In this document: positions 1 through 62,712 of the stretch, one piece after another
How the letters are laid out: each line of letters starts with the position of its first letter
Numbering within the stretch: the stretch's first letter is position 1
IMG/VR virus record: IMGVR_UViG_3300032236_000245
Span: 1-62,712 of that record
DNA from: a virus
Strand: one strand, 5' to 3'
DNA length: 62,712 bases
Position numbers and translations under genes: made by a program
The notes under the pieces: generated by a model
What the model was told of the DNA's origin: nothing
The model's database searches: none
What the model saw: only the letters and a program-made list of their open reading frames with translations

Positions 1-66
1 CGTCAGACGGGTCGGCGGACCCACAATTTGCAGAGTTAAGAAATCCGGGGGTACCGGTTGAGCCGC
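1..66. repeat. Terminal direct repeat, left copy (contig closure)
   Basis: These 66 bases are identical to 62647-62712. The copy lies inside a coding sequence that stays in frame when the ends are joined, so the simplest reading is a circular or circularly permuted genome cut at an arbitrary point by assembly. True packaging termini inside a structural gene would be unusual. The related internal copy of this module (about 295-366) has diverged, so the match is specific to this pair. Confidence 0.95.
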
Positions 67-1029
67 AACTCGTGTAATGGGGTTCGGCAGATCCACCGGA
101 CGGAACGGGGCTAGGACCGGCGCTACCTGTCCAAGAGTATTGTTCCGGCCTACATCCTGTTGCGCGGCGACGCGTACAACCGGTGGAGTGATATCCACAG
201 GGCGGAACGGCGGCAGCGGGGCGGCGACTTGTCCAAGAGTATTGTTACGTCCAGCGTCTTGCTGCGCGGCAAGGCGAGTAACGGGGTTAGGCCAATCCGT
301 CAGCTTTGTCGGTGGTCCGACAATTTGAACCATCAAGAAGTCTGGCGGTATCGGTTGAGCCGCTAGACGAGTGACAGGGTTTGGTAGATCAACCGGCCTA
401 AACGGTGGCGGGGCGACTTGCCTGATAGTGTTATTTGTACCCGCATCCCGCTGCGGGTAAACACGCGTAGTCGGGTTCGGTTGATCCGGAACCTTAAACG
501 GTGCGGCGACAGGAGCTACCTGTCCAATAGTATTGTTTCGGCCTACGTCCTGTTGTGTCGGTAAGCGCGTAATCGGGTTCGGTTGATCTGGAACCTTAAA
601 CGGCGCAGTAACGACCGCCGCCACCTGACGGATCGTATTGTTGAACCCAACGTCATGTTGAATGGCGGGGCGCGTGACCGGATTCGGTAGATTGACCGGC
701 TTAAACGGCGCGGTACCTGCAATGATTCCGAGAGTTAATACCGAGCCTACAAACGTATGTATCCAACCGGGATACTTGGCGGGGTTCGGATTCGGCCAAT
801 CCGTTTTTCGAGATGGCTCGCCAACGACTCGTACACGCAAAAAGTCTGGTTGAACGGGCTGTGCGGCCCGCCGAACAATAGGGTTAGGAAGATCAGGTGG
901 GCTAAATGGTCCTGCGCCTAACGGCAACGAAGCGGTGGTGACAGTAGAGAACGGCGGCGAACTAAATACGCTTCCGTCGAATACTGATCCAACGCTAAGT
1001 GTTACCCCCGCTGACGGTATAAACGCCAT
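1..1029 (-). CDS. Repeat-rich fibre-like virion protein, N-terminal part (continues across the join into 62646-61813)
   Basis: ATG at 1029 overlaps the stop of the upstream gene. The frame is open down to base 1 and continues in the same register at 62646, ending with TGA at 61813. The joined gene is 1863 nt and encodes 620 aa. After about 45 non-repetitive residues (MAFIPSAGVTLSVG...) come 12-13 units of about 30-33 aa in two types. Type A has the pattern NPVTRLAAQQDVG-xNNTIRQVAP-xAPFRPVDLP. Type B has AAQPxPPDFLxLQIVGPPT-K/R-LTDW. The order is B, one degenerate unit, A-A-A, B, A-A, B, A-A-A. The C-terminal half holds short Trp repeats (see 61813-62646). I know no named domain for the long repeat. 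Position among fibre genes suggests a tail appendage or fibre shaft; function is inferred. Confidence 0.8.
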   Translation of the reverse strand, partial: MAFIPSAGVTLSVGSVFDGSVFSSPPFSTVTTASLPLGAGPFSPPDLPNPIVRRAAQPVQPDFLRVRVVGEPSRKTDWPNPNPAKYPGWIHTFVGSVLTLGIIAGTAPFKPVNLPNPVTRPAIQHDVGFNNTIRQVAAVVTAPFKVPDQPNPITRLPTQQDVGRNNTIGQVAPVAAPFKVPDQPNPTTRVYPQRDAGTNNTIRQVAPPPFRPVDLPNPVTRLAAQPIPPDFLMVQIVGPPTKLTDWPNPVTRLAAQQDAGRNNTLGQVAAPLPPFRPVDITPPVVRVAAQQDVGRNNTLGQVAPVLAPFRPVDLPNPITRVAAQPVPPDFLTLQIVGPPTRLT

Positions 1030-2144
1030 TAGTCATCGTCGCTCGCAATCACGCGGTACTGATTGCCGTTATCTGTTGCGAGAAGGTATGGCGTTGTATA
1101 CGTCGAGCCAGTCGCGCCAACAATATCGTTCCAAGTCGTGCCACCATCTGTGGATAATTGCCACTGATAGGCAATCGCACCTACGCCCGGAGTTGCCGCA
1201 GCGGTAAATGTCGCTTGTTGGTTGATACGAACACCGTTGCTCTGCGGGGCAGTATTGATCGCAATCGGCGTAGTCGCGCCGGGGAGATACGCGGTTGCCA
1301 ATGTGATGTAGGTGATCGTCACGCCGCCAGACGGAATTGTTGAACTCCAACGGTATTGGTCGCCCGATCCGGGGCCGGGAAACGTCGCCACGACAAATGC
1401 TAGGTCTGTTCCGGGTGTAGTCCATGTGCTGCGAGAATCACGCGCCGTACCGTAGTTGCCCGTGCCGCCACCTACTTTAGGCTGCGGAGTAACCAACGTA
1501 TCCGTCGGTGGCAAACCTGTACCCGTATCAATTGCGGTGACGGTCATAAAGCCAAACACAAGCAGATCGCTGCCGCTTGTCACCGTCGCTTGAGTCGTAC
1601 CCCACGCAGTATTCGGCACGTTAGGAACTGTGATGGCCGATTGATTAGACGTTGGCGTACCGTCAACAGGCGAGGCGTTCTTGATGCCGCTTGCTAGTAC
1701 GACCGTTGCATGGCCGTTGAACTGCGTCGTTGGGTACGTCGTTGTGTCGTAGATGTACGCAAGATCAAACGTAGCAGCATTGGGAATAACAGCGTCAAGA
1801 TCCGATTGCGTATAGAACGTGCCATTGGGAGCAACTGCGGCTCCATTGAGAGGAATAGACCACGTTGCCATGTAGCAATCGTTGTAGATGATCTCTTTAT
1901 CTGGCGCTCCCGCACCGCTCAAAATAACTGAAGATGCAGTAACCAAAAAATACAATGCGCTGACAGGAGCCGTGGTCAGGTTCACGCTTGTGTTCGTGCT
2001 GAAGTCAACGCCACGGATCATCAACGTGACAAGCAAAACGTCACAGATAGCAGGAGTAATTGTAATAACACCCGTAGTCGTGTCATTAGCCTCACCCGCC
2101 GTCCGTTGGAAGTCATTGGACGTTGTTTGCTTGATGGTTGCCAT
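1029..2144 (-). CDS. Tail appendage protein with C-terminal Ig-like module
   Basis: The 371-aa product is rich in Thr, Ser, Gly and Val, typical of extracellular beta proteins of phage tails. The last 75 residues carry an Ig-like pattern: AYQWQLSTDGGTTWNDI, then GSTYTT, then NGNQYRVIASDD, as in Ig-like (I-set/Big type) modules of phage fibres thought to bind carbohydrate weakly. The N-terminal ~280 residues are not recognised. The start overlaps the stop of the 323-aa upstream gene, and its stop overlaps the next start, so the three genes are translationally coupled. The role in adsorption is inferred from composition and neighbours. Confidence 0.75.
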   Translation of the reverse strand: MATIKQTTSNDFQRTAGEANDTTTGVITITPAICDVLLVTLMIRGVDFSTNTSVNLTTAPVSALYFLVTASSVILSGAGAPDKEIIYNDCYMATWSIPLNGAAVAPNGTFYTQSDLDAVIPNAATFDLAYIYDTTTYPTTQFNGHATVVLASGIKNASPVDGTPTSNQSAITVPNVPNTAWGTTQATVTSGSDLLVFGFMTVTAIDTGTGLPPTDTLVTPQPKVGGGTGNYGTARDSRSTWTTPGTDLAFVVATFPGPGSGDQYRWSSTIPSGGVTITYITLATAYLPGATTPIAINTAPQSNGVRINQQATFTAAATPGVGAIAYQWQLSTDGGTTWNDIVGATGSTYTTPYLLATDNGNQYRVIASDDD

Positions 2145-3115
2145 TAGCGTTGCGACTCTATATAGACATTGGGAATCCCAATTCCAGTAGTCGTAACGGT
2201 GGTGTTTGCCGTACCGTTACTCATCGTGATCTGCGGCCCCATAAATGCGGTATTAGTCGGTAGTGTTGCCGTGGTGCTAGTGTCAGTCAAAGTCGTACCG
2301 GCGTTGATATCATCCAGACGGTAGTACAACGTAGTCGAGTTCGGCGGCGCGTACATATAGAAGTCAAACGCCTGACCCGCTGCTAATGCCGTGGTTAACG
2401 TGATGTTGGTTGTGGTCGCGGTCGTGCCATTACGAGTTACAAACTTCAGCACGGTCGCAGCGTCTGTCGTGATGTGCGACAGGCCACACAAGTTACCGGC
2501 ATAAGTATCCGATGTAACCACAGCGGTTGACTGATCGCTCAAGCCAACAAACAAACGAACCGTAGCAGCGGGCCATAGTTCTATGATGAATCTTGAATAG
2601 AAAAAGAACCCGCCCAAACCGGCAGCGTTACCCAACCAAAATGATGGTACGCCGGTCGCCATTGCCGTAATACCAATAACTTGATTGGTCGTAGTTGCAG
2701 CATTGACAAAACGGGTGCGATACATCTGATTGACAACAGCGGGAGCCGTTGTCGCGGGGGTTGGGTGATTGATCTGTCCTACCGCTTGCGCTGTTACCCA
2801 AGACGTTCCCAAGTTAAGACCGATAGTCGTGCCGTTGTTCGGCATATACATGACAACGTGACGCCCAAACAGCGAAGGCTGCATGGACGTAATCAAGCCG
2901 TTGGCGTCTAATTGTGAGAAGAGTGTACGGTTTGCAACTAGGCGGTTGTAACCGACAATGTTTCCCGCTGAAGGCGTCGTAAGGGTACCTGTACCCGTAG
3001 AAGCTAGCGTCATCCCGGCATTGTCAATCGTATGATCAGCGTTCCAAGCGGTGACGCTGATCTGAGATCCGGGAGTGTCAGTACCTGTGGCGGGGGTTGA
3101 ATGTTTTAATGTCAT
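2144..3115 (-). CDS. Tail fibre or receptor-binding-like protein
   Basis: The 323-aa protein starts MTLKHSTPATGTDTPGSQI, then AWNADHTI, an N-terminal pattern I know from phage tail fibres and spikes, where it is followed by a trimeric beta tip. The remainder is Thr/Ala/Gly-rich beta sequence with no signal peptide. Last residues are NVYIESQR. It lies directly after a hairpin terminator-like structure (3140-3163), so it may be transcribed less than, or separately from, the upstream head genes. Family membership is judged from the N-terminus only. Confidence 0.7.
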   Translation of the reverse strand: MTLKHSTPATGTDTPGSQISVTAWNADHTIDNAGMTLASTGTGTLTTPSAGNIVGYNRLVANRTLFSQLDANGLITSMQPSLFGRHVVMYMPNNGTTIGLNLGTSWVTAQAVGQINHPTPATTAPAVVNQMYRTRFVNAATTTNQVIGITAMATGVPSFWLGNAAGLGGFFFYSRFIIELWPAATVRLFVGLSDQSTAVVTSDTYAGNLCGLSHITTDAATVLKFVTRNGTTATTTNITLTTALAAGQAFDFYMYAPPNSTTLYYRLDDINAGTTLTDTSTTATLPTNTAFMGPQITMSNGTANTTVTTTGIGIPNVYIESQR

Positions 3116-3139
3116 GCCGCCACTCCAAAGAAAGAATCA

Positions 3140-3163
3140 GGGGCCGAGTGTTACCCCGGCCCC
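3140..3163 (-). terminator. Hairpin, possible attenuator or terminator
   Basis: On the minus strand a 7-bp GC-only stem (GGGGCCG / CGGCCCC) with a 10-nt loop follows the stop of the 173-aa gene. The tract after it (TGATTCTTTCTTT) is T-rich but interrupted, so termination may be partial. The loop contains GGGGTAAC, as does the hairpin after the capsid gene (13785-13810). Confidence 0.55.
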
Positions 3164-3172
3164 ATACAAACA

Positions 3173-3694
3173 TCAGACAACTTCGTACAGGAAGTGGCCC
3201 GACGTGACCGGCGCAGTTGCCGCCGTAATTGCAGATACAGACAACTCAGCCAAAGGCTGCGTGACGGTCGCAATCGTAATCGCCTGATCAGGCGACGCCA
3301 CCCAACGAACGATGCCGCCGTACGCGTTGAACGACAAGTGGAGCAGGTGCAACGCTGACGAACGCTGTGGCTGCGTCGATGCCGTAGCAAACGAGTTCGG
3401 AACGTTAGTGGACACCGGAGCCGACGCCGTAGCATCCGTCAGAGCCTGACGAACACCGCTAGTGTTGAGGGTAGGCGTAACAGCGATAGTCGAGTGACGT
3501 GCAACCACAATCGCCGCCGGAGCGGACGCACCGGATTCACCACCGATATAGACTTCAGATACTTTGATCATAGCCGACGCCGGAGCAATGCTTGCGTTGT
3601 TTCCAATCGCGCAATACGTCAAGGTCGTGAATGCAGTCGTGTCAGCGTTAGCGGACATCGTGAGCGACTGCCAGTTGGTAGAATACTTAGCCAT
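3173..3694 (-). CDS. Virion structural protein, unknown role
   Basis: The 173-aa protein starts MAKYSTNWQSLTMSANADTT and is made of predicted beta strands rich in Ala, Thr and Val. It has no Cys cluster, membrane segment or catalytic motif. A good ribosome binding site (AAGGAG, 5-6 nt before ATG) and placement before a hairpin suggest high expression, as for decoration or tail proteins. I do not recognise the family. Confidence 0.65.
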   Translation of the reverse strand: MAKYSTNWQSLTMSANADTTAFTTLTYCAIGNNASIAPASAMIKVSEVYIGGESGASAPAAIVVARHSTIAVTPTLNTSGVRQALTDATASAPVSTNVPNSFATASTQPQRSSALHLLHLSFNAYGGIVRWVASPDQAITIATVTQPLAELSVSAITAATAPVTSGHFLYEVV

Positions 3695-3705
3695 TGCGAT
3701 ACTCC

Positions 3706-4050
3706 TTAAAAGGGAAGAATAATTGATCTGCCGTGTTCAGCGGCGTTCATAGCCTCATCAACGACTTGCTTAAACGTTTTGCACGGCAAGCCGTGTTTCT
3801 TTTTTTCGCCGCATCCGTCACAGATATAACTGTCGCAAGCACGGCAGTATTCGCGTTCACGAGTACGTTGCGGGTTCATAACTACAACATACTGACAATG
3901 CGAACAAGTATAAGTCGGGGTTTCAAATAGCCCTTTACTCGCGCCTACCGGTAGCCCAGAAGCGCGTAGCATCTCCTCGGGTGTTGGCATATGCCCTGCC
4001 CGATTGTCGATCATCAAGTAGCCTTCTTTCGACCGCTTGCTGTTAGCCAT
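3706..4050 (-). CDS. Small zinc-ribbon protein
   Basis: 114 aa if it begins at MANSKRSKEGYLMI, which has a GAGGGG ribosome binding site. The open frame extends upstream to 4227, but that part lies antiparallel inside the preceding gene's frame and has no such site. Cys pairs C49-x2-C52, C69-x2-C72 and C77-x2-C80 (CSHC, CRAC, CDGC) form one or two zinc ribbons. A MPTPEEMLRASGLP segment precedes them. Similar small zinc proteins occur among phage head-tail genes with unknown function. Confidence 0.75.
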   Translation of the reverse strand: MANSKRSKEGYLMIDNRAGHMPTPEEMLRASGLPVGASKGLFETPTYTCSHCQYVVVMNPQRTREREYCRACDSYICDGCGEKKKHGLPCKTFKQVVDEAMNAAEHGRSIILPF

Positions 4051-4058
4051 AGACCCCT

Positions 4059-4508
4059 CTATGCGATTTGAACGATTGCAGCGCCCGAGCCAGCGACCGG
4101 GAACTGTACTGTGAAGGTACCGGACGAAACCGTTTTGGTACCGCCAAAATTCAATACAGCGACAGAATGACCTGTCGTTGCGTTGTAGATCAACGCACCA
4201 TCTGCGCTGAACGAAGCGCCAGTCCAAACGGCATTGGCGAAGTTGATGAACGCTGTCGTAGTCGGCGTACCGCTAGAGGATGGCACCTGACTGATGGTTA
4301 ACGTCTGACCAGTTTGCGTGTAGCCCCCAGCCGTTAACAACTCTCCTGCTGAGGTATATACCGTCGTGGTCGCATCTAGCGACGCGCCATTGGCAATGGA
4401 GTAGAGGGCGATCTTGTACGTGTAAGGCGTACCCGCTGCGAAGTTCACGACTCCGCTGAGGCAGTCCACCTTGAATGAGGTGGTCATACATTGGGTAATA
4501 CCGCTCAT
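4059..4508 (-). CDS. Virion structural protein, unknown
   Basis: The 149-aa protein (MSGITQCMTTSFKVDCLSGV...) is a mainly beta protein rich in Thr, Ala and Gly. The motif TYKIALYS near residue 30 and the pattern 'FINFANAVWTGASFSADGAL' near 90 resemble small phage proteins annotated only as structural. Its start overlaps the stop of the 214-aa connector-like gene by 4 nt, pointing to coupled translation. Confidence 0.65.
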   Translation of the reverse strand: MSGITQCMTTSFKVDCLSGVVNFAAGTPYTYKIALYSIANGASLDATTTVYTSAGELLTAGGYTQTGQTLTISQVPSSSGTPTTTAFINFANAVWTGASFSADGALIYNATTGHSVAVLNFGGTKTVSSGTFTVQFPVAGSGAAIVQIA

Positions 4509-5149
4509 TGTACTGGCACCCTAACTTGTCCGTCTCGGTAAGCATCGCGACGATTCTTGCCATCGCCAAGTTGTTTAAGCAGACCCATGCCTTCCTGATA
4601 TTTCTGCTCGTAGTTCTGGATGATATCCGCTTCACCCTTCATGAACAGGTAGGCTTCACGCAGCGCACCATAGAGAAGGACTTCAGCAAAGTTGTTACCC
4701 AACCACGACGTACCCGCTGTCACGATGGATTCTGGGTAGTAGTAATAGTGCAACTCTACTGCATAAGACGCATCGGGCGTAGGTCCTAAAATCAAAGTAT
4801 TTACATCGAATTGAGCATAGTACGCGGGCGTGCCGGACGCAGAAGGTACAGGAAAAGATTCACGGATAAAGTTCACGTCTTTGTCGAGCAAGAACGTTTG
4901 GGCTTGAGTCGTCGGGTCGATCACTGTCAACGAGAACGTCGCCAACCAGTCCGTAGGTAGCGTGAGGTATTTATTGCCCACGGTCATGATGCCGGTTTGA
5001 TTCTTCCGAATCGCCGGGATCTGAACTGAGTTGTAGACCCGCTCTTCCGCAAGTTGCACGAAGTTCGGGATGTTACTCACGAACGTCGGTTCCGTATTCT
5101 GGGTGTAGTCCTGAATCGTTTGCTTCAGAGCAGTGTAGGACAGGTTCAC
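4505..5149 (-). CDS. Head-tail adaptor or tail tubular A-like protein
   Basis: The 214-aa protein begins MNLSYTALKQTIQDYTQ, with IPNFVQLAEERVYNSVQIP at about residues 26-44, then a beta-rich middle and a helical C-terminus (WLGNNFAEVLLYGALREAYL). This helix - beta - helix layout is that of phage adaptor proteins which sit under the portal and anchor the tail (T7 gp11-type, P22 gp4-type). Placement in the virion block fits. A second connector-like protein lies at 5925-6644. The exact ring each forms is not decidable here. Confidence 0.7.
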   Translation of the reverse strand: MNLSYTALKQTIQDYTQNTEPTFVSNIPNFVQLAEERVYNSVQIPAIRKNQTGIMTVGNKYLTLPTDWLATFSLTVIDPTTQAQTFLLDKDVNFIRESFPVPSASGTPAYYAQFDVNTLILGPTPDASYAVELHYYYYPESIVTAGTSWLGNNFAEVLLYGALREAYLFMKGEADIIQNYEQKYQEGMGLLKQLGDGKNRRDAYRDGQVRVPVQ

Positions 5150-5152
5150 GGT

Positions 5153-5431
5153 TTAGCCCTTCGTCTTGACCGGATCACGATCTTCAGCATCCGAATAGAA
5201 CTTGCGACCGCGCTCGGCAGCGCCGTATCCCCGCATATCAATGCGGTTCTTCGGCTTGCCATACGGGTCGATAAACCGGCCCTTGGACTTGGTACCCGTC
5301 AGGTTCATCTCGTCCTGCGGATAGCCCTGCATGGTCGGGTTATCGTTCGACTGCGGCTGCTTGTACTTACCGATGGGATCTTCATCCCACCCGTACCAAG
5401 AAAACTTGTCGTTCTTGTTGTGGTTAGCCAC
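5153..5431 (-). CDS. Small hydrophilic virion-region protein
   Basis: 92 aa, starting with GTG at 5431 (VANHNKNDKFSWYGWDEDP, read as Met). It is rich in Lys, Asp, Gly and Pro, with repeated short charged stretches such as YGAAERGRKFYSDAEDRDP, and is probably largely unstructured. The start overlaps the stop of the 41-aa gene upstream by 8 nt. Function unknown. Confidence 0.6.
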   Translation of the reverse strand: MANHNKNDKFSWYGWDEDPIGKYKQPQSNDNPTMQGYPQDEMNLTGTKSKGRFIDPYGKPKNRIDMRGYGAAERGRKFYSDAEDRDPVKTKG

Positions 5432-5549
5432 GGCCCTTACCCTTCTTCTGGTTCATCACACGGGACATGTTACGCCCGTACTTCTTACGATCCAACGAGG
5501 ACGGACCACCGTTGGAATGCTTCTCTTCGCCGTGAGTCTTCTTAGTCAT
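5424..5549 (-). CDS. Very small Lys-rich protein
   Basis: 41 codons from ATG 5547-5549 to TAA 5424-5426: MTKKTHGEEKHSNGGPSS, then DRKKYGRNMSRVMNQKKGKGRG. It is strongly basic. An AGGAGATGT ribosome binding site lies just upstream of the ATG, and it overlaps the next gene by 8 nt. Length and charge match the small basic proteins found around the head-tail genes of this phage (6644-8548). Function unknown. Confidence 0.6.
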   Translation of the reverse strand: MTKKTHGEEKHSNGGPSSLDRKKYGRNMSRVMNQKKGKGRG

Positions 5550-5558
5550 CTACATCTC

Positions 5559-5921
5559 CTACGAAATCGTAACAGTAACTTGACCGACACTGCCCACCCC
5601 AACCAACGCATTAGGCGTCTCAGGAAGGAATGCTGTGTTGTAACCAACGGGGTTCCAGCCCCACTGATAAATTCGGCTACCCACGATTGGCTCGTAGTAG
5701 CTTGTATCTGGGCGCGGGTCACGCACCGCCTGTGGGTCATTGACGGGATAAAGCCCCAGTTGCAACTGAGGCTGATCAGGCTCCCAACACGTCGAACACA
5801 CTTTGATGTTGACGTTTTTGGTCTTGATGACGAGGTTCTTGAGTTCCGTCAGTTTGTAACGGAACCCACAGCGGTCACATTCCGCAATCGAATTTCGTGC
5901 TGACGCCCAACGACTAGTCAT
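5559..5921 (-). CDS. Zinc-ribbon structural protein
   Basis: 120 aa. An N-terminal ribbon has C15-x2-C18 (CDRCGF) and C42-x2-C45 (CSTCWEPDQP). The C-terminal part is aromatic and Gly/Val-rich (SRIYQWGWNPVGYN; VGVGSVGQVTVTIS). Proteins with this CDRCG...CxxCWEPxQP pattern recur in phage virion gene clusters, often next to connector genes, with no assigned function. It sits 3 nt after the 239-aa connector-like gene. Confidence 0.75.
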   Translation of the reverse strand: MTSRWASARNSIAECDRCGFRYKLTELKNLVIKTKNVNIKVCSTCWEPDQPQLQLGLYPVNDPQAVRDPRPDTSYYEPIVGSRIYQWGWNPVGYNTAFLPETPNALVGVGSVGQVTVTIS

Positions 5922-5924
5922 ACA

Positions 5925-6644
5925 TCACCGCAAAAACGTTTCACGTGGAACGAATCGAATCGCAGCCTTTTCGCGGTCTTCGTCCGCTGCTCGCTGCCAT
6001 TCTTCTTCGTACACCAGTTTAAGTGCAGGGGACCGTGCATCGGCTCCGGGGAGTTTCATAGACAAATAATACGACAGACCGGCCACCAAAACAGGTAAGA
6101 ACCTAAACGGGATGTCCTGACCATTGATGCCGTTCCCGGCGTCCTGCATCCGCTTCAGTCTGGTATATACGAAGGTATATACCGTGCTGTTGTCCGGGGC
6201 GGGCCAGACTGTGATCGTCGGGTTTACCGTCGATCCCGTGGCGCTCGTGGCTCCCGACAAACGGTTAATCCACACCTGAATAGGACGTCCTGTAGCGTTT
6301 TTATTTGGGATAGATAAATAGGTCGAGCTGGAGATTCGTGTAATGTTGATGTCGATCTGCGTAGTACCCGAACCGGTACGTACCACGTGATCTAACAGAT
6401 CTACAGTGTCTACAGGAAGGGTGTACGTTGCGGTACCGGGAGACATCGTGATCGTACCCGTGTCTAACGTCCACAGGTTGATGCCCCGGTTGGCCCATTC
6501 AGCCAGCATCAGATTCAGACTACGCCTCGCCGTGCGTAGGTCATAGCCCGAGCGAAGCTCTGCTCCGCACCGCTCAAAAGCCTCTTCAACAATGTCGTTG
6601 AGGTTTAAGTTGAACGTATCTGTGCCGCTGAGATTGTAGGTCAT
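5925..6644 (-). CDS. Head-tail connector / gp4-like protein
   Basis: 239 aa from ATG 6644, whose A is shared with the previous TAA (TAATG coupling); a GTG 12 nt upstream is an alternative. Residues ~12-50 are helical (DIVEEAFERCGAELRSGYDL, then RTARRSLNLMLAEWANRGIN), followed by a beta region with YTLPVDTVDLLDHVV and a C-terminal helical part ending AAIRFVPRETFLR. This is the layout of P22 gp4-like connectors that seat on the portal. The codons for VPRET contain a parS-like palindrome (5937-5952). Confidence 0.7.
   Translation of the reverse strand: MTYNLSGTDTFNLNLNDIVEEAFERCGAELRSGYDLRTARRSLNLMLAEWANRGINLWTLDTGTITMSPGTATYTLPVDTVDLLDHVVRTGSGTTQIDINITRISSSTYLSIPNKNATGRPIQVWINRLSGATSATGSTVNPTITVWPAPDNSTVYTFVYTRLKRMQDAGNGINGQDIPFRFLPVLVAGLSYYLSMKLPGADARSPALKLVYEEEWQRAADEDREKAAIRFVPRETFLR
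5937..5952. promoter_or_regulatory. parS-like site inside connector gene
   Basis: The 16-mer CGTTTCACGTGGAACG contains the 14-bp core GTTYCACGTGRAAC of chromosomal ParB sites with Y=T and R=G. It is coding (VPRET). A second, fully palindromic match lies at 23324-23339. No ParB-like gene was recognised in the window. Confidence 0.5.
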
Positions 6645-7000
6645 TAGCAGTTCCACGCCCTAAGGGACTTATTGATCCGACTATTCGGGTCGTTTGCCGT
6701 CTTGCTACTCGTCAGTTTACGCTTCATGCCCTTCATACGGGCGCAGAACGAATTTCGACGAGGACCACCTTCCGGTTGCGGGGCCTTTAGATGCGCCCCG
6801 TGAGCCTTGTTGTAGGATGCTCGACCCTTGGCGTTCAGCCCCCCATTAGGGTTCTGACCTTCCTTGCGGGTCCAAGCAAGCCCACCCTTAGCCATCTTGC
6901 CACCTGAACAAGCCTTCACGGGGGCATGGGACGTCTTCCCCGACTGAGGGGAGGGGACCTTTCTAGGGTTGATCGCACCCATGCCCCGTGAAGCCTTCAT
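6644..7000 (-). CDS. Small basic phage protein, DUF6321-like
   Basis: 118 aa, rich in Lys, Arg and Gly. The core GGLNAKGRASYNKAHGAHLK, then APQPEGGPRRNSFCARMKGM, matches a small family I know from many phages (DUF6321 type, GGLxxxGRxxYNxxxGxxLK ... RRxSFCARxxGM). A CSGGKMAKGGLAW stretch precedes it. The function is unknown. It is commonly found near virion genes, and its positive charge would suit DNA or head-interior binding (inference). Confidence 0.75.
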   Translation of the reverse strand: MKASRGMGAINPRKVPSPQSGKTSHAPVKACSGGKMAKGGLAWTRKEGQNPNGGLNAKGRASYNKAHGAHLKAPQPEGGPRRNSFCARMKGMKRKLTSSKTANDPNSRINKSLRAWNC

Positions 7001-8373
7001 CAGCAGAACCGTCCGCGAGTCTTGCCCTTCGATTCGATTCCGCCGCCACGAGCCATCTTGACCATCTTGCCATCGGTTTTACCCTTGCGCTCGACGCCAC
7101 CGCCCTTCGCCATGCCGCAAGCCTTGCCGCCGCGCTTCATGCCCATAGCGCCCATAGCGCCCATAGCGCCTATGCCGCCGCCCATCGGAGCAGGGCCACC
7201 CGTCGGGGGTAACGCTTTAGGACGACGCGCTGCCTTTGGCTGCGCCATTTTCATCATTTTCGACATAGCACCACCACCTTTGAAGCCCATTTGTTTGTGT
7301 TCTTTAGACTCGTAATCTTTCATGGATTTAGGCGCACCCTTCAGCACTCGCTCTTCTTTCTTAGCGATAGCCTTGGTGTCCTTCTCCTTACCCGCAGCCT
7401 CACGACGTTCGTGAGCGGCAAGACCCTTCTCACCCTTCTTAGCGAAGTAGTTCGCTACGCGGTTTTCCATGCCACCCTTTTTCATACCGACCTTGCCGCC
7501 TTTCTTCATGTTGTCCATGAGAGAATCACCGGAATCTGAATCCGACTCCGACATCGGCGCAAACGTAGTTGCCGTACGCCCACCGGCTAAATTCGTAAGT
7601 TTTCTATTGGTCCCCAACTGAAGCCGACTAGATGTAGGAGCGTTGTTAAGGTCGTAAGTCGGATCACGCGATGGACCAATATTATTGGTCATGTCCCCGT
7701 GAATGCCGGGGCTTTTCATTGCACGGTTATCCGTGTTGACTTCATGAAACGTTTCATCACGACGGACTGCTTGCCTACCAGCAGCGGCATCTGAATCGCG
7801 TTGAGCATCAGTCTTCTTACGCGCCGCAGCTTCTTCAGCGGTTTCAGTCGTATAGGACTTACCCTTAAACATGAAAGTCTTCGGGTGCGACGAATCGTTT
7901 CTAGCAGCACGCCATGCTTTACCGAACTCAGATATTTTTCCGCCCTCCGCGAACTTTTTATTCTTCACGTGACCACCTTTTTTCATTCCTAAATTATTTA
8001 AGGGTTTTGGATAAGTCGTAGGATAAGGTACGTTTGCTTGTGACAAAGAGTTCGGCGGCGACGCGGACGCATTTTGCAACATACTCATAAATCCGGCGTT
8101 CGGGTTAGCGTAAGGAGTATTTACGCTAACCTTATTCTGTAACGCCGCGAGTTGATTTGGCGGTAAAGATTGCGCTGACACAGGAGTAGAAGCCGATCCA
8201 CGAGCGCCGAGTCCAATAGGCGTTCCACCCATTGCAAACTTCTTGCGTTTCATTTTGTCTGCCTCATGAAAATGTTTACCAACAGATTGTGGGATACCAA
8301 CCTTCTTAGCAAAGCCGGGGTTGTGCGCCACCGCTTCCATGAGGTTGTGTTGCTTCTTACTTACGCTTGGCAT
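7000..8373 (-). CDS. Lys/Gly-rich virion-associated protein
   Basis: 457 aa from ATG 8373 (MPSVSKKQHNLMEAVAHNP, then GFAKKVGIPQSVGKHFHEAD). The frame is open 45 nt further up, but MPSVSKKQ is a start I know from a phage family. Many KKGG and KRGG motifs (KKGGHVKNKK, NMKKGGKVGMKKGGMENR, MKRGGKACGMAKGGG) are spread through it, plus an alternating Met/Gly/Ala stretch (APMGGGIGAMGAMGAMGM). It overlaps the 63-aa gene by 17 nt. The low-complexity positive sequence suggests an unstructured DNA-binding or internal head protein; function is unproven. Confidence 0.7.
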   Translation of the reverse strand: MPSVSKKQHNLMEAVAHNPGFAKKVGIPQSVGKHFHEADKMKRKKFAMGGTPIGLGARGSASTPVSAQSLPPNQLAALQNKVSVNTPYANPNAGFMSMLQNASASPPNSLSQANVPYPTTYPKPLNNLGMKKGGHVKNKKFAEGGKISEFGKAWRAARNDSSHPKTFMFKGKSYTTETAEEAAARKKTDAQRDSDAAAGRQAVRRDETFHEVNTDNRAMKSPGIHGDMTNNIGPSRDPTYDLNNAPTSSRLQLGTNRKLTNLAGGRTATTFAPMSESDSDSGDSLMDNMKKGGKVGMKKGGMENRVANYFAKKGEKGLAAHERREAAGKEKDTKAIAKKEERVLKGAPKSMKDYESKEHKQMGFKGGGAMSKMMKMAQPKAARRPKALPPTGGPAPMGGGIGAMGAMGAMGMKRGGKACGMAKGGGVERKGKTDGKMVKMARGGGIESKGKTRGRFC

Positions 8374-8548
8374 GGTGCATCTTGCCAAGCGTCTTAGCGA
8401 GGTTCGCCTGTTTAGCAAGCTTCGGATTGCTGCTCTTCGCAGCCTTCGCCAACTTACTGGCGGGAATTTTCGTGCCAGCCGGAACCTTCAACGCCTTATG
8501 CAAAGCGCCGGGATTCTTGATGGCTTTCTGAATCCATTTTTCAGCCAT
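8357..8548 (-). CDS. Small Lys-rich protein
   Basis: 63 aa: MAEKWIQKAIKNPGALHKAL, then KVPAGTKIPASKLAKAAKSS and so on. It carries KxPxGxKIPxxKLxKAAKS, a pattern common in small phage proteins next to MPSVSKKQ-type genes. Alternating Lys/Ala favours a basic helix. Its last 17 nt overlap the start of the next gene, so the pair is coupled. Function unknown. Confidence 0.7.
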   Translation of the reverse strand: MAEKWIQKAIKNPGALHKALKVPAGTKIPASKLAKAAKSSNPKLAKQANLAKTLGKMHHAKRK

Positions 8549-8551
8549 GAC

Positions 8552-8863
8552 TTAGCTCCAAGGAGGTCCCATGAGAACGACAGCAGTGGCTTGCGACGTG
8601 ATGTTGTCAGCCAACGCTGCCTGAAGTTCCGGAGTAGACGGATCAGGGATCCACGTCAAAACGTGTTCCTGAGTCAGGTCCGGATACGGAGTGAAGTCAG
8701 CGGGATCGACCGGACCCACCGGACTCGTGCCGCCGCCTTGCGCGGAATAGGTGCCATCCGTCGCCAACACTTGCCAGTTAATCGAGGTGACTACATCGTC
8801 GTAGCCGTCCAACGATTTCGCGACAAGCATCGAATTCACGATGGTCGTATACGTAACGCTCAT
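8552..8863 (-). CDS. Conserved phage virion-region protein
   Basis: 103 aa. The line MSVTYTTIVNSMLVAKSLDG, YDDVVTSINWQVLATDGTYS and later FTPYPDLTQEHVLTWIPD is a pattern I have seen in tailed-phage proteins of unknown function (a WxxxATDG core and a W near the C-terminal third). ATG overlaps the TGA of the 51-aa gene (ATGA). No catalytic motif. Confidence 0.65.
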   Translation of the reverse strand: MSVTYTTIVNSMLVAKSLDGYDDVVTSINWQVLATDGTYSAQGGGTSPVGPVDPADFTPYPDLTQEHVLTWIPDPSTPELQAALADNITSQATAVVLMGPPWS

Positions 8864-9015
8864 TCTGCCGCCTTCGCCGCTTCTTGAGCAGCTGCCTGAA
8901 TTTTCTTGGACAAGACAACGGCCGCTTCCGCCGAACCCAGACCCGTAGCCTTAAGGCCAAGGTCGATGAAGTTCAAAAGTGCCGTTGCTTCTTCAGTCGA
9001 AAGTTCCAGAGTCAT
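8860..9015 (-). CDS. 51-aa helical protein
   Basis: ATG at 9013-9015 reads MTLELSTEEATALLNFIDLG, LKATGLGSAEAAVVLSKKIQ, AAAQEAAKAAE and stops with TGA at 8860. Composition is Ala/Glu/Leu with clear helical periodicity. A ribosome binding site (AGAGGTAGGGG) lies before the ATG and it is coupled to the next gene by ATGA. Small helical proteins with ELSxEExxxLLxxIDxxLKxxGL sequence are frequent next to phage fibre genes; function unknown. Confidence 0.65.
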   Translation of the reverse strand: MTLELSTEEATALLNFIDLGLKATGLGSAEAAVVLSKKIQAAAQEAAKAAE

Positions 9016-9028
9016 TTTCCCCTACCTC

Positions 9029-10594
9029 TTAGCCAATGATCCAAGCTGAACCAGTTGAAAATACCGGGACGTAGTTAGCGCCACCACCACTAGTAATTGT
9101 AGTACCAACAGACGCAGTTCCATATACAACCGCTGCGTCGCTAATAACCGCACGGAGACCCGCGTTACCTGCTGCCGGAGTCGGGAGCGTTGCGTAGGTC
9201 AGAGCCGTGGGGCGGTATCCGCCCGTCACCGGAAACGACATTCGGTTGACGTTGTTGGAACGGATGATTAACTGACTATTGGTTGTCGTACCGAAATACA
9301 CATTACCACCGCTATCAAAGAACATTTGACAGCTATCAGTTCCATTGGTCCCGGCAAACGCATATTGCGTACCCGTGTTCGTGACGTTCGCTTGAACAGC
9401 AGCGGCTCCAGAGAAGCCGGTAACGGAAAGGGCAATACCAGCGGAGGGTGTGTTAACCGTAACAGCACCAGTATTGGTAATCTGAATAGCGCCAGCCGCA
9501 GGTTCCGTCGCGCCGTTTCCGCCAATATGGAAGACGCCGCTGTTCTTAGCGGAGAGCCAGTAGAAAGTACCGCCACCTAAATTAGCCGCTAGCGTTAAGT
9601 TAGCGGAAGCTGTTGAACCACCGGCTAAAAACGCGGTTGAAGAAGAGCCAATACCATTAGCAGTTAGGGCAATACCACTGGAAGGTGCTGTAATCGTAAA
9701 GTTACCAGCATTGTTAATAGTCAAACGCACGCTGTTAAAAGTCATAAGCGCAAGATTATGACTAGTGGTAGTACCGATGATATGAGAAGTGCCTACGGTA
9801 TATCCATATACGCTTGTAGTAACACCATCAGAGACTTGCAACCCAACAACACCAGTATTACCCGCACCCGCAGTGTTGATAACCACTGCTGAACCGTTGC
9901 TAGTTATTGCATTTGTGACATTTAGAGAGATATTAGCGCCAGTAGTGGTGATAGTCGCACCGCCAAATCCATTGACAGTGAATAAGTTGGCACCCAAAGC
10001 ATTTTGAGAAACAAATGAGTAGTCGCCAGTAGTTGTACCAGCGGTAATCTTCAACCCAAACGATGTACCGGCGGTATTCGGGGCCGAGATAAGTTGCGCG
10101 TATGAGTTGGAAGCACCGACAACGGACAGGCCGGTAGTCGCACTCGCCGCGTTTACGGTAAGCGCCGCTCCGGGCGCACCTGCGATTGTTACCGCACCGT
10201 TCGATGCGATAGACAGTGCTTGCGTACCACCCGTAGGCGTACCAGTACCAGTCGTTGCGCCGACAAGGAAGATTAACCCAGCAGAACTATAGAGCTGAGA
10301 GTTACCACCCGCCCACATACCGAGCGATTGTGCGGAACTCACCTGCACCATGTTGTTGTTAGACGTGCTACCGAATCGGGCCATACCACCCGAGAACGAT
10401 ACGTCTAAGAACGTAGCAGGAGACGCGGTACCGATGCCGACAAACGATGCGCCAACTTGAAGTGGTGAACTCGTAGCCGCAAGAATTTGCGCCGGAGTGA
10501 TGTAGTAGTTTGAGCCACTACGAGCAATCGGAATCTGATCGGTAAGAGCTGCTGGAGATCCAGCAGGTAAAGCCGAGATTTTGGTATCAGCCAT
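9029..10594 (-). CDS. Tail fibre-like protein
   Basis: 521 aa. The N-terminus MADTKISALPAGSPAALTDQ, IPIARSGSNYYITPAQI is a widespread attachment motif of phage tail appendages (ISxLPxxxxxxxxDxIPIxRxGxNYxxT). The rest is repetitive Ala/Gly/Thr/Asn beta sequence with many short NAGNFTI/NTGAVTV-type turns (for example SNGAVTIAGAPGAALTVN; ITNTGAVTVNTPSAGIALSV), consistent with a trimeric beta shaft. The C-terminus has GLRAVISDAAVVYGTASVG, then NYVPVFSTGSAWIIG, a common ending. Likely surface appendage. Confidence 0.8.
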   Translation of the reverse strand: MADTKISALPAGSPAALTDQIPIARSGSNYYITPAQILAATSSPLQVGASFVGIGTASPATFLDVSFSGGMARFGSTSNNNMVQVSSAQSLGMWAGGNSQLYSSAGLIFLVGATTGTGTPTGGTQALSIASNGAVTIAGAPGAALTVNAASATTGLSVVGASNSYAQLISAPNTAGTSFGLKITAGTTTGDYSFVSQNALGANLFTVNGFGGATITTTGANISLNVTNAITSNGSAVVINTAGAGNTGVVGLQVSDGVTTSVYGYTVGTSHIIGTTTSHNLALMTFNSVRLTINNAGNFTITAPSSGIALTANGIGSSSTAFLAGGSTASANLTLAANLGGGTFYWLSAKNSGVFHIGGNGATEPAAGAIQITNTGAVTVNTPSAGIALSVTGFSGAAAVQANVTNTGTQYAFAGTNGTDSCQMFFDSGGNVYFGTTTNSQLIIRSNNVNRMSFPVTGGYRPTALTYATLPTPAAGNAGLRAVISDAAVVYGTASVGTTITSGGGANYVPVFSTGSAWIIG

Positions 10595-10598
10595 TTGT

Positions 10599-12998
10599 TT
10601 ATCCTAACATTAGATCGCCAGAGGAATTCTCTAGCAAGAATCGGTTGTTGTTCTCAAGCAGCAGATACTGCGCGTACGTAAACGTTTGCAACTGGGTGTT
10701 AGTCAGTACATATGGATAGTACTGAACTACCTGAAGATGCCCGTTCAAATAGCCGTATGCGCCGAGTCGTAATGACGCATCAGCAGCAAAACTATTGCTG
10801 TACGCGGCTGAAGTAGCAACCGTGCCACCATTCAAACAAGCGTTCATGTTGTTTGCAGAAACACTATAAGTGGTCGCCAGCTTAAACGTGTTACCAACCG
10901 TGACTACGTTTGAAGTCAAAACTTGGTTAGTGCCGTCTTGAATAGCGCCTTCGCCATTACTTTGAAATACAATCGCGTAATTGTGATTAGCCGCGCCATT
11001 GTTCAGCGCGGTTCTTGCTACACCTGATGGCGCAATCGTATCGCCGTAGACATACCAACTTCCTTCAGTGCGACCAAAAGAACCAACAATACTAGTTGAC
11101 TCGTTATAGTCATCATTGCTTCTGAGGGTCGCCGTAGCGTACGTGGGTATATATGACGATGCCCATGCTTGCGCTTCAAGTTGAGCGCCCCACACGTACA
11201 CATTATCACCGGCTGTCGCAGTGCCGCCCGTCCAACCTACATAAGTGAACAGACCGTCACCAACGGTGATACCCGTTGATACGGTAAGCGAAACTCGCCA
11301 CCAACCATTACCAACATATTGAGTGGACGCGCCACTGGATCCCGTGGTGTACGTGATCGCGCCAGTGACCAAATTTACCGTAACACCGAGCAAATTAGTT
11401 GCGGTCGTATTGTTCCTAAGCAGTACAGCATTAGGAACAGTCGCGCTCGACCCTTGCCGCATATGCACGCTATACGTGTAAGTGGTACCGGTCGTTATGA
11501 TGTTAGTGGCGTTTAAGAAGTTTGTAGCGACGGATGCTATTGCATACAACGACTGAGTAATGCTTCCGTCCGGAGCCGTAATACCCGTAGCCGTAATTAC
11601 ACCTACGTTAGTCTTGGCCCAAGCAGCGTTTGTGTAATCGCTACCGTACAAAATTTGATTAGTTGATGCGGTCTCTACCAACATTCCGCGAGGAAGACAC
11701 ACGGACGCCGGAGCATTTCCGGTCGATAAGTAGGGTAAAGGGGTCGGATTTGCCGATAGCTGAAAATTCCAGACGTAAATACCACTCACGCCATCGCCAG
11801 TATACGTGGCTGACCCTAGAGCGTTATTTGCATATACAACGAAGTTCGATAACGTCGCATATACATCCGAAATTGTGCAATACCACCAACCATTACCTAC
11901 ATTGGTTACGGTGTATTTAGCAGTGGGCATGCTAGAAGGAAGTACTGAACCATCTATCAAGCTTACGGCAAAAGTATTGCCGCGCCCGTTCAGGCCATAA
12001 CCGCCTACAGTAATGTAGTTACGTCCTGCTGCTTTGACGTAAAACGAGATTGTGTAAGGCTGATACCCACCCGCCGATATGGTGTAGAACCATCCGGGGA
12101 TTGCGAATTGATTAGGTGCAAAAGTAACAATCTGATAGCCGTGAAGAGCGTTAGTAGTACCTTCTACTACTTTAGTGGCTGTCGTAGTACCGTCTGGAGC
12201 AACAGCCGCGTTAAGGACAAGTGTGGAGTCCGAAGCAATCGCGCCGCTATTTCCAAGACCGTTATTGCACCACAGATTTTGCTGACTAAACCTATCCGTG
12301 TAGCATTCAAATCGTGGACCAAAGTACTGACCGTTTGTAGTAGCTATATAAGTACTTGGTGTTGTCTGGTACGTTACCTGTTCACACTGATAACCCCAGA
12401 CAGAAATGGCATCGCCTACAGAAGTAGATGGGTAGCCAAAATCAAATCGCACAGTAAACGAACCCGCAGTCGCAACGTTAACAACGCGAGAGTATCTAAC
12501 CCAATCAGCGGTCAACGTGGACCATGTTCCCGGCTGACCGTTACCGCCACCAACCAACGTACCGGTACCGTTAGCCCACAACCAAGGACCAAAGTTTTTA
12601 CCAACAGCGTTGACTGCGGCTTTGGCATACACGCTTACAATGTAAGTTCCGGGCTGAAGAGTAACAAGTGCTTGTTGGTCCCAACTACTGCTAACACCGG
12701 AATTACTTGTCCACCGTGTCGCGGTTTGTGTTCCATCAGGCGCAATGTCAGCGTTTTCCGCCGCAGTCGCAAACTGAGGGAACCAAGGAGCGGTATTAAA
12801 CGTTTGTGAGCGTTGTGCCAGATTGTTTGGCGCAACCGTCAGCGTACCCGTACTGTCGTAGTAAGTTGCGTTAGTCGAACGCCCAATAGCAATACTAGAC
12901 GGCAATGTAGACATTGCCGTGAAGTTCAAATTGAAAGCAGGGCCACCGCCGCCAGAGGAGGTAGCCCTTGGGAGTCCAAGGCCGAAGCCGAAGCTCAT
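10599..12998 (-). CDS. Large appendage protein with three CBM-like modules and C-terminal LamG-like domain
   Basis: 799 aa. Three related modules occur at about residues 55-225, 240-440 and 450-625. Each opens with NLxxxSxxxxxxxW, continues APDGTxTAT or APDGSITQS, has an inner YTxSxYxKA/YTYSVHMRQG strand and NGWWxxxL/ISxV, and ends GxxVWxxQLExxxxxxxYIxT. This resembles jelly-roll carbohydrate-binding modules. Residues ~640-770 (GSWYVYGDTIAPSG; FKLATTYSVSANNMNACLNG; LRLGAYGYLNGHLQVVQYYP) have the layout of a concanavalin/LamG fold, and the end repeats LLLENNNRFLLENSSGDLML. A sugar-binding adsorption protein is inferred. Confidence 0.75.
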   Translation of the reverse strand: MSFGFGLGLPRATSSGGGGPAFNLNFTAMSTLPSSIAIGRSTNATYYDSTGTLTVAPNNLAQRSQTFNTAPWFPQFATAAENADIAPDGTQTATRWTSNSGVSSSWDQQALVTLQPGTYIVSVYAKAAVNAVGKNFGPWLWANGTGTLVGGGNGQPGTWSTLTADWVRYSRVVNVATAGSFTVRFDFGYPSTSVGDAISVWGYQCEQVTYQTTPSTYIATTNGQYFGPRFECYTDRFSQQNLWCNNGLGNSGAIASDSTLVLNAAVAPDGTTTATKVVEGTTNALHGYQIVTFAPNQFAIPGWFYTISAGGYQPYTISFYVKAAGRNYITVGGYGLNGRGNTFAVSLIDGSVLPSSMPTAKYTVTNVGNGWWYCTISDVYATLSNFVVYANNALGSATYTGDGVSGIYVWNFQLSANPTPLPYLSTGNAPASVCLPRGMLVETASTNQILYGSDYTNAAWAKTNVGVITATGITAPDGSITQSLYAIASVATNFLNATNIITTGTTYTYSVHMRQGSSATVPNAVLLRNNTTATNLLGVTVNLVTGAITYTTGSSGASTQYVGNGWWRVSLTVSTGITVGDGLFTYVGWTGGTATAGDNVYVWGAQLEAQAWASSYIPTYATATLRSNDDYNESTSIVGSFGRTEGSWYVYGDTIAPSGVARTALNNGAANHNYAIVFQSNGEGAIQDGTNQVLTSNVVTVGNTFKLATTYSVSANNMNACLNGGTVATSAAYSNSFAADASLRLGAYGYLNGHLQVVQYYPYVLTNTQLQTFTYAQYLLLENNNRFLLENSSGDLMLG

Positions 12999-12999
12999 G

Positions 13000-13257
13000 T
13001 CAGTAGATCCCGACTAAATTCGTCGCAGTAGTGCCGTTAGCCCAAACCCTCAGAACTTGAACAGGCAAGACAGATCCTGCGTTCACGTTGCTGAACGTCA
13101 CGATGTCGCCGTTGGCCGTGGTGACTTTGATATTGCCAGCCACACCAATGTAGACAACCGCGACGTTCTGAAGGTTTTTATTATCATCCGTCGTAATAGC
13201 AAACGCTCCCGCAGGGTACTGCGGGAACGTCGGGCTATAGTTAGTCTGCTTGCCCAT
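13000..13257 (-). CDS. Small virion protein, spike-base-like
   Basis: 85 aa, beta-rich: NYSPTFPQYPAGAFAITTDD, then LQNVAVVYIGVAGNIKVTTA, NGDIVTFSNVNAGSVLPVQV, LRVWANGTTATNLVGIY. The pattern (VYVGxxGxxxVxxxxGxxVTFxNVxxGxxLPVxVxxVxxxGTTAxxxVxxY) recurs in small phage structural proteins, sometimes annotated as spike-base proteins. It is followed by the 799-aa appendage gene. Assignment by pattern only. Confidence 0.7.
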   Translation of the reverse strand: MGKQTNYSPTFPQYPAGAFAITTDDNKNLQNVAVVYIGVAGNIKVTTANGDIVTFSNVNAGSVLPVQVLRVWANGTTATNLVGIY

Positions 13258-13270
13258 GACTAACTCCTAA

Positions 13271-13708
13271 TTACGGACCCGTGAAGGAGGTCGGTACGTA
13301 AGTGCCGTCAGAGTTCTTCATGACATATGCGACAACCAAAGCGCCAGCGGTAGCCGCAGTTGCCGTGAAGCTGAGTAACGCATCCGTCGAACCAACGTTC
13401 AGCATCGTGCCGACGTTAGCAGCCGTAACAGTCAGCGTGTTGAGACCCGCAGCGGTCGAAAGCGTACCGATAATCGTACCGCCCACCGTGACGTTCGGGG
13501 TACCCGCAGCGCCAGTCGTCATGTACGCCTGAACAGCAGTAATCGTCGCACCCGCCGGGAGCATCACCGTAACCGCTGAACCCGCGACCAACGTAACCTG
13601 TTGGGCGACAATCGTAGCGCCCACGTTGCGAACCGTACCTGCCGTCGTACCCGTGGTGTTCTTAACCGTACCGAGCAACCACGGACCAAGATGTGTAGCT
13701 AAACCCAT
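13271..13708 (-). CDS. Capsid decoration-like or head-region beta protein
   Basis: 145 aa, highly Thr/Ala/Val/Gly-rich, with periodic strands (GTVRNVGATIVAQQVTLVAG, then AVQAYMTTGAAGTPNVTVGG, TIIGTLSTAAGLNTLTV). It directly follows the major capsid gene and a terminator-like hairpin. Good AAGGAG site. Related small proteins downstream of capsid genes often decorate the head; here it could equally belong to the spike base. No firm family. Confidence 0.6.
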   Translation of the reverse strand: MGLATHLGPWLLGTVKNTTGTTAGTVRNVGATIVAQQVTLVAGSAVTVMLPAGATITAVQAYMTTGAAGTPNVTVGGTIIGTLSTAAGLNTLTVTAANVGTMLNVGSTDALLSFTATAATAGALVVAYVMKNSDGTYVPTSFTGP

Positions 13709-13774
13709 TTCAAATACTCCTTATGCACAAGTCGCCACGTCATCGGTGCATCGTCACAAAGGCTGACGTGGCTC

Positions 13775-13810
13775 AAAAATTAGTGGGGGGAGAGGTTACC
13801 CCCTCCCCCC
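13775..13810 (-). terminator. Terminator after the major capsid gene
   Basis: On the minus strand, 6 nt past the capsid stop, an 8-bp stem GGGGGGAG / CTCCCCCC with a 10-nt loop containing GGGGTAAC is followed by ACTAATTTTTG. The very GC-rich stem and T5 run fit an intrinsic terminator, possibly leaky so that capsid mRNA exceeds downstream mRNA. Confidence 0.7.
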
Positions 13811-13816
13811 GTTCGA

Positions 13817-14728
13817 TCAGGTCGAACCCGCCGAACCGAAGACACCCAGTGGGTCACTCCAGCCGAAGCTGTAACGCTCGCGGCTCTTGTAACGCACGTT
13901 GCCCGTGTCGAAGTCGCCGTCCATCGAATTGGAGAGCGGCGTACGCACGAAGTGCTTCAGACCGTTAGGAACGTCCGTCAGGAGGTACCAACCGTTGCTG
14001 TCCGTGAGGAAGTGGTTGACCTTGTAGCCTTCCGGAACCGAACCCATCGCCTTCAGCGCGTTGATGTCGTTGTCGGTCGTGCCAACACGGAGTTCCGTGT
14101 CGAGAAGACGCTTCGCAACGAACATCAGGCCCGGAGGAACGATGAGCTTGCGTGGCTTCGCAGCAATGAGCAGACCACGTTCGTCGGTCCAAGCCGCAAT
14201 CTGAATGACCGCCGCTTCAAGCGAGGTTTCATTCAAGTCAGCCTGAGTTGCAAACGTGTTGCTGTTCGTGCCGCCCGAGACCAACGGGTGAGCCGTCGAG
14301 AACAACGCCACGCCATCGCCACCGACCGCAGCCGCGCTGAAGCCGTTGTTGATGACCGACGCCGCCTTGACCTGCTTCGTGTACGCCATACCACGGGCAA
14401 GAGCCTTGGTGTAACGCTTCGACAGCGAGTCGTACAGGTTGTCCTCAATCGCTTCTTCCGTGATGGAGAAGCCGAGGGCAATGGTCTCGTGGTTGTAACG
14501 AGCGGTCCAAGCTTCCTGTGCGTTGTCGTACTGGATCGCCTGACCTTCGTTCTTGACCGGAGCAGCCGAGAAGCCCGAGAGCTTCGTCTCTTCTTCAAAC
14601 GAACGTTCCGAGGTCTCGACCTCGAACAGTTCCTTATGCTCCTCACCGTAGGAAGCGTACTCAAGACCGAACAGAGCGTTCAGGCCGGGGAGCAGTTCCT
14701 TAAGGAGTTGTGCGCGTGAAATTGCCAT
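13817..14728 (-). CDS. Major capsid protein
   Basis: 303 aa: MAISRAQLLKELLPGLNALF, GLEYASYGEEHKELFEVETS, then YNHETIALGFSITEEAIEDN and LYDSLSKRYTKALARGMAYT. These are hallmarks of an HK97-fold coat family found in many phages (Mu gpT-like type: N-arm, E-loop with ETSERSFEEETKLSGF, spine helix, A-domain). A C-terminal motif YSFGWSDPLGVFGSAG is present. The strong ribosome site AAGGAG and terminator after the gene suit a highly expressed protein. It lies after portal, co-chaperonin and scaffold-like genes, the canonical order. Confidence 0.85.
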   Translation of the reverse strand: MAISRAQLLKELLPGLNALFGLEYASYGEEHKELFEVETSERSFEEETKLSGFSAAPVKNEGQAIQYDNAQEAWTARYNHETIALGFSITEEAIEDNLYDSLSKRYTKALARGMAYTKQVKAASVINNGFSAAAVGGDGVALFSTAHPLVSGGTNSNTFATQADLNETSLEAAVIQIAAWTDERGLLIAAKPRKLIVPPGLMFVAKRLLDTELRVGTTDNDINALKAMGSVPEGYKVNHFLTDSNGWYLLTDVPNGLKHFVRTPLSNSMDGDFDTGNVRYKSRERYSFGWSDPLGVFGSAGST

Positions 14729-14741
14729 TGTTAATTACTCC

Positions 14742-15599
14742 TTAGGCGGCGTAGTAGTTGTGAACGCCAAAGTTGAACTTGACCAGAGCTTCCTGACTCT
14801 GAACCAAGACAACCGTAGCGCCGACAGACGGCGTGGTGGTGATAGCAGCGCCAATCGTCAGCGTCGTGCTACCAGTCGTGGTAACAGTCGTTGCTGCCGT
14901 CGTACACGCGCTCACACCAAGCTGCTGAAGCTGGCCGTTGACGAGCTGGAAGATATCCGTGCCGATTGGCACAACGAGACCCACCGGAAGACCCGTCACG
15001 ACAACCGTCGAAGCCGTCGTACTAGAGAACAAGCATGAGTTCGAGATCTGCGTATCAGGGACAAGGCCCATCACACGCAACGCACCGCCCGAAGCAACCG
15101 CAGTCGTCGTCGTGGTCGCGACAATGCCGAGACCCGAGTCGCCCGTAGACGCGCTACCAACCGGCGTATTGACGACGGCGTTCAAGCCGATCATCGCAGT
15201 CGGGATCGACGAGATGGTGTTGCTGCTCGCAGAAGCCACAACCGCCACCTTGAAGACCGTATCCGGGTCATCGCAGACGATAGCCGTGATATCACCAGCG
15301 GTGATACTACCGGGGTAGTACTGCGAGTACAGACGCTGCTTCGTCGTCGGGTTGGTGTAGTAGCAACCGAGGAACACGCCAATGGTGCTCTTGGCGACCA
15401 AAGACGTGCTAGTGGGTGCCGCGACAACATAGCCAGCGTTGGAACCTGCGGTACCAAGCGTGACCAAATCGCCGTAGTAAAGTGCCGTGCCGTAGTTGTA
15501 AGCGATAGGCAAGCTGCGGGTCGAACCCGAAAACTGCTGACCGCCAACTAAGTTAACCGGCTTAAGCCCGTAGGGGGCTGAGATAGTCGGATATGCCAT
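14742..15599 (-). CDS. Conserved head structural protein
   Basis: 285 aa. N-terminus MAYPTISAPYGLKPVNLVGG, then STRSLPIAYNYGTALYYGDL, and later VGVFLGCYYTNPTTKQRLY-like (here IGVFLGCYYTNPTTK) with YYPGSITAGDITAIVCDDPD. I know this pattern (PxYGLxPVNLxGG...YTxPxTxQxxxSxYxP) from virion proteins lying next to the capsid gene in many phages. Function unknown, possibly decoration or head completion. AAGGAG ribosome binding site; 13 nt separate it from the capsid gene. Confidence 0.7.
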   Translation of the reverse strand: MAYPTISAPYGLKPVNLVGGQQFSGSTRSLPIAYNYGTALYYGDLVTLGTAGSNAGYVVAAPTSTSLVAKSTIGVFLGCYYTNPTTKQRLYSQYYPGSITAGDITAIVCDDPDTVFKVAVVASASSNTISSIPTAMIGLNAVVNTPVGSASTGDSGLGIVATTTTTAVASGGALRVMGLVPDTQISNSCLFSSTTASTVVVTGLPVGLVVPIGTDIFQLVNGQLQQLGVSACTTAATTVTTTGSTTLTIGAAITTTPSVGATVVLVQSQEALVKFNFGVHNYYAA

Positions 15600-15615
15600 T
15601 GTGGCTCCTTAAAAG

Positions 15616-16071
15616 TTATTTACCGCGCCCGAATGAGACCTGCGTTTTCTTCTCTGAAAAGAGAGGCATACGCTTGTCTTCCTGACGCAAGAACGAGTTA
15701 TCAAGAGCCTCCGTCTGAGCCTGAGCTTGCTTGCGATAATAATCATCGCGTTGCTTCATCAGGTCAGCAGGGGCTTTACAGAGGACAAGACCACCGATCT
15801 CAACGCAGTCGCGGTAGCGAGCGTTCATGGTGGCATCAGACACGTGCATGATCTCTGGAACATCGGATGCCTTGACTGGCTCCCATCCCTCACGACGCTT
15901 GGTTGACTCGTTCTTCGGGTCAGCCATGCCCATGGTGGAGATACGGATGTATCGAAATACCCAACCGGGAACCGGATTAGGCATAGGAAGGGTCTCAGGC
16001 GGACGCCACGTTTCCACGCGGTTATCACTGTCCCTGCTCTCAAGTTCACGTCGAATGCGATTTTCAGCCAT
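15616..16071 (-). CDS. Head-region protein, unknown
   Basis: 151 aa. It starts MAENRIRRELESRDSDNRVE and has PGWVFRYIRISTMGMADPKN, EGWEPVKASDVPEIM, ADLMKQRDDYYRKQAQAQTE and a C-terminal basic tail (SEKKTQVSFGRGK). The GWxFRYIR...EGWxPVxxxDxP...AxxxKRDxYYxxxAxxxxxAxDxxxLxxxD pattern is that of small proteins found between scaffold and capsid genes in phages. Its ATG overlaps the stop of the scaffold-like gene by 8 nt. Role in head assembly is inferred. Confidence 0.7.
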   Translation of the reverse strand: MAENRIRRELESRDSDNRVETWRPPETLPMPNPVPGWVFRYIRISTMGMADPKNESTKRREGWEPVKASDVPEIMHVSDATMNARYRDCVEIGGLVLCKAPADLMKQRDDYYRKQAQAQTEALDNSFLRQEDKRMPLFSEKKTQVSFGRGK

Positions 16072-17014
16072 TGTTGCTCTCCAGCTTCATAATTTCACGC
16101 GCATATGCCTCAGGTGAGATACCTAACCGTTTGGCTATTGCTGCTTGTGATGCCGTCAGACGGATCTGACGTGGCGCGGTTGACCGCGATGCTGGCGCAA
16201 CGACTGTGCTGCTTCTGCGGGAAACGGGTTCTGACCGTTCCTCCGTACGAGAACTCGGCTCATCTGAGAACTCCTCAGGGAACCGCTTCCTCATCGTTCT
16301 ATCTATCGTCTGGTAGTAGTCGTCGCCGCGAGGGTCTACACCAGATCGGACCAACTTTTCATGCAGACCCAACGCGAGGGCGGTCATCTCCTCGTTAGCA
16401 CCGAACCAAGTGTTTTTCTGACGCCACGCTTCTGCTTTAGCGTCAGGCTGGACTCGGGCCGGTTGTGCCTGTGGTGTCCGTTGTACACCTTCTTCCTGAT
16501 CCTGTAAAGAGGGTCGAAATTGCTTTGCTTCTCGTAACTTAAGCTTCGCCTCAGTCAGGGCCTCCTGCGCGTCCGTCAGACGGTCAGGGTCACCTGCTTC
16601 GTAGGCTTGCTTCAACTTCTCTTTGGCAGTAGCTGCTTCAAGTTCAGCGGATTTGGTGATCTCCGAGGCGAAGATCTTCTCACCTGCACTCAGGCGCTGC
16701 TTAAGTGTTTGATTCTCTTGGTGAATCTGCTGTGCGAAGGCCAATGCCTCCTCACGCTCCCGCGCTGCGCGTTCCTTCTCACGACGCTCGTCGTGCCAGA
16801 CCTTCTTCATCTGGCTGAGGCGCTTCTTGACCTTATCGGAGTACTCCTCAAGGTCGTCCTTCTCCAACTCATCTACCATATCTTTGGGAAGGGGCTGACG
16901 GCCACGGTCAGCTTGCGGGGTGTCATCCACCACTTCAACCTTAAAATCCTCAGGGGACTCTACGGTTACGTCCGGTTTTTCATCCGGAAACTTAAATTCT
17001 TCCAGCTCTGCCAT
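16064..17014 (-). CDS. Scaffolding-like protein
   Basis: 316 aa from ATG 17014 (MAELEEFKFPDEKPDVTVES), which has AAGGAG 7 nt upstream; the frame is open to 17077 but without a site. Residues 1-60 are acidic, residues ~70-200 form a long charged coiled coil (EYSDKVKKRLSQMKKVWHDE, RREKERAAREREEALAFAQQ), a Pro/Gln linker follows, and the C-terminus ends in a basic helix (ASQAAIAKRLGISPEAYARE). Acidic head, central coiled coil and basic end, between portal and capsid genes, fit an assembly scaffold. No protease motif is visible. Confidence 0.75.
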   Translation of the reverse strand: MAELEEFKFPDEKPDVTVESPEDFKVEVVDDTPQADRGRQPLPKDMVDELEKDDLEEYSDKVKKRLSQMKKVWHDERREKERAAREREEALAFAQQIHQENQTLKQRLSAGEKIFASEITKSAELEAATAKEKLKQAYEAGDPDRLTDAQEALTEAKLKLREAKQFRPSLQDQEEGVQRTPQAQPARVQPDAKAEAWRQKNTWFGANEEMTALALGLHEKLVRSGVDPRGDDYYQTIDRTMRKRFPEEFSDEPSSRTEERSEPVSRRSSTVVAPASRSTAPRQIRLTASQAAIAKRLGISPEAYAREIMKLESNNG

Positions 17015-17024
17015 TGCGATCTCC

Positions 17025-17408
17025 TTATGCGCGGCCAATGCCGCGTGGGTCTTCGACCACGGCTTCCACCGTGTCATCGTTAATAATTCGCCATTCGGTT
17101 CCGTGAATCTTCAGGCGGGTACCGGCGTACGCTCGTGTGACCACGAAATCGCCCTTCTTGCACCACGGACCATCGGGGAACCGCTCCTTATCCTGATAGG
17201 CGTTCGGACCCAATGCGGCTACGAACAGAACCACGGTGGTCTGCTCTTCAACGCGCATCGACTCTTCGGCCTTCACGATACGGCTGTCGCCAAACGTGTC
17301 TTCGATCTTCGGAACCATGCACAACAGGTGATATCCCGTTGGCTGCGGAATCTGTTTCGCTTTGCGCGACGCAGCTTCCTTAGTCTCTTCAATGTTGATA
17401 TCACTCAT
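17025..17408 (-). CDS. GroES-like co-chaperonin
   Basis: 127 aa. Residues ~20-115 follow the Cpn10 plan: TGYHLLCMVPKIEDTF (first strand), IVKAEESMRVEEQTTVVLFV replacing the usual 'GIVVPxxxxxKxxxGxVVxVG', then PWCKKGDFVVTRAYAGTRLK and TEWRIINDDTVEAVVEDPRG (Vk-GD-V ... ik-y-i-ddi-aVv). The segment at about 37-48 would be the mobile loop. Phage GroES-like proteins (T4 gp31) help host GroEL fold the capsid protein. Placement just before the scaffold and capsid genes supports that. Assigned by strand pattern; sequence identity to host GroES is low. Confidence 0.7.
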   Translation of the reverse strand: MSDINIEETKEAASRKAKQIPQPTGYHLLCMVPKIEDTFGDSRIVKAEESMRVEEQTTVVLFVAALGPNAYQDKERFPDGPWCKKGDFVVTRAYAGTRLKIHGTEWRIINDDTVEAVVEDPRGIGRA

Positions 17409-17607
17409 CTGCTAATTCCTCATCGTCTGCGACACGCTTCATGGTGTCGTTGATAAAATCAACCATATATCGAAAAACTTCCGCCTGTCCGCAGTACCGG
17501 AAGTAATCGCGTTCATTCATGCCATCCGTCAAACGTTCCTTAATTCGCTCACGCTCTTTAATAAATTTATTGACGATGTAATGTAATGCTCTCGTATCTG
17601 TACTCAT
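17401..17607 (-). CDS. Small helical protein between portal and co-chaperonin
   Basis: 68 aa: MSTDTRALHYIVNKFIKERE, RIKERLTDGMNERDYFRYCG, QAEVFRYMVDFINDTMKRVA and an acidic tail DDEELADE. Predicted all helical. ATGA overlap with the portal stop, and an 8-nt overlap with the GroES-like start, tie the three genes together. The layout (short helical protein with ERDYxRxCGxxEVxR) is common just after phage portal genes; function unknown. Confidence 0.65.
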   Translation of the reverse strand: MSTDTRALHYIVNKFIKERERIKERLTDGMNERDYFRYCGQAEVFRYMVDFINDTMKRVADDEELADE

Positions 17608-20378
17608 TCACCCTCCTTCTGTGCGCTCTTCCGAGCGTTAATTGCCGCTAAATCAGCCTGATGTTTGCGATCCTCCGCTTTCTGCATAGCCTGATGCTCA
17701 TGCTCTGCCGTCTGCTTCGCAACTTCATGATCCTGCTTCATGGTGGTCATGCCACCCTCGTGCATCTGACGCATGGCTTCTTGACCTGATTGGTTCTCCA
17801 TGCTCGTCTGATGTTTGTGTAAGTCCGCAGCGGTGTTCATCATCGCTTGACGATGCTGATGCTGAAGAGTGCTGTGATGCTTCATCGCATCCGCGTCTAA
17901 CTGATCGGACTGCTGCGCGGCGTTGACCACGAGCTTGGTCTTGTCCATCTGCGCTCGCATCATCGAGTCCTGCTGTTTCGCTTGATGCTCATCCGCACGT
18001 GCGGCAGCATCAATCATCGTCTTCTTCTCAGTCATCTCCATCTGCTTGTCAGCGATGTACTTCTCAAGTTGCAACTGCTGTTGCTTGAACTGAAGCTCCG
18101 CTTGCGCCGTCTGCGCTTTGAGCTGAACCTCCTGCTGCTTGATCTGAAGCTCCTGCTGCTGCATCTGGATGAGCGGATCTTGTGCTTGCTGTTGCGCTTG
18201 CTGCTGTTGAGCCTCGTTCTGATGCTGCTGAAGCAACTGCGCCGACGCCATGGCTGCGAGTGCTGCCAACTGCGACTCCATCTCCGGAGACAGATACGCT
18301 CCCGGCTCATCATCCGCGTCGTTCCCACCAGCCAACACGTCAACAGGCGGTGGCGGCAACATGGCTCCGAGCTTCTGCTCCATCTCACGGCGATACTGGA
18401 ACGCCACATGCTCCATGATGTGCGCCATCGCTGCGGCCTGAAGTGCCGGTGCTTGCGGGTTCTGACCGACCAATGCTGCAATCTTCGGGTCCTGCATCGC
18501 AGCCTGATGGACGGCGATATGCGCTTGGTGGTCCTGATAGATGAACGCCTTGACCGGCTTGCCGTTGAGGACTGCCATGTTCTCGCTGATGGGGTCCATC
18601 GGCTTCATATCGTCGCGCATCGGCACGATCTTCTGAGCGTTCTTCACGCCCAGCGTCTCAATCATCTGCCTGTGAAGAAACGGCAAGTCATAGATCTGAG
18701 GCGCACCTTGAGCGAGCTGAATAACCGCCTGATACTGAACAACACGCTGTGCCATAGTACTGGCATTAGGGTCAGAGACAGGCAGCACATCGCAACAATC
18801 GTAATCACCACGTTTAGCGGAGGCATCGCCCACTTCTGGCTCATAGTCATAGTCCTCCGGTGTGTTGTCGCGGATGATAGCCGCGAGGAGCTTGAACTCC
18901 TGCTTCATCGTGTAGTGCGTCCGCGCTTGGACCGCGCTCATCACCTTCAACACACGCTCAAGCAACGCAAGCGTCGTACCCACCGGGGCCTGTGCCGACA
19001 TGTCGGACACGTTCAACTCAGCCGTCGCCGCAAACTGACGCCCGTCCGCGACGACTTTATCGAGCAACGCGACTAGGGTTTGGCTAGGCTCTTTATATGG
19101 GAGAGGTAGGATATTGTCGCGGATGCTACCTGAAGGCAGGTCTACATCTCGGAATTCACCCGGAGCGATGGGGGTATCGTCCCCTTTAACGCGAAGACCA
19201 CGAGCTTTAAGCCCGCCCGGAAGATTAGATAACGTTCCTGCGTCAATAAGCTGCCGAAGAAGCGACGTGGCCGTCTGGGTGTGACCTCCAATGAGGTGAA
19301 TGAGGCCGAAATAGTAGAAGCCGAATCCCGGTATGTAGCCGTAATGCACAAAGTGCTGCCGTCGGAGTTTATTCTTGTCGTCTTCCAACCAATTACGGCG
19401 AATCGCGAGGACACTGCGCGTTCCTTTCTCAATAGTGACGATGTATGGCAAGGCGATCCCGGTCTTGTGACCTTGTTTGTCCTCGTCCTCGTAGCCCTCT
19501 AGGTCCAGATCAACATGCATCTCAAGGATCTGGAACCGATTGTCGAACATCGCCGTGAAGCCACCCATCCCCTGCTCACGGGCTTTCTCCTTCTCCACCT
19601 CGTCCATGACCTGCATGGGGTCTCCGAGGTCGATGTCACGATAGAATCCTGCAACCTGTAGTTTGCGGATGTCGTTCTTGGTCTTACGCATCCGATGTGT
19701 AATGCGTTCTGCACTCTCAATGCTGGATGCGCCGTAAGGCACGATGACATCTTCGGGTGGGATGAACGGCGCTTCGGGTAGCGAGATGGACGGGTTGAAA
19801 TAGATCTTCTTGAACGCGTTACCGGCAAGGGCTTGCGTGAGCAAGGTCTTCTCATGCTCCGGGCGATACTCAGGCATACCCTCTGTGAGGGTGTAGTTCA
19901 TATCCGCTTCGACACGAACTGCCGACTGCTTCTTCTGCGGGGTCTCTTTGCCGATGACCTTGGTCCGCACGGGTCCCGCTGCGGGGAACGTCTCCATGAT
20001 CATCTCAGCCTGAAACTTAACCGCCGCCTCCATCAACAAGGGATGGAACACGCCAGACGCCCCCGGCCACGGCTCAGACCGCTCCTCATATTTAAGACCG
20101 AGCAGCTTGAGTCCACGGATGTAGATCTCCAACCACTCCTTGCGGTCCTGCAAGTCCTTGTCGTAATCACCTAGCAAGTCGGCAGACAGGGAGTACAACA
20201 CCTCCTCGTCCATCTCTTCTGCTAAGTTGGCATCGAAGTCGGGTCCTCCGTCCTTCTCCATATGTACTTCAAAGCCGGGGCCTTCCACATGCACAGCCTC
20301 CGGATCTTCGATCTCCACCGTGATGGGTTCAGCCGCAAGACCTTGCGGGGCGGCATAGAGGGACTTGTCGATGCTCAT
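17604..20378 (-). CDS. Portal protein with extended Gln-rich C-terminus
   Basis: 924 aa, at the large end for portals (P22 gp1 is about 725). The N-terminal acidic region is followed by the portal body: GLKYEERSEPWPGASGVFHP near residue 100, VRVEADMNYTLTEGMPEYRP near 165, FIPPEDVIVPYGASSIESAE near 215, and FYYFGLIHLIGGHTQTATSL near 360. From about residue 710 to 924 it is a Gln/Lys/Met/His-rich coiled coil (QQHQNEAQQQQAQQQAQDPL, LQIKQQEVQLKAQTAQAELQ), comparable to but longer than the P22 portal barrel that extends into the head. It forms the dodecameric DNA channel and docks terminase. Position next to TerL is canonical. Confidence 0.85.
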   Translation of the reverse strand: MSIDKSLYAAPQGLAAEPITVEIEDPEAVHVEGPGFEVHMEKDGGPDFDANLAEEMDEEVLYSLSADLLGDYDKDLQDRKEWLEIYIRGLKLLGLKYEERSEPWPGASGVFHPLLMEAAVKFQAEMIMETFPAAGPVRTKVIGKETPQKKQSAVRVEADMNYTLTEGMPEYRPEHEKTLLTQALAGNAFKKIYFNPSISLPEAPFIPPEDVIVPYGASSIESAERITHRMRKTKNDIRKLQVAGFYRDIDLGDPMQVMDEVEKEKAREQGMGGFTAMFDNRFQILEMHVDLDLEGYEDEDKQGHKTGIALPYIVTIEKGTRSVLAIRRNWLEDDKNKLRRQHFVHYGYIPGFGFYYFGLIHLIGGHTQTATSLLRQLIDAGTLSNLPGGLKARGLRVKGDDTPIAPGEFRDVDLPSGSIRDNILPLPYKEPSQTLVALLDKVVADGRQFAATAELNVSDMSAQAPVGTTLALLERVLKVMSAVQARTHYTMKQEFKLLAAIIRDNTPEDYDYEPEVGDASAKRGDYDCCDVLPVSDPNASTMAQRVVQYQAVIQLAQGAPQIYDLPFLHRQMIETLGVKNAQKIVPMRDDMKPMDPISENMAVLNGKPVKAFIYQDHQAHIAVHQAAMQDPKIAALVGQNPQAPALQAAAMAHIMEHVAFQYRREMEQKLGAMLPPPPVDVLAGGNDADDEPGAYLSPEMESQLAALAAMASAQLLQQHQNEAQQQQAQQQAQDPLIQMQQQELQIKQQEVQLKAQTAQAELQFKQQQLQLEKYIADKQMEMTEKKTMIDAAARADEHQAKQQDSMMRAQMDKTKLVVNAAQQSDQLDADAMKHHSTLQHQHRQAMMNTAADLHKHQTSMENQSGQEAMRQMHEGGMTTMKQDHEVAKQTAEHEHQAMQKAEDRKHQADLAAINARKSAQKEGE

Positions 20379-20388
20379 TTTTTAATCC

Positions 20389-21945
20389 TCAGTAGTACCG
20401 CCGCGATCTTGAGCGGGTGGACTTGAATAGTTGGATAGGTTCCGGTTCATCATTAGGTAGACGGATAAACCCACCCTGCCTGAAACGCATGAGAGCCAGA
20501 GTAGTTGCGTCCACCAAGTCATCGTTCCTCCCCGCTGGAAAGTCGTTGCACTCTTCAATGACTTCCCAAGCCCAACGACGATCAGGCGCCCACACGATAC
20601 CCGACGCGAACAGATCTGTAATAGAATTTACACGGGATATCTTATCCTGCCCCTTACCGGGAGTGAACTCCATGGCTGGCACACCCATACGGCGTAGCTC
20701 TTGATAGAGCGCGGCTCCGTTAGACTTTTTCTCCACAATGAAGGAGTCGGGGTTCCAGTCTTTGTACTGCTCCAAGACCATGGCCTTGAGGTCCGGGTAC
20801 TCCATCCGCTCCTTGATGGCGTTGAGCAGGATGATGTTGTTGCTTTTGGTCTCCTCGTTATAGAAGACCCCCCAGACGAGCAGGGCGTTGAAGTCGGCTC
20901 GGTTACTTTCCTCTTGTGCCGCGTCAAGGGTCATGATGGTGAAGCTACACTGGGGTGGGTCATCCGCCTCCCAGATATTCCACCACTCCCTTTTAATAAG
21001 AGCGCCCTCTTCGCTGACCGGCTCCTGCATGTACTGGGCTTGCCAGTACCGGACGTCCATACCGGCCTTCTTAGCCAGCAGCTCGTCCATGGTCCAGAAC
21101 TCGGGCCACAGGGGTTTATCGTTGAGTACGGCGGGAAACTCCACCACCTCCCACTGATCGGCGTCATCGTTCCGAGTCATGTGGTCAATAATCTGTCCGG
21201 TCAGGTCTAATTTAGACCATCGCGTCATCACGACGATGATCGCGCCTCCGGGCATCAAACGTTGGATCGGACCCGACTGGAACCACTCCCACGCCGGTTC
21301 AAATACGTCCGATCTAAGCTGTTTAGCCTCTTGTTCAGAGTGCGGATCGTCAATAATGAATAAATCAGCACCCCGACCAGCGAGAGCGCCGCCCACACCG
21401 ATAGCGAAATACTCTCCATTCGCGTTTGTACCCCATCGTGAAGCCGATTTTGAGTCCGCCTGAAGCTCAACTTGCGGGAAAATGTCGTGATAAAGGTCCG
21501 ATCCGACGAGATTTCGCACCCTTCTACCGAAATTGACCGCCAAATCGGCGGTATGCGAGGCCATGATGACCTTTTTATGCGGAAACTTGCCCAAAAACCA
21601 CGCCGGGGCGAGGTAACTGATCATTTCTGACTTGCCATGACGGGGGGCGATGTTCACGATGACCCGTTTCTTCTTCCCGTCAGCGATCTCCTCGAAGATC
21701 CTTGCAAGTTTTTCGTGATGTGGACCCACCTTGTAGCCCGGATACACGTGCTTGATGAAGTCGAGGAACGAATTGCGCCCCGTTTCCTTGGCGATCTCGG
21801 CTTGGTAGACTGATAAAAGTTCTAACGTCCGACGCTTCTGCTTGTCGGGCATTGTCGGGAGGGCCGCACGGAGCTTCGCAATGTCTGATGACGATAATTT
21901 CGGTGAAAAAGTCGGGGATAAGCTATTCGCGCTGTTCTGCGTCAT
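20389..21945 (-). CDS. terL: Terminase large subunit
   Basis: 518 aa. The ATPase has Walker A APRHGKSEM at residues 100-108 and Walker B LFIIDDP at 195-201, with an arginine-finger-like MTRWSKLDLTG near 246. The nuclease half has LDAAQEESNRADFNALLVW (first Asp near 344), a middle EKKSNGAALYQELRR, and the last acidic cluster NDDLVDATTLALMRFRQGG. This is the terminase_6/17-type headful packaging motor that cuts concatemers and pumps DNA through the portal. It overlaps the small subunit gene by 23 nt. The GRGADLFIIDD line matches many prophage TerLs. A headful enzyme would agree with circular permutation. Confidence 0.92.
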   Translation of the reverse strand: MTQNSANSLSPTFSPKLSSSDIAKLRAALPTMPDKQKRRTLELLSVYQAEIAKETGRNSFLDFIKHVYPGYKVGPHHEKLARIFEEIADGKKKRVIVNIAPRHGKSEMISYLAPAWFLGKFPHKKVIMASHTADLAVNFGRRVRNLVGSDLYHDIFPQVELQADSKSASRWGTNANGEYFAIGVGGALAGRGADLFIIDDPHSEQEAKQLRSDVFEPAWEWFQSGPIQRLMPGGAIIVVMTRWSKLDLTGQIIDHMTRNDDADQWEVVEFPAVLNDKPLWPEFWTMDELLAKKAGMDVRYWQAQYMQEPVSEEGALIKREWWNIWEADDPPQCSFTIMTLDAAQEESNRADFNALLVWGVFYNEETKSNNIILLNAIKERMEYPDLKAMVLEQYKDWNPDSFIVEKKSNGAALYQELRRMGVPAMEFTPGKGQDKISRVNSITDLFASGIVWAPDRRWAWEVIEECNDFPAGRNDDLVDATTLALMRFRQGGFIRLPNDEPEPIQLFKSTRSRSRRYY

Positions 21946-22543
21946 CGCTATCCTCCTCTACGGGGCCGTTGTCCTCTGGACTCTCATCGACCTCTTCTAC
22001 GCTTGTCGGAAGCTCTTCTCGTGGTAGGACGGCGTACTCGATACCCTCAAGCACGTTGAGCAGCTCTTTCTCGACCTCTTCTATAGGCTTTACCTTTAGG
22101 GTGAGTTCACTGCGTTTGGTAAATGCATTAACGCCATCTACTTCGCCCAATTTAGATAGGGCAGCGATCCGGTCCTTAGAAGACTTGGCCGTTTCGACTT
22201 CATTGATCAGCTTGTTGACGATGTAAGACCTGAGATCAGATAAGTCCTCAACGATGTTGTATGAGAACTGACTGACCATCTCGGCTAAGAAGGCAAGTGC
22301 CTCGTTAGGGTACTTTGAGTAGTCAGGGCGTCCGCCCGATTGCACTACGTGCTTGATTTCATTGACGGCTTGGCGGGTCTCGTCCGTCACTACCAGCGGC
22401 GTGTCACTTAGTTCTGCGAGGAGCTTCGCAGTGCGTGAACGCATCTCTAATTCTTCTGCTGGGGAAAGCTCGGGTAAAGCATCCCTGTACCGTTCGGGCA
22501 ACGGTATCCCTTCTTCAATATCTGGCACAGCAATGTCGAACAT
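21923..22543 (-). CDS. Putative terminase small subunit
   Basis: 206 aa from ATG 22543 (MFDIAVPDIEEGIPLPERYR) with an AGGACC site; a frame extension to 22576 (MWDSSRSQDQR) lacks a ribosome site. The protein is acidic and helical: SPAEELEMRSRTAKLLAELS, then NEIKHVVQSGGRPDYSKYPN and KDRIAALSKLGEVDGVNAFTKRS split over ~90-165, with a very acidic tail (VDESPEDNGPVEEDSDDAEQ). Position immediately upstream of, and overlapping, terL, together with the central helical core and acidic tail, supports the TerS role in recognising DNA to start packaging. No HTH stands out, so this is by context. Confidence 0.6.
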   Translation of the reverse strand: MFDIAVPDIEEGIPLPERYRDALPELSPAEELEMRSRTAKLLAELSDTPLVVTDETRQAVNEIKHVVQSGGRPDYSKYPNEALAFLAEMVSQFSYNIVEDLSDLRSYIVNKLINEVETAKSSKDRIAALSKLGEVDGVNAFTKRSELTLKVKPIEEVEKELLNVLEGIEYAVLPREELPTSVEEVDESPEDNGPVEEDSDDAEQRE

Positions 22544-22638
22544 GCGCTGGTCCTGTGACCGCGAGGAGTCCCACATTTATACGGGATGTTTTGGGTCCCC
22601 TCAAGGGGGGGTGTTCTATATATGAGGGGGTGGGGGGT

Positions 22639-22668
22639 CGAATCTCAGAAACCGGCTTTTGAGATTCG
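22639..22668. repeat. 9-bp inverted repeat
   Basis: CGAATCTCA (22639-22647) and TGAGATTCG (22660-22668) are perfect inverted arms around a 12-nt spacer. It lies about 100 bp upstream of the terminase operon start. It could be an operator for the late promoter or an RNA hairpin in the late leader; no T tract follows on either strand, so a terminator is unlikely. Confidence 0.6.
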
Positions 22669-22841
22669 CGTGTGGTTTTGAAAAAGTGGGGATCGTTTGT
22701 GCAGATCTTAGTGCGTAAGCCACGCGCGAGGGACCCAACGAAAACTCGCGGGGCCGGGGTGGGTGGGGTCCGTGTCCTGCCCCTGCCGCGCTACGCGTGC
22801 GCCGCGTGGCGTGTGCGTTGTCTGTCGGTCGGTGCGTAAAC

Positions 22842-22869
22842 TTTACAATCTCCGAAAGTGTGGGACTAT
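22842..22869 (+). promoter_or_regulatory. Weak candidate promoter for the plus-strand block
   Basis: TTTACA (22842-22847), a 16-nt spacer and GACTAT (22864-22869) resemble sigma70 hexamers at 5/6 and 3/6. The ATG of the 48-aa gene begins at 22876, only about 7 nt downstream, so transcription would start near the codon itself (near-leaderless) or the promoter is elsewhere. Confidence 0.3.
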
Positions 22870-22875
22870 AGCCCC

Positions 22876-23022
22876 ATGAATACGAAACAACAAAACACAC
22901 CACGCAACGCGAAGCGCGACAGGCGCACGTTCGCGCCCAAGCGGGTACTCACCCGCGCGGAGCGAATCGCGAACCGCACGGCGTTGCGCGGCCAATACGG
23001 GAGACTCTACGGGCTAGAGTAG
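22876..23022 (+). CDS. 48-aa Arg/Lys-rich protein
   Basis: ATG 22876 to TAG 23022 reads MNTKQQNTPRNAKRDRRTFA, PKRVLTRAERIANRTALRGQ, YGRLYGLE. About one third of residues are Arg or Lys, which suggests nucleic-acid binding or disorder. No clear ribosome binding site precedes it. It is the first gene of the early block and unlike its neighbours in GC content. Protein family not recognised; it may be a host-takeover peptide, which is only a guess. Confidence 0.5.
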   Translation: MNTKQQNTPRNAKRDRRTFAPKRVLTRAERIANRTALRGQYGRLYGLE

Positions 23023-23281
23023 CCCGCGACTGGCAAGAATCTCAGAGTCCGGTGACACCCGCACGGCGACAGCGCCCCGGAGTCCGGCAAGGTAAGCGGT
23101 AGGCGAACGGCCCACCACAATCCGGATACGCGTGGCGAAGGTTGCGCGGGTATGGGTGTGGATCAACGGCGAGACGTCTATAAACCGGAGTGTGCGTTAG
23201 CAGCGCGCGTCACTGTCTCCATCCGCTATTCCTAGTCCTTCCCTAGCACTAGTCGCGGTCGAACCGCATCAGTAGGGAACA

Positions 23282-23347
23282 ATGAGCGAGGCGAAACTAA
23301 AGCAAAGGCTATCCATTGGCGAGTGTTCCACGTGGAACATTCGATAA
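23282..23347 (+). CDS. Possible 21-codon leader frame spanning the parS-like site
   Basis: ATG 23282 follows an AGTAGGGAACA site and reads MSEAKLKQRLSIGECSTWNI R, then TAA. The palindrome supplies codons for CSTWN. A start-like GTG at 23323 (MFHVEH...) is also open into the next gene but sits in the palindrome without a ribosome site. The frame may be fortuitous; a leader peptide is possible. Confidence 0.25.
   Translation: MSEAKLKQRLSIGECSTWNIR
23324..23339. promoter_or_regulatory. Perfect parS-like palindrome
   Basis: TGTTCCACGTGGAACA is a perfect 16-bp palindrome and contains the core GTTYCACGTGRAAC recognised by chromosomal ParB/Spo0J proteins. It lies 38 bp upstream of the ATG of the 164-aa early gene and about 600-1100 bp from the candidate origin. 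A match to the core is expected about 0.001 times by chance in 62.7 kb of even composition; this window has two (see 5937-5952). Confidence 0.7.
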
Positions 23348-23376
23348 TGCATAAACCATTACATAGGAATTTTACG

Positions 23377-23871
23377 ATGAACATTCTTTCGCAGATTCAG
23401 GTCGGTAAGGTTATTAAATCCATCAAACTCCGCGCGGCTAACGTGGAGCGTGACATTCACATTGTTGGCGTCTCCACGCTCGTGCATATGCGTGACCATG
23501 GCGACTACACGGGCGCGGTCGCTCTGCTGAATGCGTTGCCTAAGGGACAGCGCGTGAAGGCGTTGGCTGCATGGTATAAGCACAATTCGTCCAACAAGTT
23601 TCACGCGCGGATTGATAAGGACACGGGCGAATGGGTCGGCAAACTCGAAAAGGGTCGCGCTGATTCTGATTTTCTTATCGTACAGGCAGAGGCTAAATCA
23701 TTCGCGGAATTGACCGTGGAGCGCGAGCCTGTCCAGATCACCGAGGACACGCTCGCGAAGTATCTGGAGCGCATCGCGTCCAACGATGAGATGCTGGACA
23801 ACGGCAAGCCTAAGGTGACTGAAACTGCTAAGGCTCGCGCTCGCGCGATGCTCGCGGTCATCGCTGCCTAA
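23377..23871 (+). CDS. Early protein of unknown function
   Basis: 164 aa from ATG 23377 (MNILSQIQVGKVIKSIKLRA), chosen because an AGGAA site lies 6-7 nt upstream. Further motifs: VHMRDHGDYTGAVALLNALP, KGQRVKALAAWYKHNSSNKF, and a C-terminal helix ETAKARARAMLAVIAA. The KSIKxRxxxxxxxIHxxxxSxLxHxxxHGDYTxAxxLxxALPKGxRxxALxxW pattern is shared with early proteins of many phages that have no assigned role. It is followed by a strong terminator and stands alone as a transcription unit next to the candidate origin. Confidence 0.8.
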   Translation: MNILSQIQVGKVIKSIKLRAANVERDIHIVGVSTLVHMRDHGDYTGAVALLNALPKGQRVKALAAWYKHNSSNKFHARIDKDTGEWVGKLEKGRADSDFLIVQAEAKSFAELTVEREPVQITEDTLAKYLERIASNDEMLDNGKPKVTETAKARARAMLAVIAA

Positions 23872-23940
23872 CCGAAAGCCGAAACCTAGGGGATGGCAAC
23901 ATCCCCGATGGTCGCGACGTTATGCGTCGCCTGACGAGGC

Positions 23941-23949
23941 TGTGGATAA
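23941..23949 (-). promoter_or_regulatory. DnaA-box match
   Basis: TGTGGATAA is the exact complement of TTATCCACA, the strong DnaA box. It is intergenic and about 100 bp before the TGTGTCA cluster. Two more exact matches (1149-1157 and 52229-52237) lie in structural genes, so the word alone is weak evidence; the position is what makes it interesting. Confidence 0.4.
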
Positions 23950-23950
23950 G

Positions 23951-23983
23951 TGCTAACGTGCTCGCACGTTAGCATTTTTTTTT
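23951..23983 (+). terminator. Strong intrinsic terminator
   Basis: TGCTAACGTGC (23951-23961) pairs perfectly with GCACGTTAGCA (23964-23974) and is followed by nine T (23975-23983). It ends the transcript of the 164-aa gene and insulates the repeat region beyond it. Confidence 0.9.
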
Positions 23984-24045
23984 GGCTCTCGCAAGCGCGG
24001 CTGAACGAAACCAGTGACGTCGCGCGGCGCACAATGGCGCAGTTT

Positions 24046-24423
24046 TGTGTCAATTTTTTGGATTCTGTGTCAGTTTTTGGGTTTTGTGTCAGGCCGTTTT
24101 TGCGGATTGACACAGCGCAAGTGCATGATTGCAAAGGAGAAACGTCGATTTTGTGTCACTGTGTCAGTTTTTTCTGTGTCACGTTTCCAGATTTTGGTGT
24201 TTTTGGTCGAGTCCGTTAGTTCTGCAAATGCTATCGGATACAACCCTATAAAACGCAGAAACAGGAATCATTCAAAAATTACTGACACAACTGACACATT
24301 GACACAACTATACTAATAATTTTTTTTTTTTTTTTTTAATCAATAACTTAGGAGCGAAAAAATTCTGTGTCAGTGATTTTTAACGCACTGCAAAACTGAC
24401 ACAGAATTTCAAAAACTGACACA
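24046..24423. repeat. Iteron-like cluster of TGTGTCA with 18-T tract: candidate replication origin or control region
   Basis: TGTGTCA occurs at 24046, 24066, 24085, 24152, 24160, 24175 and 24366; its complement TGACACA at 24108, 24283, 24292, 24300, 24397 and 24417. That is 13 copies in 378 bp, against about 0.05 expected by chance on both strands. Several copies extend to ATTCTGTGTCAGT. An uninterrupted run of 18 T (24320-24337) sits between the groups. No gene is convincing between 23984 and 24460. Spaced repeats next to an AT-rich tract are the usual architecture of iteron origins; multiple operators for a repressor would look similar. Confidence 0.8.
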
Positions 24424-24460
24424 GAATCTATCCCAGTCAGAATGCCTATAGGAGGGCAGC

Positions 24461-24643
24461 ATGAATACGTCGAACAAAGATCAGATGATCGAAGATTTGT
24501 TGTGCGAATTGGAAACGATGATTGCGTGGACGAGCAACATCCAAAAACTTACCTGTCCCAAGCAACTCGCCGAGTTCAACGCCGCGCGTGACACGGCTCA
24601 CGACACGTGGCGTCGCATCGTTCACATCGTGGATGAGGTGTGA
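24461..24643 (+). CDS. Small early protein
   Basis: 60 aa: MNTSNKDQMIEDLLCELETM, IAWTSNIQKLTCPKQLAEFN, AARDTAHDTWRRIVHIVDEV. Helical and acidic at the start. Good AGGAGG site 5 nt before the ATG. First gene after the repeat region, with the next ATG right behind its TGA. Function unknown. Confidence 0.7.
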   Translation: MNTSNKDQMIEDLLCELETMIAWTSNIQKLTCPKQLAEFNAARDTAHDTWRRIVHIVDEV

Positions 24644-24644
24644 C

Positions 24645-24869
24645 ATGAACACATATCGCGTTGACCGAGCGCCAGAAGGTCCGACACCTTGTGGCATGGT
24701 TTCTATTTTGTATTTAGGTGACGACATCGAAGAGGCCCTGACCGTATACAACTACGTATCAGGTGGCCGTAGCCCATGGGGATCAGAGCGTCCCGACTAC
24801 GGTGTGATGCTGTCTGCGTGGAATCCCAACTTAGGAAATTACATTCCTAAGCGTTTCAAAACCAAGTGA
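24645..24869 (+). CDS. Small early protein
   Basis: 74 aa from ATG 24645 (MNTYRVDRAPEGPTPCGMVS, ILYLGDDIEEALTVYNYVSG, GRSPWGSERPDYGVMLSAWN). A longer frame extends upstream inside the previous gene but the ATG one base after that gene's stop is the natural start. It looks like a compact alpha/beta protein. No known family recognised. Confidence 0.7.
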   Translation: MNTYRVDRAPEGPTPCGMVSILYLGDDIEEALTVYNYVSGGRSPWGSERPDYGVMLSAWNPNLGNYIPKRFKTK

Positions 24870-24885
24870 TAGATAGGAGAAGACT

Positions 24886-25077
24886 ATGCGTAAGAAGACA
24901 ACTGGACCGAGTTTCTATGCCCTCACGAACACCTGCGGAATCCTGATGGTTGTGATGTTGGGCCTTCTGTTCCTAGAGACGTCAGCAATCAACCCGCATC
25001 CGCTGCCCTACATCATGGGTGTCTTTGGATTCGGTGGACTGTTCGTTCTGTTCGCTAGCCACATCGACAAGGAGTGA
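24886..25077 (+). CDS. Small two-pass membrane protein
   Basis: 63 aa. Two hydrophobic segments, residues ~17-33 (CGILMVVMLGLLFLETS) and ~42-58 (YIMGVFGFGGLFVLFAS), with a short polar link and charged ends (MRKKT..., SHIDKE), predict a helical hairpin in the inner membrane. TAGGAG ribosome site. It is in the early block, away from the lysis cassette, so an exclusion or envelope-modifying role is possible but unproven. Confidence 0.7.
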   Translation: MRKKTTGPSFYALTNTCGILMVVMLGLLFLETSAINPHPLPYIMGVFGFGGLFVLFASHIDKE

Positions 25078-25080
25078 GAG

Positions 25081-25329
25081 ATGGATGACATGGACGACCG
25101 GATCTATTACACCGAAATAAAGACAGGCAAGAGCAACGCCAACCCACACACAGTCAGCCACGACTGGGACAACGGCTACGACTGCGGCTACACGTACGGC
25201 TATCGCATAGGCGTTGAAGAGTGCGTGACCATGATGCGTGAGAAGGATGACCGCATCATTGACCTGATCAAGCAACTGAATGAAATGACGCTGAAGTTCC
25301 TCAAGGCTAAATCAAACGTAGGAGAGTGA
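25081..25329 (+). CDS. Small early protein
   Basis: 82 aa, acidic: MDDMDDRIYYTEIKTGKSNA, then a Tyr/Gly-rich centre SHDWDNGYDCGYTYGYRIGV and a C-terminal helix DRIIDLIKQLNEMTLKFLKA. The W-D-xGYxxGYxxG style middle and the helix recur in small phage proteins of unknown function. Four nt separate it from the upstream membrane protein gene. Confidence 0.7.
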   Translation: MDDMDDRIYYTEIKTGKSNANPHTVSHDWDNGYDCGYTYGYRIGVEECVTMMREKDDRIIDLIKQLNEMTLKFLKAKSNVGE

Positions 25330-25376
25330 TATGAGCAACGAAAAGTATAACGGATGGACGAACGAGGAGGTGTGAG

Positions 25377-25472
25377 ATGGTAATCCTTGGATATGTCTGC
25401 ACGATCATTATCAATTCGATCTTTGGCTACATCATGTTGCGGCTGCTGATCGACATCATCAAGGAGTGGTAA
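25377..25472 (+). CDS. 31-aa membrane peptide
   Basis: ATG 25377 follows GAGGAGG and reads MVILGYVCTIIINSIFGYIM, LRLLIDIIKEW, then TAA. Nearly the whole peptide is one hydrophobic helix. A 14-codon frame (25331-25375) sits just before it. The next gene starts 2 nt later. Real translation is supported by the ribosome site and packing of starts and stops. Confidence 0.5.
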   Translation: MVILGYVCTIIINSIFGYIMLRLLIDIIKEW

Positions 25473-25474
25473 TC

Positions 25475-25606
25475 ATGAGCATGAGCGAAATATTCATTGC
25501 ATTGGCCGACCTGATCATCATCGGAGCCATGCTGTTCGTCGTGGGCGTGGCGGTGATGGTGGCGTATGGATCGGTTATGAATGTTCTTATGAAGTGGAGG
25601 GCGTGA
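25475..25606 (+). CDS. 43-aa single-pass membrane protein
   Basis: MSMSEIFIALADLIIIGAML, FVVGVAVMVAYGSVMNVLMK, WRA. One long hydrophobic stretch from residue 6 to 36, with a basic end. AAGGAG lies upstream inside the preceding gene. It forms with 25377-25472 a pair of membrane peptides in the early block. Function unknown. Confidence 0.55.
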   Translation: MSMSEIFIALADLIIIGAMLFVVGVAVMVAYGSVMNVLMKWRA

Positions 25607-25607
25607 C

Positions 25608-25784
25608 ATGAGTAACTCAACCCGCAAAGCAACCAATCGGATTCTGGAGATGGTCGAGGAGGGCATGTTGGATCGCGACTACCTGATCATGGCCTGTCTC
25701 AAGTACATGAGCGAGGACGACGTGGCCGACATGGCTCACCACAACGAGATTGAATTGTTTCCAGAAGAGGAGGACGAAGCGTGA
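25608..25784 (+). CDS. 58-aa acidic helical protein
   Basis: ATG 25608 to TGA 25784: MSNSTRKATNRILEMVEEGM, LDRDYLIMACLKYMSEDDVA, DMAHHNEIELFPEEEDEA. The sequence LDxDxLIMACLKYMSEDDVADMAxxNE is a small phage family pattern (CLKYMSEDDVxxM) found in early blocks of diverse phages, of unknown function. AGTGGAGGGCGTGAC provides the ribosome site. Confidence 0.7.
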   Translation: MSNSTRKATNRILEMVEEGMLDRDYLIMACLKYMSEDDVADMAHHNEIELFPEEEDEA

Positions 25785-25841
25785 CAGATGTAGCGTGGTG
25801 GATGCCGAGTTCCTATTAGCGTTTATTGAGGAGGGCGTGTA

Positions 25842-26093
25842 ATGCAGAGTGAAGTGTTGGAAGTGATTATCAAGGGCTTGGTCGAGGACGATATCAACCG
25901 TCTCAGAAAGGCTATACGTGGTACGCATGATCATCCGTATGGCAACGACGAAGAGTTGAATTGGCTGAGGCAAATCCTTGAAGAAGGTCATGTCGGCTAC
26001 GACGAGATGGATGCATCCGATCTCATCGACGAGTTCCAAGCGCGTGGCTTGGAGTTGGTGGCGCGTGAACGGAGGAACGTGATCAATGACTGA
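25842..26093 (+). CDS. Small acidic early protein
   Basis: 83 aa, helical: MQSEVLEVIIKGLVEDDINR, LRKAIRGTHDHPYGNDEELN, WLRQILEEGHVGYDEMDASD, and a C-terminal basic helix ARGLELVARERRNVIND. GGAGGGCG precedes the ATG. It overlaps the next gene by 8 nt. The family is not recognised. Confidence 0.65.
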   Translation: MQSEVLEVIIKGLVEDDINRLRKAIRGTHDHPYGNDEELNWLRQILEEGHVGYDEMDASDLIDEFQARGLELVARERRNVIND

Positions 26094-26358
26094 CATGGAT
26101 AACCTAGAGGGTTCTCAGGATAGATTGATCTTTCATGAAGCGACGTTAGACGGGAAGCGAGTGGCCTATCACTCGCTGACCGAGTTCCTGATTCAGATAG
26201 GCAAGGGTAAGAGTGCGTACGTAACGCGGTACAGGATTACTGGATCGCTTGCCGAAGCATTGTTCTATTACAAGGGTATCAACATCGGGCGGGGCTACAA
26301 GAAACGCTTGTACGTGCCGTCATTCAACAAGCCCGTGCTAGCACGGCAATTTTCTTAG
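26086..26358 (+). CDS. Small early protein
   Basis: 90 aa: MTDMDNLEGSQDRLIFHEAT, LDGKRVAYHSLTEFLIQIGK, GKSAYVTRYRITGSLAEALF and a basic tail with YYKGINIGRGYKKRLYVPSF. Mixed alpha/beta, net basic at the end. ATG lies inside the end of the previous gene. No domain recognised. Confidence 0.65.
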   Translation: MTDMDNLEGSQDRLIFHEATLDGKRVAYHSLTEFLIQIGKGKSAYVTRYRITGSLAEALFYYKGINIGRGYKKRLYVPSFNKPVLARQFS

Positions 26359-26367
26359 GAGGATGAG

Positions 26368-26856
26368 ATGAACATTGATCAGATGATTGCAGACGCAGTT
26401 AACCGCAAGGTGCAGGAGATCGTTGAGCGCAAGATCAACGAGGCTGTCGAGAAGGCATTGCAGATGTCCGAGCAACCGGGACAGAAGCCCATGCCGACGC
26501 CAACGGTCACTGGTTTCGCGCTACCCACGCAGCCCACGCAGATCGAACTGCCGCTGCCTAAGACTGACAAGCCCAAGAAGCATCGGTCTGGATGGTACGT
26601 GCAAGCGGGTGCATCGTCTTACCTGAGCCTGACCAACAAGCGCCTGACCGCGAAGGCCGGTACACACATAGCGCAAGTCTATGGGATCTGTGCTGAAGCG
26701 TTAGCCGCAGGGCCAGCCACACGTCGCGACGTGACACGGTTAGCCGAGGAGGCATACCCCGACTTCAGCCAAAGCACGATCTCCAGTTCGATCACGAAGT
26801 TCGTGCAAGACGGTTTGCTTGCTGTCGTCGCGGCTCCCAAGGGTCGTGGGTTCTAA
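26368..26856 (+). CDS. Winged-helix-like regulatory protein
   Basis: 162 aa. Residues 1-33 form an amphipathic coiled coil (IADAVNRKVQEIVERKINEA), suggesting oligomers. A Pro-rich linker and a basic patch (KPKKHRSGW) follow. Residues ~108-158 look like a winged helix: AAGPATRRDVTRLAEEAYPD, FSQSTISSSITKFVQDGLLA, then VVAAPKGRGF as the wing. It is the last gene before the operator-containing promoter at 26875, so it may bind there or at the TGTGTCA repeats. DNA binding is inferred from fold pattern. Confidence 0.65.
   Translation: MNIDQMIADAVNRKVQEIVERKINEAVEKALQMSEQPGQKPMPTPTVTGFALPTQPTQIELPLPKTDKPKKHRSGWYVQAGASSYLSLTNKRLTAKAGTHIAQVYGICAEALAAGPATRRDVTRLAEEAYPDFSQSTISSSITKFVQDGLLAVVAAPKGRGF
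26720..26733. repeat. 14-bp perfect palindrome in coding sequence
   Basis: CACGTCGCGACGTG lies within codons of the winged-helix-like protein. It may be a chance result of Arg/Val codons or an internal operator. Confidence 0.35.
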
Positions 26857-26874
26857 TCATATGGGATGGGGGGC

Positions 26875-26921
26875 TTGACAGCCCTCCCGACATATAGTAT
26901 AGTTATACTTTACTTAGTAAA
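26875..26921 (+). promoter_or_regulatory. Strong sigma70-type promoter with two operator-like inverted repeats
   Basis: TTGACA (26875-26880), a 17-bp spacer and TATAGT (26898-26903) are near-consensus. AGTATA-GT-TATACT (26896-26909) overlaps the -10 and TTTACT-T-AGTAAA (26909-26921) covers the expected start point. The -35 sits in the loop of a further GC-rich inverted repeat (GGGGGGC / GCCCTCC, 26868-26874 and 26881-26887) just after the upstream stop. This arrangement indicates repressor control of the five-gene operon beginning at 26935. Confidence 0.85.
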
Positions 26922-26934
26922 TAGGAGACAGGAG

Positions 26935-27849
26935 ATGGAAATGCAGAACATATCAATGCCGGAACACATCACGTCACTCGCAACGAGTGCGGTTCTGGTG
27001 AGTGTGGAGATCTCGCAGTGGACCGGCAGCGTGTCCGACGAGAAGGTGCGTGACGAGGTGGTCGCAGCCAAGGGTGCGAAGCGTACCGCGCTGTCCACGA
27101 GCAAGCACGTCATGGCCGACTGTGACGAGCATAAGATGTTGAAAGCATTTAGGACGTCGATCAGCAATGGGCTGACGCGGTTCTGCTACCCGTGGGCCGG
27201 TAGCCTGTGGGTGTTGCCTATGGCACGGCACAAGGAGTTCATGGCGTGGTACGAGGATCGTGTGAAGAAGCACGACGAGTTGTTGGCTGACCTCAAGCGT
27301 GTGTATCCCGAGTACGTCCGCAACCAAGCGTTCCAGTCCACCGGCCTGATGTTCAACATCAACGACTATCCGACGGTCGAGGAGTTGGACGAGCGGTACA
27401 CCATCAATCTGGTGCAGTTGCCCGTGCCGATGAACGACTGGCGCGTGACGGTCTCGCAAGACCTCGCTGATGACTTGCACATCCACTACACCCGCGAGGC
27501 TACCCGGATGGCGCGTCAGATCGCAGAGGAGCAGAGCAAGGAGTTCGTGACCATTGTGAAACGCCTACACGATGGCGTGGGCTATACGCAGAAGACCGAG
27601 GACGATGGCACGGTCACGGTCAAGCGCAACAAGGTGGTCGAGTCTACGTTCCAGAAGTGCATCGACCTGATCAAGACCTACGAGCAGTTCAACCCGACTA
27701 ACAGTGCGGAACTGGAAGCCGCGCGTGCGGGCTTGAGCGAAGCACTCCATGGTTATTCTTTGACTGACCTACGTGAGAGTGACAGCGCCCGAGCCAAGGT
27801 CAGTGCTGACGTGGGTGCTGTGTTGGCTAAGTTCGGTAAGCGTGTTTAA
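26935..27849 (+). CDS. DUF3150-like protein, partner of MoxR/VWA genes
   Basis: 304 aa from ATG 26935, 7 nt after AGGAG; ATG 26941 is possible too. N-terminal VLVSVEISQWTGSVSDEKVR with DEVVAAKGAK, then ADCDEHKMLKAFRTSISNGL, WVLPMARHKEFMAWYEDRVK and a long helical C-terminal half (VESTFQKCIDLIKTYEQFNP). The pattern V..L.I..WtGr..D....d.....gA.......s...l.D......L........ and adjacency to MoxR and VWA genes match the DUF3150 type, often found with such pairs in phages and integrative elements. No catalytic motif; it may be an adaptor or substrate of the ATPase. First gene of the operon. Confidence 0.65.
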   Translation: MEMQNISMPEHITSLATSAVLVSVEISQWTGSVSDEKVRDEVVAAKGAKRTALSTSKHVMADCDEHKMLKAFRTSISNGLTRFCYPWAGSLWVLPMARHKEFMAWYEDRVKKHDELLADLKRVYPEYVRNQAFQSTGLMFNINDYPTVEELDERYTINLVQLPVPMNDWRVTVSQDLADDLHIHYTREATRMARQIAEEQSKEFVTIVKRLHDGVGYTQKTEDDGTVTVKRNKVVESTFQKCIDLIKTYEQFNPTNSAELEAARAGLSEALHGYSLTDLRESDSARAKVSADVGAVLAKFGKRV

Positions 27850-27905
27850 TCCTGACGCCGTTAGGATTGTTGAGTGTGTAAACCCTACTGCATAGGAGCA
27901 GTGTA

Positions 27906-29006
27906 ATGAGCAACGTGAAGTTCCAACGTTTCGTGAAGATCGACGATGTGGCTAACCTGATCGCGGAGATCGGGCAGCACGTGACTGTGGTGGTGCGTGG
28001 CGAGCCGGGGACGGGCAAGAGTTCCATCCTCAAGTTGCTACAGCACCTGTTCGGGAATGCGTATCACTACGTGTACATCGACGTGCCAAACGTGGGCGAC
28101 GGTGACATGGTGATGCGTGTCCCTGACCGTGAGACCAAGAACATCGAAGAGTACATCTCTTCACAGTTCAAGTTGGCTGATGGCAAGCCGCTCGTCATCA
28201 TGCTCGACGAGTATCTCAAGGCGTCTAAGTTGCTTAAGCCATTGTTCACTCGCCTGATCCTTGAGCGCATGTTGGGTGACACTCCGCTGCCTGACGGTAG
28301 CATCGTGTTCGCGACGAGCAATCTGGCGTCGGACGGTGTGGGCGATACGACTCAGGCTCACGAGGGCAACCGTGTGTGCTACGTCGAGATGGCGAAGCCA
28401 ACGCACAAGGAGTGGCTGAAGTGGGCGATCAATGCCGGTATCAGCGGCACGACCCGGACCATGGTCGATCTCAAGCCATCCTTGTTCGAGTCCTATCGGA
28501 CGCTGACCGCTGAGAAGTTGAACGAGAATCCGTTCATCTTCAATCCGACCAAGCCCGAGCAGTCCGTGACGTTCTGTTCCCCACGTTCATTGCAGAAGGC
28601 AGACTTCATCGTCAAGGCGAGTCACAAGTTGCCGCCTGACGTGGTCGCCGCTGCGCTTGAGGGTGTGGTGGGTAAGCCGACCGCTGACATGTTCCATACC
28701 TTCATGATGATCGGCAAGGACCTGATGCGTACCGCTGACATCATCGCTAACCCGGATGCTGCGACGATCCCGACGAGTCCCGCTGCGACGATCATGCTCA
28801 TGCAGAATGCGGTGGACGAGTTGGAGACGCAGGACGATATCTTGAAGTGGCTCAAGTTCGTGGATCGTATTCACAACCGTGAGTACGAGAGCGTGTTCAT
28901 GTCTCTCATCTGCGAGTCCAAGCGTATGAGCGGCAAGGCGTTCCAGAACAAGCGCATCATGGAGTGGTACGAGAAGAACCACAAGGTTACCCCGGATAGT
29001 TACTAA
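27906..29006 (+). CDS. MoxR/CobS-like AAA+ ATPase
   Basis: 366 aa. Walker A GEPGTGKS at residues 32-39, Walker B LVIMLDE at 96-102, and sensor I region SIVFATSN near 132. The DGDMVMRVPDRETKNIEEYI stretch (65-84) replaces the usual MoxR pore region. The C-terminal third is a helical lid with ALEGVVGKPTADMFHTFMM near 260. MoxR ATPases work with VWA partners to remodel or insert metal into proteins (CobS/CobT, RavA/ViaA). Here the partner is encoded 22 nt downstream. Site TAGGAG before the ATG. Confidence 0.85.
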   Translation: MSNVKFQRFVKIDDVANLIAEIGQHVTVVVRGEPGTGKSSILKLLQHLFGNAYHYVYIDVPNVGDGDMVMRVPDRETKNIEEYISSQFKLADGKPLVIMLDEYLKASKLLKPLFTRLILERMLGDTPLPDGSIVFATSNLASDGVGDTTQAHEGNRVCYVEMAKPTHKEWLKWAINAGISGTTRTMVDLKPSLFESYRTLTAEKLNENPFIFNPTKPEQSVTFCSPRSLQKADFIVKASHKLPPDVVAAALEGVVGKPTADMFHTFMMIGKDLMRTADIIANPDAATIPTSPAATIMLMQNAVDELETQDDILKWLKFVDRIHNREYESVFMSLICESKRMSGKAFQNKRIMEWYEKNHKVTPDSY

Positions 29007-29028
29007 TCAATGCATATAGGAGAGCATC

Positions 29029-30273
29029 ATGTTTAAGTTATCTGCCGAAGACAAACTGCGTAAGTCCCGCAATACGATCTACACCAATCGTGGCGGGTGC
29101 ATCATGGCTCCCGTTCTGTCCATGGGTGAGTCATCCATCGTGGATGATATTCCTACGGCATGCACGAATGGCCGTGACAAACAATACGGTCGCAAGTTCA
29201 TGGAGTCCCTTGACGATATCCGCGAGGTCATCGGTGTGGACATGCACGAGGGGGCGCACATCTTACTGCGTCACATGCAGCGTCACCCTGACCTGATCGA
29301 AGAAGACTTTGATCTGTTCAACGCTGCGGCTGACTACGCTGACAACGACTTCCTGTATCAGATCCCCGGCTATGGCGTATGGTTCATATTGCCCAAGGGT
29401 CATTTGTACGACAAGAAGTTCCACGGTTGGTCGGTGCGTGAGATCTATAACTTCCTCAAGAAGGGTCAGGACAAGGACAACCCTGAGAACGATCCGCAGG
29501 ACGGTGACGAGCCGACCGACTGCACCATGCCTGACGGCAGCAAGGGTCGCGAGGTCAACGGCAAGAAGTACAAGACCGAGACGCTTGATCAGCACGACGC
29601 CAAGGGCTATCAGGACATGACGCCTGAGGAGCAGGGCAAGTTGGAGGAGCAGATCGTACAGGCGATCAACGAGGCATCCATCCTGTGTGGAGCGCAGGAC
29701 ATGAGTGCGCCACGTCAACTCAACCAAGCGCAGAACACCGAGGCCGATTGGCGTCAGGTCACGCAGGAGTTCTTCCAGAATGCAATGCGTGGGAAAGACG
29801 ATGCTACGCTGACGCGGTTCAATCGTAAGCGTCTTGTGGATGACTTGTATATGGCATCGCCGTACACCGAGCGCATGGGTCGCGTCATCATCGCTAACGA
29901 TACGTCAGGCTCCATACAAGACGAGGCACTGGTATCGTTCATGTCCCACATGGCGCGTGTCGGTGAGCAGTGTGCGCCTGACGCAATCGACGTGCTGTGG
30001 TGGGGGACGCGGGTCGTAGGCCATCAAACGCTTGAGGGTTCCTATAGCAATCTTCCATCCGTACTCAAGCCGGTGGGCGGTGGCGGCACTCACGTGTCAT
30101 CGGTTGCCGAATACATCAAAGACAACAAGATGGACGCCGACTGCGTGATCGTGCTGACCGATGGTTACGTCGAGTATAACGTGACGTGGCCGATCAGCAT
30201 CCCAACGCTGTGGCTTGTGACTGAGAATGATTCGTTCGTCCCGCCTGTGGGACAAGTTGTTAACTTCCGCTGA
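29029..30273 (+). CDS. Metallopeptidase-like plus VWA protein, CobT-like
   Basis: 414 aa. The N-terminal domain has H73-E-G-A-H77 in VDMHEGAHILLRHMQRHPDL, followed by DLFNAAADYADNDFL, the zincin-like layout of DUF2201-type proteins. An acidic linker lies at ~140-165 (DKDNPENDPQDGDEPTD). The C-terminal VWA domain has the MIDAS motif D291-T-S-G-S (IIANDTSGSIQDEALV) and D378 in CVIVLTDGYVEY. MoxR-linked VWA proteins bind Mg2+ through MIDAS and recruit substrates to the ring ATPase. Whether the HEGAH site cleaves protein is unknown; a structural-only role is possible. Confidence 0.8.
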   Translation: MFKLSAEDKLRKSRNTIYTNRGGCIMAPVLSMGESSIVDDIPTACTNGRDKQYGRKFMESLDDIREVIGVDMHEGAHILLRHMQRHPDLIEEDFDLFNAAADYADNDFLYQIPGYGVWFILPKGHLYDKKFHGWSVREIYNFLKKGQDKDNPENDPQDGDEPTDCTMPDGSKGREVNGKKYKTETLDQHDAKGYQDMTPEEQGKLEEQIVQAINEASILCGAQDMSAPRQLNQAQNTEADWRQVTQEFFQNAMRGKDDATLTRFNRKRLVDDLYMASPYTERMGRVIIANDTSGSIQDEALVSFMSHMARVGEQCAPDAIDVLWWGTRVVGHQTLEGSYSNLPSVLKPVGGGGTHVSSVAEYIKDNKMDADCVIVLTDGYVEYNVTWPISIPTLWLVTENDSFVPPVGQVVNFR

Positions 30274-30285
30274 TAGGAGAGCAAG

Positions 30286-31293
30286 ATGCTTCACAAGAAT
30301 ATTCCTGATCACATCAGGACTTCGTTTGAACGTTCCGCTTTGTGGCCGAGCGCGGCGACCATGCATGCATTCACCAAGGGTGAGTTGGCCGTCAATGCGT
30401 ACTGGGAAGATCGCCTGTGTAAACACTTGGTGATGGGTCTCGCGTCGGGTCCGAACGTGTTGTACTTCTGCCTGACTGAGGCGACTGGCGTGATGACGGT
30501 GGCGACGATTGATCGGTCGTTGGCATCGGGACACAACTCAGGGTCTACCCAGATCGGTGAGAGCAAGAATAGTAAATACTTGTTACGTTCGTTGCAGAAC
30601 AAGAACAAGGGCGCAGGTGAGAACCTACAACGCGCATTGGCGAGCGCACGGCTGTCGTTCAACAGTGTGTTGAATAACGTCGTACATAATTGGAATCAGC
30701 GTAACTGTAACTTCCCGCTGATTGATACGACGCTATCGCATAACGCGCTGCAACTTGTGTTGGACGTGTACTTCGGTCGCGCTCAAGCGTTAGACATGCC
30801 CGAGACTATCAACCACAAGTTAGTGGAGATTGATAAGTCTTTTGATAAGCGACGTGAGTGCGAGGCAGCATTCCGCACTCGTGCGACTGAGATGTTTGCG
30901 AGAGAGAAATGGTTGATCATCTATCGCAGGATGTGGACAACTGACTCATTCATGCCACCGCAGATTATTATCGGTGGAGTTAACGGACATCAGTTGAACG
31001 AGAACGTGCATCATCGTGCGTTTAAGGGCAGCGAACTATTGGGTCCGATCAACTGGACGGTCGAGCCGCAGATGTATTACGGGTACGAAAATATCGACCC
31101 GAATATTGTTGACAACATCATGGCGCGTCTGACTATGATGCGGCGTCTGCGTGATGCTTCGCATCCTGAAGCCAAGGCGTTCAAGGATCCAGAGCGGTTC
31201 TTTGCAGATGCGACGTGGATCGAACTGCCGAGCATCAACGCGATCACGGCAGAGGGTTCAGCGTATACATCGGTTATCTTAATGGACAAGTAA
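30286..31293 (+). CDS. Unknown protein, fourth gene of the MoxR operon
   Basis: 335 aa, not recognised. Notable parts: NYWEDRLC-like 'VNAYWEDRLCKHLVMGLASG', a Ser/Asn stretch GHNSGSTQIGESKNSKYLLR, a helix DKRRECEAAFRTRATEMFAR, and IIIGGVNGHQLNENVHHRAF. No nucleotide or metal motif is evident. ATAGGAGAGCAAG provides the ribosome site. Its stop overlaps the next ATG (TAATG). Composition matches neighbours. Its place behind the DUF3150-MoxR-VWA trio suggests it acts with them, perhaps as substrate. Confidence 0.75.
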   Translation: MLHKNIPDHIRTSFERSALWPSAATMHAFTKGELAVNAYWEDRLCKHLVMGLASGPNVLYFCLTEATGVMTVATIDRSLASGHNSGSTQIGESKNSKYLLRSLQNKNKGAGENLQRALASARLSFNSVLNNVVHNWNQRNCNFPLIDTTLSHNALQLVLDVYFGRAQALDMPETINHKLVEIDKSFDKRRECEAAFRTRATEMFAREKWLIIYRRMWTTDSFMPPQIIIGGVNGHQLNENVHHRAFKGSELLGPINWTVEPQMYYGYENIDPNIVDNIMARLTMMRRLRDASHPEAKAFKDPERFFADATWIELPSINAITAEGSAYTSVILMDK

Positions 31294-31580
31294 TGACAAC
31301 ACCGGAAGGCAAGATCAAAACAAGAGTCAAGAATATTCTTGCGACACTCAATGCGTACTACGCCATGCCAATGGGTACAGGCTATGGCAATGCAGGAGTC
31401 CCTGACTTTCTTGTGTGCATCAACGGGCGGTTCTTTGGTATTGAATGTAAGGCCGGGGATAACCGCCCGACCGCGCTTCAGTTGCATAATCTAATGCAGA
31501 TACGAAAGGCGGGAGGCATTGGTCTTGTCGTCAATGAAGACAACATCGGTGAGTTAAAGAATATTCTCACCAAAGAATGA
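31293..31580 (+). CDS. VRR-NUC-type endonuclease
   Basis: 95 aa from ATG 31293 (MTTPEGKIKTRVKNILATLN), coupled by TAATG to the previous stop. PD-(D/E)xK signature: G35-V-P-D38-F in YGNAGVPDFL, then E51-C-K53 in GIECKAGDN, and Q63 in ALQLHNL. This is the compact phage VRR-NUC fold, known as a stand-alone nuclease or Holliday-junction or structure-specific enzyme in replication and recombination. A HEXAT-like alanine-rich helix precedes it. Specific substrate unknown. Confidence 0.85.
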   Translation: MTTPEGKIKTRVKNILATLNAYYAMPMGTGYGNAGVPDFLVCINGRFFGIECKAGDNRPTALQLHNLMQIRKAGGIGLVVNEDNIGELKNILTKE

Positions 31581-31652
31581 TGCGTCGGTCAGCGTACAAG
31601 GTGTGAGTGTGCGCTATATAAAGAGCGGAGTCGTAAAGTCCCGTAACCACAT

Positions 31653-31711
31653 CAGTCTGAGGTCAGCTCCTATTGACAGATCAGACCGACTGACCCCCGT
31701 AAGGGGTTTTT
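31653..31711 (+). terminator. RNA hairpin followed by intrinsic terminator
   Basis: GTCTGA-G-GTCA (31656-31666) can pair with TGAC-AGA-TCAGAC (31675-31687) as an imperfect hairpin around GCTCCTAT. Immediately after, ACCCC (31693-31697) pairs with GGGGT (31703-31707), followed by TTTTTATATTTT. The second element is an intrinsic terminator for the MoxR operon. The first may guard the mRNA end or be part of a small RNA, as the 31581-31692 stretch has no gene. Confidence 0.65.
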
Positions 31712-31730
31712 ATATTTTATGGGTGATCCA

Positions 31731-31952
31731 ATGAGTAAGCCTGAGAAGATGGGATATTGCATCAAGTGCGGTCGCCCCGGTTTAGTTCGATTAGTTAGAC
31801 GAAATAGCAGCAGCAAAATACGTATGTGGTTGTGCATACCATGTATACAGTTCAAACAAAGTTATCAGGAGACAAAGCATGAGCGAGGACGCACTGAAGA
31901 TAGCGGAGATGGCGTCGGAGATATGGCGGCTGAAGTACCTAAAGGAACGTGA
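31731..31952 (+). CDS. Small zinc-ribbon protein
   Basis: 73 aa from ATG 31731 (MSKPEKMGYCIKCGRPGLVR), or four codons more from ATG 31719. Two pairs, CIKC and CIPC (WLCIPCIQFKQ), would bind one zinc. The last 74 nt overlap the next gene in another frame, and the tail there (HERGRTEDSGDGVGDMAAEV) is probably unstructured. No clear ribosome site. The Cys pattern makes it worth keeping. Confidence 0.5.
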   Translation: MSKPEKMGYCIKCGRPGLVRLVRRNSSSKIRMWLCIPCIQFKQSYQETKHERGRTEDSGDGVGDMAAEVPKGT

Positions 31953-32184
31953 CACGTTCCGCGAACATCAGGAGGCGTGGAAGAAGAATAACCATCACCA
32001 CGCTGCCGAGATCGAACAACTAAAGAAAGAGATCGAAGCCATGCGCGTATTGCTAGGCGAGTCTATTCTCGCTGAGCGCGAGGCGTGTGCGAAAGTAGCG
32101 GATGAGTGGCAGACAGAAATTGATGATCCGCGATATCAATGTGACTGCGCCGAAGCCATCCGTGCGCGGGGGGAGAAGCCATGA
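31879..32184 (+). CDS. EREACAKV-family small protein 1
   Basis: 101 aa. The first 60 residues are a coiled coil (LKIAEMASEIWRLKYLKERD, AEIEQLKKEIEAMRVLLGES); the end is LAEREACAKVADEWQTEIDD then CAEAIRARGEKP, the signature of the tandem family that follows. AGGAGACAAAGC provides a good ribosome site. A perfect inverted repeat GGAACGTG-A-CACGTTCC lies inside it at 31944-31960. Confidence 0.7.
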   Translation: MSEDALKIAEMASEIWRLKYLKERDTFREHQEAWKKNNHHHAAEIEQLKKEIEAMRVLLGESILAEREACAKVADEWQTEIDDPRYQCDCAEAIRARGEKP

Positions 32185-32423
32185 CCCACGATGACATCAT
32201 TCGGATGGCGAAGGAGTCGGAGTTGTGGAACGTCATAAAGCAACATTGTCATGAATATGGCGACGGGCTACCTACACTTGGTTGCTATCCGGAACTTGAA
32301 CGCTTTGCCAACCTTGTCGCCGCCCATGAGCGTGAGGCGTTTGCGCGGGTGTGTGAGGAACACAAAGCATTGCGTTTGGCAGAAATGATTCGTGCGGGAG
32401 GAAATGAACATGAAAACTTTTGA
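32181..32423 (+). CDS. EREACAKV-family small protein 2
   Basis: 80 aa: MTHDDIIRMAKESELWNVIK, then LERFANLVAAHEREAFARVC and EMIRAGGNEHENF. It shares the three-part layout of the family: an N-terminal M-T/N-R/H-D/E-DI-I/T-x-MA helix, a central LERFAxLVAAHEREAxAxVC helix, and an AxxIRA(R)G end. ATG overlaps the previous stop. Such proteins are frequent in phages and prophages of Burkholderiales and have no known function. Confidence 0.7.
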   Translation: MTHDDIIRMAKESELWNVIKQHCHEYGDGLPTLGCYPELERFANLVAAHEREAFARVCEEHKALRLAEMIRAGGNEHENF

Positions 32424-32655
32424 TCAAATTATTGACGCAAATATGACGGTGACCGATCATTTGCTGCGAGACGCTATCTATGCCGTTATCGTGGACGCTA
32501 TCTTCGAAGCCATTGAGACTGAGCGCGAGGCGTGTGCGAAGGTGTGCGAGACGCCGATTGATGAGGTTCAAGATACGGATGACGATTCGCATTACGTTTA
32601 CATGAGCGGGTTGCAATGCGCCGCAGCCATCCGTGCGCGGGGGGAGAAGCCATGA
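32410..32655 (+). CDS. EREACAKV-family small protein 3
   Basis: 81 aa from ATG 32410 (MKTFDQIIDANMTVTDHLLR), 7 nt after GGGAGGA; ATG 32404 is too close to that site. The middle has AIETEREACAKVCETPIDEV and the end QCAAAIRARGEKP. It lacks the DDIIxMA start of its neighbours, so its N-terminus has been exchanged or diverged. Overlaps neighbours by 14 and 4 nt. Confidence 0.65.
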   Translation: MKTFDQIIDANMTVTDHLLRDAIYAVIVDAIFEAIETEREACAKVCETPIDEVQDTDDDSHYVYMSGLQCAAAIRARGEKP

Positions 32656-32876
32656 CCCGCGATGACATCATTCAGATGGCGCGTGAGGCGGGTTGTGACC
32701 CGCACGATATGAGTGATGACTTTTCGTGCAATCTGCGTGATCTGGAACGCTTCGCCGCCCTTGTCGCCGCGCATGAACGTGAGGCGTGTGCATGGGTAGT
32801 TATAAACGCAGATTCGGATTTTAGAGCCATGAAAAGAATTGCCGCCCAGATCCGTGCGCGAGGAGATAAGTCATGA
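32652..32876 (+). CDS. EREACAKV-family small protein 4
   Basis: 74 aa from ATG 32652, overlapping the previous TGA. MTRDDIIQMAREAGCDPHDM, then RDLERFAALVAAHEREACAW and RIAAQIRARGDKS. Nucleotide sequence around its start is nearly identical to that around 32170-32210, which shows recent tandem duplication. Function unknown. Confidence 0.7.
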   Translation: MTRDDIIQMAREAGCDPHDMSDDFSCNLRDLERFAALVAAHEREACAWVVINADSDFRAMKRIAAQIRARGDKS

Positions 32877-33127
32877 ACCGTGAAGACATTACTCAAATGG
32901 CGTGGGAGGCGCGTTTATGGATTGACGAAAAGTACAACCCGATTGCAGAAGCACTAGAACGCTTCGCCGCCCTTGTCGCCGCCCATGAGCGCGAGGCGTG
33001 TGCGAAGGTGTGTGATGAGATTCAAGAGCGATGCAGCAAACGCAACATGGGCCGGTGGCCTGAAGATTGCCCAGACGATGAAGACGGCGCTGAAGATTGC
33101 GCCACAGCCATCCGTGCGCGGGAGTAG
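32873..33127 (+). CDS. EREACAKV-family small protein 5
   Basis: 84 aa, ATG in an ATGA overlap. MNREDITQMAWEARLWIDEK, then EALERFAALVAAHEREACAK, an acidic Cys-containing loop (DCPDDEDGAEDCATAIRARE). DNA of the central helix (about 32957-33005) is almost the same as at 32741-32790. Last full member of the array. Confidence 0.7.
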   Translation: MNREDITQMAWEARLWIDEKYNPIAEALERFAALVAAHEREACAKVCDEIQERCSKRNMGRWPEDCPDDEDGAEDCATAIRARE

Positions 33128-33129
33128 AA

Positions 33130-33234
33130 ATGAACAGGGATAACATTGGCGAAAGGCTAGGAAGTTTTATGGCGTTCGTAGCGGTTGTTTCGCTTGCGTA
33201 CGTTCTCGCCCATTTCATTTCAAAGTATTGGTGA
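33130..33234 (+). CDS. 34-aa membrane peptide
   Basis: ATG 33130 to TGA 33234: MNRDNIGERLGSFMAFVAVV, SLAYVLAHFISKYW. One hydrophobic helix from residue 12 to 30. The N-terminal MNRDNIGE resembles the MNREDIT start of the gene before it, so it may be a truncated family member joined to a membrane segment. It ends 4 nt before the polymerase start. Confidence 0.5.
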   Translation: MNRDNIGERLGSFMAFVAVVSLAYVLAHFISKYW

Positions 33235-33238
33235 AGCC

Positions 33239-35074
33239 ATGAGCATCATCACCATTGACTTTGAAACGTACTACGACAAGGAGTATTCCCTGTCGAAGAT
33301 GACCACGGAGGAGTACATCAACGACCCACGCTTTGAAGTGATCGGCGTGGGTGTGAAGGTGGAGGATCAGGAGTCCGTTTGGTACACCGGCAAAGAAGTT
33401 GCGTATGTATTAAAGAATCTGAACTGGGCTGACCATGCCGTCCTATGCCACAACACATTGTTCGATGGCGCGATCCTATCGTGGAAGTACGGCGTCAAGC
33501 CGGGGATGTGGTTCGATACGTTGTCCATGGCACGTGCATTGCACGGGACAGAGGTGAGCGGTTCACTGAAGGCGTTAGCTCAACGCTACAACATAGGAGA
33601 AAAAGGTGATGAAGTTATTAACGCTCTTGGTAAAAGGCGCGTGGATTTCGATGAAGTTTCTCTTGAGCGGTATGGCGTGTATTGCCGTAACGACGTTGAT
33701 CTCACTTACCGATTGTTCCAGTACCTTTCACAAGGCTTCCCCGACAGTGAATATGAACTCATCGACCTCACACTTAGAATGTACACCGAACCGACACTTG
33801 AAGTTGACTCGCTGCTACTTACAGACAAACTAGAAGAGATACGTGCAGCCAAGACCGCGATGCTAAGCAAACTGACTGAGGTCACTGGTGTCGCGGATGA
33901 TGAAGCGGTGCGAAAAATACTCGCGAGCAATCCCAAATTCGCGAAGTTGCTAACCGAACTCGGGGTCAAAGTCCCGATGAAAACAAGCCCAACGACAGGC
34001 AAGGACACGTATGCACTGGCGAAAAACGATGAGGGATTTATACAACTCTTGGACCACCCAGAACCGTTGGTCCAAGAACTCTGTCGAGTCCGACTTGGTA
34101 CTAAGTCAACGATTGAAGAATCTCGCATCGAACGTTTTATCGGAATTGCTAGCCGTAATAATGGTGCTATTCCTGTCCCTCTGCGCTATTACGGTGCTCA
34201 TACCGGCAGGTGGAGCGGTCTTGATAGTGTCAATTTTCAGAATCTACCAAGCCGTGACAAGGCAAAGAAAACCCTAAAGAACGCGATCCTCGCACCGCCC
34301 GATCACGTGGTGATCAACTCGGACAGCAGCCAGATTGAGGCGCGTGTATTGGCGTGGCTGTCGGGGCAAAAGGATCTCGTAGCACAATTTTATAGGGGCG
34401 AGGACGTGTATAGCTTGTTTGCCAGCAAGGTGTACAACCGTCCCATAAGCAAAAAAGATCCAATAGAACGGTTCGTTGGTAAGACCTGTATCTTGGGGTT
34501 GGGCTACGGTACAGGCGCGGCCAAGTTACAGGCGACGCTGAAGCTAGGAGGAGCCGATCTGACGGTTGAGAAGTGCAAGGAGATCGTTGACCTGTATCGC
34601 TCGTCAAATGCCCGGATACCGACGCTGTGGCGGCAGTGCGATGACGCATTGCAGAGCATGATGCAGGGCGGCGGCGGAGCGTTGGGGATTCGAGATGTGA
34701 TCCAGTTCTCAAAAGAGGGTATACGTCTCCCAAATGATTTGTATATCCGATACGAGAATTTAAGACTAGACGAAGGCGGCAGACCCCTGTATGACTCACG
34801 TAAAGGGCCGGTCAATATATGGGGCGGGGCGATGGTCGAGAACATCGTACAGGCCCTAGCCCGGATCGTGATCGGGGACCAGATGCGTTGGATAAGCAAG
34901 TACTATCGTCCGGTGATGACGGTACACGACGCGCTAGTCTACGTTGTGCCTCGTGCAGAATTAGAACAGGCGATGGAATTTATAACGCTGTGTATGTCCA
35001 CACCACCCGCATGGGCTGAGGGACTGCCGGTAGCATGTGAGGCGAAGCATGGGAGGACTTATGGGGATTGTTGA
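33239..35074 (+). CDS. Family A DNA polymerase with 3'-5' exonuclease
   Basis: 611 aa from ATG 33239. The exonuclease has Exo I D7-F-E9 (ITIDFETYYDKEY), Exo II in LCHNTLFDGAILSWKYG and Exo III in YCRNDVDLTYRLF. The polymerase has motif A with D362 (VINSDSSQIEARVLAWLSG), motif B (RFVGKTCILGLGYGTGAAK) and motif C V-H563-D564-A-L-V. Usual motif C is HDE; here Glu is Ala. The order matches phage PolA-type replicases that lack the 5' nuclease domain. It replicates the phage genome together with the prim-pol/helicase. A small gene overlaps its end by 14 nt. Confidence 0.93.
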   Translation: MSIITIDFETYYDKEYSLSKMTTEEYINDPRFEVIGVGVKVEDQESVWYTGKEVAYVLKNLNWADHAVLCHNTLFDGAILSWKYGVKPGMWFDTLSMARALHGTEVSGSLKALAQRYNIGEKGDEVINALGKRRVDFDEVSLERYGVYCRNDVDLTYRLFQYLSQGFPDSEYELIDLTLRMYTEPTLEVDSLLLTDKLEEIRAAKTAMLSKLTEVTGVADDEAVRKILASNPKFAKLLTELGVKVPMKTSPTTGKDTYALAKNDEGFIQLLDHPEPLVQELCRVRLGTKSTIEESRIERFIGIASRNNGAIPVPLRYYGAHTGRWSGLDSVNFQNLPSRDKAKKTLKNAILAPPDHVVINSDSSQIEARVLAWLSGQKDLVAQFYRGEDVYSLFASKVYNRPISKKDPIERFVGKTCILGLGYGTGAAKLQATLKLGGADLTVEKCKEIVDLYRSSNARIPTLWRQCDDALQSMMQGGGGALGIRDVIQFSKEGIRLPNDLYIRYENLRLDEGGRPLYDSRKGPVNIWGGAMVENIVQALARIVIGDQMRWISKYYRPVMTVHDALVYVVPRAELEQAMEFITLCMSTPPAWAEGLPVACEAKHGRTYGDC

Positions 35075-35222
35075 CGGGGAGCAGCAGCGAGCGTTTGAGT
35101 TGGCTCAAACCATGGACGATGTATTACGAGTACAGTCCGATCTGATCAAGGCTCAACAGAAGATGATTGAGCATTTGCAACATGAGTTGCAGATCTATCG
35201 AGACATGGTGGAAATCTCGTGA
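35061..35222 (+). CDS. Small coiled-coil protein
   Basis: 53 aa from ATG 35061, with GGGAGG 5 nt upstream: MGIVDGEQQRAFELAQTMDD, VLRVQSDLIKAQQKMIEHLQ, HELQIYRDMVEIS. Helical throughout with heptad-like Leu/Ile spacing. Overlaps the polymerase end and the next start, so translation is coupled to the polymerase. May be a small accessory factor; unknown. Confidence 0.6.
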   Translation: MGIVDGEQQRAFELAQTMDDVLRVQSDLIKAQQKMIEHLQHELQIYRDMVEIS

Positions 35223-35467
35223 CCGCCCCGCGCCTACCGCAACCACCTTGGTTGGAGGATCTTTTGGCAGAGTTAAGGAGAATTCCTGATTCTGTCAGAC
35301 TTGCTCAAACGGTAGGCATGGAACGACAGAAACTGTATCAGATGCGCGAAACACGCAACGCAGCACTAGAACAGTTAAGACAGGCACAGGCGCAGATCAC
35401 GGTCCTTGAAGACAAGATCCGCGAGTTAGAACAGATCATCATCACGCGGTTGCAAGGAAATAAATGA
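35219..35467 (+). CDS. Coiled-coil protein, HTH-like start
   Basis: 82 aa from GTG 35219, overlapping the previous TGA. PWLEDLLAELRRIPDSVRLA, then TVGMERQKLYQMRETRNAAL could be a helix-turn-helix, followed by a coiled coil (EQLRQAQAQITVLEDKIREL). The layout is that of small phage proteins between polymerase and nuclease genes. Function unknown. Confidence 0.6.
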   Translation: MTAPRLPQPPWLEDLLAELRRIPDSVRLAQTVGMERQKLYQMRETRNAALEQLRQAQAQITVLEDKIRELEQIIITRLQGNK

Positions 35468-36114
35468 TTAAGTGGTCATTCAGTAGTCTCAAGCAGTACG
35501 TGAAATGCCCACGGCAGTATCACGAGATAAAGGTATTGCAGAACTATCAGGTCAAGGTGACCGAGCAGATGCAGTACGGCACGGAAGTGCATAAGGCGCT
35601 CGAAGAGTACACACGCGACGGTAAAGAGTTACCTTCTAACTATCGCAAGTTCAAGACGATGGTTGATGCGTTACTTGCCATCGGCGGTGATAAGTACATC
35701 GAACACAAGATGGCTTTGCGTGAAGATCACTCACCTTGCGACTTCGATGCGTCTGACTATTGGGTACGTGGTATCGCAGACCTTTTAATAGTTGACAAAG
35801 ACATTGCGTTTATCGTTGACTACAAGACCGGCAGCAACAAGTATCCGGACACGGATCAGTTGAAGCTAATGGCATTGATGGTGTTCAAACATTTTCCTGA
35901 CGTTGTCAGGGTTAAAGCCGGTCTTATGTTTGTTGCACACAATAGTTTTCTTTCTGAAGAGTACGTGCGAGATCGTGAGCGTACGTACTGGGGGGCCTTT
36001 ACTGCACCGCTGATGCGGCTGAAGATTTCATTCGACACGGCTAATTGGCCTCCGAATCCTTCACCGTTATGTAAGTGGTGTTCCGTTGACTCTTGTAACT
36101 TCCGAAGAGAATAG
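35464..36114 (+). CDS. Cas4/RecB-like PD-(D/E)XK nuclease with likely Fe-S cluster
   Basis: 216 aa. SFSSLKQYVKCPRQYHEIKV at the start gives the first Cys; GTEVHKALEEYTRDG has the nuclease His; D106 is in RGIADLLIVD; D119-Y-K121 in IVDYKTGSN; Gln in DTDQLKLMAL. The C-terminal C-x2-C-x4-C (CKWCSVDSC) with the early Cys completes a four-Cys Fe-S cluster as in Cas4 and AddB. Such phage enzymes process DNA ends during recombination and replication. ATGA overlap upstream; followed within 3 nt by the HNH-like gene. No CRISPR genes here, so it is not an adaptation Cas4. Confidence 0.87.
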   Translation: MIKWSFSSLKQYVKCPRQYHEIKVLQNYQVKVTEQMQYGTEVHKALEEYTRDGKELPSNYRKFKTMVDALLAIGGDKYIEHKMALREDHSPCDFDASDYWVRGIADLLIVDKDIAFIVDYKTGSNKYPDTDQLKLMALMVFKHFPDVVRVKAGLMFVAHNSFLSEEYVRDRERTYWGAFTAPLMRLKISFDTANWPPNPSPLCKWCSVDSCNFRRE

Positions 36115-36116
36115 CC

Positions 36117-36371
36117 ATGCCTTACGTAAACAAGAAACGTCCGTACAAAAAAGAATATGAACAACAAGTCGCCCGAGGCGAACATGAAAACCGAATGGAA
36201 CGGCAACGAGCTAGACGCAAGTTGGATTCAAAAGGCGTTAATCGAAAAGGTAAAGACGTTGCCCACGTCAAAGCCCTATCCAAAGGTGGATCCAATGCAG
36301 ATGGAATTAGACTTGAATCACCCCACAAGAACCGATCATTCAAACGCAACAAAGATTCATCCATGAAGTGA
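36117..36371 (+). CDS. Small HNH-like basic protein
   Basis: 84 aa. YKKEYEQQVARGEHENRMER, then RARRKLDSKG, DVAHVKALSKGGSNADGIRL and ESPHKNRSFKRNKDSSMK. The core D-V-x-H-x-x-x-L-S-K-G-G-S-N ... NRSFKRN is a compact HNH-type pattern common in phage genomes. Here the usual VDH is VAH, so one metal/catalytic position differs. Probably nicking or DNA-binding activity in replication or packaging; unproven. Confidence 0.75.
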   Translation: MPYVNKKRPYKKEYEQQVARGEHENRMERQRARRKLDSKGVNRKGKDVAHVKALSKGGSNADGIRLESPHKNRSFKRNKDSSMK

Positions 36372-36375
36372 GAGT

Positions 36376-37953
36376 ATGCAAGTAATAAACGACAGTGCAA
36401 TCCAGTTAAAACTTCCAGTCGAAATTCAAACAGCCATCACAGATAGAGTACACAAGTCACGCATATTCAAAGATGAAGTGGTGTTCTATTGGGGACCGGA
36501 GGAAGTCAGGATAGTCAACGCTATCCTTGATGAGTACCGTCCCCGACTCACCTTGCCTGAGATCCCGTCACCCATCGTGCGGGATTACAAATGGCCGGGG
36601 GTCTATCAGCCGTTCGATCATCAACGTGAAACCGCATCGTTCTTGAGCGGTCGCCAACGTGCGTTCTGCTTTAACGAAGCAGGAACAGGCAAGACGTCTG
36701 CCGCCATATGGGCTGCTGACTATCTCATGTCACATGGCTATGTGAAGCGCGCCTTGATCGTGTGTCCTCTGTCTATCATGTACTCCGCATGGCAAGCGGA
36801 TGTATTTAAGACGGCGATGCACCGGACATGCGGCGTGGCTCATGGCACGGCAGCGAAGCGTGAGAAGATCATCAAGGAGAAGTTTGATTTCGTCGTGACG
36901 AACTACGAAGGCGTTGGCGTGGCGTTCGATGCCATCCAGAAGGCGCAGTTCGACCTGATCATCATCGACGAAGCCAACGCCTATAAGACCGTCTCTACGA
37001 AGCGTTGGAAGACGCTTGCCAAGTTGATCACCCCGCAGACATGGCTATGGATGATGACCGGCACACCGGCCTCTCAGTCGCCTGAGGACGCTTTCGGACT
37101 TGCTCGGTTGATCGCCCCACAGCGTGTGCCGAAGTTCATGACGGCATGGCGCGATAAGGTCATGCTGCAACTGACGCGGTTCAAGTGGGTCCCAAAGCTA
37201 ACTGCTAAGACTGATGTGTACAACGCGCTACAACCTGCTATCAGATTTACCAAGTCTGAGTGTCTGGATCTCCCAGACCTTGTATACCAGACGCGCGACG
37301 TTCCATTGAGTACCCAAGCCGCTAAGTTCTATAAGCAGTTGAAGACGCAAATGCTCATCGAAGTTGGTGATACACAAGTCACCGCTGTGAATGCGGCTGC
37401 AAGCATGAATAAGCTTTTACAAGTCAGCGGCGGTGCGGTTTATGCAGATGGTAGACAGGTCGTTGAGTTCGACATCAACCCACGCCTAAATGCGTTGAAA
37501 GAGGTACTTGACGAAACCCTCCACAAGGTTATTATCTTTGTCCCCTATCGCCATACGATCCAAGTAGTCGAGCGATGGTTGAAGGAGGAGGGACATTCAG
37601 TAGAAGTGATTGACGGTGATGTATCTGCGGGTGCGCGGAACCGTATTATTCAGGCGTTTCAGACGCACGATGATCCGAAGATCCTAGTCATCCAACCGCA
37701 AGCAGCATCACACGGTGTCACTCTTACAGCAGCCGATACGATTGTTTTCTGGTCACCGGTTATGTCAGTTGAGACATACATGCAATGCGTAGCCCGTATT
37801 GATCGCGTGGGTCAGAAGAACAAGATGACGGTTGTACATCTTCAAGGCTCGGATGCTGAGCGGCGCGTGTACACGATGCTGCGAGGCAAGTTAGGTAGTC
37901 ACTTACAGTTAGTCGATTTATATAAGTCAGTCATGGAGTCCGACGAAGTATGA
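36376..37953 (+). CDS. SNF2-type DEAD/H-box helicase
   Basis: 525 aa. Motif I FNEAGTGKTSAA with K106; motif II D198-E-A-N in LIIIDEANAYK; motif III WMMTGTPASQSPED; motif IV in HKVIIFVPYRHTIQVVE; motifs V-VI in QAASHGVTLTAADTIVFWSP and YMQCVARIDRVGQKNKMTVV, the SNF2-type QxxRxxRxGQ. Phage SNF2-like helicases of this size take part in replication and recombination. Its Walker B is DEAN, as in some phage members. ATGA overlap with the next gene. Confidence 0.9.
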   Translation: MQVINDSAIQLKLPVEIQTAITDRVHKSRIFKDEVVFYWGPEEVRIVNAILDEYRPRLTLPEIPSPIVRDYKWPGVYQPFDHQRETASFLSGRQRAFCFNEAGTGKTSAAIWAADYLMSHGYVKRALIVCPLSIMYSAWQADVFKTAMHRTCGVAHGTAAKREKIIKEKFDFVVTNYEGVGVAFDAIQKAQFDLIIIDEANAYKTVSTKRWKTLAKLITPQTWLWMMTGTPASQSPEDAFGLARLIAPQRVPKFMTAWRDKVMLQLTRFKWVPKLTAKTDVYNALQPAIRFTKSECLDLPDLVYQTRDVPLSTQAAKFYKQLKTQMLIEVGDTQVTAVNAAASMNKLLQVSGGAVYADGRQVVEFDINPRLNALKEVLDETLHKVIIFVPYRHTIQVVERWLKEEGHSVEVIDGDVSAGARNRIIQAFQTHDDPKILVIQPQAASHGVTLTAADTIVFWSPVMSVETYMQCVARIDRVGQKNKMTVVHLQGSDAERRVYTMLRGKLGSHLQLVDLYKSVMESDEV

Positions 37954-38351
37954 GCGAGTCAAACATACCGCAGATGGTCGCGGCGTATCTGAATCTCAGA
38001 GCAGCGCGTGATCAGTTAGCGATGGAATACGAAGCCAAAGATTCAGCGTTGAAGAAGGACATGACAGAACTGGAGCAGTTGATGCTCTCGCTCTGTAATG
38101 AACTCGGTGTGAATAGTTTGAATACCCCATTGGGTAATGTGTCGCGTAGCCTCAAGGAACGTTACACGTGTACAGACTGGGGGAACTTCTATCAGTTCGT
38201 GCGTGAGAATGACGCGCCTGAGTTGTTAGAGAAGCGGATTCATCAGGGCAACATGAAGACGTTGCTTGAGGGTTCGCAGGATGCAGGACTACCTCCCGGC
38301 GTGAGTGTCATGCGGGAGTATGGTGTGACCGTTAGAAAGCCAACAAAGTAA
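37950..38351 (+). CDS. Conserved phage replication-region protein, Gp157-like layout
   Basis: 133 aa. Residues 1-50 form a coiled coil (NLRAARDQLAMEYEAKDSAL, KKDMTELEQLMLSLCNELGV). Then NSLNTPLGNVSRSLKERYTC, TDWGNFYQFVRENDAPELLE, KRIHQGNMKTLLE, and PPGVSVMREYGVTVRKPTK. The pattern 'SVxTxxGxVxxxxxxxxTxxDWxxFxxFVxxxxAxELLxxRxxxxxVxxxLExxxxxPPGVxxxxxxxVxVRR' is common in early regions of diverse phages; the function is unknown, perhaps DNA binding. Confidence 0.75.
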   Translation: MSESNIPQMVAAYLNLRAARDQLAMEYEAKDSALKKDMTELEQLMLSLCNELGVNSLNTPLGNVSRSLKERYTCTDWGNFYQFVRENDAPELLEKRIHQGNMKTLLEGSQDAGLPPGVSVMREYGVTVRKPTK

Positions 38352-38363
38352 TTGGAGAACGCA

Positions 38364-39239
38364 GTGAGTTACGATCTTATTCAGTCAATCAAGTCGAGCC
38401 TTGCCACCATCGAAGGTGGCGTGGATGCGGATACACGTGCAGTAGCCGGTAACGGTGGCAGCAAGCGCATCTCTATCAAGGGCGGTGTGTTCCGTAAGAT
38501 GGCGGGTGGCAAAGAAGTTGCCGCTATCGAAGACCGCCACATGAACGTGATCTTTGTGAAGATGGCGCACAACCCATCTCGCATGTTCTATTCCTCAGGG
38601 TGGAAGGAAGGCGAGAAGATCGCCCCGACGTGTTGGTCCACGGACAGCAAGTCGCCCGATGCAGAGGTCAAGAATCCGATTGCGTCGGCGTGTGAGAAGT
38701 GTCCGATGGCCGTCAAGGGTTCGGGTACGGATGGTCGCGGCACGGCTTGCCGTCTGTCGTGGCGTACGGCTGTGGTGTTGCCACACGATCCGTCGGGCGA
38801 TGTGATGCAGTTGGTTCTCCCCGCTGCGTCGGTGTTCGGTAAGGAAGAGGGCGGCAAGTGGCCGTTCCGTTCCTATGTGCAGATGCTAGCCAATAACAAC
38901 ATCTCGGCTGGTCGTGTCGTAACGAAGATGCAGTTCGATACGAAGTCTTCTAGCCCGAAGTTGTTTTTCTCGGCAGTCGAGGCTGTTGGTCGGGATATCG
39001 TTGAGATCATCCAAGAGCAGTCGAAGACCTCCGCTGCCGAAGCTGCTATCAAGTTGACGGTGTTTCAGCAGGATGAAGGTGACAGCGAAGGCGATGTTGA
39101 AGTCGCTCAGGCAGCGCCGCCGTACGGTGGCGAAGGCTCACCGGATTTCGTTGGTCCACCTAAGCCTGTTGTTCGGGAGAACAAGAAGCAGGAGAAGGGC
39201 GATCTTCCCGATGTTGTTGCGCGTTGGTCTAAGAAGTAA
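38364..39239 (+). CDS. Possible ssDNA-binding-type protein with FVGPPKP tail
   Basis: 291 aa from GTG 38364 (VSYDLIQSIKSSLATIEGGV), 7 nt after GGAG; TTG 38352 is in frame but overlaps that site. Core: RISIKGGVFRKMAGGKEVAA, CEKCPMAVKGSGTDGRGTAC (Cys cluster), WRTAVVLPHDP. The C-terminus is disordered: DEGDSEGDVEVAQAAPPYGG, then SPDFVGPPKPVVRENKKQEK. Core, Cys cluster and tail, between helicase and primase genes, resemble phage proteins presumed to bind ssDNA. The FVGPPKP motif is also in the giant virion protein at 42614-49468. Confidence 0.6.
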   Translation: MSYDLIQSIKSSLATIEGGVDADTRAVAGNGGSKRISIKGGVFRKMAGGKEVAAIEDRHMNVIFVKMAHNPSRMFYSSGWKEGEKIAPTCWSTDSKSPDAEVKNPIASACEKCPMAVKGSGTDGRGTACRLSWRTAVVLPHDPSGDVMQLVLPAASVFGKEEGGKWPFRSYVQMLANNNISAGRVVTKMQFDTKSSSPKLFFSAVEAVGRDIVEIIQEQSKTSAAEAAIKLTVFQQDEGDSEGDVEVAQAAPPYGGEGSPDFVGPPKPVVRENKKQEKGDLPDVVARWSKK

Positions 39240-39248
39240 GGACTGACC

Positions 39249-39560
39249 ATGCGCCCGTACGACAAGCGTCTACTTGAGGTCATTCGGACTATTGAGAACC
39301 CGACCCTTGGGCAGACGCTTGCTCGTGCGTGTTTGAGCGCGAATATCCCGGTCACTCATGTGGCTCACGCGTTAGAAGTTACACGTATGACGATTCATAC
39401 GTGGTATCGCGGCGGCGAGATACGCGGCAATAACAAGAAGATGATTAACCTGTTCATGGACTATGTGTCGCGTGATACGAGTTCAGGCAGGTTACCCGCT
39501 AAAGATCTAGAAGACGCTACCAAATACATCGAAGAACTAACGGGCGTACGTATGAAGTGA
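39249..39560 (+). CDS. Small HTH protein
   Basis: 103 aa. A helix-turn-helix is visible at residues ~26-58: TLARACLSANIPVTHVAHAL, EVTRMTIHTWYRGGEI. The C-terminus is helical (RLPAKDLEDATKYIEELTGV). It could be a transcription regulator or DNA-binding accessory of replication. It lies 9 nt after the ssDNA-binding-like gene, 46 nt before the primase, and has no close ribosome site problem. Similar HTH proteins ('LARxCLxxNIPVxxVAxALxVTRxTIHxWYxG') are seen next to phage primases. Confidence 0.75.
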   Translation: MRPYDKRLLEVIRTIENPTLGQTLARACLSANIPVTHVAHALEVTRMTIHTWYRGGEIRGNNKKMINLFMDYVSRDTSSGRLPAKDLEDATKYIEELTGVRMK

Positions 39561-39606
39561 TTGGTTCGGTTTCACGGGCAGACGAAGCCCTCATCCCCTG
39601 TACGAT

Positions 39607-42408
39607 ATGAGAAAACAATTTTATAGAAAAGCATTGTCATCACAGGGTGTGTACTGCGCGGTTGGGATCAAGGACGGACACCCTGATCAACAATACGCAG
39701 ACACACTAGATCAACTGGATACCCTGATCCAAGCCTTCATCAGTCAGGGAGCAAATGTCTATGTAGCGATGAGTTCATTCAAAGGTCACAGCCGCAAGGC
39801 TGCGGACGCAATGTACTGTCGTTCACTATTTATTGATCTTGACGTAGGCGAAGACTTACGGAAGTACCAATCCAAAGACGAAGCTAAGTTGGCGCTGAAT
39901 GACTTTCTTACGTCATCAGAACTGCCGCCGCCTATCGTAGTGGATTCAGGCACTGGTCTCCACGCGTACTGGTGCTTCAACGAAGACGTGCCGTCAAACG
40001 AGTGGCGCGTCTATGCTACAAAGTTTAAGGCTTACTGTATCTCGCAGGGATTACGGATTGATCCCGTAGTTACCGCTGACGCTGCGCGTATCCTGCGCTG
40101 CCCATACACGTTCAACTTCAAAACCACGCCGCCCTCACCGACTGTCATTGAGACACCGGATGACGAGTGGTACACCTACGATTTCGACGCATTCAAGGAG
40201 TTCCTCGGTGCTGACATTGATACGCCTGATCAGACGGCGATATTTGCCAAAGTCGAAAAAGGTCTGGACGACGATACGAAAGCACTGCTGAAGCTAAACA
40301 ATATAGAAACGTCGTTCGCATTGATCGCACGACGCAGCCTAGAAGGTAAGGGCTGCAACCAAATCAAATATGTTCTTGAACATGCCGCCGCGCTTCCTGA
40401 GCCTGTGTGGCATTCCGGATTGTCGATTGCACGAGCATGCGTGGATGGTGACGAGGCCATTCATCTTATGTCTCAAGACGATCCGCGCTATGACGCTGAC
40501 CTAACCATAAAGAAAGCAAACGAGACGGTAGGTAAACCCCATGGATGCGAAATATTTGAAACCCGAAATCCCGGTGGGTGTAACGGATGTCCTTACAAGG
40601 GAAAGATCACAAACCCATTGTATTTCGGACGGCAGTTACGAGAGGCGGACGCCGAGGAGGACTCAGTTCGGCTCATCGAGGATTCCGAAGCTATTCACGC
40701 AGTACTTAAATTCCCCGACTTCATGTACCCATATCAACGAGGTGCAGATGGAGGAGTCTACTGTGTGCAGTCCGATGACAAGGACACCGAAGGTCCGTTA
40801 CTGATCTGGCAGTACGATATCTATCCAGTCAAGCGGATGTACGGGCATACGGAAGGCGAGTGCTTACTGATGCGGCACATCATGCCGCACGACGACGTGC
40901 GTGAGTTCTTACTGCCCATGTCATCGGTGTATTCACCCGAAGAAATCAAAAAGCGGTTCTCTACACATGGGGTCTTTTTTAAGCCTAAGTTAGCGCCGTT
41001 GGTCACGGACTACATTATCAAGTGGGCAACATATATGGTCGGCAAGAAGATGGCTGAGCAGATGGCGAAGCAGATGGGTTGGACCCAAGACAACAAGGGC
41101 TTCATCATCGGTGAGACCGAGTACCGTCACGATGGCAAGCAGTCCCCGGCGGCGTTGTCTTACTTCCTACGCGACATCAAGGCACTCCTGACCACGTCAG
41201 GAACCTATGAGGAGTGGCAGCGCGGGGCCAAGATGTTGAACATGGAAGGCATGGAGATGCACGCGTTCGGCATGATGATGGGGTTCGGTTCACCCCTTAT
41301 GCGTTTCACAACCGTTGCCGGGATTACCGTCTGCTACACAGGCGAGTCCGGTGCGGCCAAGACAGGCGCACTCAGGGCGGCTTGCAGCATCATGGGCAGT
41401 CCGAATGGTTTGGAGTTGAGCGGCGACAAGGACAGCACGGCGACGGACAATGCGTTCGGTCAATGGATGCTCAGCCTCAAGAACATCATGATGGCGTTGG
41501 ATGAAGCGTCCAACCGTGATGCAAAGAACGTGTCAGACCTGATTTATAGGGTCAGCGCCGGAAAGGGCAAACTCCGCATGGTGGCGTCCGTAGATTCTAT
41601 CCGCGAGATCCCACGGCAGTCATGCCTGATCAACTTCATGACCTCTAACCAACCCATGACGGGCAAGTTGGGATCGCTGAAGGACAACCCGGACGGCGAG
41701 TTGGCACGTCTCATTGAGTTCTACATTTACAAGCCAAAGCTGTTCAACCTTCGCCCCGGCATCGCCAAGGAGATATTTGAGACGCTGCGCTTGAATTACG
41801 GATGGGCGGGGCCGTTGTATGTGCAACATCTATTCAAGGTGGGCGACAAATACATTCAGGATCTGGTCACTAAGTGGGGCATCCGATTTAGCAAGGACTA
41901 TGGCACAGACAGTGCCTATAGGTTCTATGAAGCTCTCGTCAGTGTTTGCTTCGCAGGGGCTGAACTCGCCGCTGAAGCCGGTATCGTAGCCTTTGATTTA
42001 GAACGAATTTATTCAACCGTTATAGAAACGCTAATCAAGATGCGTGACGGTGACGCGATGACCGTTAACTCGCGTGATTACGAGTCGGTCTTGGGTGAGT
42101 TTCAGAACACGTTCTACGGCAACACGGTCCTCTTCAAGGGCAAGAACATGCTGCGCGACGTGAAGGTTGGCAAGATCGTGGCACGGCTTGAGTTGGATAC
42201 TCAGATGTTCTACGTCCCTCGGGCTGAGATGCGGAAGTACTTTCAGACCCGTCAGATCGACGAGAAGGACTTCGTACGGCACATGGAAGAGCGTGGCATC
42301 CTAGCGTTCAAGGATCGCTACCGGCTGATCAGCAGCACGAACCCCGTGTCCATGTACGGGTTCAAGCGCGAGGTGAGCGAGGACGATTACCTGAGCGAGG
42401 GCGATTGA
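39607..42408 (+). CDS. Prim-pol (AEP) primase fused to a helicase domain
   Basis: 933 aa. N-terminal AEP primase: F-I-D77-L-D79 in SLFIDLDVGEDL, H119 in DSGTGLHAYWCFN, and DAARILRCPYTFNFK. A Cys-containing stretch, GCEIFETRNPGGCNGCPYKG (near 315), suggests a zinc site. The C-terminal helicase has a Walker A variant G579-E-S-G-A-A-K-T and Walker B ALD632-E633, with DUF927-like upstream sequence (EEWQRGAKMLNMEGMEMHAF). It would prime and unwind at the origin. No good ribosome site precedes the ATG, so its start or control may be unusual. Confidence 0.87.
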   Translation: MRKQFYRKALSSQGVYCAVGIKDGHPDQQYADTLDQLDTLIQAFISQGANVYVAMSSFKGHSRKAADAMYCRSLFIDLDVGEDLRKYQSKDEAKLALNDFLTSSELPPPIVVDSGTGLHAYWCFNEDVPSNEWRVYATKFKAYCISQGLRIDPVVTADAARILRCPYTFNFKTTPPSPTVIETPDDEWYTYDFDAFKEFLGADIDTPDQTAIFAKVEKGLDDDTKALLKLNNIETSFALIARRSLEGKGCNQIKYVLEHAAALPEPVWHSGLSIARACVDGDEAIHLMSQDDPRYDADLTIKKANETVGKPHGCEIFETRNPGGCNGCPYKGKITNPLYFGRQLREADAEEDSVRLIEDSEAIHAVLKFPDFMYPYQRGADGGVYCVQSDDKDTEGPLLIWQYDIYPVKRMYGHTEGECLLMRHIMPHDDVREFLLPMSSVYSPEEIKKRFSTHGVFFKPKLAPLVTDYIIKWATYMVGKKMAEQMAKQMGWTQDNKGFIIGETEYRHDGKQSPAALSYFLRDIKALLTTSGTYEEWQRGAKMLNMEGMEMHAFGMMMGFGSPLMRFTTVAGITVCYTGESGAAKTGALRAACSIMGSPNGLELSGDKDSTATDNAFGQWMLSLKNIMMALDEASNRDAKNVSDLIYRVSAGKGKLRMVASVDSIREIPRQSCLINFMTSNQPMTGKLGSLKDNPDGELARLIEFYIYKPKLFNLRPGIAKEIFETLRLNYGWAGPLYVQHLFKVGDKYIQDLVTKWGIRFSKDYGTDSAYRFYEALVSVCFAGAELAAEAGIVAFDLERIYSTVIETLIKMRDGDAMTVNSRDYESVLGEFQNTFYGNTVLFKGKNMLRDVKVGKIVARLELDTQMFYVPRAEMRKYFQTRQIDEKDFVRHMEERGILAFKDRYRLISSTNPVSMYGFKREVSEDDYLSEGD

Positions 42409-42617
42409 TGGAGATTGACCCGAAACTAGGGGAGCCGGTATGGGCGCTCCCCTTTGACCAACTGCGCGTCGGGATGAGTTTTTTCATTCCGACCAACAAG
42501 CCCAATGCCATGAAGCGCATTGTGGAAGATCGCGCCGCCGAAATCGGTTGCCGTATTAAGGCAACCGTGACCACCAAAGAAAGTTACCTCGGCGTACGCG
42601 TTTGGCGGGTGGCTTAG
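42408..42617 (+). CDS. Small protein at the end of the early block
   Basis: 69 aa: MEIDPKLGEPVWALPFDQLR, VGMSFFIPTNKPNAMKRIVE, DRAAEIGCRIKATVTTKESY, LGVRVWRVA. Compact alpha/beta with a FIPTxKPxAxKRxVxxxAxxxGxxIKxxVTxxxxxxGVRVWRV pattern seen in small early phage proteins. ATG overlaps the primase stop. Its TAG overlaps the stop of the convergent giant gene by 3 nt. Confidence 0.75.
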   Translation: MEIDPKLGEPVWALPFDQLRVGMSFFIPTNKPNAMKRIVEDRAAEIGCRIKATVTTKESYLGVRVWRVA

Positions 42618-45600
42618 CCTCCCCTATGGAATTTCTCTACAAGGCGGTCCTTCAACTTAGGCGGTAGCGTCACGCCATCTACTGCGTCTTCGGCTTTCTT
42701 CTGCCGGTTCATATAAGACTGCATGATGTTCTTAGGCATGATAGCGACTTCAGGATTCGCTTCGTTGAAGGCGTCGATTTCTTTTTGCACTTCCTCGCGC
42801 ATGTCATCGTTGCCAAGAACCTGCGCTCCGTACATCTGATCCATCAGCATCGACTTACGCTGCATAATCTTCTTAGCTTCTGCCGTCATCAACGACGCCC
42901 CCGCCCGTGCTTCAGTCACGTCGAGCGGAGCAAATCCCAACCCCTGCATCATTACGTTCCAAGCGTTCACGTTGTCTACAACCTTAGCGCCGTTTTTGTT
43001 TACTACCCCTTCCGTAGCGTATCTATATGCCTTGAGCGCATTACGCATGCCTGATGGCGTCATCGCCTCAAAGCCCTTCTCGTATTCACCCTGTGCAAAA
43101 AGTTGCATGGCGCGACCGGCTTGAACCATCGCTGAATACGCGGGACCCATCATATGCTCCATGGTGTAGAGCATCGGGCCGATTTCAGCTTCACGCTTCG
43201 GATCTTCCTTCCAAAGCATGTCACCCCATCCCGTACGACTGGAAATTTCTAAATTCGTCAGGTATCCCAAAGGCCCTTTATATGCCATGAGACCAATAGC
43301 GTTCTTCAGTTCTTCTTCGGCGTCGTAGGTCTCATCCTTGGTGCTAAACAACTGCGACGCCAACATTTCTCCCGCCCCAACTAATGGCATACCAGCAACG
43401 CCTGAGAACAGGAACGCCGTGCCGTACAACCCCAACAACTGTTTACGTGCAATCGCGCGAGTCTGAGCATTCTCGTCACGGAACGCTTCGTTAAACAGTC
43501 TCCCCATGATAAAGAATCGGTTCATCGCAAAGCGTTTGAACGTGAGAGCCACACGCGCAAATCCATTCTGCATATAGCGCGGCCCCGATTCTGCGAGGTT
43601 CGTACCATATGCACGGGTCACCATATCCATTGCCTTGCGCGAGGCTTCTTCGTGGTTGTCCCTACCCCCGGCAAGTTCATACGCCGCGATTAGCGTTGAC
43701 TCGCGGTTCAGGCGGTCGGCGCTTTCAAACATGAAATTCAGGCCGCGATTAACTTTAGCGAACGTGTTGTTGTAGTTCTCTAAAGAAGTATTCCTGAACT
43801 GCGACAACTCAGTACCGATGTGCCGCCCCATGACCCCGGCTTCGTTTGCGGCTTTGAACAGATCTTCGTACTCAGCCGGTATTTTACCCTTAACGCTAAA
43901 TTTGCCCATGGCTGCGGTCATTGCAGCGGACGTTTTATCGAACCCGTACTCGCCCCCCAATAGCGGATACACAACCATTGGCATGTGGGTAAAGTTAACG
44001 AACGCAGATGATGCGTTACCCGCCAGATACCACATGTAACTACCATACCCAAGCGTATTGACCAACTTGTTAAAGGTTGGCTTACGCATGAACGCAACCT
44101 GAGCCTCTACGTTACGGGCAGCAGAAGTGATGTTGTCGTCTGACTTGTGCAATTCAACTTGCTTACGCATGTTGTTCACTTCGTCTTCGACTTGTTGCGC
44201 GTACTTCAAATTCGTGAGGTTACGCGCCATCGCTGGTGCGAGGTTTGCAAAGGTCTGCAAAGTATCCCTGATCATACCGTGCCGGTTTTCACGTGAACGG
44301 TAACGCTGCATAGTCGCTGCGTTAGGCATGTAATTCAGGAAAGTCTCGTACACGTTGTCGAGCGTTTCTTCTGATACACCCTGCCGCGCCATCGCTTCCA
44401 AAACTTCACCCATCAATCCCGCCGGGACGCCTGTATTGTTACGTAGGTCACGGAGACGACGATAGGCTTCGGCATCGGAGCTAACAAGCTTCGCTTTACG
44501 CAAAGCCCGTTCTTGATCCATCTTCGTCTCATACGCTTGAGACACTCGGTTACCGTCCCTATCGGTATAGGTCACCCAGTAGTCGCCACGTCGAAAGAAC
44601 GGCATGTACACGCCAATACGACTGCTCGCAAACTTCGCCTTCATCTTTTGGGCAGCATCAGGCGACACCATCGACAAACAATACTGTTCAAATTCTTTAG
44701 ATTGGTTGTCGTAATACTCACGCATGCCGCGATAGATTTCAGCGAGCTGTGGATATCTTGCAGTGATCGCCCTGTATTGCGCGTACAACGGACTGCTGGT
44801 ATCGACGTCTTTACCGGAAGCCATTCCGTCTTCAAGTTCTACTTGATACAACGAACTGCGAATGGCGATGTCATGAAACTCGTTCATCACATCAGACGAA
44901 ATACCCTTTACGTCTGCCCACCACTTGAGCATCGTATCTTTAATGGCTTCCTGTCGCATGTTGCGTTCAGCACCGCGACGCCCCATCAACCTATCAAGTG
45001 CCTTAAACGCCGGAACCTTGTCGCCATAAAGTTGAGCCAGATGATCCAATGAAGAGAACCCGTGCGCCATGTCACGTACGACACCGGGGACTTCACTCAA
45101 CGCGGCCTTGATCCGATTGAACAACCCTGTTGTCGGCTCGGTGTAGTCATCTAACGGCTTACCAACATCATGAAGTTCTTCGGCGTCGGCTTCAGAATAG
45201 CGAACGTCTTTAGGAGGCGTGAAACGTTTTTCGACGCTCAGATTAAATTCTTCATTGTCCCCGTACTCTACGTTGAGTTTATGTACGGGCAAACCATGTT
45301 TGTCGTACTGCGATAGCACGTCGTTAGAAGATACGCGCCCCTCGTTTTTCCGAGATTCAATACGATCTAATTTACCGAATAGGCTATTTATTTCACCCCG
45401 TACGTCAGAAAGTTGACCACCTAAATCGCCCCACTTTTCAACAAACCCACGACGCCCTTTAACTTCTCTTGAGTAAACTAACTTATCAACGTCGGTTTCG
45501 CTAAGACCCAGTTTATTGAGGATAGCATTTCGACGTTTTTCTAACTCAGAGTACTTATCTCCCAAGTCAGCGTACTCTTCTTCTTTTGTTTTGGCATGTT

Positions 45601-48600
45601 CATAAGGTGCAGTGTCTTTAAGAATAGCAATCGGTTTAGGGTTACCCTCACCAACAAGCTCATCGCTTTGATAGCCTTTCTTACTAAGCGAACTACCCGC
45701 ACGCTCAAATACAAGAACTGTACCGCCTTCTCCGGAGAATGCTTGCCCTCTCGTACCGCTAACGTTAGTTCCTTTACGCAACCCGTTTTTAACGATATCT
45801 GCAATATCAGAATCGTTACGGACAGCGTGATAAAAATACTTGGAGTCGTCTAAGAGGCTACCTTTAGCCTCCGTACCAAGCTCCCCCAAGCCATGCTCAC
45901 CCTCCCCTTCTTTAGCTAATCCACGAGCAGCCGCCATAGCCATCTCACGGAGATCATGCTCATTGAGTTTGAAGTTAGTACCTAACCATTGGTTAGCGAA
46001 CTTACGAACAGCCATCAAGATACGCTGCACGAGTGCAGGGGCTTTCGTGTGTTCCACAAGGTAGGCAAGGGCTTCTGACTTAATGCGTTCTGCGCGGTTG
46101 GGAGTACCCTCAGGGATCTTACTTTGTGCGCGTTCCCACGCTTGCATGAATGCCGGAGACTTCTTGTTTAGCTGAGCCTCAAAGTCCGCTAGGATTTTCT
46201 GATACTCATGCGGAGGTAGCATATCTTCAAGTCCGATATGCGCTCCAACCTCATGAAGTAGAACACCCATTATGTGTTCTTCGCCTACGTTACCGGCAAC
46301 GATAAACGCTTTTGCGTCTTTACCACGTCCGAATACCGCGCCACGCTTGTTAGGATCGTGCGGCTTACCATCTGCACGAGGCGGCAACTCATCAACGTTA
46401 TCGACAATCGTTAACTTGCCGGACTTCAGCAATCCACCAAGACCGCTTTTCTTAATCGCGGCTTCAGCAGCCTCAACTGAAGACGAACCAAGTTTGCCGA
46501 CCGCCTCACGATCTTCTTCGCTTTCGTTAGCATTCTTTTTTAGTTCGGCCTTACGCTTCTCAACTTCAGCCGCTGCTTCTTCAGCCGCGTTTTTAGGTGC
46601 TGCTTTTTCGACTTTAGATGGTGGATACCGTTTACGAAATGCCGCTTCTAACTTAGCCCGAGTAAGGACGTGGGGTATATTTTCTTCAATTTGAGCCTCA
46701 GTAGCCCCGTAATTCATATTCGCAAGGGCTTTACGAAGCCGATTCAGAAGAATGCGATCTTCACTCTTATCGCCAGACAATCCATCAGGATTCGTCCTAG
46801 AATTCTCTTCGATCTCGCCTAATAGCTTATCGCGTTCTTGACGACCCTCTTCGCGAATCTTCTCCCCTGCTTTGTCGGCTGTCTTAGTGATGTACCGATC
46901 TTCATATGCTTTAGTCACGTCATGGTGAGCGTTTACAAGTTCCTGATAAAGTTCAGGATCCAACTCACTGATGCGGTCAGGCAGTAACTCAAACGCTTTT
47001 TTAACTTTAACGTACAGCGCAGAATCATTCTGGTGCGTGCCAGACATGCCGTCTTCGCTACCCTCCTTCTTATTGTTTAGCAGGACATCGCGAGCATTAC
47101 GAAGAACATTTACTGAAGGGTCTTCTTCTAATATCTGTCGGCGGGCGTCTTTTGCACGTTGTGTGGCTTCTTTTTCTGCTTTTTTTATAGCCGCGTCGCG
47201 ATTGCGTTCACGCCGCATCTTATCTTCTAGTTCAATAGCCGCTTGGTCTTCGCCGGTATGTACAACTTGCTCACCGGTAGGCGTGTACGAGTACACCTTC
47301 TTGATACGCGGCGTTAGTGTAAGCGTGCTTTTGCCTTCTCCTCCAGCAGACTCTGTAGCATTAGGTTCAGCACTCCCCACTCCAGTAGGCTGAGTCGCTT
47401 CAATGCCACTAGGCGCGGCGGCTCGTTCTTGTACAGGCACTCCAGCGCCTTCTCCAACTGCCGTCTGGTCAACTTCTCCAGTCGGTTTTCCTTCGGTAGG
47501 AGCATTAGGTGGGACCTCAGTAGGTTTAGCCGCAGCCCGTTCAGCAATTTTTCGTTGCACGAAATCAGACGCGGGTTTAGGTGCTTTAGGCGTCTTGGCC
47601 TCAGCCGCTTTAGCTTCAGGCGCACTAGTCAGTTTAGTAGTCAGTCTTCGACGATTAGCCGAATCCGGTTTGGTAACTAACCCTTCGCGTTCCATCTTAT
47701 CGAGCAGCATGACTGCTACATGCGTCTCAACGCCCGTAGCGTCTCTAATGGTTTTAACCGTAGCCGAACCGGATTCTCGCACTGCTTGAATGGCGCGCAG
47801 ATAGACCGGGGGCTGCTCAGGTCCGGGGGATTCAGGTGGCTTCGGTGGGCCAACCGTTTCCATGTTCCTTTTGTATCCAGCCAAATCCTGATCAGACAAC
47901 TGCGTCTGAGATACTTCACCTTCAGGAGTGCCATACATGACATCTGGGCGAACCGTCTCAGTTTTTTGAGACGGGCGCGGCTTTGGTGGGCCAACAAACT
48001 CAGGAGGTTTTGGCGGACTTGCCATCTCCATAGTATTTCTGAAAGCCGCTAAGTCTTCAGGCGACAAAGGCGTTTGAGATATATCGCCTTCAGGAGTGCC
48101 ATACATGACATCTGGACGCAAAGTCGGCGTCTTCTGAGAAGGGCGCGGCTTTGGTGGACCGACAAACTCAGGTGGCGCAGGGGGCTTAGGAGGACCCATT
48201 TGCGAAGCGGCTTGTGCTTGTTGATCTTCAGCCGCTTTACGTCCCGCATAATCAGACGACGATTCAGGCGATGTGAACACATCCCCTTGCGCGGTACCGT
48301 ACATAACGTCCGGGGTTTGAGGGCGCATTCCACGAGGCTTCAATGGACCCATGAAGCCCTTGCCGTGTATTCTTTCCCACTCAGCCTGATCGTTTAGATC
48401 GTAATCACGATGCGGCATCTGGGGACCGACAAACTCAGGTGGCTTTGGTGGCCCCATGAAGTTGTAGTCATCCGGTTTCGGTGGACCCATGAAGTCGTAG
48501 TCCTTCGGCTTCGGAGGACCCATCGACTTGATTTCGTTACGCTTACGAATTGCTTCCGCACGATCCGACATACCACCGATGACACCCATGGGCGACATCA

Positions 48601-49468
48601 ATGCTGCCGTGTACATGGCTTGGCCGTACTCAGCAGCGGCGTCATCATCAGTCAATGACTTACCCGTTTGAGCGCGTTGCAACGCCGCTTGTGCAACTTG
48701 AATCGGCACCTGCTCCATCAGGTTGACCTTCACGCCACGCATTGCAGCCCTGAGATAATTTTTCGCAATCTCATCTGCTGCTGTGTTCTGCCCCATCCGT
48801 AATAATTTGGCTACTTCAGGCCCGAACATAGATGTGACGGCTCTACCGCCCAACGGCAAAATTTGCGCTGCTACGTCTAACGGAGCTTGTACCGCAGCGG
48901 TCCCCGCTGCCCTACCGACATCAATATCAATCGGCTTGCCTTCGGCTTCTTGCGTCGCCGCCTGAGCCGTAACGTTGCTTGCCAAACGAGGTGCATATGC
49001 ACCGGCCAAAGCACCGAGGCCGCGTCCCGCCATTTGTGCGCCGCGTAACGCCGCGCCACCAGCACCGCCGGTCAACGCCATCGTACCCATGAGCGGCAAG
49101 TTCTCAGCAATCGCGCCGACGCTCTGCCGACCTAGTTCAGACAAACCAGATCCAATGCCCGTATCAAATGCTTCGCCTAGACGATGGATATCTGTAGACG
49201 GGGCGTATTCCTCATCAAGCGCACGTTGACGCTCAAGTGAACGCTTACCCGCCTCGTTAGCGCCATATCGACCCATCTCATAGAGGGTTCGCACATCTCC
49301 GGTAAGACTCTTAAGCCCACGGGTAAACGACGCGCCTACGCCTGATTTAGGCGTACCCCGAAACATGTCAGGGTTAGCTTTACTGATTCTCCGAATCGCC
49401 TCTTCCATAGAGACGTTATCCGGCACCATCGTGTAAGACCCATTAGGTAGGTCGAGTCTGTACGGCAT
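42614..49468 (-). CDS. Giant polyvalent-type virion protein (2284 aa) with zincin and ART-like parts
   Basis: Largest gene of the genome, start ATG 49468 after AAGGACGA. Parts: small N-terminal module (MPYRLDLPNGSYTMVPDNVS, IRRISKANPDMFRG); Ala/Gly-rich helical region to ~300; Pro-rich repeats with (M/E)GPPKP, ~310-555; winged-helix-like segment ~560-620 (AIQAVRESGSATVKTIRDAT, LLDKMEREGLVTK); charged coiled region; zincin motif H1072-E-V-G-A-H1077; ART-like FYHAV...DIADIVKNGL with H1214; long helical C-terminal half with a hydrophobic part near 2020 and NLEISSRTGWGDMLW, as in PLxRFG-type polyvalent proteins. Such proteins are packaged and injected to act on host targets. Domain calls beyond the zincin motif are by pattern. 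Confidence 0.75.
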   Translation of the reverse strand: MPYRLDLPNGSYTMVPDNVSMEEAIRRISKANPDMFRGTPKSGVGASFTRGLKSLTGDVRTLYEMGRYGANEAGKRSLERQRALDEEYAPSTDIHRLGEAFDTGIGSGLSELGRQSVGAIAENLPLMGTMALTGGAGGAALRGAQMAGRGLGALAGAYAPRLASNVTAQAATQEAEGKPIDIDVGRAAGTAAVQAPLDVAAQILPLGGRAVTSMFGPEVAKLLRMGQNTAADEIAKNYLRAAMRGVKVNLMEQVPIQVAQAALQRAQTGKSLTDDDAAAEYGQAMYTAALMSPMGVIGGMSDRAEAIRKRNEIKSMGPPKPKDYDFMGPPKPDDYNFMGPPKPPEFVGPQMPHRDYDLNDQAEWERIHGKGFMGPLKPRGMRPQTPDVMYGTAQGDVFTSPESSSDYAGRKAAEDQQAQAASQMGPPKPPAPPEFVGPPKPRPSQKTPTLRPDVMYGTPEGDISQTPLSPEDLAAFRNTMEMASPPKPPEFVGPPKPRPSQKTETVRPDVMYGTPEGEVSQTQLSDQDLAGYKRNMETVGPPKPPESPGPEQPPVYLRAIQAVRESGSATVKTIRDATGVETHVAVMLLDKMEREGLVTKPDSANRRRLTTKLTSAPEAKAAEAKTPKAPKPASDFVQRKIAERAAAKPTEVPPNAPTEGKPTGEVDQTAVGEGAGVPVQERAAAPSGIEATQPTGVGSAEPNATESAGGEGKSTLTLTPRIKKVYSYTPTGEQVVHTGEDQAAIELEDKMRRERNRDAAIKKAEKEATQRAKDARRQILEEDPSVNVLRNARDVLLNNKKEGSEDGMSGTHQNDSALYVKVKKAFELLPDRISELDPELYQELVNAHHDVTKAYEDRYITKTADKAGEKIREEGRQERDKLLGEIEENSRTNPDGLSGDKSEDRILLNRLRKALANMNYGATEAQIEENIPHVLTRAKLEAAFRKRYPPSKVEKAAPKNAAEEAAAEVEKRKAELKKNANESEEDREAVGKLGSSSVEAAEAAIKKSGLGGLLKSGKLTIVDNVDELPPRADGKPHDPNKRGAVFGRGKDAKAFIVAGNVGEEHIMGVLLHEVGAHIGLEDMLPPHEYQKILADFEAQLNKKSPAFMQAWERAQSKIPEGTPNRAERIKSEALAYLVEHTKAPALVQRILMAVRKFANQWLGTNFKLNEHDLREMAMAAARGLAKEGEGEHGLGELGTEAKGSLLDDSKYFYHAVRNDSDIADIVKNGLRKGTNVSGTRGQAFSGEGGTVLVFERAGSSLSKKGYQSDELVGEGNPKPIAILKDTAPYEHAKTKEEEYADLGDKYSELEKRRNAILNKLGLSETDVDKLVYSREVKGRRGFVEKWGDLGGQLSDVRGEINSLFGKLDRIESRKNEGRVSSNDVLSQYDKHGLPVHKLNVEYGDNEEFNLSVEKRFTPPKDVRYSEADAEELHDVGKPLDDYTEPTTGLFNRIKAALSEVPGVVRDMAHGFSSLDHLAQLYGDKVPAFKALDRLMGRRGAERNMRQEAIKDTMLKWWADVKGISSDVMNEFHDIAIRSSLYQVELEDGMASGKDVDTSSPLYAQYRAITARYPQLAEIYRGMREYYDNQSKEFEQYCLSMVSPDAAQKMKAKFASSRIGVYMPFFRRGDYWVTYTDRDGNRVSQAYETKMDQERALRKAKLVSSDAEAYRRLRDLRNNTGVPAGLMGEVLEAMARQGVSEETLDNVYETFLNYMPNAATMQRYRSRENRHGMIRDTLQTFANLAPAMARNLTNLKYAQQVEDEVNNMRKQVELHKSDDNITSAARNVEAQVAFMRKPTFNKLVNTLGYGSYMWYLAGNASSAFVNFTHMPMVVYPLLGGEYGFDKTSAAMTAAMGKFSVKGKIPAEYEDLFKAANEAGVMGRHIGTELSQFRNTSLENYNNTFAKVNRGLNFMFESADRLNRESTLIAAYELAGGRDNHEEASRKAMDMVTRAYGTNLAESGPRYMQNGFARVALTFKRFAMNRFFIMGRLFNEAFRDENAQTRAIARKQLLGLYGTAFLFSGVAGMPLVGAGEMLASQLFSTKDETYDAEEELKNAIGLMAYKGPLGYLTNLEISSRTGWGDMLWKEDPKREAEIGPMLYTMEHMMGPAYSAMVQAGRAMQLFAQGEYEKGFEAMTPSGMRNALKAYRYATEGVVNKNGAKVVDNVNAWNVMMQGLGFAPLDVTEARAGASLMTAEAKKIMQRKSMLMDQMYGAQVLGNDDMREEVQKEIDAFNEANPEVAIMPKNIMQSYMNRQKKAEDAVDGVTLPPKLKDRLVEKFHRGG
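47919..48115 (-). repeat. 56-codon tandem repeat in the giant gene
   Basis: A 29-nt block is identical at 47919-47947 and 48087-48115, 168 nt (56 codons) apart. The protein units read PEFVGPPKPRPSQKT, RPDVMYGTPEG-D/E, then about 30 less conserved residues, with a third partial unit near 48280-48330. Recent in-frame duplication of a Pro-rich linker is the likely origin. Confidence 0.8.
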
Positions 49469-49477
49469 GATTCGTCC

Positions 49478-51160
49478 TTAACGAGTAGGGCCTTGGGTAA
49501 GCTGATCAAACGATACCGGAGTACCCGGACTACCTGCGCCTAGTATCCTATTTTGCTCACGTTGCATGATTGCCCATGCAGCTTGCTTCTCAGGTCCTGT
49601 AGCCGTTTTACTATCATAAATTCGTTCGGCTTGGATATACGCAGGGGACTTATCTACTTCAGTCAGTCGTTTAGTACCCGCGCCGATCTGTGCGCTCAAT
49701 ACCTGAGGCGTCAGACCCTGAAGGTTACCGAGCAATCCTGCTAGTCCTTCATACCCTTCTTTATCATGCGCCGCATATGCCCTAATCATCGCACCCTGAA
49801 CACGATTGATTTGCGCGTCCTTACCCATTACCGCACGAAGATAAGCTGTGCTGTCTTTATGTGTCATGTAGTCACGAGCAAGTCCAACGCCAAGCGTTGT
49901 TAGATCCTTCATTGCAGCATTACGTTCACGGACTTGACTGCCGTGTTCAATTTCAGCCGTACGAAGATCCGCTTTGTCCTCAGACAACAACGCACGGATA
50001 CCGTCCATCTTGGACTTATCAATGTTCTCTTGTGCGTTAAAAATATTATTTTGTATTGCGGCGGCTCGCTGTGCGTAGTCACCGCCACTTAGCCCAAGAC
50101 CACCGAACACACCACCTGCTGCACGAGTGCCTTTAGACATGATGTCAAACCCAAGCTGAGCTAAATTCATGCGCTTGCTGAATTTTTCCATTTGCTCAAG
50201 CGTACCGGACTTTTTATCTTGCTTATCTATCCAGTCATAAGCCATCTTCTGTAACTTGGGATTCGCGCCTTGCAACCGTAAGAAAATATCTTTGGTATCT
50301 TCAACAGGCGTAGCGGGAAACCTAGAGACAATTTCTTTCCATGCCTTGTTATTAGCAAGATCAAAATCGTCAATGTTAGGGCTACCACCATTTCGCCCTC
50401 CACCTTGTAAGTCGGCTAAATCACCTGAACCAAAGTACTTAGTGTAGTCAACTGGTGGAGGCTGCGGAGGCTGTGCAGGACCCGTCGGACCCGCAGGAGG
50501 TGTCGCAGTGGTAGGAGTTGGTTTGATTTGTGGTAAATTGTACTGAGTCAAAATTGAATTCGCACTGGCTTGCTGCGCCGCGGCGGCTTTTGCTGCGGCG
50601 GCTTTTTCTCTCAGTGCTAGCAACTGATTGTATCTAGGAGAAGCAGAAGCCCACGCATCGCGCACATTCTGTGGAACACGTGGCGTAAGCATACCTCCCG
50701 GCACATCACCGAAAGGTTGAGGCAGTGGGTTAGCAAGTTTAGCCAACTTCTCGTACTGCGCGAGTTCGGTGTCCATATCAGGTGTCCAAGCAGTATCGCT
50801 CTTTACCTGACTTCCGTCCGGACCAGCGAACGCCACGATGCCACCTTCAGCATATGCGCTCTCAGAGCCTATGTTATGCACAGGTAAAGCACCAACGCCT
50901 TGGTTGATTTCACCTGAAACGGCTTTATTAAGTTGTGAGCGAATAGAATTTTCGTCAACTGGCTTGATGGGCTGCGATTCCTTAAACCGCTTATATTCCA
51001 TCGCCAACTGAGCAAAAGGGACCATACCGTGCGATTCTGATTGCAAGGCCATATGCGCTTGTTCAGCGTTGCCTTTATGTTCTTGCAATAACTGATCGAA
51101 CCGTCTGGCGGCGGCGGCAGCATCAATGAGATGCGGATCGGTTGATGTAATACCTTGCAT
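49478..51160 (-). CDS. Internal virion protein-like
   Basis: 560 aa. N-terminal helices (DPHLIDAAAAARRFDQLLQE, HKGNAEQAHMALQSESHGMV), a segment ESAYAEGGIVAFAGPDGSQV (EGGIVAF motif common in injected or tape-measure-like virion proteins), a Pro-rich centre (ATPPAGPTGPAQPPQPPPVD), then long helices (KFSKRMNLAQLGFDIMSKGT, FNAQENIDKSKMDGIRALLS). Large helical proteins in this position of podovirus genomes are ejected with the DNA. It lies 10 nt from the giant gene start. Role inferred. Confidence 0.7.
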   Translation of the reverse strand: MQGITSTDPHLIDAAAAARRFDQLLQEHKGNAEQAHMALQSESHGMVPFAQLAMEYKRFKESQPIKPVDENSIRSQLNKAVSGEINQGVGALPVHNIGSESAYAEGGIVAFAGPDGSQVKSDTAWTPDMDTELAQYEKLAKLANPLPQPFGDVPGGMLTPRVPQNVRDAWASASPRYNQLLALREKAAAAKAAAAQQASANSILTQYNLPQIKPTPTTATPPAGPTGPAQPPQPPPVDYTKYFGSGDLADLQGGGRNGGSPNIDDFDLANNKAWKEIVSRFPATPVEDTKDIFLRLQGANPKLQKMAYDWIDKQDKKSGTLEQMEKFSKRMNLAQLGFDIMSKGTRAAGGVFGGLGLSGGDYAQRAAAIQNNIFNAQENIDKSKMDGIRALLSEDKADLRTAEIEHGSQVRERNAAMKDLTTLGVGLARDYMTHKDSTAYLRAVMGKDAQINRVQGAMIRAYAAHDKEGYEGLAGLLGNLQGLTPQVLSAQIGAGTKRLTEVDKSPAYIQAERIYDSKTATGPEKQAAWAIMQREQNRILGAGSPGTPVSFDQLTQGPTR

Positions 51161-51163
51161 AAC

Positions 51164-52012
51164 TTATCCAAATACTCCGAAGAGGCTACCAAGGCCAAGG
51201 CCCATACCCGCAACTTGTGCAGCGGCTGTTGGCGGCGATTGATACAACGAAGCCTGACTTTGTGTCGTTGGCGTACCACGGATCAAACTGGACATGAACC
51301 CGAGTTGTGAGTACGGGTAGTTTTGTTGATTCAGGAAGTTTTGGTATCCAGTGTTCAATGCAGTTTGTTGCTGTTGCTGTTGCAACGCACCGGCCCCAAG
51401 AAGCGCGGTATTAATACCGGCTACCTGTTGGAACTGCTGTTGACCCAAGTTGCCAAGTGCATTAGCACCGGTAAAAAGATTTTGGTTCTGTTGATTGAAC
51501 TGCTGTCGTGCGTTGTCGTATGCGCTCTGAAGCCCCGTTGCCTCAATACCCGTCAGACTGTTCTGAAGGTTTCGGTTGGCTTCCGACTGCATAAGCGCCG
51601 AACGTGTACCGCCAAGACCGCCGACCGCCGCCGCCTGAGAACCCAATCCCGGTAGGCTGCGACCGTAGTCACGGATGGCAGATTGCTTCTGCTGCTCTAT
51701 GACGTTATTCACGTAAGGCGACATGTAGTCCTGAACGTTCTGTCCAGTGAACTGATTTGTCGCACCCATCCCGGCCATACCCGCTGCCTGATTGGTCAGT
51801 GCAGAAGGCTGAAGACCTTGGATGTTTTGAAACGCCTGATTCTGTAACGGGCTGAAGTCAGCCTGTTGCTGTCCCGTATATCCCTGATACGGAGTATTGG
51901 TGAGGGCCGTTGCCTTGCCTAATACCTGAGTGGCATACGGCATTAACTCCGGTGGAATGGAGTTATTGTAGTTAGTGCTTGTAGTAGGTCCGCCGCCGCC
52001 ACCGCCACTCAT
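51164..52012 (-). CDS. Gln-rich virion protein
   Basis: 282 aa. MSGGGGGGPTTSTNYNNSIP, PELMPYATQVLGKATALTNT, then a Gln/Asn/Ala-rich helical body (NPLNQ-type repeats, ARQQFNQQNQNLFTGANALG, ALQQQQQQTALNTGYQNFLN). The G-run start followed by PxxxxxYxxPxxxxxLxxA and the Q-rich body match small internal virion proteins of podoviruses with unknown detail. Starts inside the 147-aa gene stop by 4 nt. Confidence 0.7.
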   Translation of the reverse strand: MSGGGGGGPTTSTNYNNSIPPELMPYATQVLGKATALTNTPYQGYTGQQQADFSPLQNQAFQNIQGLQPSALTNQAAGMAGMGATNQFTGQNVQDYMSPYVNNVIEQQKQSAIRDYGRSLPGLGSQAAAVGGLGGTRSALMQSEANRNLQNSLTGIEATGLQSAYDNARQQFNQQNQNLFTGANALGNLGQQQFQQVAGINTALLGAGALQQQQQQTALNTGYQNFLNQQNYPYSQLGFMSSLIRGTPTTQSQASLYQSPPTAAAQVAGMGLGLGSLFGVFG

Positions 52013-52452
52013 GAATGCACCTCATTGAAATACTTTTCGTATACAACAGTCTGTACTGTGTATCCACGTTTTTTGACGTGCGATCCCCAACCGGGGCGAC
52101 CAAAGAACTCAATCCCGGCACAATCAGCCGAGCGAGCGAATTGTTCTAATGCGATATACATTTTATCCTCCACATGCTTCATGTGGTTAGGTTCACCCGC
52201 ACAGTACTGCGCTACGAGCATCTTGCACTGTGGATAATCTTTGACTTCGGTGATGACATAGCCGTACCCGCGAAGGGACTCCGCATCGTACACCAACCAC
52301 AACTGCATCCGTCCAGTAAACAAAAAATCTAGGATGTCTTCAGCAGTCGCTCGACCACGAGTCCACATCTCGGACTTAAGTAAATACCCGTACATCCCGT
52401 TAAGCGCATCGGACAGCATGCTCGGCGGAATGTATGAGATTTCTAAGTTCAT
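52009..52452 (-). CDS. GNAT-like / gp13-type virion region protein
   Basis: 147 aa. Helix-rich start (PPSMLSDALNGMYGYLLKSE), then GRATAEDILDFLFTGRMQLW, LVYDAESLRGYGYVITEVKD, and CAGIEFFGRPGWGSHVKKRG YTV. The W-x-x-D... G-Y-x-I-T... G-R-x-G-W layout is that of small acetyltransferase-fold proteins encoded beside podovirus internal proteins (T7 gp13-like). The usual acetyl-CoA loop (R/Q-x2-G-x-G/A) is not clear, so it may be structural. ATGA overlaps on both sides. Confidence 0.65.
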   Translation of the reverse strand: MNLEISYIPPSMLSDALNGMYGYLLKSEMWTRGRATAEDILDFLFTGRMQLWLVYDAESLRGYGYVITEVKDYPQCKMLVAQYCAGEPNHMKHVEDKMYIALEQFARSADCAGIEFFGRPGWGSHVKKRGYTVQTVVYEKYFNEVHS

Positions 52453-54461
52453 GCTGGCATGAACTTGTCAGGGTTGATCTGCTTACCCTGCTTAGGGTTA
52501 CCCGTCCGCGCCCGACGAACCTTGTCCATCATGGCATACAGACGCTTAGCCCCGGCGTTAGTGGAACCGTTTCCAAGGTGCGAGACCACATCTGCCGGGA
52601 CCACAAATTCGCCGTCGGCTAGAGCAGCACGTTGAGGCTTATGTCCCGTAATGACCGCAGGGATTGAATCTGACATGCCGTCGCCGTGACCATGCAGCAA
52701 CTTGCCACCCGCCGCGTAGTTCGGAGTCAGGTCAGCCAGACCGCCTTGGGCCATATGAATACCCGCCGCCCATCCACGCTCGCCACCGCCCGTCTGCGTG
52801 TACTGCCCAGTCTGAGGATCGTAGGAGTACGAAGGGTAGGTGGTCGTCGTATGGGTATCTGGGTTGGTATAGGGGGACATGCCGCCCATGCCGCCAAAAT
52901 TACGGATGGCATTCAGCCATGCTGATCCATCCGCCGGGATGCCTTTTGCAGGAATAGGATTGTTGGGCGTCGCGGGAGTTACGTCTGCCACGGTAAGCTG
53001 AGAATACGGCTGTGGCGTTACCATCTGCGTTGCACGAGCCAAGTAAGCATTCATGGCGTCGGGAGGCGGTGTCGTGATTGTCGGCGTCATCGCGTTTTGA
53101 GATGACGCATTACCCAGCATGTTTTTGTAATAGTCATTCATATTAGAAAGCGTGTTACTCATGCTCGGCGCAGGGGTTGTAACACCACCCTGATCGAAGT
53201 GTCGAAGCCCCATCAAGCCGCCCTTTTTAGCGCCGATTGTTTGAGAGGGTTCTTGCGGCATACCGGGGAACGTATGCGTAAACACACCGGGGTTCCATTG
53301 CTGCCCGATAAATGCCGACTGCCCTGCCGGGAGGTAACCCAGTTTGGCAATGTTCGGATTGACCACGCCGGGGTTGTAAAGACTGCCCTGTCCCGGCGCG
53401 GCAGTGTAATACCACGGTTGCTGTTGATCCGACTTCAGGGTTTCTTGCGGGTTCATCAAGAATGGAGCAGCAGAGGCTGCGGCAATACCCTTAGCACCGA
53501 AAGCCGTTTTGCCAAGATTTGCCATAACCGCATTACGCCCCTGCTCTGTACCAAGACCCCTAATACCCTGTGCGAGCAGCTGAGAGTTAGATACGGGTGC
53601 GGCCAACGTACCATCAGCACCGGCCAGCATTTGTCCGGTAACGCGTCCGGCAGAATTTATCTCAGGGAGGTACAACTGAGGCGACGCGGTATTAAATACC
53701 GGAGTTGGTGGCGCAGCCGCTGCTTGCGCCATAGCCGCTTTAGCTTCTGGACCAGCCCATGCAGCGCCGTTAACACCTTCTTCGGCACCGGTAACCGCAC
53801 CGGAAGGCGGCATAATATCAACTGGACCAAATCCCGGTATTTGTGCAATGCCTTCTACGCCTTCCGCCGCACCGGGAGCAGCTTGCGCGGCGTCAGCAAC
53901 CGATGACAACGGGGTTTGCGCTAGTTCAGCAGTATCCTGACCCAACGCTCCGGCAATGCCACTTGTATCTGCGCCAGTAGCGGCAGCGGCCTCACCAAGA
54001 TTAGTTGCCCCGCTTTCTGCTGCGGTCTTTAGCCCTTCAGCCGCTGCCTGAGTTCCCGCCTGAGTAGCACCACCTATCAAAGACCCCGCCAGACCTGCGC
54101 CGCCGTAGCCACCCAACGCGCCAAGGCCAAGACGCGCCCACAAAGGCATTTTCTTATCGCCGGTAAAAGCGCCGGTAACCGCGCCAGCTAGAAGCGGTGC
54201 AGCCATGCCGCCTGTAAATAACGTGGCAACGCCACCGGCCAACATGGGTAGAAGACTGCTAAGCCATCCGGCTTCATAAAGTCCCGTATGAGGGTTACGG
54301 GTTAATTGACCGCCCGTCGCCATGGCAATTTTATTCAATGCCCCGACTTCGCTAGGGGACATGTGGACGAGCATGGAATCGCCGCCACGACCGAGTGAGG
54401 CAAGCCCCTGAGCCATCTTGTGTGGGTGGTGCGCTAGGGGGCGCATTTGGCCTGTGATCAT
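52449..54461 (-). CDS. Large internal virion / ejection-type protein
   Basis: 670 aa. Residues ~55-110 are a Gly/Ala/Leu-rich hydrophobic stretch (LPMLAGGVATLFTGGMAAPL, LAGAVTGAF) that could span the membrane on ejection. The middle is Ala/Pro-rich. The C-terminus has HGHGDGMSDSIPAVITGHKP, LADGEFVVPADVVSHLGNGS and AGAKRLYAMMDKVRRARTGN, a conserved ending of phage tail/ejection proteins. The start uses ATGAGG-N6-ATG. Likely forms part of the channel through the envelope. Confidence 0.75.
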   Translation of the reverse strand: MITGQMRPLAHHPHKMAQGLASLGRGGDSMLVHMSPSEVGALNKIAMATGGQLTRNPHTGLYEAGWLSSLLPMLAGGVATLFTGGMAAPLLAGAVTGAFTGDKKMPLWARLGLGALGGYGGAGLAGSLIGGATQAGTQAAAEGLKTAAESGATNLGEAAAATGADTSGIAGALGQDTAELAQTPLSSVADAAQAAPGAAEGVEGIAQIPGFGPVDIMPPSGAVTGAEEGVNGAAWAGPEAKAAMAQAAAAPPTPVFNTASPQLYLPEINSAGRVTGQMLAGADGTLAAPVSNSQLLAQGIRGLGTEQGRNAVMANLGKTAFGAKGIAAASAAPFLMNPQETLKSDQQQPWYYTAAPGQGSLYNPGVVNPNIAKLGYLPAGQSAFIGQQWNPGVFTHTFPGMPQEPSQTIGAKKGGLMGLRHFDQGGVTTPAPSMSNTLSNMNDYYKNMLGNASSQNAMTPTITTPPPDAMNAYLARATQMVTPQPYSQLTVADVTPATPNNPIPAKGIPADGSAWLNAIRNFGGMGGMSPYTNPDTHTTTTYPSYSYDPQTGQYTQTGGGERGWAAGIHMAQGGLADLTPNYAAGGKLLHGHGDGMSDSIPAVITGHKPQRAALADGEFVVPADVVSHLGNGSTNAGAKRLYAMMDKVRRARTGNPKQGKQINPDKFMPA

Positions 54462-54500
54462 AATTGCCTCATCAAGTCAAGTTTCGTGAATGATATCATT

Positions 54501-55115
54501 TTACAGAGGAATGCTAGAAACCCAGTTGATCGTGAAAATCACGGACGGAGATGCCGGGATCGTCGCCGTTGCCGCAATGTAGGGGAGCGTGACCGACGTA
54601 TCCGAGGATGTCCAAGCAAGTTGCACGTAGTCACCCGCCTGTAGCGGCAGTACGTAGTTCCATGAGGTAACTAATCGGGAACCGCTTGCCGAATTACCAA
54701 GGGTGCAAACGCCACCAGAATCTTTTATATCAACCCCGTTCTGACGTAGCCAGAAATACACGTCCGTACTGGAGCCGCCACCAGAACCTTTTTGCACTTG
54801 GGCGGAGAACTGAATATTGTAAATGCCTGATTCTGCTACAAAAACTTTAGCATTAACGGCAGTGCCATCAGTGACTGAAGTTTTGTAGGCAGATGCTGTA
54901 TTGCTTAGGTGGATCGTTTGAGGAACACTAGCGCCCGGATTTGTCTGATTCGACGTATCGTAGAATGACCCGTATGGCGTAGCCGCGTTGACGACATTCG
55001 TCAGTTGGTTAAAGAATAAGCGAAGGACGTTGGAATACTGCTCTTGCCACGTCGTAGCGTACTGCGGCGGAGATGTCGGCAAGTTGGGCGGAGATACCTT
55101 CCGGGTGACAGCCAT
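54501..55115 (-). CDS. Virion structural protein
   Basis: 204 aa. MAVTRKVSPPNLPTSPPQYA, then EQYSNVLRLFFNQLTNVVNA, and a beta domain (SVPQTIHLSNTASAYKTSVT, VFVAESGIYNIQFSAQVQKG, YVQLAWTSSDTSVTLPYIAA). The N-terminal 'LPxxPxxYxxxYxxxLxNxLRLYFNQL' motif is typical of small tail proteins located after the nozzle gene. The beta part resembles a C1q/TNF-like jelly roll (fibre tip). ATG overlaps the 849-aa gene stop by 1 nt. Confidence 0.7.
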   Translation of the reverse strand: MAVTRKVSPPNLPTSPPQYATTWQEQYSNVLRLFFNQLTNVVNAATPYGSFYDTSNQTNPGASVPQTIHLSNTASAYKTSVTDGTAVNAKVFVAESGIYNIQFSAQVQKGSGGGSSTDVYFWLRQNGVDIKDSGGVCTLGNSASGSRLVTSWNYVLPLQAGDYVQLAWTSSDTSVTLPYIAATATIPASPSVIFTINWVSSIPL

Positions 55116-57664
55116 TAGCGTCTCCCGTCTGGGCGGATATCAAACCGCATCAGCCCCAACTGCCACGTCGTACCCTTCTTGGTGGACTCAACCCGAAATG
55201 CCATTTGGCGTCCACGGACACGGGCGTACAGCACTCCGGTGTACTGCTCAACCGGAATCTGAGCAGGAGGCGTAGGCGGCAGGACAATGCTATTGACCGT
55301 ACTGGGAGTCGAGGAATCGTAGTTAGAGCCGGGGTAGTACCGTGGCTTCAAGGTCAGCAGCACCTGCGGGTTAGACCCCGGCGTCGATCCGTCGAAGGTC
55401 AAGTCAGGGACGATGCGGGATACGAACGACAGATGCTCGCCGTCGTCCAGATCAAAGTCGCTCGTCTCAATGTAGGCAGGGAGTGCCACAGAGGGAGTGA
55501 CCGATCCATCGTCATAACCGATTTCATGCTTGACGATCTGATTGCCGGGGCTATTGGTCACCGCAGCGTAAATCGTATGAGACGCCGCCGTCGTACTGTT
55601 GTAGCCGCGTGTGAGACCACTAAGGAACGTACCACCATTCGTCGTGTAGGCAATTTGTTCATTGTCGATAATGACCACGCCAGAGTTGGGATAAGACGCA
55701 GAAGTGATCATTGGGATTTGCGTATCGGTGGCCGATATAGCCGCAGACAGATAAGAGTTCTGTACGCTGATAACCCCATACGGAGTAGACGATAACGGGG
55801 TGTCATACCACCCTGTGCGGTTCATCGTGCCGAAATACCAATTATTGTCCGCATAGTTCCAAATGACGTAGCTGTCATTCGTATTGCTATTGGTTGATGG
55901 GTAGTGCCACCAGACCTCACTGTACTCTTCGTTATGACCGCAGATGACCTGATACGACTGTGAGAAGTTCAGGTTGTTGAAGATGTACTGACGGATCGTG
56001 CAGGGGAGCGGGGAAACCGTACCGCTATACACGTAGAACTTATCGACGCCCATCCAGTAGGTGATGTTGTTCACCGTGATCATGGCGTTAGGCGACATGA
56101 TGGAGATGTTGTCCATCAAGGTCTGGAAGTTAAACACGTACGGCGCACCGATGTACTGCATGGAATACAGGGCTTTGTCCGTCCAGATCAGAAGTTCCTG
56201 ACGCGCTGCCGTGCCACCAACGATGTACGAACCGTTGGCTAAGATCACTTCGCCTGACTGATTGAACGTAGATGGTGTCCATTCTTGAACAACAGACTGA
56301 TCAGACCACCGTACAAGCATGGGGTTGAATGCAGGGGTTGGATTAGACGGATCATATGGAGATGACCCAAGCGCCACAGCAAATTGATATGTGCTGAACG
56401 ATACAATCTGATTGATCTGCGTCGGGGATGTGTTACCCGCAAAACTAAAATTGACAACTGAAGCCGTCGTAAGCGTCACTGCGGCACTGACCGTGATTGT
56501 CGTGCTGCCGTTCCAACCGCCCAGAGTGCTATACAAAACGTATGTACCCGCCGGAATGGTACCGCCACCCGACTTCACTGAAACAACCGCGCCGTAGTCG
56601 ATATCTAACGTATCGGAAACTACAAACGTAGTGCTGCCTGTAACGTTGGCTTGGACTGTCTTATACGTTTTCGGTACGGAATTAGCATACGCGAGCATCG
56701 TGACCGCAGGGGCATACGTCGTGGTGTCTTTGACCCAGTAGTAAATCTTGCCGCCGCGAGCGCCAAAAAGGAGGTTTTCGCCCCAGTTAGACTGCGACCA
56801 AAGAGCTAGAGGGGTAGATCCACCTGTACTCGTACCCCACGCACCAGAACCCCAAGCAGATACGCCCCAACCCGCACTTGCAGTTGCAGAATACGTGGCG
56901 CTAGATGCCACAAGATCATATGTGGCTACAACGGCAGAGCCGCCACCCGATGAACTGCCACCTACGCCCGGAACATACACCGTATATGTGCCAGACCCTG
57001 CGGTGACAATTTCGTACGATCCGTTCAATCGTAAGTTTGTAACCGTACCCGCTACGGTCATGGGACCTGTAGTACCGCTTAAGAAAGACAAAGAAGATGT
57101 AGTAGACGCCGTTATAGTCTTGACGCCGTTATATCCGGCAGGAGTTACACCTGCAATGGTTACTGAGTCGCCTACCGTAGGCGCAACGGCTTGAGGGGCA
57201 AACGTAATAGTCGCCGCGGTGCCATCTCCACTTGTGCCGGTTACCGTAAGCGTCAAAAATCCAGTACTACCTGAAAACGTAACAAACGAACCCGCTGTAG
57301 AAGCAAATCCCGCGTCAGTCACTGTAACCAGATTGCTGCCGGATACAGCCGTAAATGGGCTAGCGCCAAGAGTTACAGTACGTGAAACCGGCGTGATGGG
57401 ATAAAACGTGCCGTTGTTTTGCACGTAGTATCGTTGATTGGTACCAACCGCAATCAATGCTTCAGACGACAACGTGACCCATTCAAATAGGGATCGGCAT
57501 ACACCGGCAAACGAGTTCAGTGAGTTTGTAATCCAGCCGCCGATCTTTTCAGCGTAACCAGAGCGGAACCGAATCTTGTCACCGCTCCAGTAGCCGCCTT
57601 CACCCGCGTAGTTGGTGTTCTCGCGGTTCATCCCTGTTTTGACTTGGATCTTCTTAAGGGGCAT
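55115..57664 (-). CDS. Tail nozzle / stabilisation-like protein
   Basis: 849 aa. MPLKKIQVKTGMNRENTNYA, GEGGYWSGDKIRFRSGYAEK, IGGW is a start shared by podovirus hub/nozzle proteins (P22 gp10-like, or tail tubular B type). The first 450 residues include an insert of beta repeats (LTVTGTSGDGTAATITFAPQ; VAPTVGDSVTIAGVTPAGYN). The second half is a propeller-like region with RWSDQSVVQEWTPSTFNQSG, WTDKALYSMQYIGAPYVFNF and MGVDKFYVYSGTVSPLPCTI. It would close the portal and form the tail tube. Position next to lysis and internal protein genes fits. Confidence 0.72.
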   Translation of the reverse strand: MPLKKIQVKTGMNRENTNYAGEGGYWSGDKIRFRSGYAEKIGGWITNSLNSFAGVCRSLFEWVTLSSEALIAVGTNQRYYVQNNGTFYPITPVSRTVTLGASPFTAVSGSNLVTVTDAGFASTAGSFVTFSGSTGFLTLTVTGTSGDGTAATITFAPQAVAPTVGDSVTIAGVTPAGYNGVKTITASTTSSLSFLSGTTGPMTVAGTVTNLRLNGSYEIVTAGSGTYTVYVPGVGGSSSGGGSAVVATYDLVASSATYSATASAGWGVSAWGSGAWGTSTGGSTPLALWSQSNWGENLLFGARGGKIYYWVKDTTTYAPAVTMLAYANSVPKTYKTVQANVTGSTTFVVSDTLDIDYGAVVSVKSGGGTIPAGTYVLYSTLGGWNGSTTITVSAAVTLTTASVVNFSFAGNTSPTQINQIVSFSTYQFAVALGSSPYDPSNPTPAFNPMLVRWSDQSVVQEWTPSTFNQSGEVILANGSYIVGGTAARQELLIWTDKALYSMQYIGAPYVFNFQTLMDNISIMSPNAMITVNNITYWMGVDKFYVYSGTVSPLPCTIRQYIFNNLNFSQSYQVICGHNEEYSEVWWHYPSTNSNTNDSYVIWNYADNNWYFGTMNRTGWYDTPLSSTPYGVISVQNSYLSAAISATDTQIPMITSASYPNSGVVIIDNEQIAYTTNGGTFLSGLTRGYNSTTAASHTIYAAVTNSPGNQIVKHEIGYDDGSVTPSVALPAYIETSDFDLDDGEHLSFVSRIVPDLTFDGSTPGSNPQVLLTLKPRYYPGSNYDSSTPSTVNSIVLPPTPPAQIPVEQYTGVLYARVRGRQMAFRVESTKKGTTWQLGLMRFDIRPDGRR

Positions 57665-57666
57665 GA

Positions 57667-58110
57667 CTACACCTTGGAGAACAACTCGGCTTCAGCAGCG
57701 CGACGTTTAACGAGTCCCGGTAAAACCTTGCCACCGCCTTTGGTCCACTTGCCAAACTCCAGAGCCGCCTCAGCGAACTTCTTTTCGTTGACGAGTTTCA
57801 GCAGGGTAGATGACTTGAAGTTGCCTGAACCACAGTTGAATACGAAGTCGCACAAGGCGTCGAACTGATTCTGCGTCAGTTGCGGCTCAACCATATTATT
57901 GACCGTACTCTGAGCGCCAAGAAGATCCAACATCAAGTATTGATCAGCGCGGGCCTGATCAATTGTCAGCCCCTCATGCACTTCAGGACCAGTATGTCCG
58001 TAGCCAATCGTCCACTTCTCAGCAGGGCATTTGTACGCGGTCAGTTTGCAACCTTCAAACTGCTTCGTGATAGCGGCACAGTTTGGGCTGACACTCATTC
58101 GTTTCATCAT
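57667..58110 (-). CDS. Endolysin, GH24 lysozyme (T4/P21 type)
   Basis: 147 aa. Catalytic pattern E19-x8-C28-x5-T34 in KQFEGCKLTAYKCPAEKWTI, then GYGHT. The common form has Asp at the second position; Cys is found in some phage enzymes. Further GH24 motifs: TQNQFDALCDFVFNCGSGNF and the C-terminal LPGLVKRRAAEAELF. It cleaves the MurNAc-GlcNAc bond. No N-terminal signal or SAR helix is seen, so release would need a holin. It lies at the end of the lysis cassette, 11 nt after the nested lipoprotein gene. Confidence 0.92.
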   Translation of the reverse strand: MMKRMSVSPNCAAITKQFEGCKLTAYKCPAEKWTIGYGHTGPEVHEGLTIDQARADQYLMLDLLGAQSTVNNMVEPQLTQNQFDALCDFVFNCGSGNFKSSTLLKLVNEKKFAEAALEFGKWTKGGGKVLPGLVKRRAAEAELFSKV

Positions 58111-58120
58111 GGGGTAATTC

Positions 58121-58327
58121 TCACTGCACCGTACATTGAACGCCTAAGACGATTGGGGGCAACTGCTTGAGGTTATGTTCTCGCTGCCGCCCCCATTCAT
58201 CTTGTTCATCAACCAGACTTGCTGCCGGATGACAGTCCAACCCTTGCTGATGTAATGACGTGCATGATGGCGTTAAACAAGCCAGCAAGAGAAACAAGCC
58301 CCGCAGCCAGAGATTGAAGCGTTGCAT
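58121..58327 (-). CDS. Probable o-spanin-like lipoprotein, overlapping the holin-like gene
   Basis: 68 aa from ATG 58327 (MQRFNLWLRGLFLLLACLTP SCTSLHQQ). A basic start, a hydrophobic stretch and a LLAC lipobox make a lipoprotein signal with Cys17 as the likely acylated residue. The mature part is short and Pro/Gln-containing (QLPPIVLGVQ). The 5' half lies in another frame within the holin-like gene, the nested arrangement typical of Rz1-type outer-membrane spanins. A matching inner spanin was not clear; the 72-aa protein upstream (58502-58720) could serve. Confidence 0.6.
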   Translation of the reverse strand: MQRFNLWLRGLFLLLACLTPSCTSLHQQGLDCHPAASLVDEQDEWGRQREHNLKQLPPIVLGVQCTVQ

Positions 58328-58502
58328 CGTCAATCCCCAAGTTATAGCCAAAGCCCTTGCCAAGCGACACAGCGGAGCCAAGGACAGCAAGGACGGAGTT
58401 CACCGCAATCGTGCCGTTCTTCCACGCCTCGACGTTGGCGACTTCCTTGCCCTTCTTGAACAAGTCCATGAACCCAGAAATATTCTTGATGAAGTCAAAC
58501 AT
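58209..58502 (-). CDS. Holin-like membrane protein
   Basis: 97 aa. Two hydrophobic segments at ~30-47 (TIAVNSVLAVLGSAVSLG) and ~62-82 (LQSLAAGLVSLAGLFNAIMH), with a hydrophilic N-terminus (MFDFIKNISGFMDLFKKGKE) and a Ser/Gly-rich basic tail. The size and two-helix topology suit a class II-type phage holin. It lies between the 72-aa membrane protein and the lysozyme, with the lipoprotein gene nested in its 3' end. Holin function is inferred from context. Confidence 0.65.
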   Translation of the reverse strand: MFDFIKNISGFMDLFKKGKEVANVEAWKNGTIAVNSVLAVLGSAVSLGKGFGYNLGIDDATLQSLAAGLVSLAGLFNAIMHVITSARVGLSSGSKSG

Positions 58503-58720
58503 TATTCAGTCCTCTTAGGAATGCGCTGTTCTAGCGCGGTAACTCTGCTTTCCATCTTCAAGGCATAAGCATTGAAGTTGTTGGCTAATTCATCTACTCG
58601 GTTGATAAGTGAGGTGCCAAGCCATGCAATCAATCCAATCAGCACAGTGATCAGAGCGCCCGTAAAGTCTTTTGGTACCATGACTTTCATAGATTGTGTG
58701 TCCGTAGGATTGAATGCCAT
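58502..58720 (-). CDS. Single-pass membrane protein with coiled coil (lysis cassette)
   Basis: 72 aa. Residues ~20-37 (TGALITVLIGLIAWLGTSLI) form a membrane segment, followed by a coiled coil (NRVDELANNFNAYALKMESR, VTALEQRIPKRTE). N-in topology would put the coil in the periplasm, as in inner-membrane spanins, though i-spanins are usually longer. XhlA-like lysis accessory is an alternative. ATG is separated by 3 nt from the 199-aa gene; stop overlaps the holin-like start by one base. Confidence 0.6.
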   Translation of the reverse strand: MAFNPTDTQSMKVMVPKDFTGALITVLIGLIAWLGTSLINRVDELANNFNAYALKMESRVTALEQRIPKRTE

Positions 58721-58723
58721 GAT

Positions 58724-59323
58724 TTACGTCCAGATAAATTGAACTTGGCCCGCAGCGCCGCCGCCCGACGCAGCAGAACTAAGAGGGCTACCACCGCCTC
58801 CGCCGCCGGGAGCCGTGCCGTTACCGGGACCAGTACCACCCGCACCGCCACCGGAAGATCCTGATGGTCCTGCACCCGCGCCGCCGACAATGGATGTACC
58901 GCTTGTTGTACCGGTAAAACCAGAACCGCCAGTAAAGCCACCGCCACTACCGTTCACACCACCCGAACCCGCGCCGCCGCCGTTTGCGGTCAACGACACG
59001 CCACCCGGAGTACTCGTAACAGTTGATGCGTTACCGGGGACACCGGCCAAACTACTACCGCTAGTTCTACCGCTTACTGCCGCTGCGACTGTGTACGTAA
59101 AGGATGTATAAGACCCGACAGCGACTGTGAGGGTTGTAAAACCACCGCCACCACCCGAGCCGCCTTGTCCTGTTGCTGCGTTTTCGCCGCCACCACCACC
59201 ACCCCATACGTTGATCTGCACACTAGTCGCGCCAACTGGAACAGGAATAGATTGCGTCGTGCCAGACGTAAATGTATTTGTTTGTCCGGCAAAAGAACTT
59301 ATGACATTGAGAATAGCGCCCAT
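58724..59323 (-). CDS. Gly-rich tail appendage protein
   Basis: 199 aa. MGAILNVISSFAGQTNTFTS, IPVPVGATSVQINVWGGGGG, then polyglycine-rich motifs (GGSGGGGGFTTLTVAVGSYT; GVNGSGGGFTGGSGFTGTTS; GNGTAPGGGGGGSPLSSAAS) and the end AAGQVQFIWT. The AxxVxIxxWGGGGGG...G-rich core and terminal FxWT are shared with the glycine-rich adhesin-tip type of phage tail proteins (polyglycine II-like). Function in adsorption is inferred. Confidence 0.75.
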   Translation of the reverse strand: MGAILNVISSFAGQTNTFTSGTTQSIPVPVGATSVQINVWGGGGGGENAATGQGGSGGGGGFTTLTVAVGSYTSFTYTVAAAVSGRTSGSSLAGVPGNASTVTSTPGGVSLTANGGGAGSGGVNGSGGGFTGGSGFTGTTSGTSIVGGAGAGPSGSSGGGAGGTGPGNGTAPGGGGGGSPLSSAASGGGAAGQVQFIWT

Positions 59324-59332
59324 GTATAGCCC

Positions 59333-59809
59333 TTAACTGATGTAGATGGACACTTGTGCGCCCACTGTAGTACCGAACAACGACACCGCGTCAACACGCG
59401 AGAATACAAAACGAGTATTGGAAGGATTACCTAAAAGGTCAAATGTTGACGATGGCGATGACATAGTTGTGCCATTGATAGTTAACGAATTGATACCGGT
59501 AAGGTTGTTTCCGGATACATAAACGTAATAGTACTGCGCGTCACCAGTACCGTTAGCTGCGCTTCGGGACATAACACCAATAACAGTCAGTCCGTTAACA
59601 ATGTAGGGCGTAGTCGATATGCTACCCACAGCCGTATCAGGATAATAAAGAAATCCAGTTGTGCCTGAAGCAATAACAGTAGTCCAACCTAACCAGTCAA
59701 ATGTATTACCGTTACCGGGGTTTGTAGATGATGAGCGACCAACAGTCACACGGTTGTTACTGCTACCGCCGCCGTTTGCCATGATCAAGTTAAGTGCGCC
59801 GCTCATCAC
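59333..59809 (-). CDS. Small fibre-associated beta protein
   Basis: 158 aa. MMSGALNLIMANGGGSSNNR, then FDWLGWTTVIASGTTGFLYY, STTPYIVNGLTVIGVMSRSA, NNLTGINSLTINGTTMSSPS, LFGTTVGAQVSIYIS. Beta-rich, with a repeated L-T-I/V-x-G turn pattern. It lies between two fibre-type genes with 10-nt and 7-nt spacers. Probably a fibre assembly or adhesin partner; the family is not recognised. Confidence 0.6.
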   Translation of the reverse strand: MMSGALNLIMANGGGSSNNRVTVGRSSSTNPGNGNTFDWLGWTTVIASGTTGFLYYPDTAVGSISTTPYIVNGLTVIGVMSRSAANGTGDAQYYYVYVSGNNLTGINSLTINGTTMSSPSSTFDLLGNPSNTRFVFSRVDAVSLFGTTVGAQVSIYIS

Positions 59810-59815
59810 TAAGCC

Positions 59816-61816
59816 TTAGGTTAAGTTGGAGCCGGTAACAAGCCAACGAGTACTCGTTAACTTAACTGCGGTAGCTAAACCATATCGACCAAGAGTGCGC
59901 ACACCCGTAGTACCCGACGTATTGATCGCGGTATCTGTGACGATATTGATGGCAATGTTCGTAGACGAGATGCTCGTTGTTGTATCGTTCATGAACGACA
60001 GAACAGTGCCGACTGGGTAAGGCACCGTGGTATTTGCCGGAATCAGTACGGTTGGAATGGCAGTGATTGCACCCGAGACAGTACCCGTAGGATTCAACGC
60101 AGTACCCGCTGCGTTAACCAGCGTGAGGCTATATGGATTCGTACCGCTGACGTTTGAAATGATAGAGCCAGCGGCGACGTTTGTTCCAGTAACGGTCTGA
60201 CCAACAGCAAAAGTACCCGCAACGGTGCCGCTTGCCGTAATGATGTTGGATGCCGTAGTACCGGACGATGCAGTCGAAGTGGCACCCGCCGTACCGCTGT
60301 AATAGATCGTCTTACCAGAATCAGACAGTATCGCCGTGTAAGTGCTACCGGTGATGCTGTTGATCGGAGCTTCAAGGTAACCGACGTTGTAGTTAGTACC
60401 CGAGGCACTCGCAATCTGCGCCGAATGGATACCGCTTGGGCCGTTGACGGTAAGCGTTGGGCTACCGGCATAGAAGGACATCGTGGTGGAACCCACGGTT
60501 TGATTGACGTTTACAACCCAAGAAGTACCACTACCCGATTGGATTATGGTGCCTTGTGCAACGCCGGTACCGGTCACAAGTTGGCCTGTCGCTACGGCAG
60601 CGTTGGTTGCGCCGAGCGTGAGCGTCGTACCGGAAATTGAGCAACCCGTTTGAGTCGTAATTGTCGTAGGAGCAACAACGTTCACGTTGCCCGTCGAACC
60701 GATAGTCGCTCGCTGAGTCGTGTTAGTTGCAAAGCCTAGCGTATTGGCAGAGGGCAGGTAGACGCCATTAACTGGCACGGACGTTCCGTTGACCGTAAGC
60801 GTTGTACCTGTGATGGCTCCACTACTGGTGATCGCACCGCTGGTGATCGCACCGCTAGCATTGAAAGCACCGTATACGTTCCACGCGCCGGTAGACGCAT
60901 CCACCCAAGTAAGCGTCGGAGTACAGGTCAACGCAGTAGGAGAGCCGGAACTTGCAACCGTCTGAGAGGCATTGACTACCCAATAGTTACCACTACCGCC
61001 CGTGATAGTCGTACCTGTTAGGACATTAGTGCCGGTGACGATTTGTCCAATAGCAACCGTACCGCTAACGGTTGAAGATACCGTGAGCAAAGTTGATGCC
61101 GAGCCGGTGATCGTCGTGCTTGTGACGTTCTGACTTACACTGACTGTCCAAGCTGTGCCTGAGCCGCCAACGATCACAGTATTAGGTGCAATGCCTGTAC
61201 CGGAGAGAATTTGTCCGATAGCAACCGTGCCGCTATTGACGATTGTCAGCGTAAGATTGAATCCAGTAATGGATCCATTGAAGTTAGACGTGGCGGTTAC
61301 CGGCGCGATATAGCCGTTGATAGACGCTGCCGTGCCTGACGATTGTAGGAAGAGTACGGATCCAGACGTAACCGGACCGCCTTGCACGTATCCGCCAGAA
61401 GATGAACTGACGTAATTGACTGCTTCGACTACGTTTGTACCGTCCACAAGTAAGGCCATAGCCTTACCATTTGGAACCGAAATACCAGTTCCGCTTGCGG
61501 TTCTTACAGTTACGTTTTGTCCACCCGTCGTAGCGTTGGTAATGAAGTAGGTTTTTTGTACCGTAGGAACAATCAAACTGCGCGTAGCGGTCAATGCACC
61601 GGTCAACCTCAAAGCCGCATTTCGACCCGGACTAGCTGCGCCGTTAGCAATACTGACTGTGGTATCGGCATCTGGAATTGCTTGAGTCGAGTAACCACCA
61701 ATCGCCTGTTCGATCAACGTGCAGATGTTAGTGTTGGTGTAGTTGCCCCACAATCCAGACTCAGTACCGGTTGTGATGTTGATGAGGCCGAGGTTTGTGC
61801 TATATGCAATAGTCAT
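59816..61816 (-). CDS. Long tail fibre protein with repeated beta modules
   Basis: 666 aa. MTIAYSTNLGLINITTGTES, GLWGNYTNTNICTLIEQAIG is the N-terminal pattern of a widespread phage tail fibre family (xxGLxxxxxGTxxGxWGxxxNxNxxLLExAIxG). Four copies of a ~40-aa module follow: VGQxxTGTGVxxGTxIxxGSGTxWxVxxSQTVxST, at about 210, 250, 400 and 520. A short region GAITSGAITSSGAITGTTLT links them. C-terminal part: IAINIVTDTAINTSGTTGVR. Repeats can recombine and change fibre length. ATG overlaps the TGA of the 620-aa repeat protein. Confidence 0.82.
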   Translation of the reverse strand: MTIAYSTNLGLINITTGTESGLWGNYTNTNICTLIEQAIGGYSTQAIPDADTTVSIANGAASPGRNAALRLTGALTATRSLIVPTVQKTYFITNATTGGQNVTVRTASGTGISVPNGKAMALLVDGTNVVEAVNYVSSSSGGYVQGGPVTSGSVLFLQSSGTAASINGYIAPVTATSNFNGSITGFNLTLTIVNSGTVAIGQILSGTGIAPNTVIVGGSGTAWTVSVSQNVTSTTITGSASTLLTVSSTVSGTVAIGQIVTGTNVLTGTTITGGSGNYWVVNASQTVASSGSPTALTCTPTLTWVDASTGAWNVYGAFNASGAITSGAITSSGAITGTTLTVNGTSVPVNGVYLPSANTLGFATNTTQRATIGSTGNVNVVAPTTITTQTGCSISGTTLTLGATNAAVATGQLVTGTGVAQGTIIQSGSGTSWVVNVNQTVGSTTMSFYAGSPTLTVNGPSGIHSAQIASASGTNYNVGYLEAPINSITGSTYTAILSDSGKTIYYSGTAGATSTASSGTTASNIITASGTVAGTFAVGQTVTGTNVAAGSIISNVSGTNPYSLTLVNAAGTALNPTGTVSGAITAIPTVLIPANTTVPYPVGTVLSFMNDTTTSISSTNIAINIVTDTAINTSGTTGVRTLGRYGLATAVKLTSTRWLVTGSNLT

Positions 61817-62646
61817 ACTTTAGTCCAGCCTGAAGTTTGTGAGTCATCAACAGGAGTCCATGGTGAACTCTGTGAGTCATCAACCGGTGTCCAACTTGAT
61901 GCTTGTGTATCCACAACTGCTGTCCATGATGGCGTTTGAGAATCTGTAACAGGAACCCAATTTGGCGTCTGTGCGTCAACGACTGAGACCCAACCCGGAG
62001 TCTGGGAGTCGATGACCGATGTCCAAGCACCCGTAGGTGCGACGCTAACCGTTGTCCAATTAGGCGTCTGCGAATCAGTGACGGCAATCCAACTAGGGGT
62101 CTGCGCGTCATTGATCGGGGTCCAGTTAGGCGTTTCGGAATCGTCAATCGGCCCCCAGCTTGGTGTCTGAGCGTCGTCAACTGGATTCCAGATAAGCGTG
62201 ATCTGGACGGATACGGTCCCGATTGTACCAAAACCCGTAACCCCTGTGACAAGTACAATTATTGATGGGGGTGGGGAGACGTAAATCGGATCAAACGTGA
62301 TCCCACGAGGGGCGCGGAACTGCGGGTTCGGCCAGTCCGTCTGCTTGAACGGAGCCGGGATAATCGGGAACCGGACGGTGTAATTGACCCCAACGTCCTG
62401 CTGCGCGGCAAGGCGGGTGACCGGATTGGCCCAGTCGGTCTGCTTGAACGGAGCCAGAACCACCGGGGCGACTTGCCGCAGGGTGTAGTTAGCACCAACG
62501 TCTTGCTGCGCTGCAACACGAGTGACCGGATTGAACAGATCGACCGGACGGAACGGAGCCGCAACAACCGGGGCTACCTGTCGGATCGTGTTGTTCGGCC
62601 CGACTTCGTGTTGCGCGGCAAGGCGAGTGACCGGATTCGGCCAGTC
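61813..62646 (-). CDS. Repeat-rich fibre-like virion protein, C-terminal part (continues from base 1)
   Basis: Second portion of the 620-aa product that starts at 1029. It begins with DWPNPVTRLAAQHEVGPNNT, three further type-A repeats, a hydrophobic stretch (SIIVLVTGVTGFGTIGTVSV), and then about 11 copies of a short Trp repeat, W-x-P-V-x-D-S-Q-T-P-x (for example WNPVDDAQTPSWGPIDDSET). Short Trp repeats at the C-terminus of long fibre-like proteins are known in phages. ATG of the next gene overlaps its TGA. Confidence 0.8.
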   Translation of the reverse strand, partial: DWPNPVTRLAAQHEVGPNNTIRQVAPVVAAPFRPVDLFNPVTRVAAQQDVGANYTLRQVAPVVLAPFKQTDWANPVTRLAAQQDVGVNYTVRFPIIPAPFKQTDWPNPQFRAPRGITFDPIYVSPPPSIIVLVTGVTGFGTIGTVSVQITLIWNPVDDAQTPSWGPIDDSETPNWTPINDAQTPSWIAVTDSQTPNWTTVSVAPTGAWTSVIDSQTPGWVSVVDAQTPNWVPVTDSQTPSWTAVVDTQASSWTPVDDSQSSPWTPVDDSQTSGWTKV

Positions 62647-62712
62647 CGTCAGACGGGTCGGCGGACCCACAATTTGCAGAGTTAAGAAATCCGGGGGTAC
62701 CGGTTGAGCCGC
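62647..62712. repeat. Terminal direct repeat, right copy
   Basis: Identical to bases 1-66. Read on the minus strand it encodes the type-B module AAQPVPPDFLTLQIVGPPTR of the fibre-like protein, and joining the ends once keeps the frame open. Confidence 0.95.

Follow-up and report, generated by a model that had tools for sequence, protein, structure and literature searches.

The window analysed here, the whole 62,712-nucleotide stretch of a 62.7-kb virus record, carries a dense array of the 7-mer TGTGTCA at positions 24046–24423, and its DNA has no direct similarity to any named or annotated phage. The question raised by this locus is whether the array marks the place where replication starts or serves another purpose, and which protein reads it. 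Judging from the sequence, it is very probably the replication origin, of the iteron type, of a phage of roughly 60 kb.

The repeat array and its setting

The left arm of the genome reads leftward and includes the portal, terminase and head genes. A rightward gene block extends from 23.4 to 42.6 kb and encodes, among others, an AAA ATPase, a DUF2201 metallopeptidase/VWA protein, a RecB-like exonuclease, a family A DNA polymerase (33185–35074, plus strand) and an SNF2-type helicase (36376–37953, plus strand). The array is found near the start of this block, preceded by an intrinsic terminator on the plus strand (stem 23948–23977, then a T tail) that had already been predicted to its left and that separates it from the gene for a 164-residue phrog_1448 protein (23377–23871, plus strand).

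Within 378 bp the array holds 13 copies of TGTGTCA, seven forward and six inverted, in agreement with the original prediction, and aligning them yields ..ttcTGTGTCAgTtttt, which covers the extended repeat ATTCTGTGTCAGT proposed earlier. The whole window contains 15 copies, the remaining two being strays, with a chance mean of 10.2 per window or about 0.06 per 378 bp. Dinucleotide shuffling of the window, repeated 40 times, never gave a 7-mer with more than six copies per 378 bp, compared with the 13 observed, and outside the array the real sequence reaches five. Counts and shuffles thus place the repeats beyond chance, as expected of an iteron-type origin. The stretch was also said to hold no convincing gene, and this holds, since the three ORFs overlapping it have no PHROG match and the stretch itself returned no Rfam match and no tRNA.

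The copies fall into four groups. Outer left group A (24046–24114) has forward copies at 24046, 24066 and 24085 and an inverted copy at 24108, and is followed by an IHF-like site, AATCATGCACTTG (24118–24130, minus strand), with one mismatch to the consensus. The three forward copies of inner left group B (24152–24181) start at 24152, 24160 and 24175, the first two 8 bp apart. A central iteron-free spacer (24182–24282) leaves 108 bp between the last forward and the first inverted start, and inner right group C (24283–24306) consists of inverted copies starting at 24283, 24292 and 24300. An A+T block (24307–24337), the proposed unwinding element, comes next, ending in a run of 18 T (24320–24337), and abuts a perfect IHF site, AATCAATAACTTA (24338–24350, plus strand). 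Outer right group D (24366–24423) completes the array with a forward copy at 24366 and inverted copies at 24397 and 24417. The block falls in the 40-bp segment of the origin that is richest in A+T (fraction 0.93), and by composition it qualifies as the A+T-rich region that adjoins iterons.

A scaffold shared by relatives

Relatives were gathered by protein searches, which gave five contigs with the 23377 gene, 80 with the polymerase and 80 with the primase-helicase, and the upstream stretches of their contigs were then fetched. In 28 sequences that reach this place, the window included, a cluster of a lineage-specific word lies about 2–4 kb before the AAA gene, so that a position near replication genes is conserved. 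The word is TGTGTCA, as in the window, in L256. Elsewhere it is, for example, TGAGTAG in L008, L009, L010 and L012; TGTTCCA in L015, L018, L020, L021, L252, L261, L267 and L270; TGTTCCG/T in L017; TGTTCAA in L263; TGTTCTA in L253 and L296; GGTTCCA in L258; GATTCCA in L262; AGTTCCA in L266; TGTTACC in L087; TGTAACC in L032 and L047; and TGTACGC in L248. Most of these can be placed in register with TGTTCCA. A number of the retrieved upstream stretches lacked a cluster of this kind, and several of the contigs concerned stop short of the place or have no AAA gene; a CATCTAC cluster in L107 was dropped as part of a repetitive stretch resembling coding sequence. The comparison with relatives that had been proposed as a check therefore finds layout and position kept and the word differing between lineages.

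Read from the left, the common layout has outer words, a left IHF site and then two inner forward words spaced by 8 bp; beyond a gap lie an inner inverted pair with a spacing of 8–9 bp, an A+T block and, before further outer words, the right IHF site. Words in the left half point inward in 111 cases and outward in 25, and those in the right half in 90 and 26 cases, respectively. The A+T block recurs at the corresponding place in the relatives' origins; the predicted run of 18 T is present in the window, as one form of that block.

For IHF we scored the consensus WATCAANNNNTTR, which is also printed in PMC10380432. Perfect sites number 34 in 13.85 kb of origins (2.45 per kb) and 26 in 377 kb elsewhere (0.069 per kb), a density about 35 times higher in the origins. 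The first 19 regions contain 19 perfect sites where 0.96 are expected, and 300 shuffles reached a maximum of four. These sites occupy fixed places; several, among them the left one of the window, have one mismatch, and relatives carry perfect copies at the place of that left site.

In the 11 origins that have the inverted pair, the right IHF site follows the last word of that pair at a distance of 38, 49, 49, 49, 59, 59, 60, 60, 60, 61 or 70, the window contributing the 38. This spacing thus corresponds to whole turns of the helix, with one-turn steps between lineages (resultant 0.95, period 10.8, p ≤ 5e-5 against random independent distances, a value that is optimistic, as are the other p-values for the scaffold, because the lineages, being related, do not count as independent). 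The fit is poorer for origins that have no clear inverted pair, and in L017 a second IHF site, with one mismatch, at 35 was disregarded as noise from A+T-rich sequence. The gap between the inner pairs measures about 104–132 bp and is phased more weakly (p 0.026), and the distance to the left IHF site clusters at 19–22 and 33–34 (p 0.001).

Other elements are less general. The perfect DnaA box reported earlier, TTATCCACA (23941–23949, minus strand), is real, but such boxes occur near just eight of the 28 origins (0.34 versus 0.06 per kb, L015 alone supplying half), and we rejected them as a general feature. In L015, six perfect DnaA boxes lie within about 90 bp (2218–2305), some 280 bp to the right of the origin cluster, a grouping not seen in other relatives. 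An element resembling CCCCCTAT, found at 24244–24249 of the window, recurs in many related origins; its 6-mers are present in 10–11 of 19 origins, compared with about three expected, and as a third shared element it is weak, being in many yet not all of them. Cumulative GC skew, also suggested as a check, has its minimum at 22148, near the origin, and its maximum at 42444, but it tracks the switches in gene strand and, confounded in this way, says little.

Two other functions were weighed against this layout. The array sits between the terminator and an 18-kb plus-strand gene block, and a promoter-like site (24291–24320, plus strand; a consensus match only) overlaps group C, as might be expected if a regulator on the words controlled an early operon starting at 24461. 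We consider such a multi-operator improbable, as an array of 13 copies in two arms, accompanied by an A+T block and two IHF sites in phase and maintained across very diverged relatives, exceeds the needs of an operator, and two TGTGTCA arrays in unrelated phages adjoin primase-helicase genes (see below). Initiators often repress from their own iterons, and the array may have a regulatory side effect besides its role as an origin. Centromeres can also be clustered short repeats; yet the major ORFs compared with PHROGs or Pfam gave no ParA or ParB, the terminase gene (20389–21945) is in the arm opposite to the replication block, and the cluster tracks replication genes in the relatives, which makes a partition or packaging site very improbable indeed. 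Position, two-armed layout, phased IHF sites, A+T block and replication-gene neighbours all support the phage origin first proposed for this stretch.

The primase-helicase as putative reader

The original prediction saw no obvious initiator and set the primase-helicase of the phage aside. We find no support for this view. The 933-residue protein encoded at 39607–42408 (plus strand) combines an N-terminal primase-polymerase fold, a DUF927 helicase domain (PF06048, E 6.7e-23) and a C-terminal winged helix (residues 858–921; 42178–42369, plus strand). A profile search returned Cch (PDB code 5dgk, E 6e-25) and the SaPIbov1 Rep (PDB code 8tch, E 1e-22) over the helicase. Its predicted structure has a mean pLDDT of 82, and a fold search placed the same two proteins first (3e-19 and 3.5e-16), while the N-terminus matched the primase-polymerases S-2L PrimPol (4e-7) and RepB' (2e-6). 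The C-terminal 163 residues (41917–42405) are predicted as a confident fold (pLDDT 87), for which Cch was again the best hit (probability 1.00, TM 0.39, with a modest E of 2.9e-3), followed by winged-helix proteins. The protein thus resembles Cch and SaPI Rep both in a homologous helicase domain and in a DNA-binding domain at the C-terminus that has the same fold. In SaPI Rep it is the C-terminal domain that recognises the iterons, and the corresponding domain of Cch2 binds its origin even in isolation (PMC7581432). Since its C-terminal winged helix resembles that of Cch, the primase-helicase is the better candidate, and it is likely that it reads TGTGTCA through this domain. In Rhizobium phage RHph_TM27A (MN988461; L096:27249–30332), a homologue of the primase-DUF927 helicase bears the annotation "putative integrase" (QIG66907.1).

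The two candidates originally put forward fared poorly. Among the compared loci the 23377 protein occurs only in the window and L008–L012 and is not conserved with the origin; phrog_1448 is common to many Acinetobacter and Pseudomonas phages of about 41 kb, often near one genome end. None of the compared loci encodes a relative of the winged-helix-like 26368 protein, and no close relative of it or of the 27906 protein was confirmed in viral contigs.

The origin might also be a true one that is read by another protein, for example the small Cro-like HTH protein (39249–39560, plus strand), with the primase-helicase recruited by contact. Its gene directly precedes that of the primase-helicase and is kept in most relatives. 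A reader of the words should vary with them, however, and the recognition-helix region of this protein (SRMTIHSWFRG-like) is nearly constant while the words of the lineages differ; in addition, Cch- and SaPI-type helicases bear an origin-binding C-terminus of their own (PMC7581432). We therefore regard a reader of this kind as unlikely, though less so than a multi-operator.

Mixed-orientation TGTGTCA clusters were also found in two phage contigs unrelated to the window, at 1166–1383 of L154 and 3937–4119 of L162. Each lies directly 3' of a gene for a D5-type primase-helicase with D5_N/DUF5906 domains (1396–4047 and 4181–6235, respectively, both on the minus strand), an arrangement that matches the one described for SaPI. 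These clusters give independent support to the present reading, and they may be origins that arrived at TGTGTCA by convergence. The scan of viral contigs for TGTGTCA clusters by word alone otherwise gave mostly tandem or chance matches and no clear family member, and three other contigs with such clusters showed no initiator in the stretch examined. A scan of genomes for the initiator returned mostly metagenome-bin fragments, and those checked were too short to include the origin.

If the primase-helicase reads the words, its winged helix might be expected to change with them. Distances between winged helices correlate with distances between words (partial Mantel r 0.39, p 0.003–0.01), but the SNF2 control correlates more strongly (0.63) and the signal vanishes inside a close clade. 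We consequently rejected covariation of the whole domain as evidence, the control doing as well. The window and L256 share TGTGTCA, and their recognition helices are not unusually alike. At the level of single residues, Arg906 (codon 42322–42324), which lies in the wing, is conserved without exception in the 16 proteins whose words start with TG and is replaced by Gln, Gln and Lys in three with other words. It is the sole column of the 933 with this pattern, and among the 969 possible triples the observed one alone gives such a column in the winged helix. The cultured Pseudomonas phage Rollin, from outside the discovery set, fits (predicted origin around record positions 260–680, word TATGCAA, Val at 906); L052, on a very long branch, has the word TAGTTAG yet an aligned Arg. 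With this one exception, Arg906 tracks whether the word starts with TG. The link was found post hoc, the Gln-bearing proteins form one clade, and no more than two or three independent changes may underlie the pattern. A broader reading, in which one origin scaffold has its word swapped together with the winged helix to give mutually exclusive origin-initiator pairs, IHF sites keep their helical register through indels of whole turns and Arg906 reads the leading TG, is tentative, and we would give it somewhat less than even chances.

Taken as a whole, we think it probable that the origin at 24046–24423 works as follows. The winged helix of the primase-DUF927 helicase would bind the TGTGTCA words, and host IHF would bend the DNA at its two consensus sites, bringing the arms together. 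The A+T block beside the right IHF site would then open, the run of 18 T perhaps melting first, and two helicase assemblies would load facing each other. The helicase would enter, the fused primase domain would prime and the phage PolA would extend. A word that varies on a scaffold whose IHF sites stay is what would be expected if recognition of the word falls to a phage protein and bending to the host.

Relation to known replicons

The closest parallels are the SaPI and SCC replicons, where clusters of short iterons are read, as proposed here, by a DUF927-type self-loading helicase with a C-terminal origin-binding domain (Cch, Cch2, SaPIbov1 Rep; PMC7581432). In those replicons the origin lies directly downstream of rep and primase and helicase may be separate, whereas here the two are fused and the origin lies about 15 kb upstream of the initiator gene. 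Owing to this distance, and with no second cluster in the window, we do not file the system as a SaPI-type replicon although it would work like one; the two phased IHF sites also set it apart. Archaeo-eukaryotic primases of the PrimQH/All3500 type with DUF927 and winged-helix domains have the same domain order, and their C-terminal winged helix was predicted in 2018 to recognise origins (PMC5862659). That prediction came without cognate origins or known target sites; putative origins for about 28 lineages now provide candidate sites.

Plasmids pSC101 and R6K γ contain iterons, an A+T region and IHF sites, IHF being needed for efficient opening (PMC5043065). In these components they resemble the origin of the window. 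Both use small Rep proteins together with the host helicase; here, in contrast, the putative reader is the helicase itself, the words form two arms and DnaA boxes are no general feature. The α protein of satellite phage P4 (ori1 and crr) is a primase-helicase whose C-terminal domain binds short words in either orientation. To our knowledge, it is not a DUF927 protein. P4 needs the second site, crr, whereas the window, with two stray copies of TGTGTCA outside the array, has no second cluster.

The machine is thus of a known kind, and what is new is a family of phage origins whose words are interchangeable and which have two IHF sites. In the literature accessible to our search, which left most subscription journals out of reach, there appears to be no description of phage origins with exchangeable words and phased IHF sites. 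The family offers about 28 natural origins with different words beside initiators, about 20 of them with both partners known; because different words are paired with their initiators, specificity can be tested by exchanging domains or words. Searching for a two-armed cluster of words with IHF sites paired around it could likewise help to find origins in uncultivated phages.

Two further features of the window were observed beside the replication genes. Four adjacent small genes at 31879–33127 contain, in whole or in part, the motif (L)ERFA.LVAAHEREA.A and look like tandem paralogues, and a 2284-residue protein is encoded at 42614–49468, the C-terminal part of which matches DarB-like antirestriction families.

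Follow-up and report, generated by a model that had tools for sequence, protein, structure and literature searches.

We found that the 62,712-nucleotide stretch of viral DNA analyzed here (the window) carries a cassette of five same-strand genes between positions 26,935 and 31,580, which encode a DUF3150-like protein, a MoxR AAA+ ATPase, a zincin-VWA protein, a 335-aa protein (family X2), and a PD-(D/E)XK nuclease. The positions of the open reading frames confirmed this gene set as the original prediction had given it. The cassette is placed immediately 5′ of the replication genes, with a promoter-like site on one side and a terminator-like site on the other. The sequence shows which components there are, that their catalytic and binding residues are conserved, that the genes are linked, and that they lie 5′ of the replication genes. 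From this we tentatively propose, at somewhat less than even confidence, that the cassette may encode an ATP-driven machine for remodelling and probably proteolysis, which would act on a target in DNA metabolism during the early/replication phase. The features of the region are the following:

26,875–26,903, + strand: sigma-70-like promoter match, TTGACA-17-TATAGT, 11/12 (motif scan)
26,935–27,849, + strand: DUF3150-like helical protein, 304 aa, with an AGGAG ribosome site upstream
27,906–29,006, + strand: MoxR-type AAA+ ATPase, 366 aa (Pfam, PHROGs, and profile matches)
29,029–30,273, + strand: zincin (DUF2201_N) plus VWA (DUF2201) protein, 414 aa, N4 gp25 homologue
29,245–29,274, + strand: zincin motif H73-E74-x-x-H77 (HEGAH, residues 73–77) with H82
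29,899–29,913, + strand: MIDAS motif DTSGS, residues 291–295
30,286–31,293, + strand: 335-aa protein of family X2 (profile comparison and linkage)
31,293–31,580, + strand: PD-(D/E)XK (VRR-NUC-like) nuclease, 95 aa, start ATG at 31,293 (phrog_93)
31,692–31,708, + strand: hairpin, intrinsic-terminator-like, then a T-rich tail (terminator scan)

AGGAG-type ribosome sites precede all four large genes, and the intergenic gaps are 56, 22, and 12 bases. The sigma-70-like promoter scan found 4 sites versus 4.4 expected in shuffles, so that only match quality and position argue for the site at 26,875; intrinsic-terminator-like sites numbered 8 against 4.0 expected. Downstream of the cassette, the window encodes Pol A, a PD-(D/E)XK exonuclease, a helicase, and a primase. 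Judged by its strand and neighbours, the cassette region is presumably early.

The MoxR protein showed the Walker A (GEPGTGKS, residues 32–39), Walker B, sensor, and arginine residues of the AAA+ fold. Its motor residues were kept among 97 sequences as follows: K38 in 96, R156 in 95, and D101, N139, and R227 in all. It matched the ATPase family phrog_1297 of PHROGs (4.3e-45), and its best profile match was midasin (1.7e-39), with NorQ at 3.8e-7; Pfam AAA_5 gave 20.5 bits, just below the cut-off of 22. The protein is a predicted motor ring ATPase, which would form a hexamer and hydrolyze ATP. It scored 15.4 bits, below the cut-off of 27, against the bpMoxR type of the MoxR-vWA ternary conflict systems (PMC7159879), whose third component is VMAP, a beta-propeller, or FtsH.

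In the adjoining VWA protein, Pfam recognized DUF2201_N (4.5e-18; 66.3 bits, cut-off 23.2) and the DUF2201 VWA domain (3.7e-17; 63.0 bits, cut-off 26.4), and PHROGs gave phrog_1314 (2.1e-70). With both domains present and the HExxH and MIDAS motifs intact, it belongs to the DUF2201 metallopeptidase-VWA proteins; the common annotation of this family as "HNH endonuclease" is misleading. The MIDAS residues D291, S293, S295, T354, and D378 were found in each of 73 non-redundant VWA proteins, as were H77 and D102 of the zincin site, where H73 and E74 were each kept in 72 and H82 in 60; D102 is perhaps the third metal ligand. Since the MIDAS and HExxH residues are conserved, MIDAS binding and protease activities appear to be selected for. 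The peptidase site is intact, and the protein may well be proteolytic. The domain matches and conserved residues thus bear out the predicted pairing of a MoxR ring ATPase with a neighbouring VWA protein whose MIDAS and zincin sites are intact.

The window DUF3150-like protein had no Pfam match at E ≤ 1, PF11348 included, and for this reason it is named DUF3150-like only. The name, which came from the original prediction, suits the family, in which 7 of 40 aligned members matched PF11348 (best 4.7e-6), and not the window protein taken alone. The DUF3150 protein of plasmid pCAR1 is a distant relation of the family profile (hhalign E 3e-4, ranking second among 109 proteins, behind a true homologue). 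VMAP-M1 was detected in one of 40 DUF relatives at chance level (E 0.022). Compared with the PDB, the model of the protein gave a best Foldseek E of 0.32 and, with VIA-align, a Z of 7.7 (rmsd 5.5 over 142), in the range of common arrangements. A PF11348 search of three genomes and 14 controls was uninformative, since there was no match anywhere and the controls were silent too, and we found no papers on DUF3150 in the open-licence literature.

The nuclease open reading frame was listed from 31,215; the internal ATG at 31,293 overlaps the preceding stop and gives a protein of 95 aa, in agreement with the 96-aa homologue in locus L098. Of the predicted VRR-NUC nuclease, the nuclease part stood (phrog_93 "endonuclease", 9e-16, and directly visible PD..ExK residues). 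The VRR-NUC match (PF08774) stayed below threshold: the window protein had no Pfam match, and the L098 homologue reached 6.9e-4 and 20.1 bits, the cut-off being 23.8.

Linkage was surveyed in 37 fetched uncultured-virus loci having 3.5 kb on either side of the VWA gene. MoxR was present in 37 of them, the DUF3150-like gene in 36, and X2 in 34; without near-duplicates, the counts were 21/21, 20/21, and 18/21. These counts indicate that the genes are grouped more often than by chance, and it is from this conservation that the importance of the cassette, earlier argued from the ~4.6 kb that it takes of the early region, can be inferred. Where present in the listed gene orders, the nuclease or Pol was always 3′ of the cassette, and MoxR and VWA likewise precede Pol or primase in cultured phages from other lineages. 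A scan of genome contigs yielded 5 loci only. The closest relative found (L015, with a polymerase 67% identical) has no cassette at the corresponding place and keeps the replication genes, which indicates that the replication machinery does not always depend on having the cassette at this place. As to whether the genes are dispensable and randomly placed, their absence at that spot in L015, a 32-kb fragment, speaks for it, and their non-random placing where they are found speaks against it.

The 335-aa protein, initially described as unrecognised, is now a conserved member of the cassette and not an isolated unknown. Its presence in 34 of the 37 loci together with a mean identity of ~19% (VWA 44%, MoxR 44%, DUF 41%, and Pol 60%) makes X2 a conserved, very rapidly changing component. 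After Pol correction it co-varied most with VWA (partial r 0.755), followed by MoxR (0.642) and DUF (0.575); linked genes have a common history, so the co-variation with VWA may reflect linkage and not contact. The confident AlphaFold model of X2, searched as a whole, had no convincing match in the PDB (best Foldseek E 0.26), and VIA-align gave a Z of 5.8 (rmsd 3.9 over 95 residues, within residues 10–121), in the range of common arrangements. As neither this model nor that of the DUF3150-like protein convincingly matched a solved structure, adaptor roles for the two would have no structural precedent. The fold search for X2 and DUF included a BFVD match, A0A516LPG7 (E 1.5e-7, TM 0.60). Absent structural matches for these proteins do not prove a new fold.

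Neither tblastn of the 335-aa protein and its L118 relative against 50,697 phage records nor viral_contigs scans with the single window VWA or 335-aa sequence revealed relatives, which were recovered instead through the Pol route and the closer VWA alignment A11. The gene after VWA in MinM2, CRP-7, and RHph_TM29 (alignment A4) was considered as a candidate and judged non-homologous; hhalign of X2 against the CRP-7 and TM29 proteins gave nothing, and the MinM2 proteins, which were outside the hhalign runs, were not hit by iterated X2 profiles. The cultured phages examined yielded no X2, which is therefore not required by the MoxR-VWA pair generally. In a control with 119 presumed unrelated proteins, two had relative-like scores (L016 1–711 and, with set G2, L028 186–1187); both directly precede the nuclease gene and were accordingly counted as X2. 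The next control scores were 24.0 (G1, L069) and 26.3 (G2, L035), both later labelled X2, and the match to L017 scored 55.9. Drift is possible in the iterated profile searches. Set G3 connects only via G2 (E 5.7e-7), the direct comparison of G1b with G3 was non-significant, and X1a and X1b are weakly connected (E 0.01; 10 shared hits).

In the machine that we propose, a MoxR hexamer would be the motor, and the zincin-VWA protein would dock onto it, take a ligand via its MIDAS, and bear the protease site. A structural-adaptor role in the motor complex may fall to the DUF3150-like helical protein, and X2, plus X1 in some relatives, would be the adaptor that recognizes the target, although X2 may instead be a substrate or an effector. 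Working in the early/replication phase, the machine would pull apart or clip a complex involved in DNA metabolism, be it protein or nucleoprotein and from host or phage, after which replication or recombination could go ahead. Remodelling as a possible role, which the original prediction had raised, is supported. A bolder version, which we regard as quite doubtful, is a split ATP-dependent metalloprotease in which the MoxR ring would feed a separate zincin-VWA subunit and exchangeable, fast-evolving X2/X1 adaptors of unseen fold would give specificity; its core, common to phages and conjugative elements, would be refitted with different adaptors in each to disarm blockers of incoming DNA.

It is possible, though on the unlikely side, that the cassette serves counter-defence or host takeover, a host defence or regulatory protein being dismantled or cleaved soon after entry, with X1 and X2 as arms-race receptors. 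Phages and plasmids, both of them DNA that enters cells, carry a DUF3150-bearing triad; the cassette genes change faster than Pol; and the whole block is absent in L015, while the GC3 of the triad (0.70–0.79) is unlike that of Pol, helicase, and primase (0.58–0.64), as in a gained module. However, near-universality in the phage group and inclusion among the tabulated core genes of N4-like phages, where gp25 qualified by one of three methods in the part of that paper available (PMC7650795), are atypical of such genes, and the PADLOC defence search had no strong match in the cassette (best AriA, 4e-4, on the ATPase). Virion assembly or maturation, in which a MoxR-VWA chaperone would act and structural proteins would be processed by proteolysis, fits less well than a replication-phase machine and is in our view improbable. 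It was proposed for the MoxR and vWA-metallopeptidase of group 2.2 jumbo phages, the archaeal virus ATV serving as precedent, in the available text of PMC7824862; the PA5oct ATPase record bears an "ESI-MS/MS" note, and a paper on a Staphylococcus jumbo phage, in the portion at hand, considers a MoxR-like ATPase along with other co-packaged proteins and requests confirmation (PMC10638138). Yet the structural genes of the window are on the opposite strand, the cassette groups with the replication genes, and the triad plasmids are not known as virion makers.

That the machine inserts a cofactor or metal into an enzyme of the phage or its host, in the manner of NorQD, CoxDE, and CobST, is highly improbable. 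The NorQ match of MoxR and the CbbQ_C domain carried by the pCAR1 MoxR agree with it, but neither the window nor the named relatives examined show an evident metalloenzyme target close to the cassette, and the HExxH motif, intact in nearly all members, points to hydrolysis. Metal chelation, one of the uses first suggested, was likewise not upheld, with no chelatase substrate or cofactor gene near the cassette. That unrelated genes merely travel together is hardly credible: gene order varies in more distant relatives and N4-like phages have only two components, but the linkage in 34–37 of 37 loci holds although the VWA proteins are mostly 36–45% identical to the query, and the plasmid VWA gene adjoins the DUF relative in 10 of 11 matching records (by coordinates or annotation; the eleventh was left out).

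The replication-phase machine that we prefer has known relatives. Phage N4 has adjacent homologous genes, gp24 (AAA+ ATPase) for the window MoxR and gp25 for the VWA protein (25.6% identity over 93%, same DUF2201 domain pair). N4 differs in belonging to another phage family and in that the DUF3150-like gene, X1, and X2 were not found in its stretch. The function of gp24/gp25 is unknown or not stated in the available parts of two papers (PMC2784036, PMC7650795); the two genes belong to the core of an entire phage family and still lack a function in the literature examined, and the same machine would now occur in a separate, abundant uncultured phage group, accompanied by one or two further dedicated partners. 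Jumbo phages have the same ATPase and peptidase-VWA pair, a DUF3150-like or X2 partner being unmentioned in the text available (PMC7824862).

In pCAR1, MoxR, DUF3150, and VWA genes are adjacent in that order, with recombination and transfer genes near; genes for ssb, RecT, and a lambda-type exonuclease lie ~10 kb away. ORFs 100–103 were published as conserved in R478, Rts1, SXT, and R391. The pCAR1 VWA protein has an N-terminal HExxH, but it is a 604-aa NorD-like protein with no DUF2201 match, and X1 and X2 were not found there. Burkholderiales and Rhodovastum plasmids carry clear homologues of MoxR, the DUF3150-like protein, and VWA, often adjoining a type IV secretion operon or ParB; X2 and X1a had no match in plasmid loci L189 and L190. 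This occurrence in phages and, as a triad with DUF3150, on conjugative plasmids narrows the question to a target common to entering DNA, with the protease site intact.

Docking of MoxR and VWA proteins is established for NorQ-NorD in the available part of PMC13036017. NorQ-NorD, RavA-ViaA, and midasin combine a MoxR-class AAA+ with a VWA domain, as in the cassette, but are cellular and do not belong to mobile elements. None of them is known to have a zincin. In FtsH, ATPase and metalloprotease functions are in one chain. The MoxR-VWA core was already known and the phage version with extra components is new, with X2 as a candidate specificity subunit open to expression and testing.

All five cassette ORFs lie on the + strand, at positions 26,935-31,580 of the 62,712-base window. 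AGGAG-type ribosome sites precede the first four, the intergenic gaps measure 56, 22, and 12 bases, and the nuclease start overlaps the stop of the 335-aa gene. Two putative signals flank the cassette:

26,875-26,903, promoter-like TTGACA-17-TATAGT, about 30 bases 5' of the first cassette gene
31,692, terminator-like hairpin, about 110 bases 3' of the last cassette gene

Promoter-like sites in the window were not commoner than in shuffles, and the backing for the promoter candidate consists of its placement and match quality. The replication polymerase (Pol), exonuclease, helicase, and primase genes are downstream of the cassette on the same strand; the opposite strand holds structural genes, including terminase and portal. 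GC3 was higher in the three core genes (0.70-0.79) than in Pol, helicase, and primase (0.58-0.64).

Just 5' of the promoter-like site, window positions 26368-26856 encode a 162-aa protein with weak matches to DUF7669 (6e-4) and MarR_2 (0.21), possibly a cassette regulator. On the - strand (42617-49468), the C-terminal third of a 2,284-aa protein matches a DarB-like antirestriction family (6.5e-75); this is probably a polyvalent protein that enters together with the phage DNA.

Linkage was followed among uncultured-virus relatives by two routes. The best 80 of 595 Pol relatives yielded 15 loci with at least 8 kb ahead of Pol; VWA and DUF3150-like genes were present in 14 of them and MoxR in 12, and two of the three loci missing MoxR begin inside or just ahead of VWA. 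The VWA scan revealed at least 532 relatives; 80 were retrieved, and 37 of these had 3.5 kb on each side. MoxR was found in all 37, DUF3150-like in 36, X2 (the family of the 335-aa protein) in 34, the nuclease in 24, X1 in 16, and Pol within 6 kb in 14. Removal of near-duplicates left 21 loci (MoxR 21, DUF3150-like 20, X2 18, nuclease 15, X1 11, Pol 9). More distant relatives have the three core genes in rearranged order, and locus L106 has no DUF3150-like gene. L184, a 7.6-kb contig assigned to an actinobacterial MAG, has DUF3150-like, MoxR, and VWA near the phage type; it probably comes from a phage and ended up in a bacterial bin.

In locus L015, whose Pol is 67% identical to that of the window, a gene from the 5' side of the cassette has a homologue (69%), as do four from the 3' side, namely nuclease, Pol, exonuclease, and helicase (60-67%). 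The interval at the cassette position measures 0.87 kb, versus 4.9 kb in the window, and VWA and DUF3150-like genes are absent throughout this 32-kb record, which is a fragment. Both this gap and the GC3 difference fit gain or loss of the cassette as a block. Upstream of the gap (L015:3287-5468), proteins that weakly match DUF932 and DUF7227 might be substitutes for the cassette.

Both DUF2201 domains of the VWA protein exceed Pfam cut-offs. Among 73 full-length relatives with less than 90% identity, the MIDAS residues D291, S293, S295, T354, and D378 were each present in 73; of the zincin motif, H73 and E74 occurred in 72, H77 in all 73, and H82 in 60; D102, perhaps a third metal ligand, was likewise present in 73. 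The phrog_1314 label reads "HNH endonuclease," yet its members bear DUF2201 metallopeptidase and VWA domains; 31 of 60 phage VWA relatives among the matches listed carry that label. MoxR catalytic residues were present in 95-97 of 97 proteins, and the MoxR profile matched midasin (1.7e-39) and NorQ (3.8e-7). The DUF3150-like protein itself gave no Pfam match; DUF3150 was matched by seven of 40 aligned family members (best 4.7e-6). Its AlphaFold model contains many long helices (pLDDT 89.4, pTM 0.64).

The 335-aa protein had no match in Pfam, PHROG, PADLOC, or the phage collection. Its first relative was weak (E 9e-5, 17% identity), a 358-aa ORF at the equivalent position in a 61-kb record, between VWA and a nuclease gene. 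A profile of both matched the same-position protein of locus L017 (hhalign E 3e-7, 304 columns), and the three-member profile matched G2, a set of X2-type sequences (E 2.2e-7); two proteins used as controls turned out to be relatives. Iterated profile searches from either of two seeds gave the identical 82 members. X1, 5' of X2 in some loci, is a separate family, with no overlap in search results. AlphaFold predicts X2 with confidence (pLDDT 92.6, pTM 0.88); the model matches one viral model, and a PDB search found no convincing match. Enough upstream sequence was available for 84 X2 genes, and 81 of them had VWA within 3 kb on that side under a strict rule. The three misses are L092, where VWA lies at a greater upstream distance, and L106 and L119, where the VWA match ends about 90 bases or less from the X2 start.

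Mean pairwise identity across 24 non-redundant loci was 60% for Pol, 44% for VWA and MoxR, 41% for DUF3150-like, and 19% for X2. After Pol correction, X2 distances correlated most with VWA (0.755), then MoxR (0.642) and DUF3150-like (0.575), values reached by none of 999 permutations; part of this signal could come from linkage.

Among 50,697 phage records, 362 encode a VWA relative; N4 gp25 is one of these proteins. N4, Presley, CRP-7, and RHph_TM29 resemble the window in MoxR and VWA, but DUF3150-like and X2 genes were not found in the stretches read; MinM2 shares DUF3150-like, MoxR, and VWA, but X2 was not found in its stretch. The parts of KPP25, Rollin, HTVC023P, DSL-LC04, and 023Pt_psg01 searched held no MoxR, VWA, DUF3150-like, or X2 gene. 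Relatives of the DUF3150-like protein occur in 11 of 72,556 plasmid records; in the 10 of these that were checked, coordinates or annotation place VWA next to it. Six of the 11 were read: five have an ATPase gene annotated upstream, and in the sixth, from P. acidisoli, the upstream ORFs that resemble MoxR form two pieces. On bacterial chromosomes, four distant loci hold the MoxR-VWA pair and lack DUF3150-like. A circular Acinetobacter record of 75 kb, classed as a plasmid (L013, NZ_CP110465.1 65511-75126), has MoxR and zincin-VWA together with a DNA-directed RNA polymerase gene in N4-like order and is perhaps a phage or a phage-plasmid.

Since the motor, MIDAS, and zincin residues stay intact at about 40% identity, the sequences argue for proteins that would act as a functioning motor, bind ligand, and hydrolyze; how a MoxR ring engages its VWA partner is shown by NorQ-NorD (PMC13036017). 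Placement alongside replication genes, seen in the window as well as in relatives and several cultured phages, and proximity to recombination genes on pCAR1 point to a role in DNA metabolism or an early phase of entry. Virion assembly, proposed for jumbo phages (PMC7824862), is less likely as the general role because plasmids carry triads and the structural genes lie on the strand opposite to the cassette. Counter-defence, with which the fast evolution of X2 and the absence of the cassette as a block agree, is a possible alternative.

The MoxR-VWA pair and the DUF3150 triad are already known. According to PMC2642839 (2009), R478, Rts1, SXT, and R391 share conserved counterparts of pCAR1 ORFs 100-103, of which ORF101 is named MoxR-like and ORF103 VWA; that the gene between them is DUF3150 comes from the pCAR1 record, not from that paper. 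A search of open-licence papers found none naming DUF3150 and no description of a MoxR-zincin-VWA-X2 cassette. In the pCAR1 triad, DUF3150 (Pfam 8.3e-92) is accompanied by an AAA ATPase and by a VWA protein bearing HExxH; what is new here is a phage cassette with X2 (and X1), a variant of the known pair or triad.

Follow-up and report, generated by a model that had tools for sequence, protein, structure and literature searches.

The polyvalent, PLxRFG or DarB-like giant proteins of phages (PMC5512222; NF032893; phrog_10089) have in common with the 2284-amino-acid (aa) protein described here a PLxRFG C-terminus, an HEXXXH zincin, a mixture of domains and a late genomic context, while the DarB-like giants are longer (3-5 thousand aa). 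The same PLxRFG C-terminal signature occurs in polyvalent-type proteins of Serratia phage Parlo, Klebsiella phage LASTA and Erwinia phage PEp14, and in Shewanella phage Y11, zincin, ART and PLxRFG follow each other in the same order as in our protein. An FtsK winged helix-turn-helix (wHTH) is listed among the domains of polyvalent proteins (PMC5512222), and Iyer et al. (2017; PMC5512222) reported the HEXXXH variant in one of the sets of polyvalent MPTases. These authors have proposed that polyvalent proteins are divided into their functional units by the MPTase. Processing is known for P1 DdrB, while the N4 virion RNA polymerase, which also has an MPTase, is packaged unprocessed (PMC5512222). 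P1 DarB is targeted to the head via its first 30 residues (PMC9024508), and 51 unique peptides of a giant protein of the Lessievirus group, JC1 gp69, have been detected in CsCl-purified virions (PMC9144972).

Family membership and genomic setting of the giant gene

The window, i.e., the whole stretch of DNA analysed, is the 62,712-nt virus record IMGVR_UViG_3300032236_000245. It contains a real giant gene (42614..49468) on the minus strand: the ORF runs from 49468 to 42614, with an ATG start and 2284 codons. The first-pass annotation had given these coordinates and this length exactly, with the strand absent; the share of the genome it had assigned to the gene (11%) holds as 10.9% of the record, which is a viral contig classed as "linear".

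The NCBIfam model NF032893 (PLxRFG domain-containing protein) matches residues 1619-2273 (42650..44614, minus strand) with an E-value of 3e-114 and 382.9 bits, against a cut-off of 100, which places the protein in the known phage polyvalent/PLxRFG family, as its first description as polyvalent-type had it. PHROGs matching over the same C-terminal part comprise a DarB-like antirestriction family and three unnamed ones, and PFFRRGDY (residues 1623-1630) is the form that the PLxRFG motif takes here. As in other polyvalent proteins, one polypeptide unites domains that are unrelated to each other, here wHTH, zincin, ART-like and PLxRFG; a methylase-helicase dyad was not found in a Pfam scan of the giant protein. 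Queries with the single protein for its zincin plus ART and its C-terminal regions did not find relatives, but alignment queries did.

Kin phages were found via the neighbouring DUF927 helicase/primase-type gene (39607..42408; Pfam DUF927, E = 6.7e-23), which lies on the plus strand and converges on the giant gene. In about 50 of the 75 kin loci so obtained, a minus-strand ORF of 1.2-2.5 thousand codons occupies the same place, in some cases ending at the contig end. The giant gene closes a late block on the minus strand, in which it is preceded, in this order, by genes for a conserved protein of 670 aa (52449..54461; present in 25 of the 75 kin loci), a small protein, a DNA-ejection-type protein (51164..52012; phrog_4287, E = 2.4e-21; present in 40 of 75) and a 560-aa protein directly upstream (49478..51160), all on the minus strand. 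The portal and terminase genes are located elsewhere in the record. The late, virion-type setting, with ejection-type neighbours, is that of phage-type polyvalent proteins and agrees with the gene having been called virion-type. A PADLOC scan yielded a sole match, to Cas7d (E = 0.011), which we judged spurious.

The gene order can be compared with that in phages BcepIL02 and JC1, where the DarB-like Lessievirus giants BcepIL02 gp70 and JC1 gp69 stand at the same place, after a protein of roughly 510-530 aa; they differ in being 4.5-4.7 thousand aa long. By position only, the 560-aa upstream protein is the counterpart of JC1 gp68, which is detected in virions, and it has no sequence match with BcepIL02 gp69. 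BcepIL02 gp70 includes a zincin of the same clade (E = 9e-17), while the PLxRFG profile does not match it, and the link to the virion of Lessievirus therefore rests on the zincin and on gene order. By this analogy, and by that of the head-targeted P1 DarB, the giant protein is probably a component of the virion that leaves it together with the DNA.

The closest syntenic relative is L009, collinear with the window over 38619-53411. L009 and L127, on one contig (IMGVR_UViG_3300020733_000026), share the N-terminal segment, the zincin (43%) and the PLxRFG block (33%) in one gene with the giant protein; they differ from it in their length, about 1,660-1,690 aa, and in having neither the winged helix nor the ART-like domain. 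The Gly/Ala-rich N-terminal segment (residues 1-306; 48551..49468, minus strand) is 36% identical to that of L009 (E = 3e-45) and has phmmer matches in kin proteins; it is a candidate for the packaging or ejection end. It is followed by a repetitive, Pro-rich linker (residues 310-545; 47834..48541, minus strand) with 15-19% of proline, in which MGPPKP occurs four times and FVGPPKPR and RPDVMYGT twice each, while the underlying DNA includes only one short tandem array (33-base period, 2.5 copies). The helical segment at residues 1441-1618 (44615..45148, minus strand) is homologous to L009 (E = 2e-10) and is situated at the LPD39 position of the kin proteins (residues 772-915 in L127). The two coarse features that the first reading had listed can thus be located: the Pro-rich repeats at residues ~310-545, and the C-terminal half, helical and hydrophobic, which holds the PLxRFG domain.

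Zincin slot, frame and cassettes

The zincin-like metallopeptidase domain spans residues 1014-1187 (45908..46429, minus strand), with its active-site motif HEVGAH at residues 1072-1077 (46238..46255). It aligns with seven zincins taken from polyvalent proteins in records of phages and plasmids, and also with 43 relatives from viral and genome contigs; the E-value with the syntenic homologue is 2e-39. H1072, E1073, G1075, H1077 and E1132 are invariant in the 44-sequence alignment. E1132 (46073..46075; in the context EALAYL), invariant also in the alignment of eight, is the candidate third zinc ligand. With an HEXXXH motif and a conserved glutamate downstream, in alignment with known members, the domain belongs to the HEXXXH set of polyvalent-protein MPTases. 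An AlphaFold2 model has a pLDDT of about 91-95 over most of the core. Judged by alignment and local model, HEVGAH is part of a true HEXXXH-clade zincin, as had been suspected from the motif. Searches of the PDB with a 441-residue model were filled with coiled coils and matches to the helical hairpin of the next domain; these Foldseek and VIA results are dominated by the hairpin and do not bear on the zincin fold. In a viral structure library, the same model matched, at a Foldseek probability of 1.00, a protein named internal virion protein D and, at 0.99, a large-polyvalent-domain protein, with ~190 columns aligned in both cases.

We aligned the giant protein with 22 kin proteins. In these 23 sequences, conservation reaches at least 90% in the columns of H1072, E1073 and H1077, and an HEXXH/HEXXXH-type motif is present at the zincin slot in all but two (L143 and L160), in variants that include HEVGAH, HELVH, HESLGH, HEMVH, HELGH and HEIGVH. 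The domains around it vary: LPD39 occurs in 11, LPD38 in eight, FtsK_gamma in five, ART-PolyVal in two and a transglycosylase in one. L152 carries ART-PolyVal before its zincin; outside the kin group, L015 carries ART-PolyVal and L014 a GNAT-like segment (recognised by eye), each after the zincin. At the same locus, L194 (IMGVR_UViG_3300031758_000176) has a zincin, an ART cassette and a C-terminal block in the same order as the giant protein; it differs from it by its HELGH zincin and by a canonical ART-PolyVal domain (E = 5.5e-18) in the slot of the ART-like domain. The N-terminal segment, the zincin slot and the C-terminal PLxRFG block are thus a conserved frame, and the segments between them are exchangeable cassettes.

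One such segment is a winged helix-turn-helix of the FtsK-gamma/MarR type at residues 554-608 (47645..47809, minus strand). MarR_2 (PF12802) matches it below the cut-off (E = 2.4e-5; 24.9 bits versus 27), and so does FtsK_gamma (PF09397) the giant protein itself (12.6 bits versus 30.6). Homologues occupy the equivalent places in L183 and L143 (E = 4e-10) and L136 (1e-7), all of them kin proteins, and two kin proteins, L136 and L129, match FtsK_gamma above the cut-off, with scores of 53.1 and 38.4 bits. The winged-helix-like segment of the first-pass annotation is therefore an element that kin phages share and in which FtsK_gamma is recognised. Since the FtsK wHTH is known in polyvalent proteins, residues 554-608 likely bind double-stranded DNA.

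The ART-like domain

The first-pass annotation had also proposed an ART-like segment starting around H1214. The motifs are where it put them (HEVGAH at 1072-1077, FYHAV at 1212-1216 and IVKNGL at 1225-1230), and the segment belongs to a domain that we delimit at residues 1205-1418 (45215..45856, minus strand). Scanning viral contigs with this segment alone gave three homologues of 48-64% identity, and an alignment scan gave two further ones. All five occur in giant polyvalent-type phage ORFs of 1,800-3,640 codons, four of which include an HEXXH/HEXXXH-type motif by a simple pattern scan; the fifth, L204, is similar to the 2284-aa protein in the PLxRFG region. In L203, L205 and L209, the ART-like domain precedes the zincin motif, whereas it follows the zincin in the 2284-aa protein, so the domain is mobile. 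H1214 (45827..45829) is predicted to lie in the first beta strand. None of the five homologues deviates from it, and the same holds for the polar residues R1217, D1219, D1221, N1235, S1237, Q1242, E1247, K1264, Y1266, Q1267, D1269, K1284 and D1285. Given this conservation, with the best homologue 64% identical, the segment is a real, conserved, mobile and uncatalogued domain and not a chance motif.

No Pfam or PHROG family matches the domain. ART-PolyVal (PF18760) was rejected as the family of the segment, there being no profile match, while a local profile and hhalign were also negative; in this the protein differs from the polyvalent proteins that carry ART-PolyVal. By tblastn, neither the segment in phages (to E = 10) nor homologue L204 in phages and plasmids had a match, and neither the single protein nor the alignment found one in 369 genomes of one bacterial class, searched without a positive control. 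On these searches, the domain is seen only in viral contigs.

An AlphaFold2 model from six sequences (pLDDT 75, pTM 0.61) has a beta-alpha-beta-beta-beta-beta topology, then a long helical hairpin (residues 1295-1372; 45353..45586, minus strand; helices 99-124 and 128-176 in model numbering), then beta-beta. The yeast tRNA 2′-phosphotransferase Tpt1 (7yw4) ranked second in a Foldseek search of the PDB (E = 0.15). VIA superposed the model on 7yw4 with a Z-score of 6.8, within the range of middling scores that are not decisive alone, and an rmsd of 3.6 over 94 aligned residues spanning model residues 11-202; among the VIA matches listed, all but 7yw4 cover the helical hairpin alone. When the core was aligned by hhalign to 26 KptA sequences from genomes, YHAV fell on YHGT and I..NGL on I...GL, by which H1214 is aligned with the HGT histidine of KptA. 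The score (21.2) was equalled in one of 150 column shuffles (mean 11.7, sd 2.2), while the hhalign probability was only 6%; under the same conditions, the recognised ART-PolyVal family did not reach a higher score with KptA. The six-sequence core profile found no match amongst PDB sequences, and a four-sequence profile found mostly coiled coils, with an RNA 2′-phosphotransferase (8tfz) at E = 1.4.

The likeness to the Tpt1/KptA RNA 2′-phosphotransferases, which belong to the ART superfamily, thus consists of a superposed predicted beta core and the YH..I..GL register; the phage domain differs from them by a long inserted helical hairpin, and has neither a detected N-terminal lobe nor significant single-sequence similarity. 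These structure and profile signals are weak but concordant, and they point to an ART fold of the Tpt1/KptA type, nearer to it than to ART-PolyVal. Taking model and alignments together, we consider it fairly probable that residues 1205-1418 adopt an ART fold. What stood of the original proposal is a conserved domain with an invariant H1214 and a plausible ART; its family is not ART-PolyVal and the match to Tpt1 reaches only Z 6.8.

Probable processing and delivery, and alternative readings

A short motif, [ILMV]x[FY]S[RK] (DIRFSR, EILFSR and similar), recurs at domain junctions of giant proteins. It was chosen after seeing the sequences, and occurs 99 times in 130 non-redundant giant proteins versus a mean of 30 (maximum 47) after shuffling; per residue, its frequency there is 3.9 times that in the ordinary ORFs of these loci. 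Around the zincins of 69 HEXXXH-zincin proteins, it is found 12 times at -200 to -60 (3.3 expected) and 28 times at +90 to +420 (7.7 expected), the downstream excess being in part ART-PolyVal tail and the set including related proteins; it is rare inside the zincin and depleted far upstream. The giant protein has only a weak cousin of it, KDVRYSEA (residues 1420-1427; 45188..45211, minus strand), which does not match the pattern counted and corresponds to PTISYSKA at the same junction in L009. We put forward the motif as a hypothetical processing site, and KDVRYSEA as a candidate of the same kind.

The explanation that we prefer, with moderate confidence, is that of an injected, modular PLxRFG-family protein that is self-processed by its zincin and carries exchangeable cassettes, including an ART-like domain whose fold is probably of the Tpt1/KptA type. 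The protein would be packaged in the virion and ejected along with the DNA. Either while particles are assembled or once the protein has entered the cell, the zincin would cut it at the junctions between domains and thereby free the winged helix and the ART-like enzyme, which may then modify a host or nucleic-acid target with NAD+. Self-cutting, as proposed by Iyer et al. (PMC5512222), fits the steadiness of the zincin slot and the C-terminal block amid varying cassettes, and the zincin probably processes its own protein. The earlier idea of protein cleavage coupled to ADP-ribosylation was right about the zincin and plausible about the ART, but the slot is kept with or without the ART-like domain. 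As the zincin is retained in 21 of 23 proteins, and L009 has a zincin without an ART-like domain, a general processing role is favoured over a dedicated protease-ART pair; tying the protease specifically to ADP-ribosylation is probably wrong.

The zincin could instead be an effector, as the first reading suggested, with defence or regulatory proteins of the host as its substrates once inside the cell. An effector role is known for zincins of other conflict systems (PMC5512222), and the several unrelated zincin types at the slot in kin are what an arms race would leave by replacement; we nevertheless hold this unlikely, given that the slot persists in 21 of 23 proteins where the neighbouring cassettes vary, that many giant proteins carry the junction motif on the flanks of their HEXXXH zincin and that a polyvalent protein such as P1 DdrB is processed (PMC5512222). 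A broader doubt, that the motifs arose by chance in a low-complexity giant ORF, as HEXXH-like strings may, has a negligible probability: each family tested shows homology over full domains as well as invariance, which excludes it. It is rather unlikely that residues 1205-1418 are something other than an ART, such as a conserved alpha/beta domain plus helical hairpin with a binding or structural role. The missing matches to ART-PolyVal, Pfam, PHROG and PDB sequences and the modest Z-score with Tpt1 speak for such a domain; against it stand the many invariant polar residues, as in enzymes, the register with KptA at the catalytic strand and the occupation of a slot that holds ART-PolyVal in L194.

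A further alternative sees in the giant protein chiefly an internal core or ejection-conduit protein, similar to T7 gp16, in which the extra domains are incidental. The position of the gene after that of the DNA-ejection-type protein (phrog_4287), the match of the zincin part to internal virion protein D (probability 1.00) and the N- and C-terminal parts being the most conserved are all in keeping with such a role, which we regard as a tentative possibility; a purely structural function, however, leaves the repeated exchange of enzyme-like cassettes at one slot unexplained. The two ideas are compatible, for the frame could be the conduit. The most specific version of our preferred reading, that of an injected, self-processed cassette protein, would make residues 1205-1418 a new, phage-only branch of Tpt1/KptA-type ARTs, with nucleic acid ends or host proteins as its targets upon release by the zincin at [ILMV]x[FY]S[RK]-type junctions; taken as a whole, this is quite improbable.

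The locus is a clear example of how a phage protein that is apparently injected exchanges its cassettes: genomic place and frame stay the same and the middle domains differ. It adds a conserved, uncatalogued domain with a candidate catalytic histidine to those that such proteins carry. With a zincin slot that is nearly universal and a junction motif on its flanks, the old guess of self-cutting becomes directly testable.

The zincin slot and its neighbours

In L014 (L014:9989-13285), a locus outside the group of kin found via the neighbouring DUF927 gene, the HEVGAH zincin is followed immediately by a segment that looks GNAT-like by eye, apparently a further cassette occupying the same post-zincin slot. 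The zincin motif is absent altogether from the giant proteins of two kin loci (L143 and L160), which retain the remaining frame.

The giant ORF of L204 (L204:2149-11550; 3134 codons), one of five loci with a homologue of the ART-like domain, carries that domain flanked by ParB_N-like and YkuD-like segments, both matched under the Pfam cut-off. In Dolichospermum phage Dfl-JY45, one protein (L005:1591-8754) combines several YHGT ART-type repeats with a HEVVGH zincin.

A small late-block protein

The 147-aa protein encoded at window 52009-52452, in a gene overlapping the adjoining late genes, matches phrog_7642 (unknown function) and resembles GNAT proteins by eye. Among the kin loci, a relative turned up only in L129 (54%).

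A motif beside the zincin

Giant polyvalent proteins of many loci (e.g., L009, L024, L033 and L050) are enriched in the motif [ILMV]x[FY]S[RK], which is concentrated to either side of the HEXXXH zincin; the window carries a weak cousin of the pattern at 45188-45211. The motif sites are candidate processing sites.
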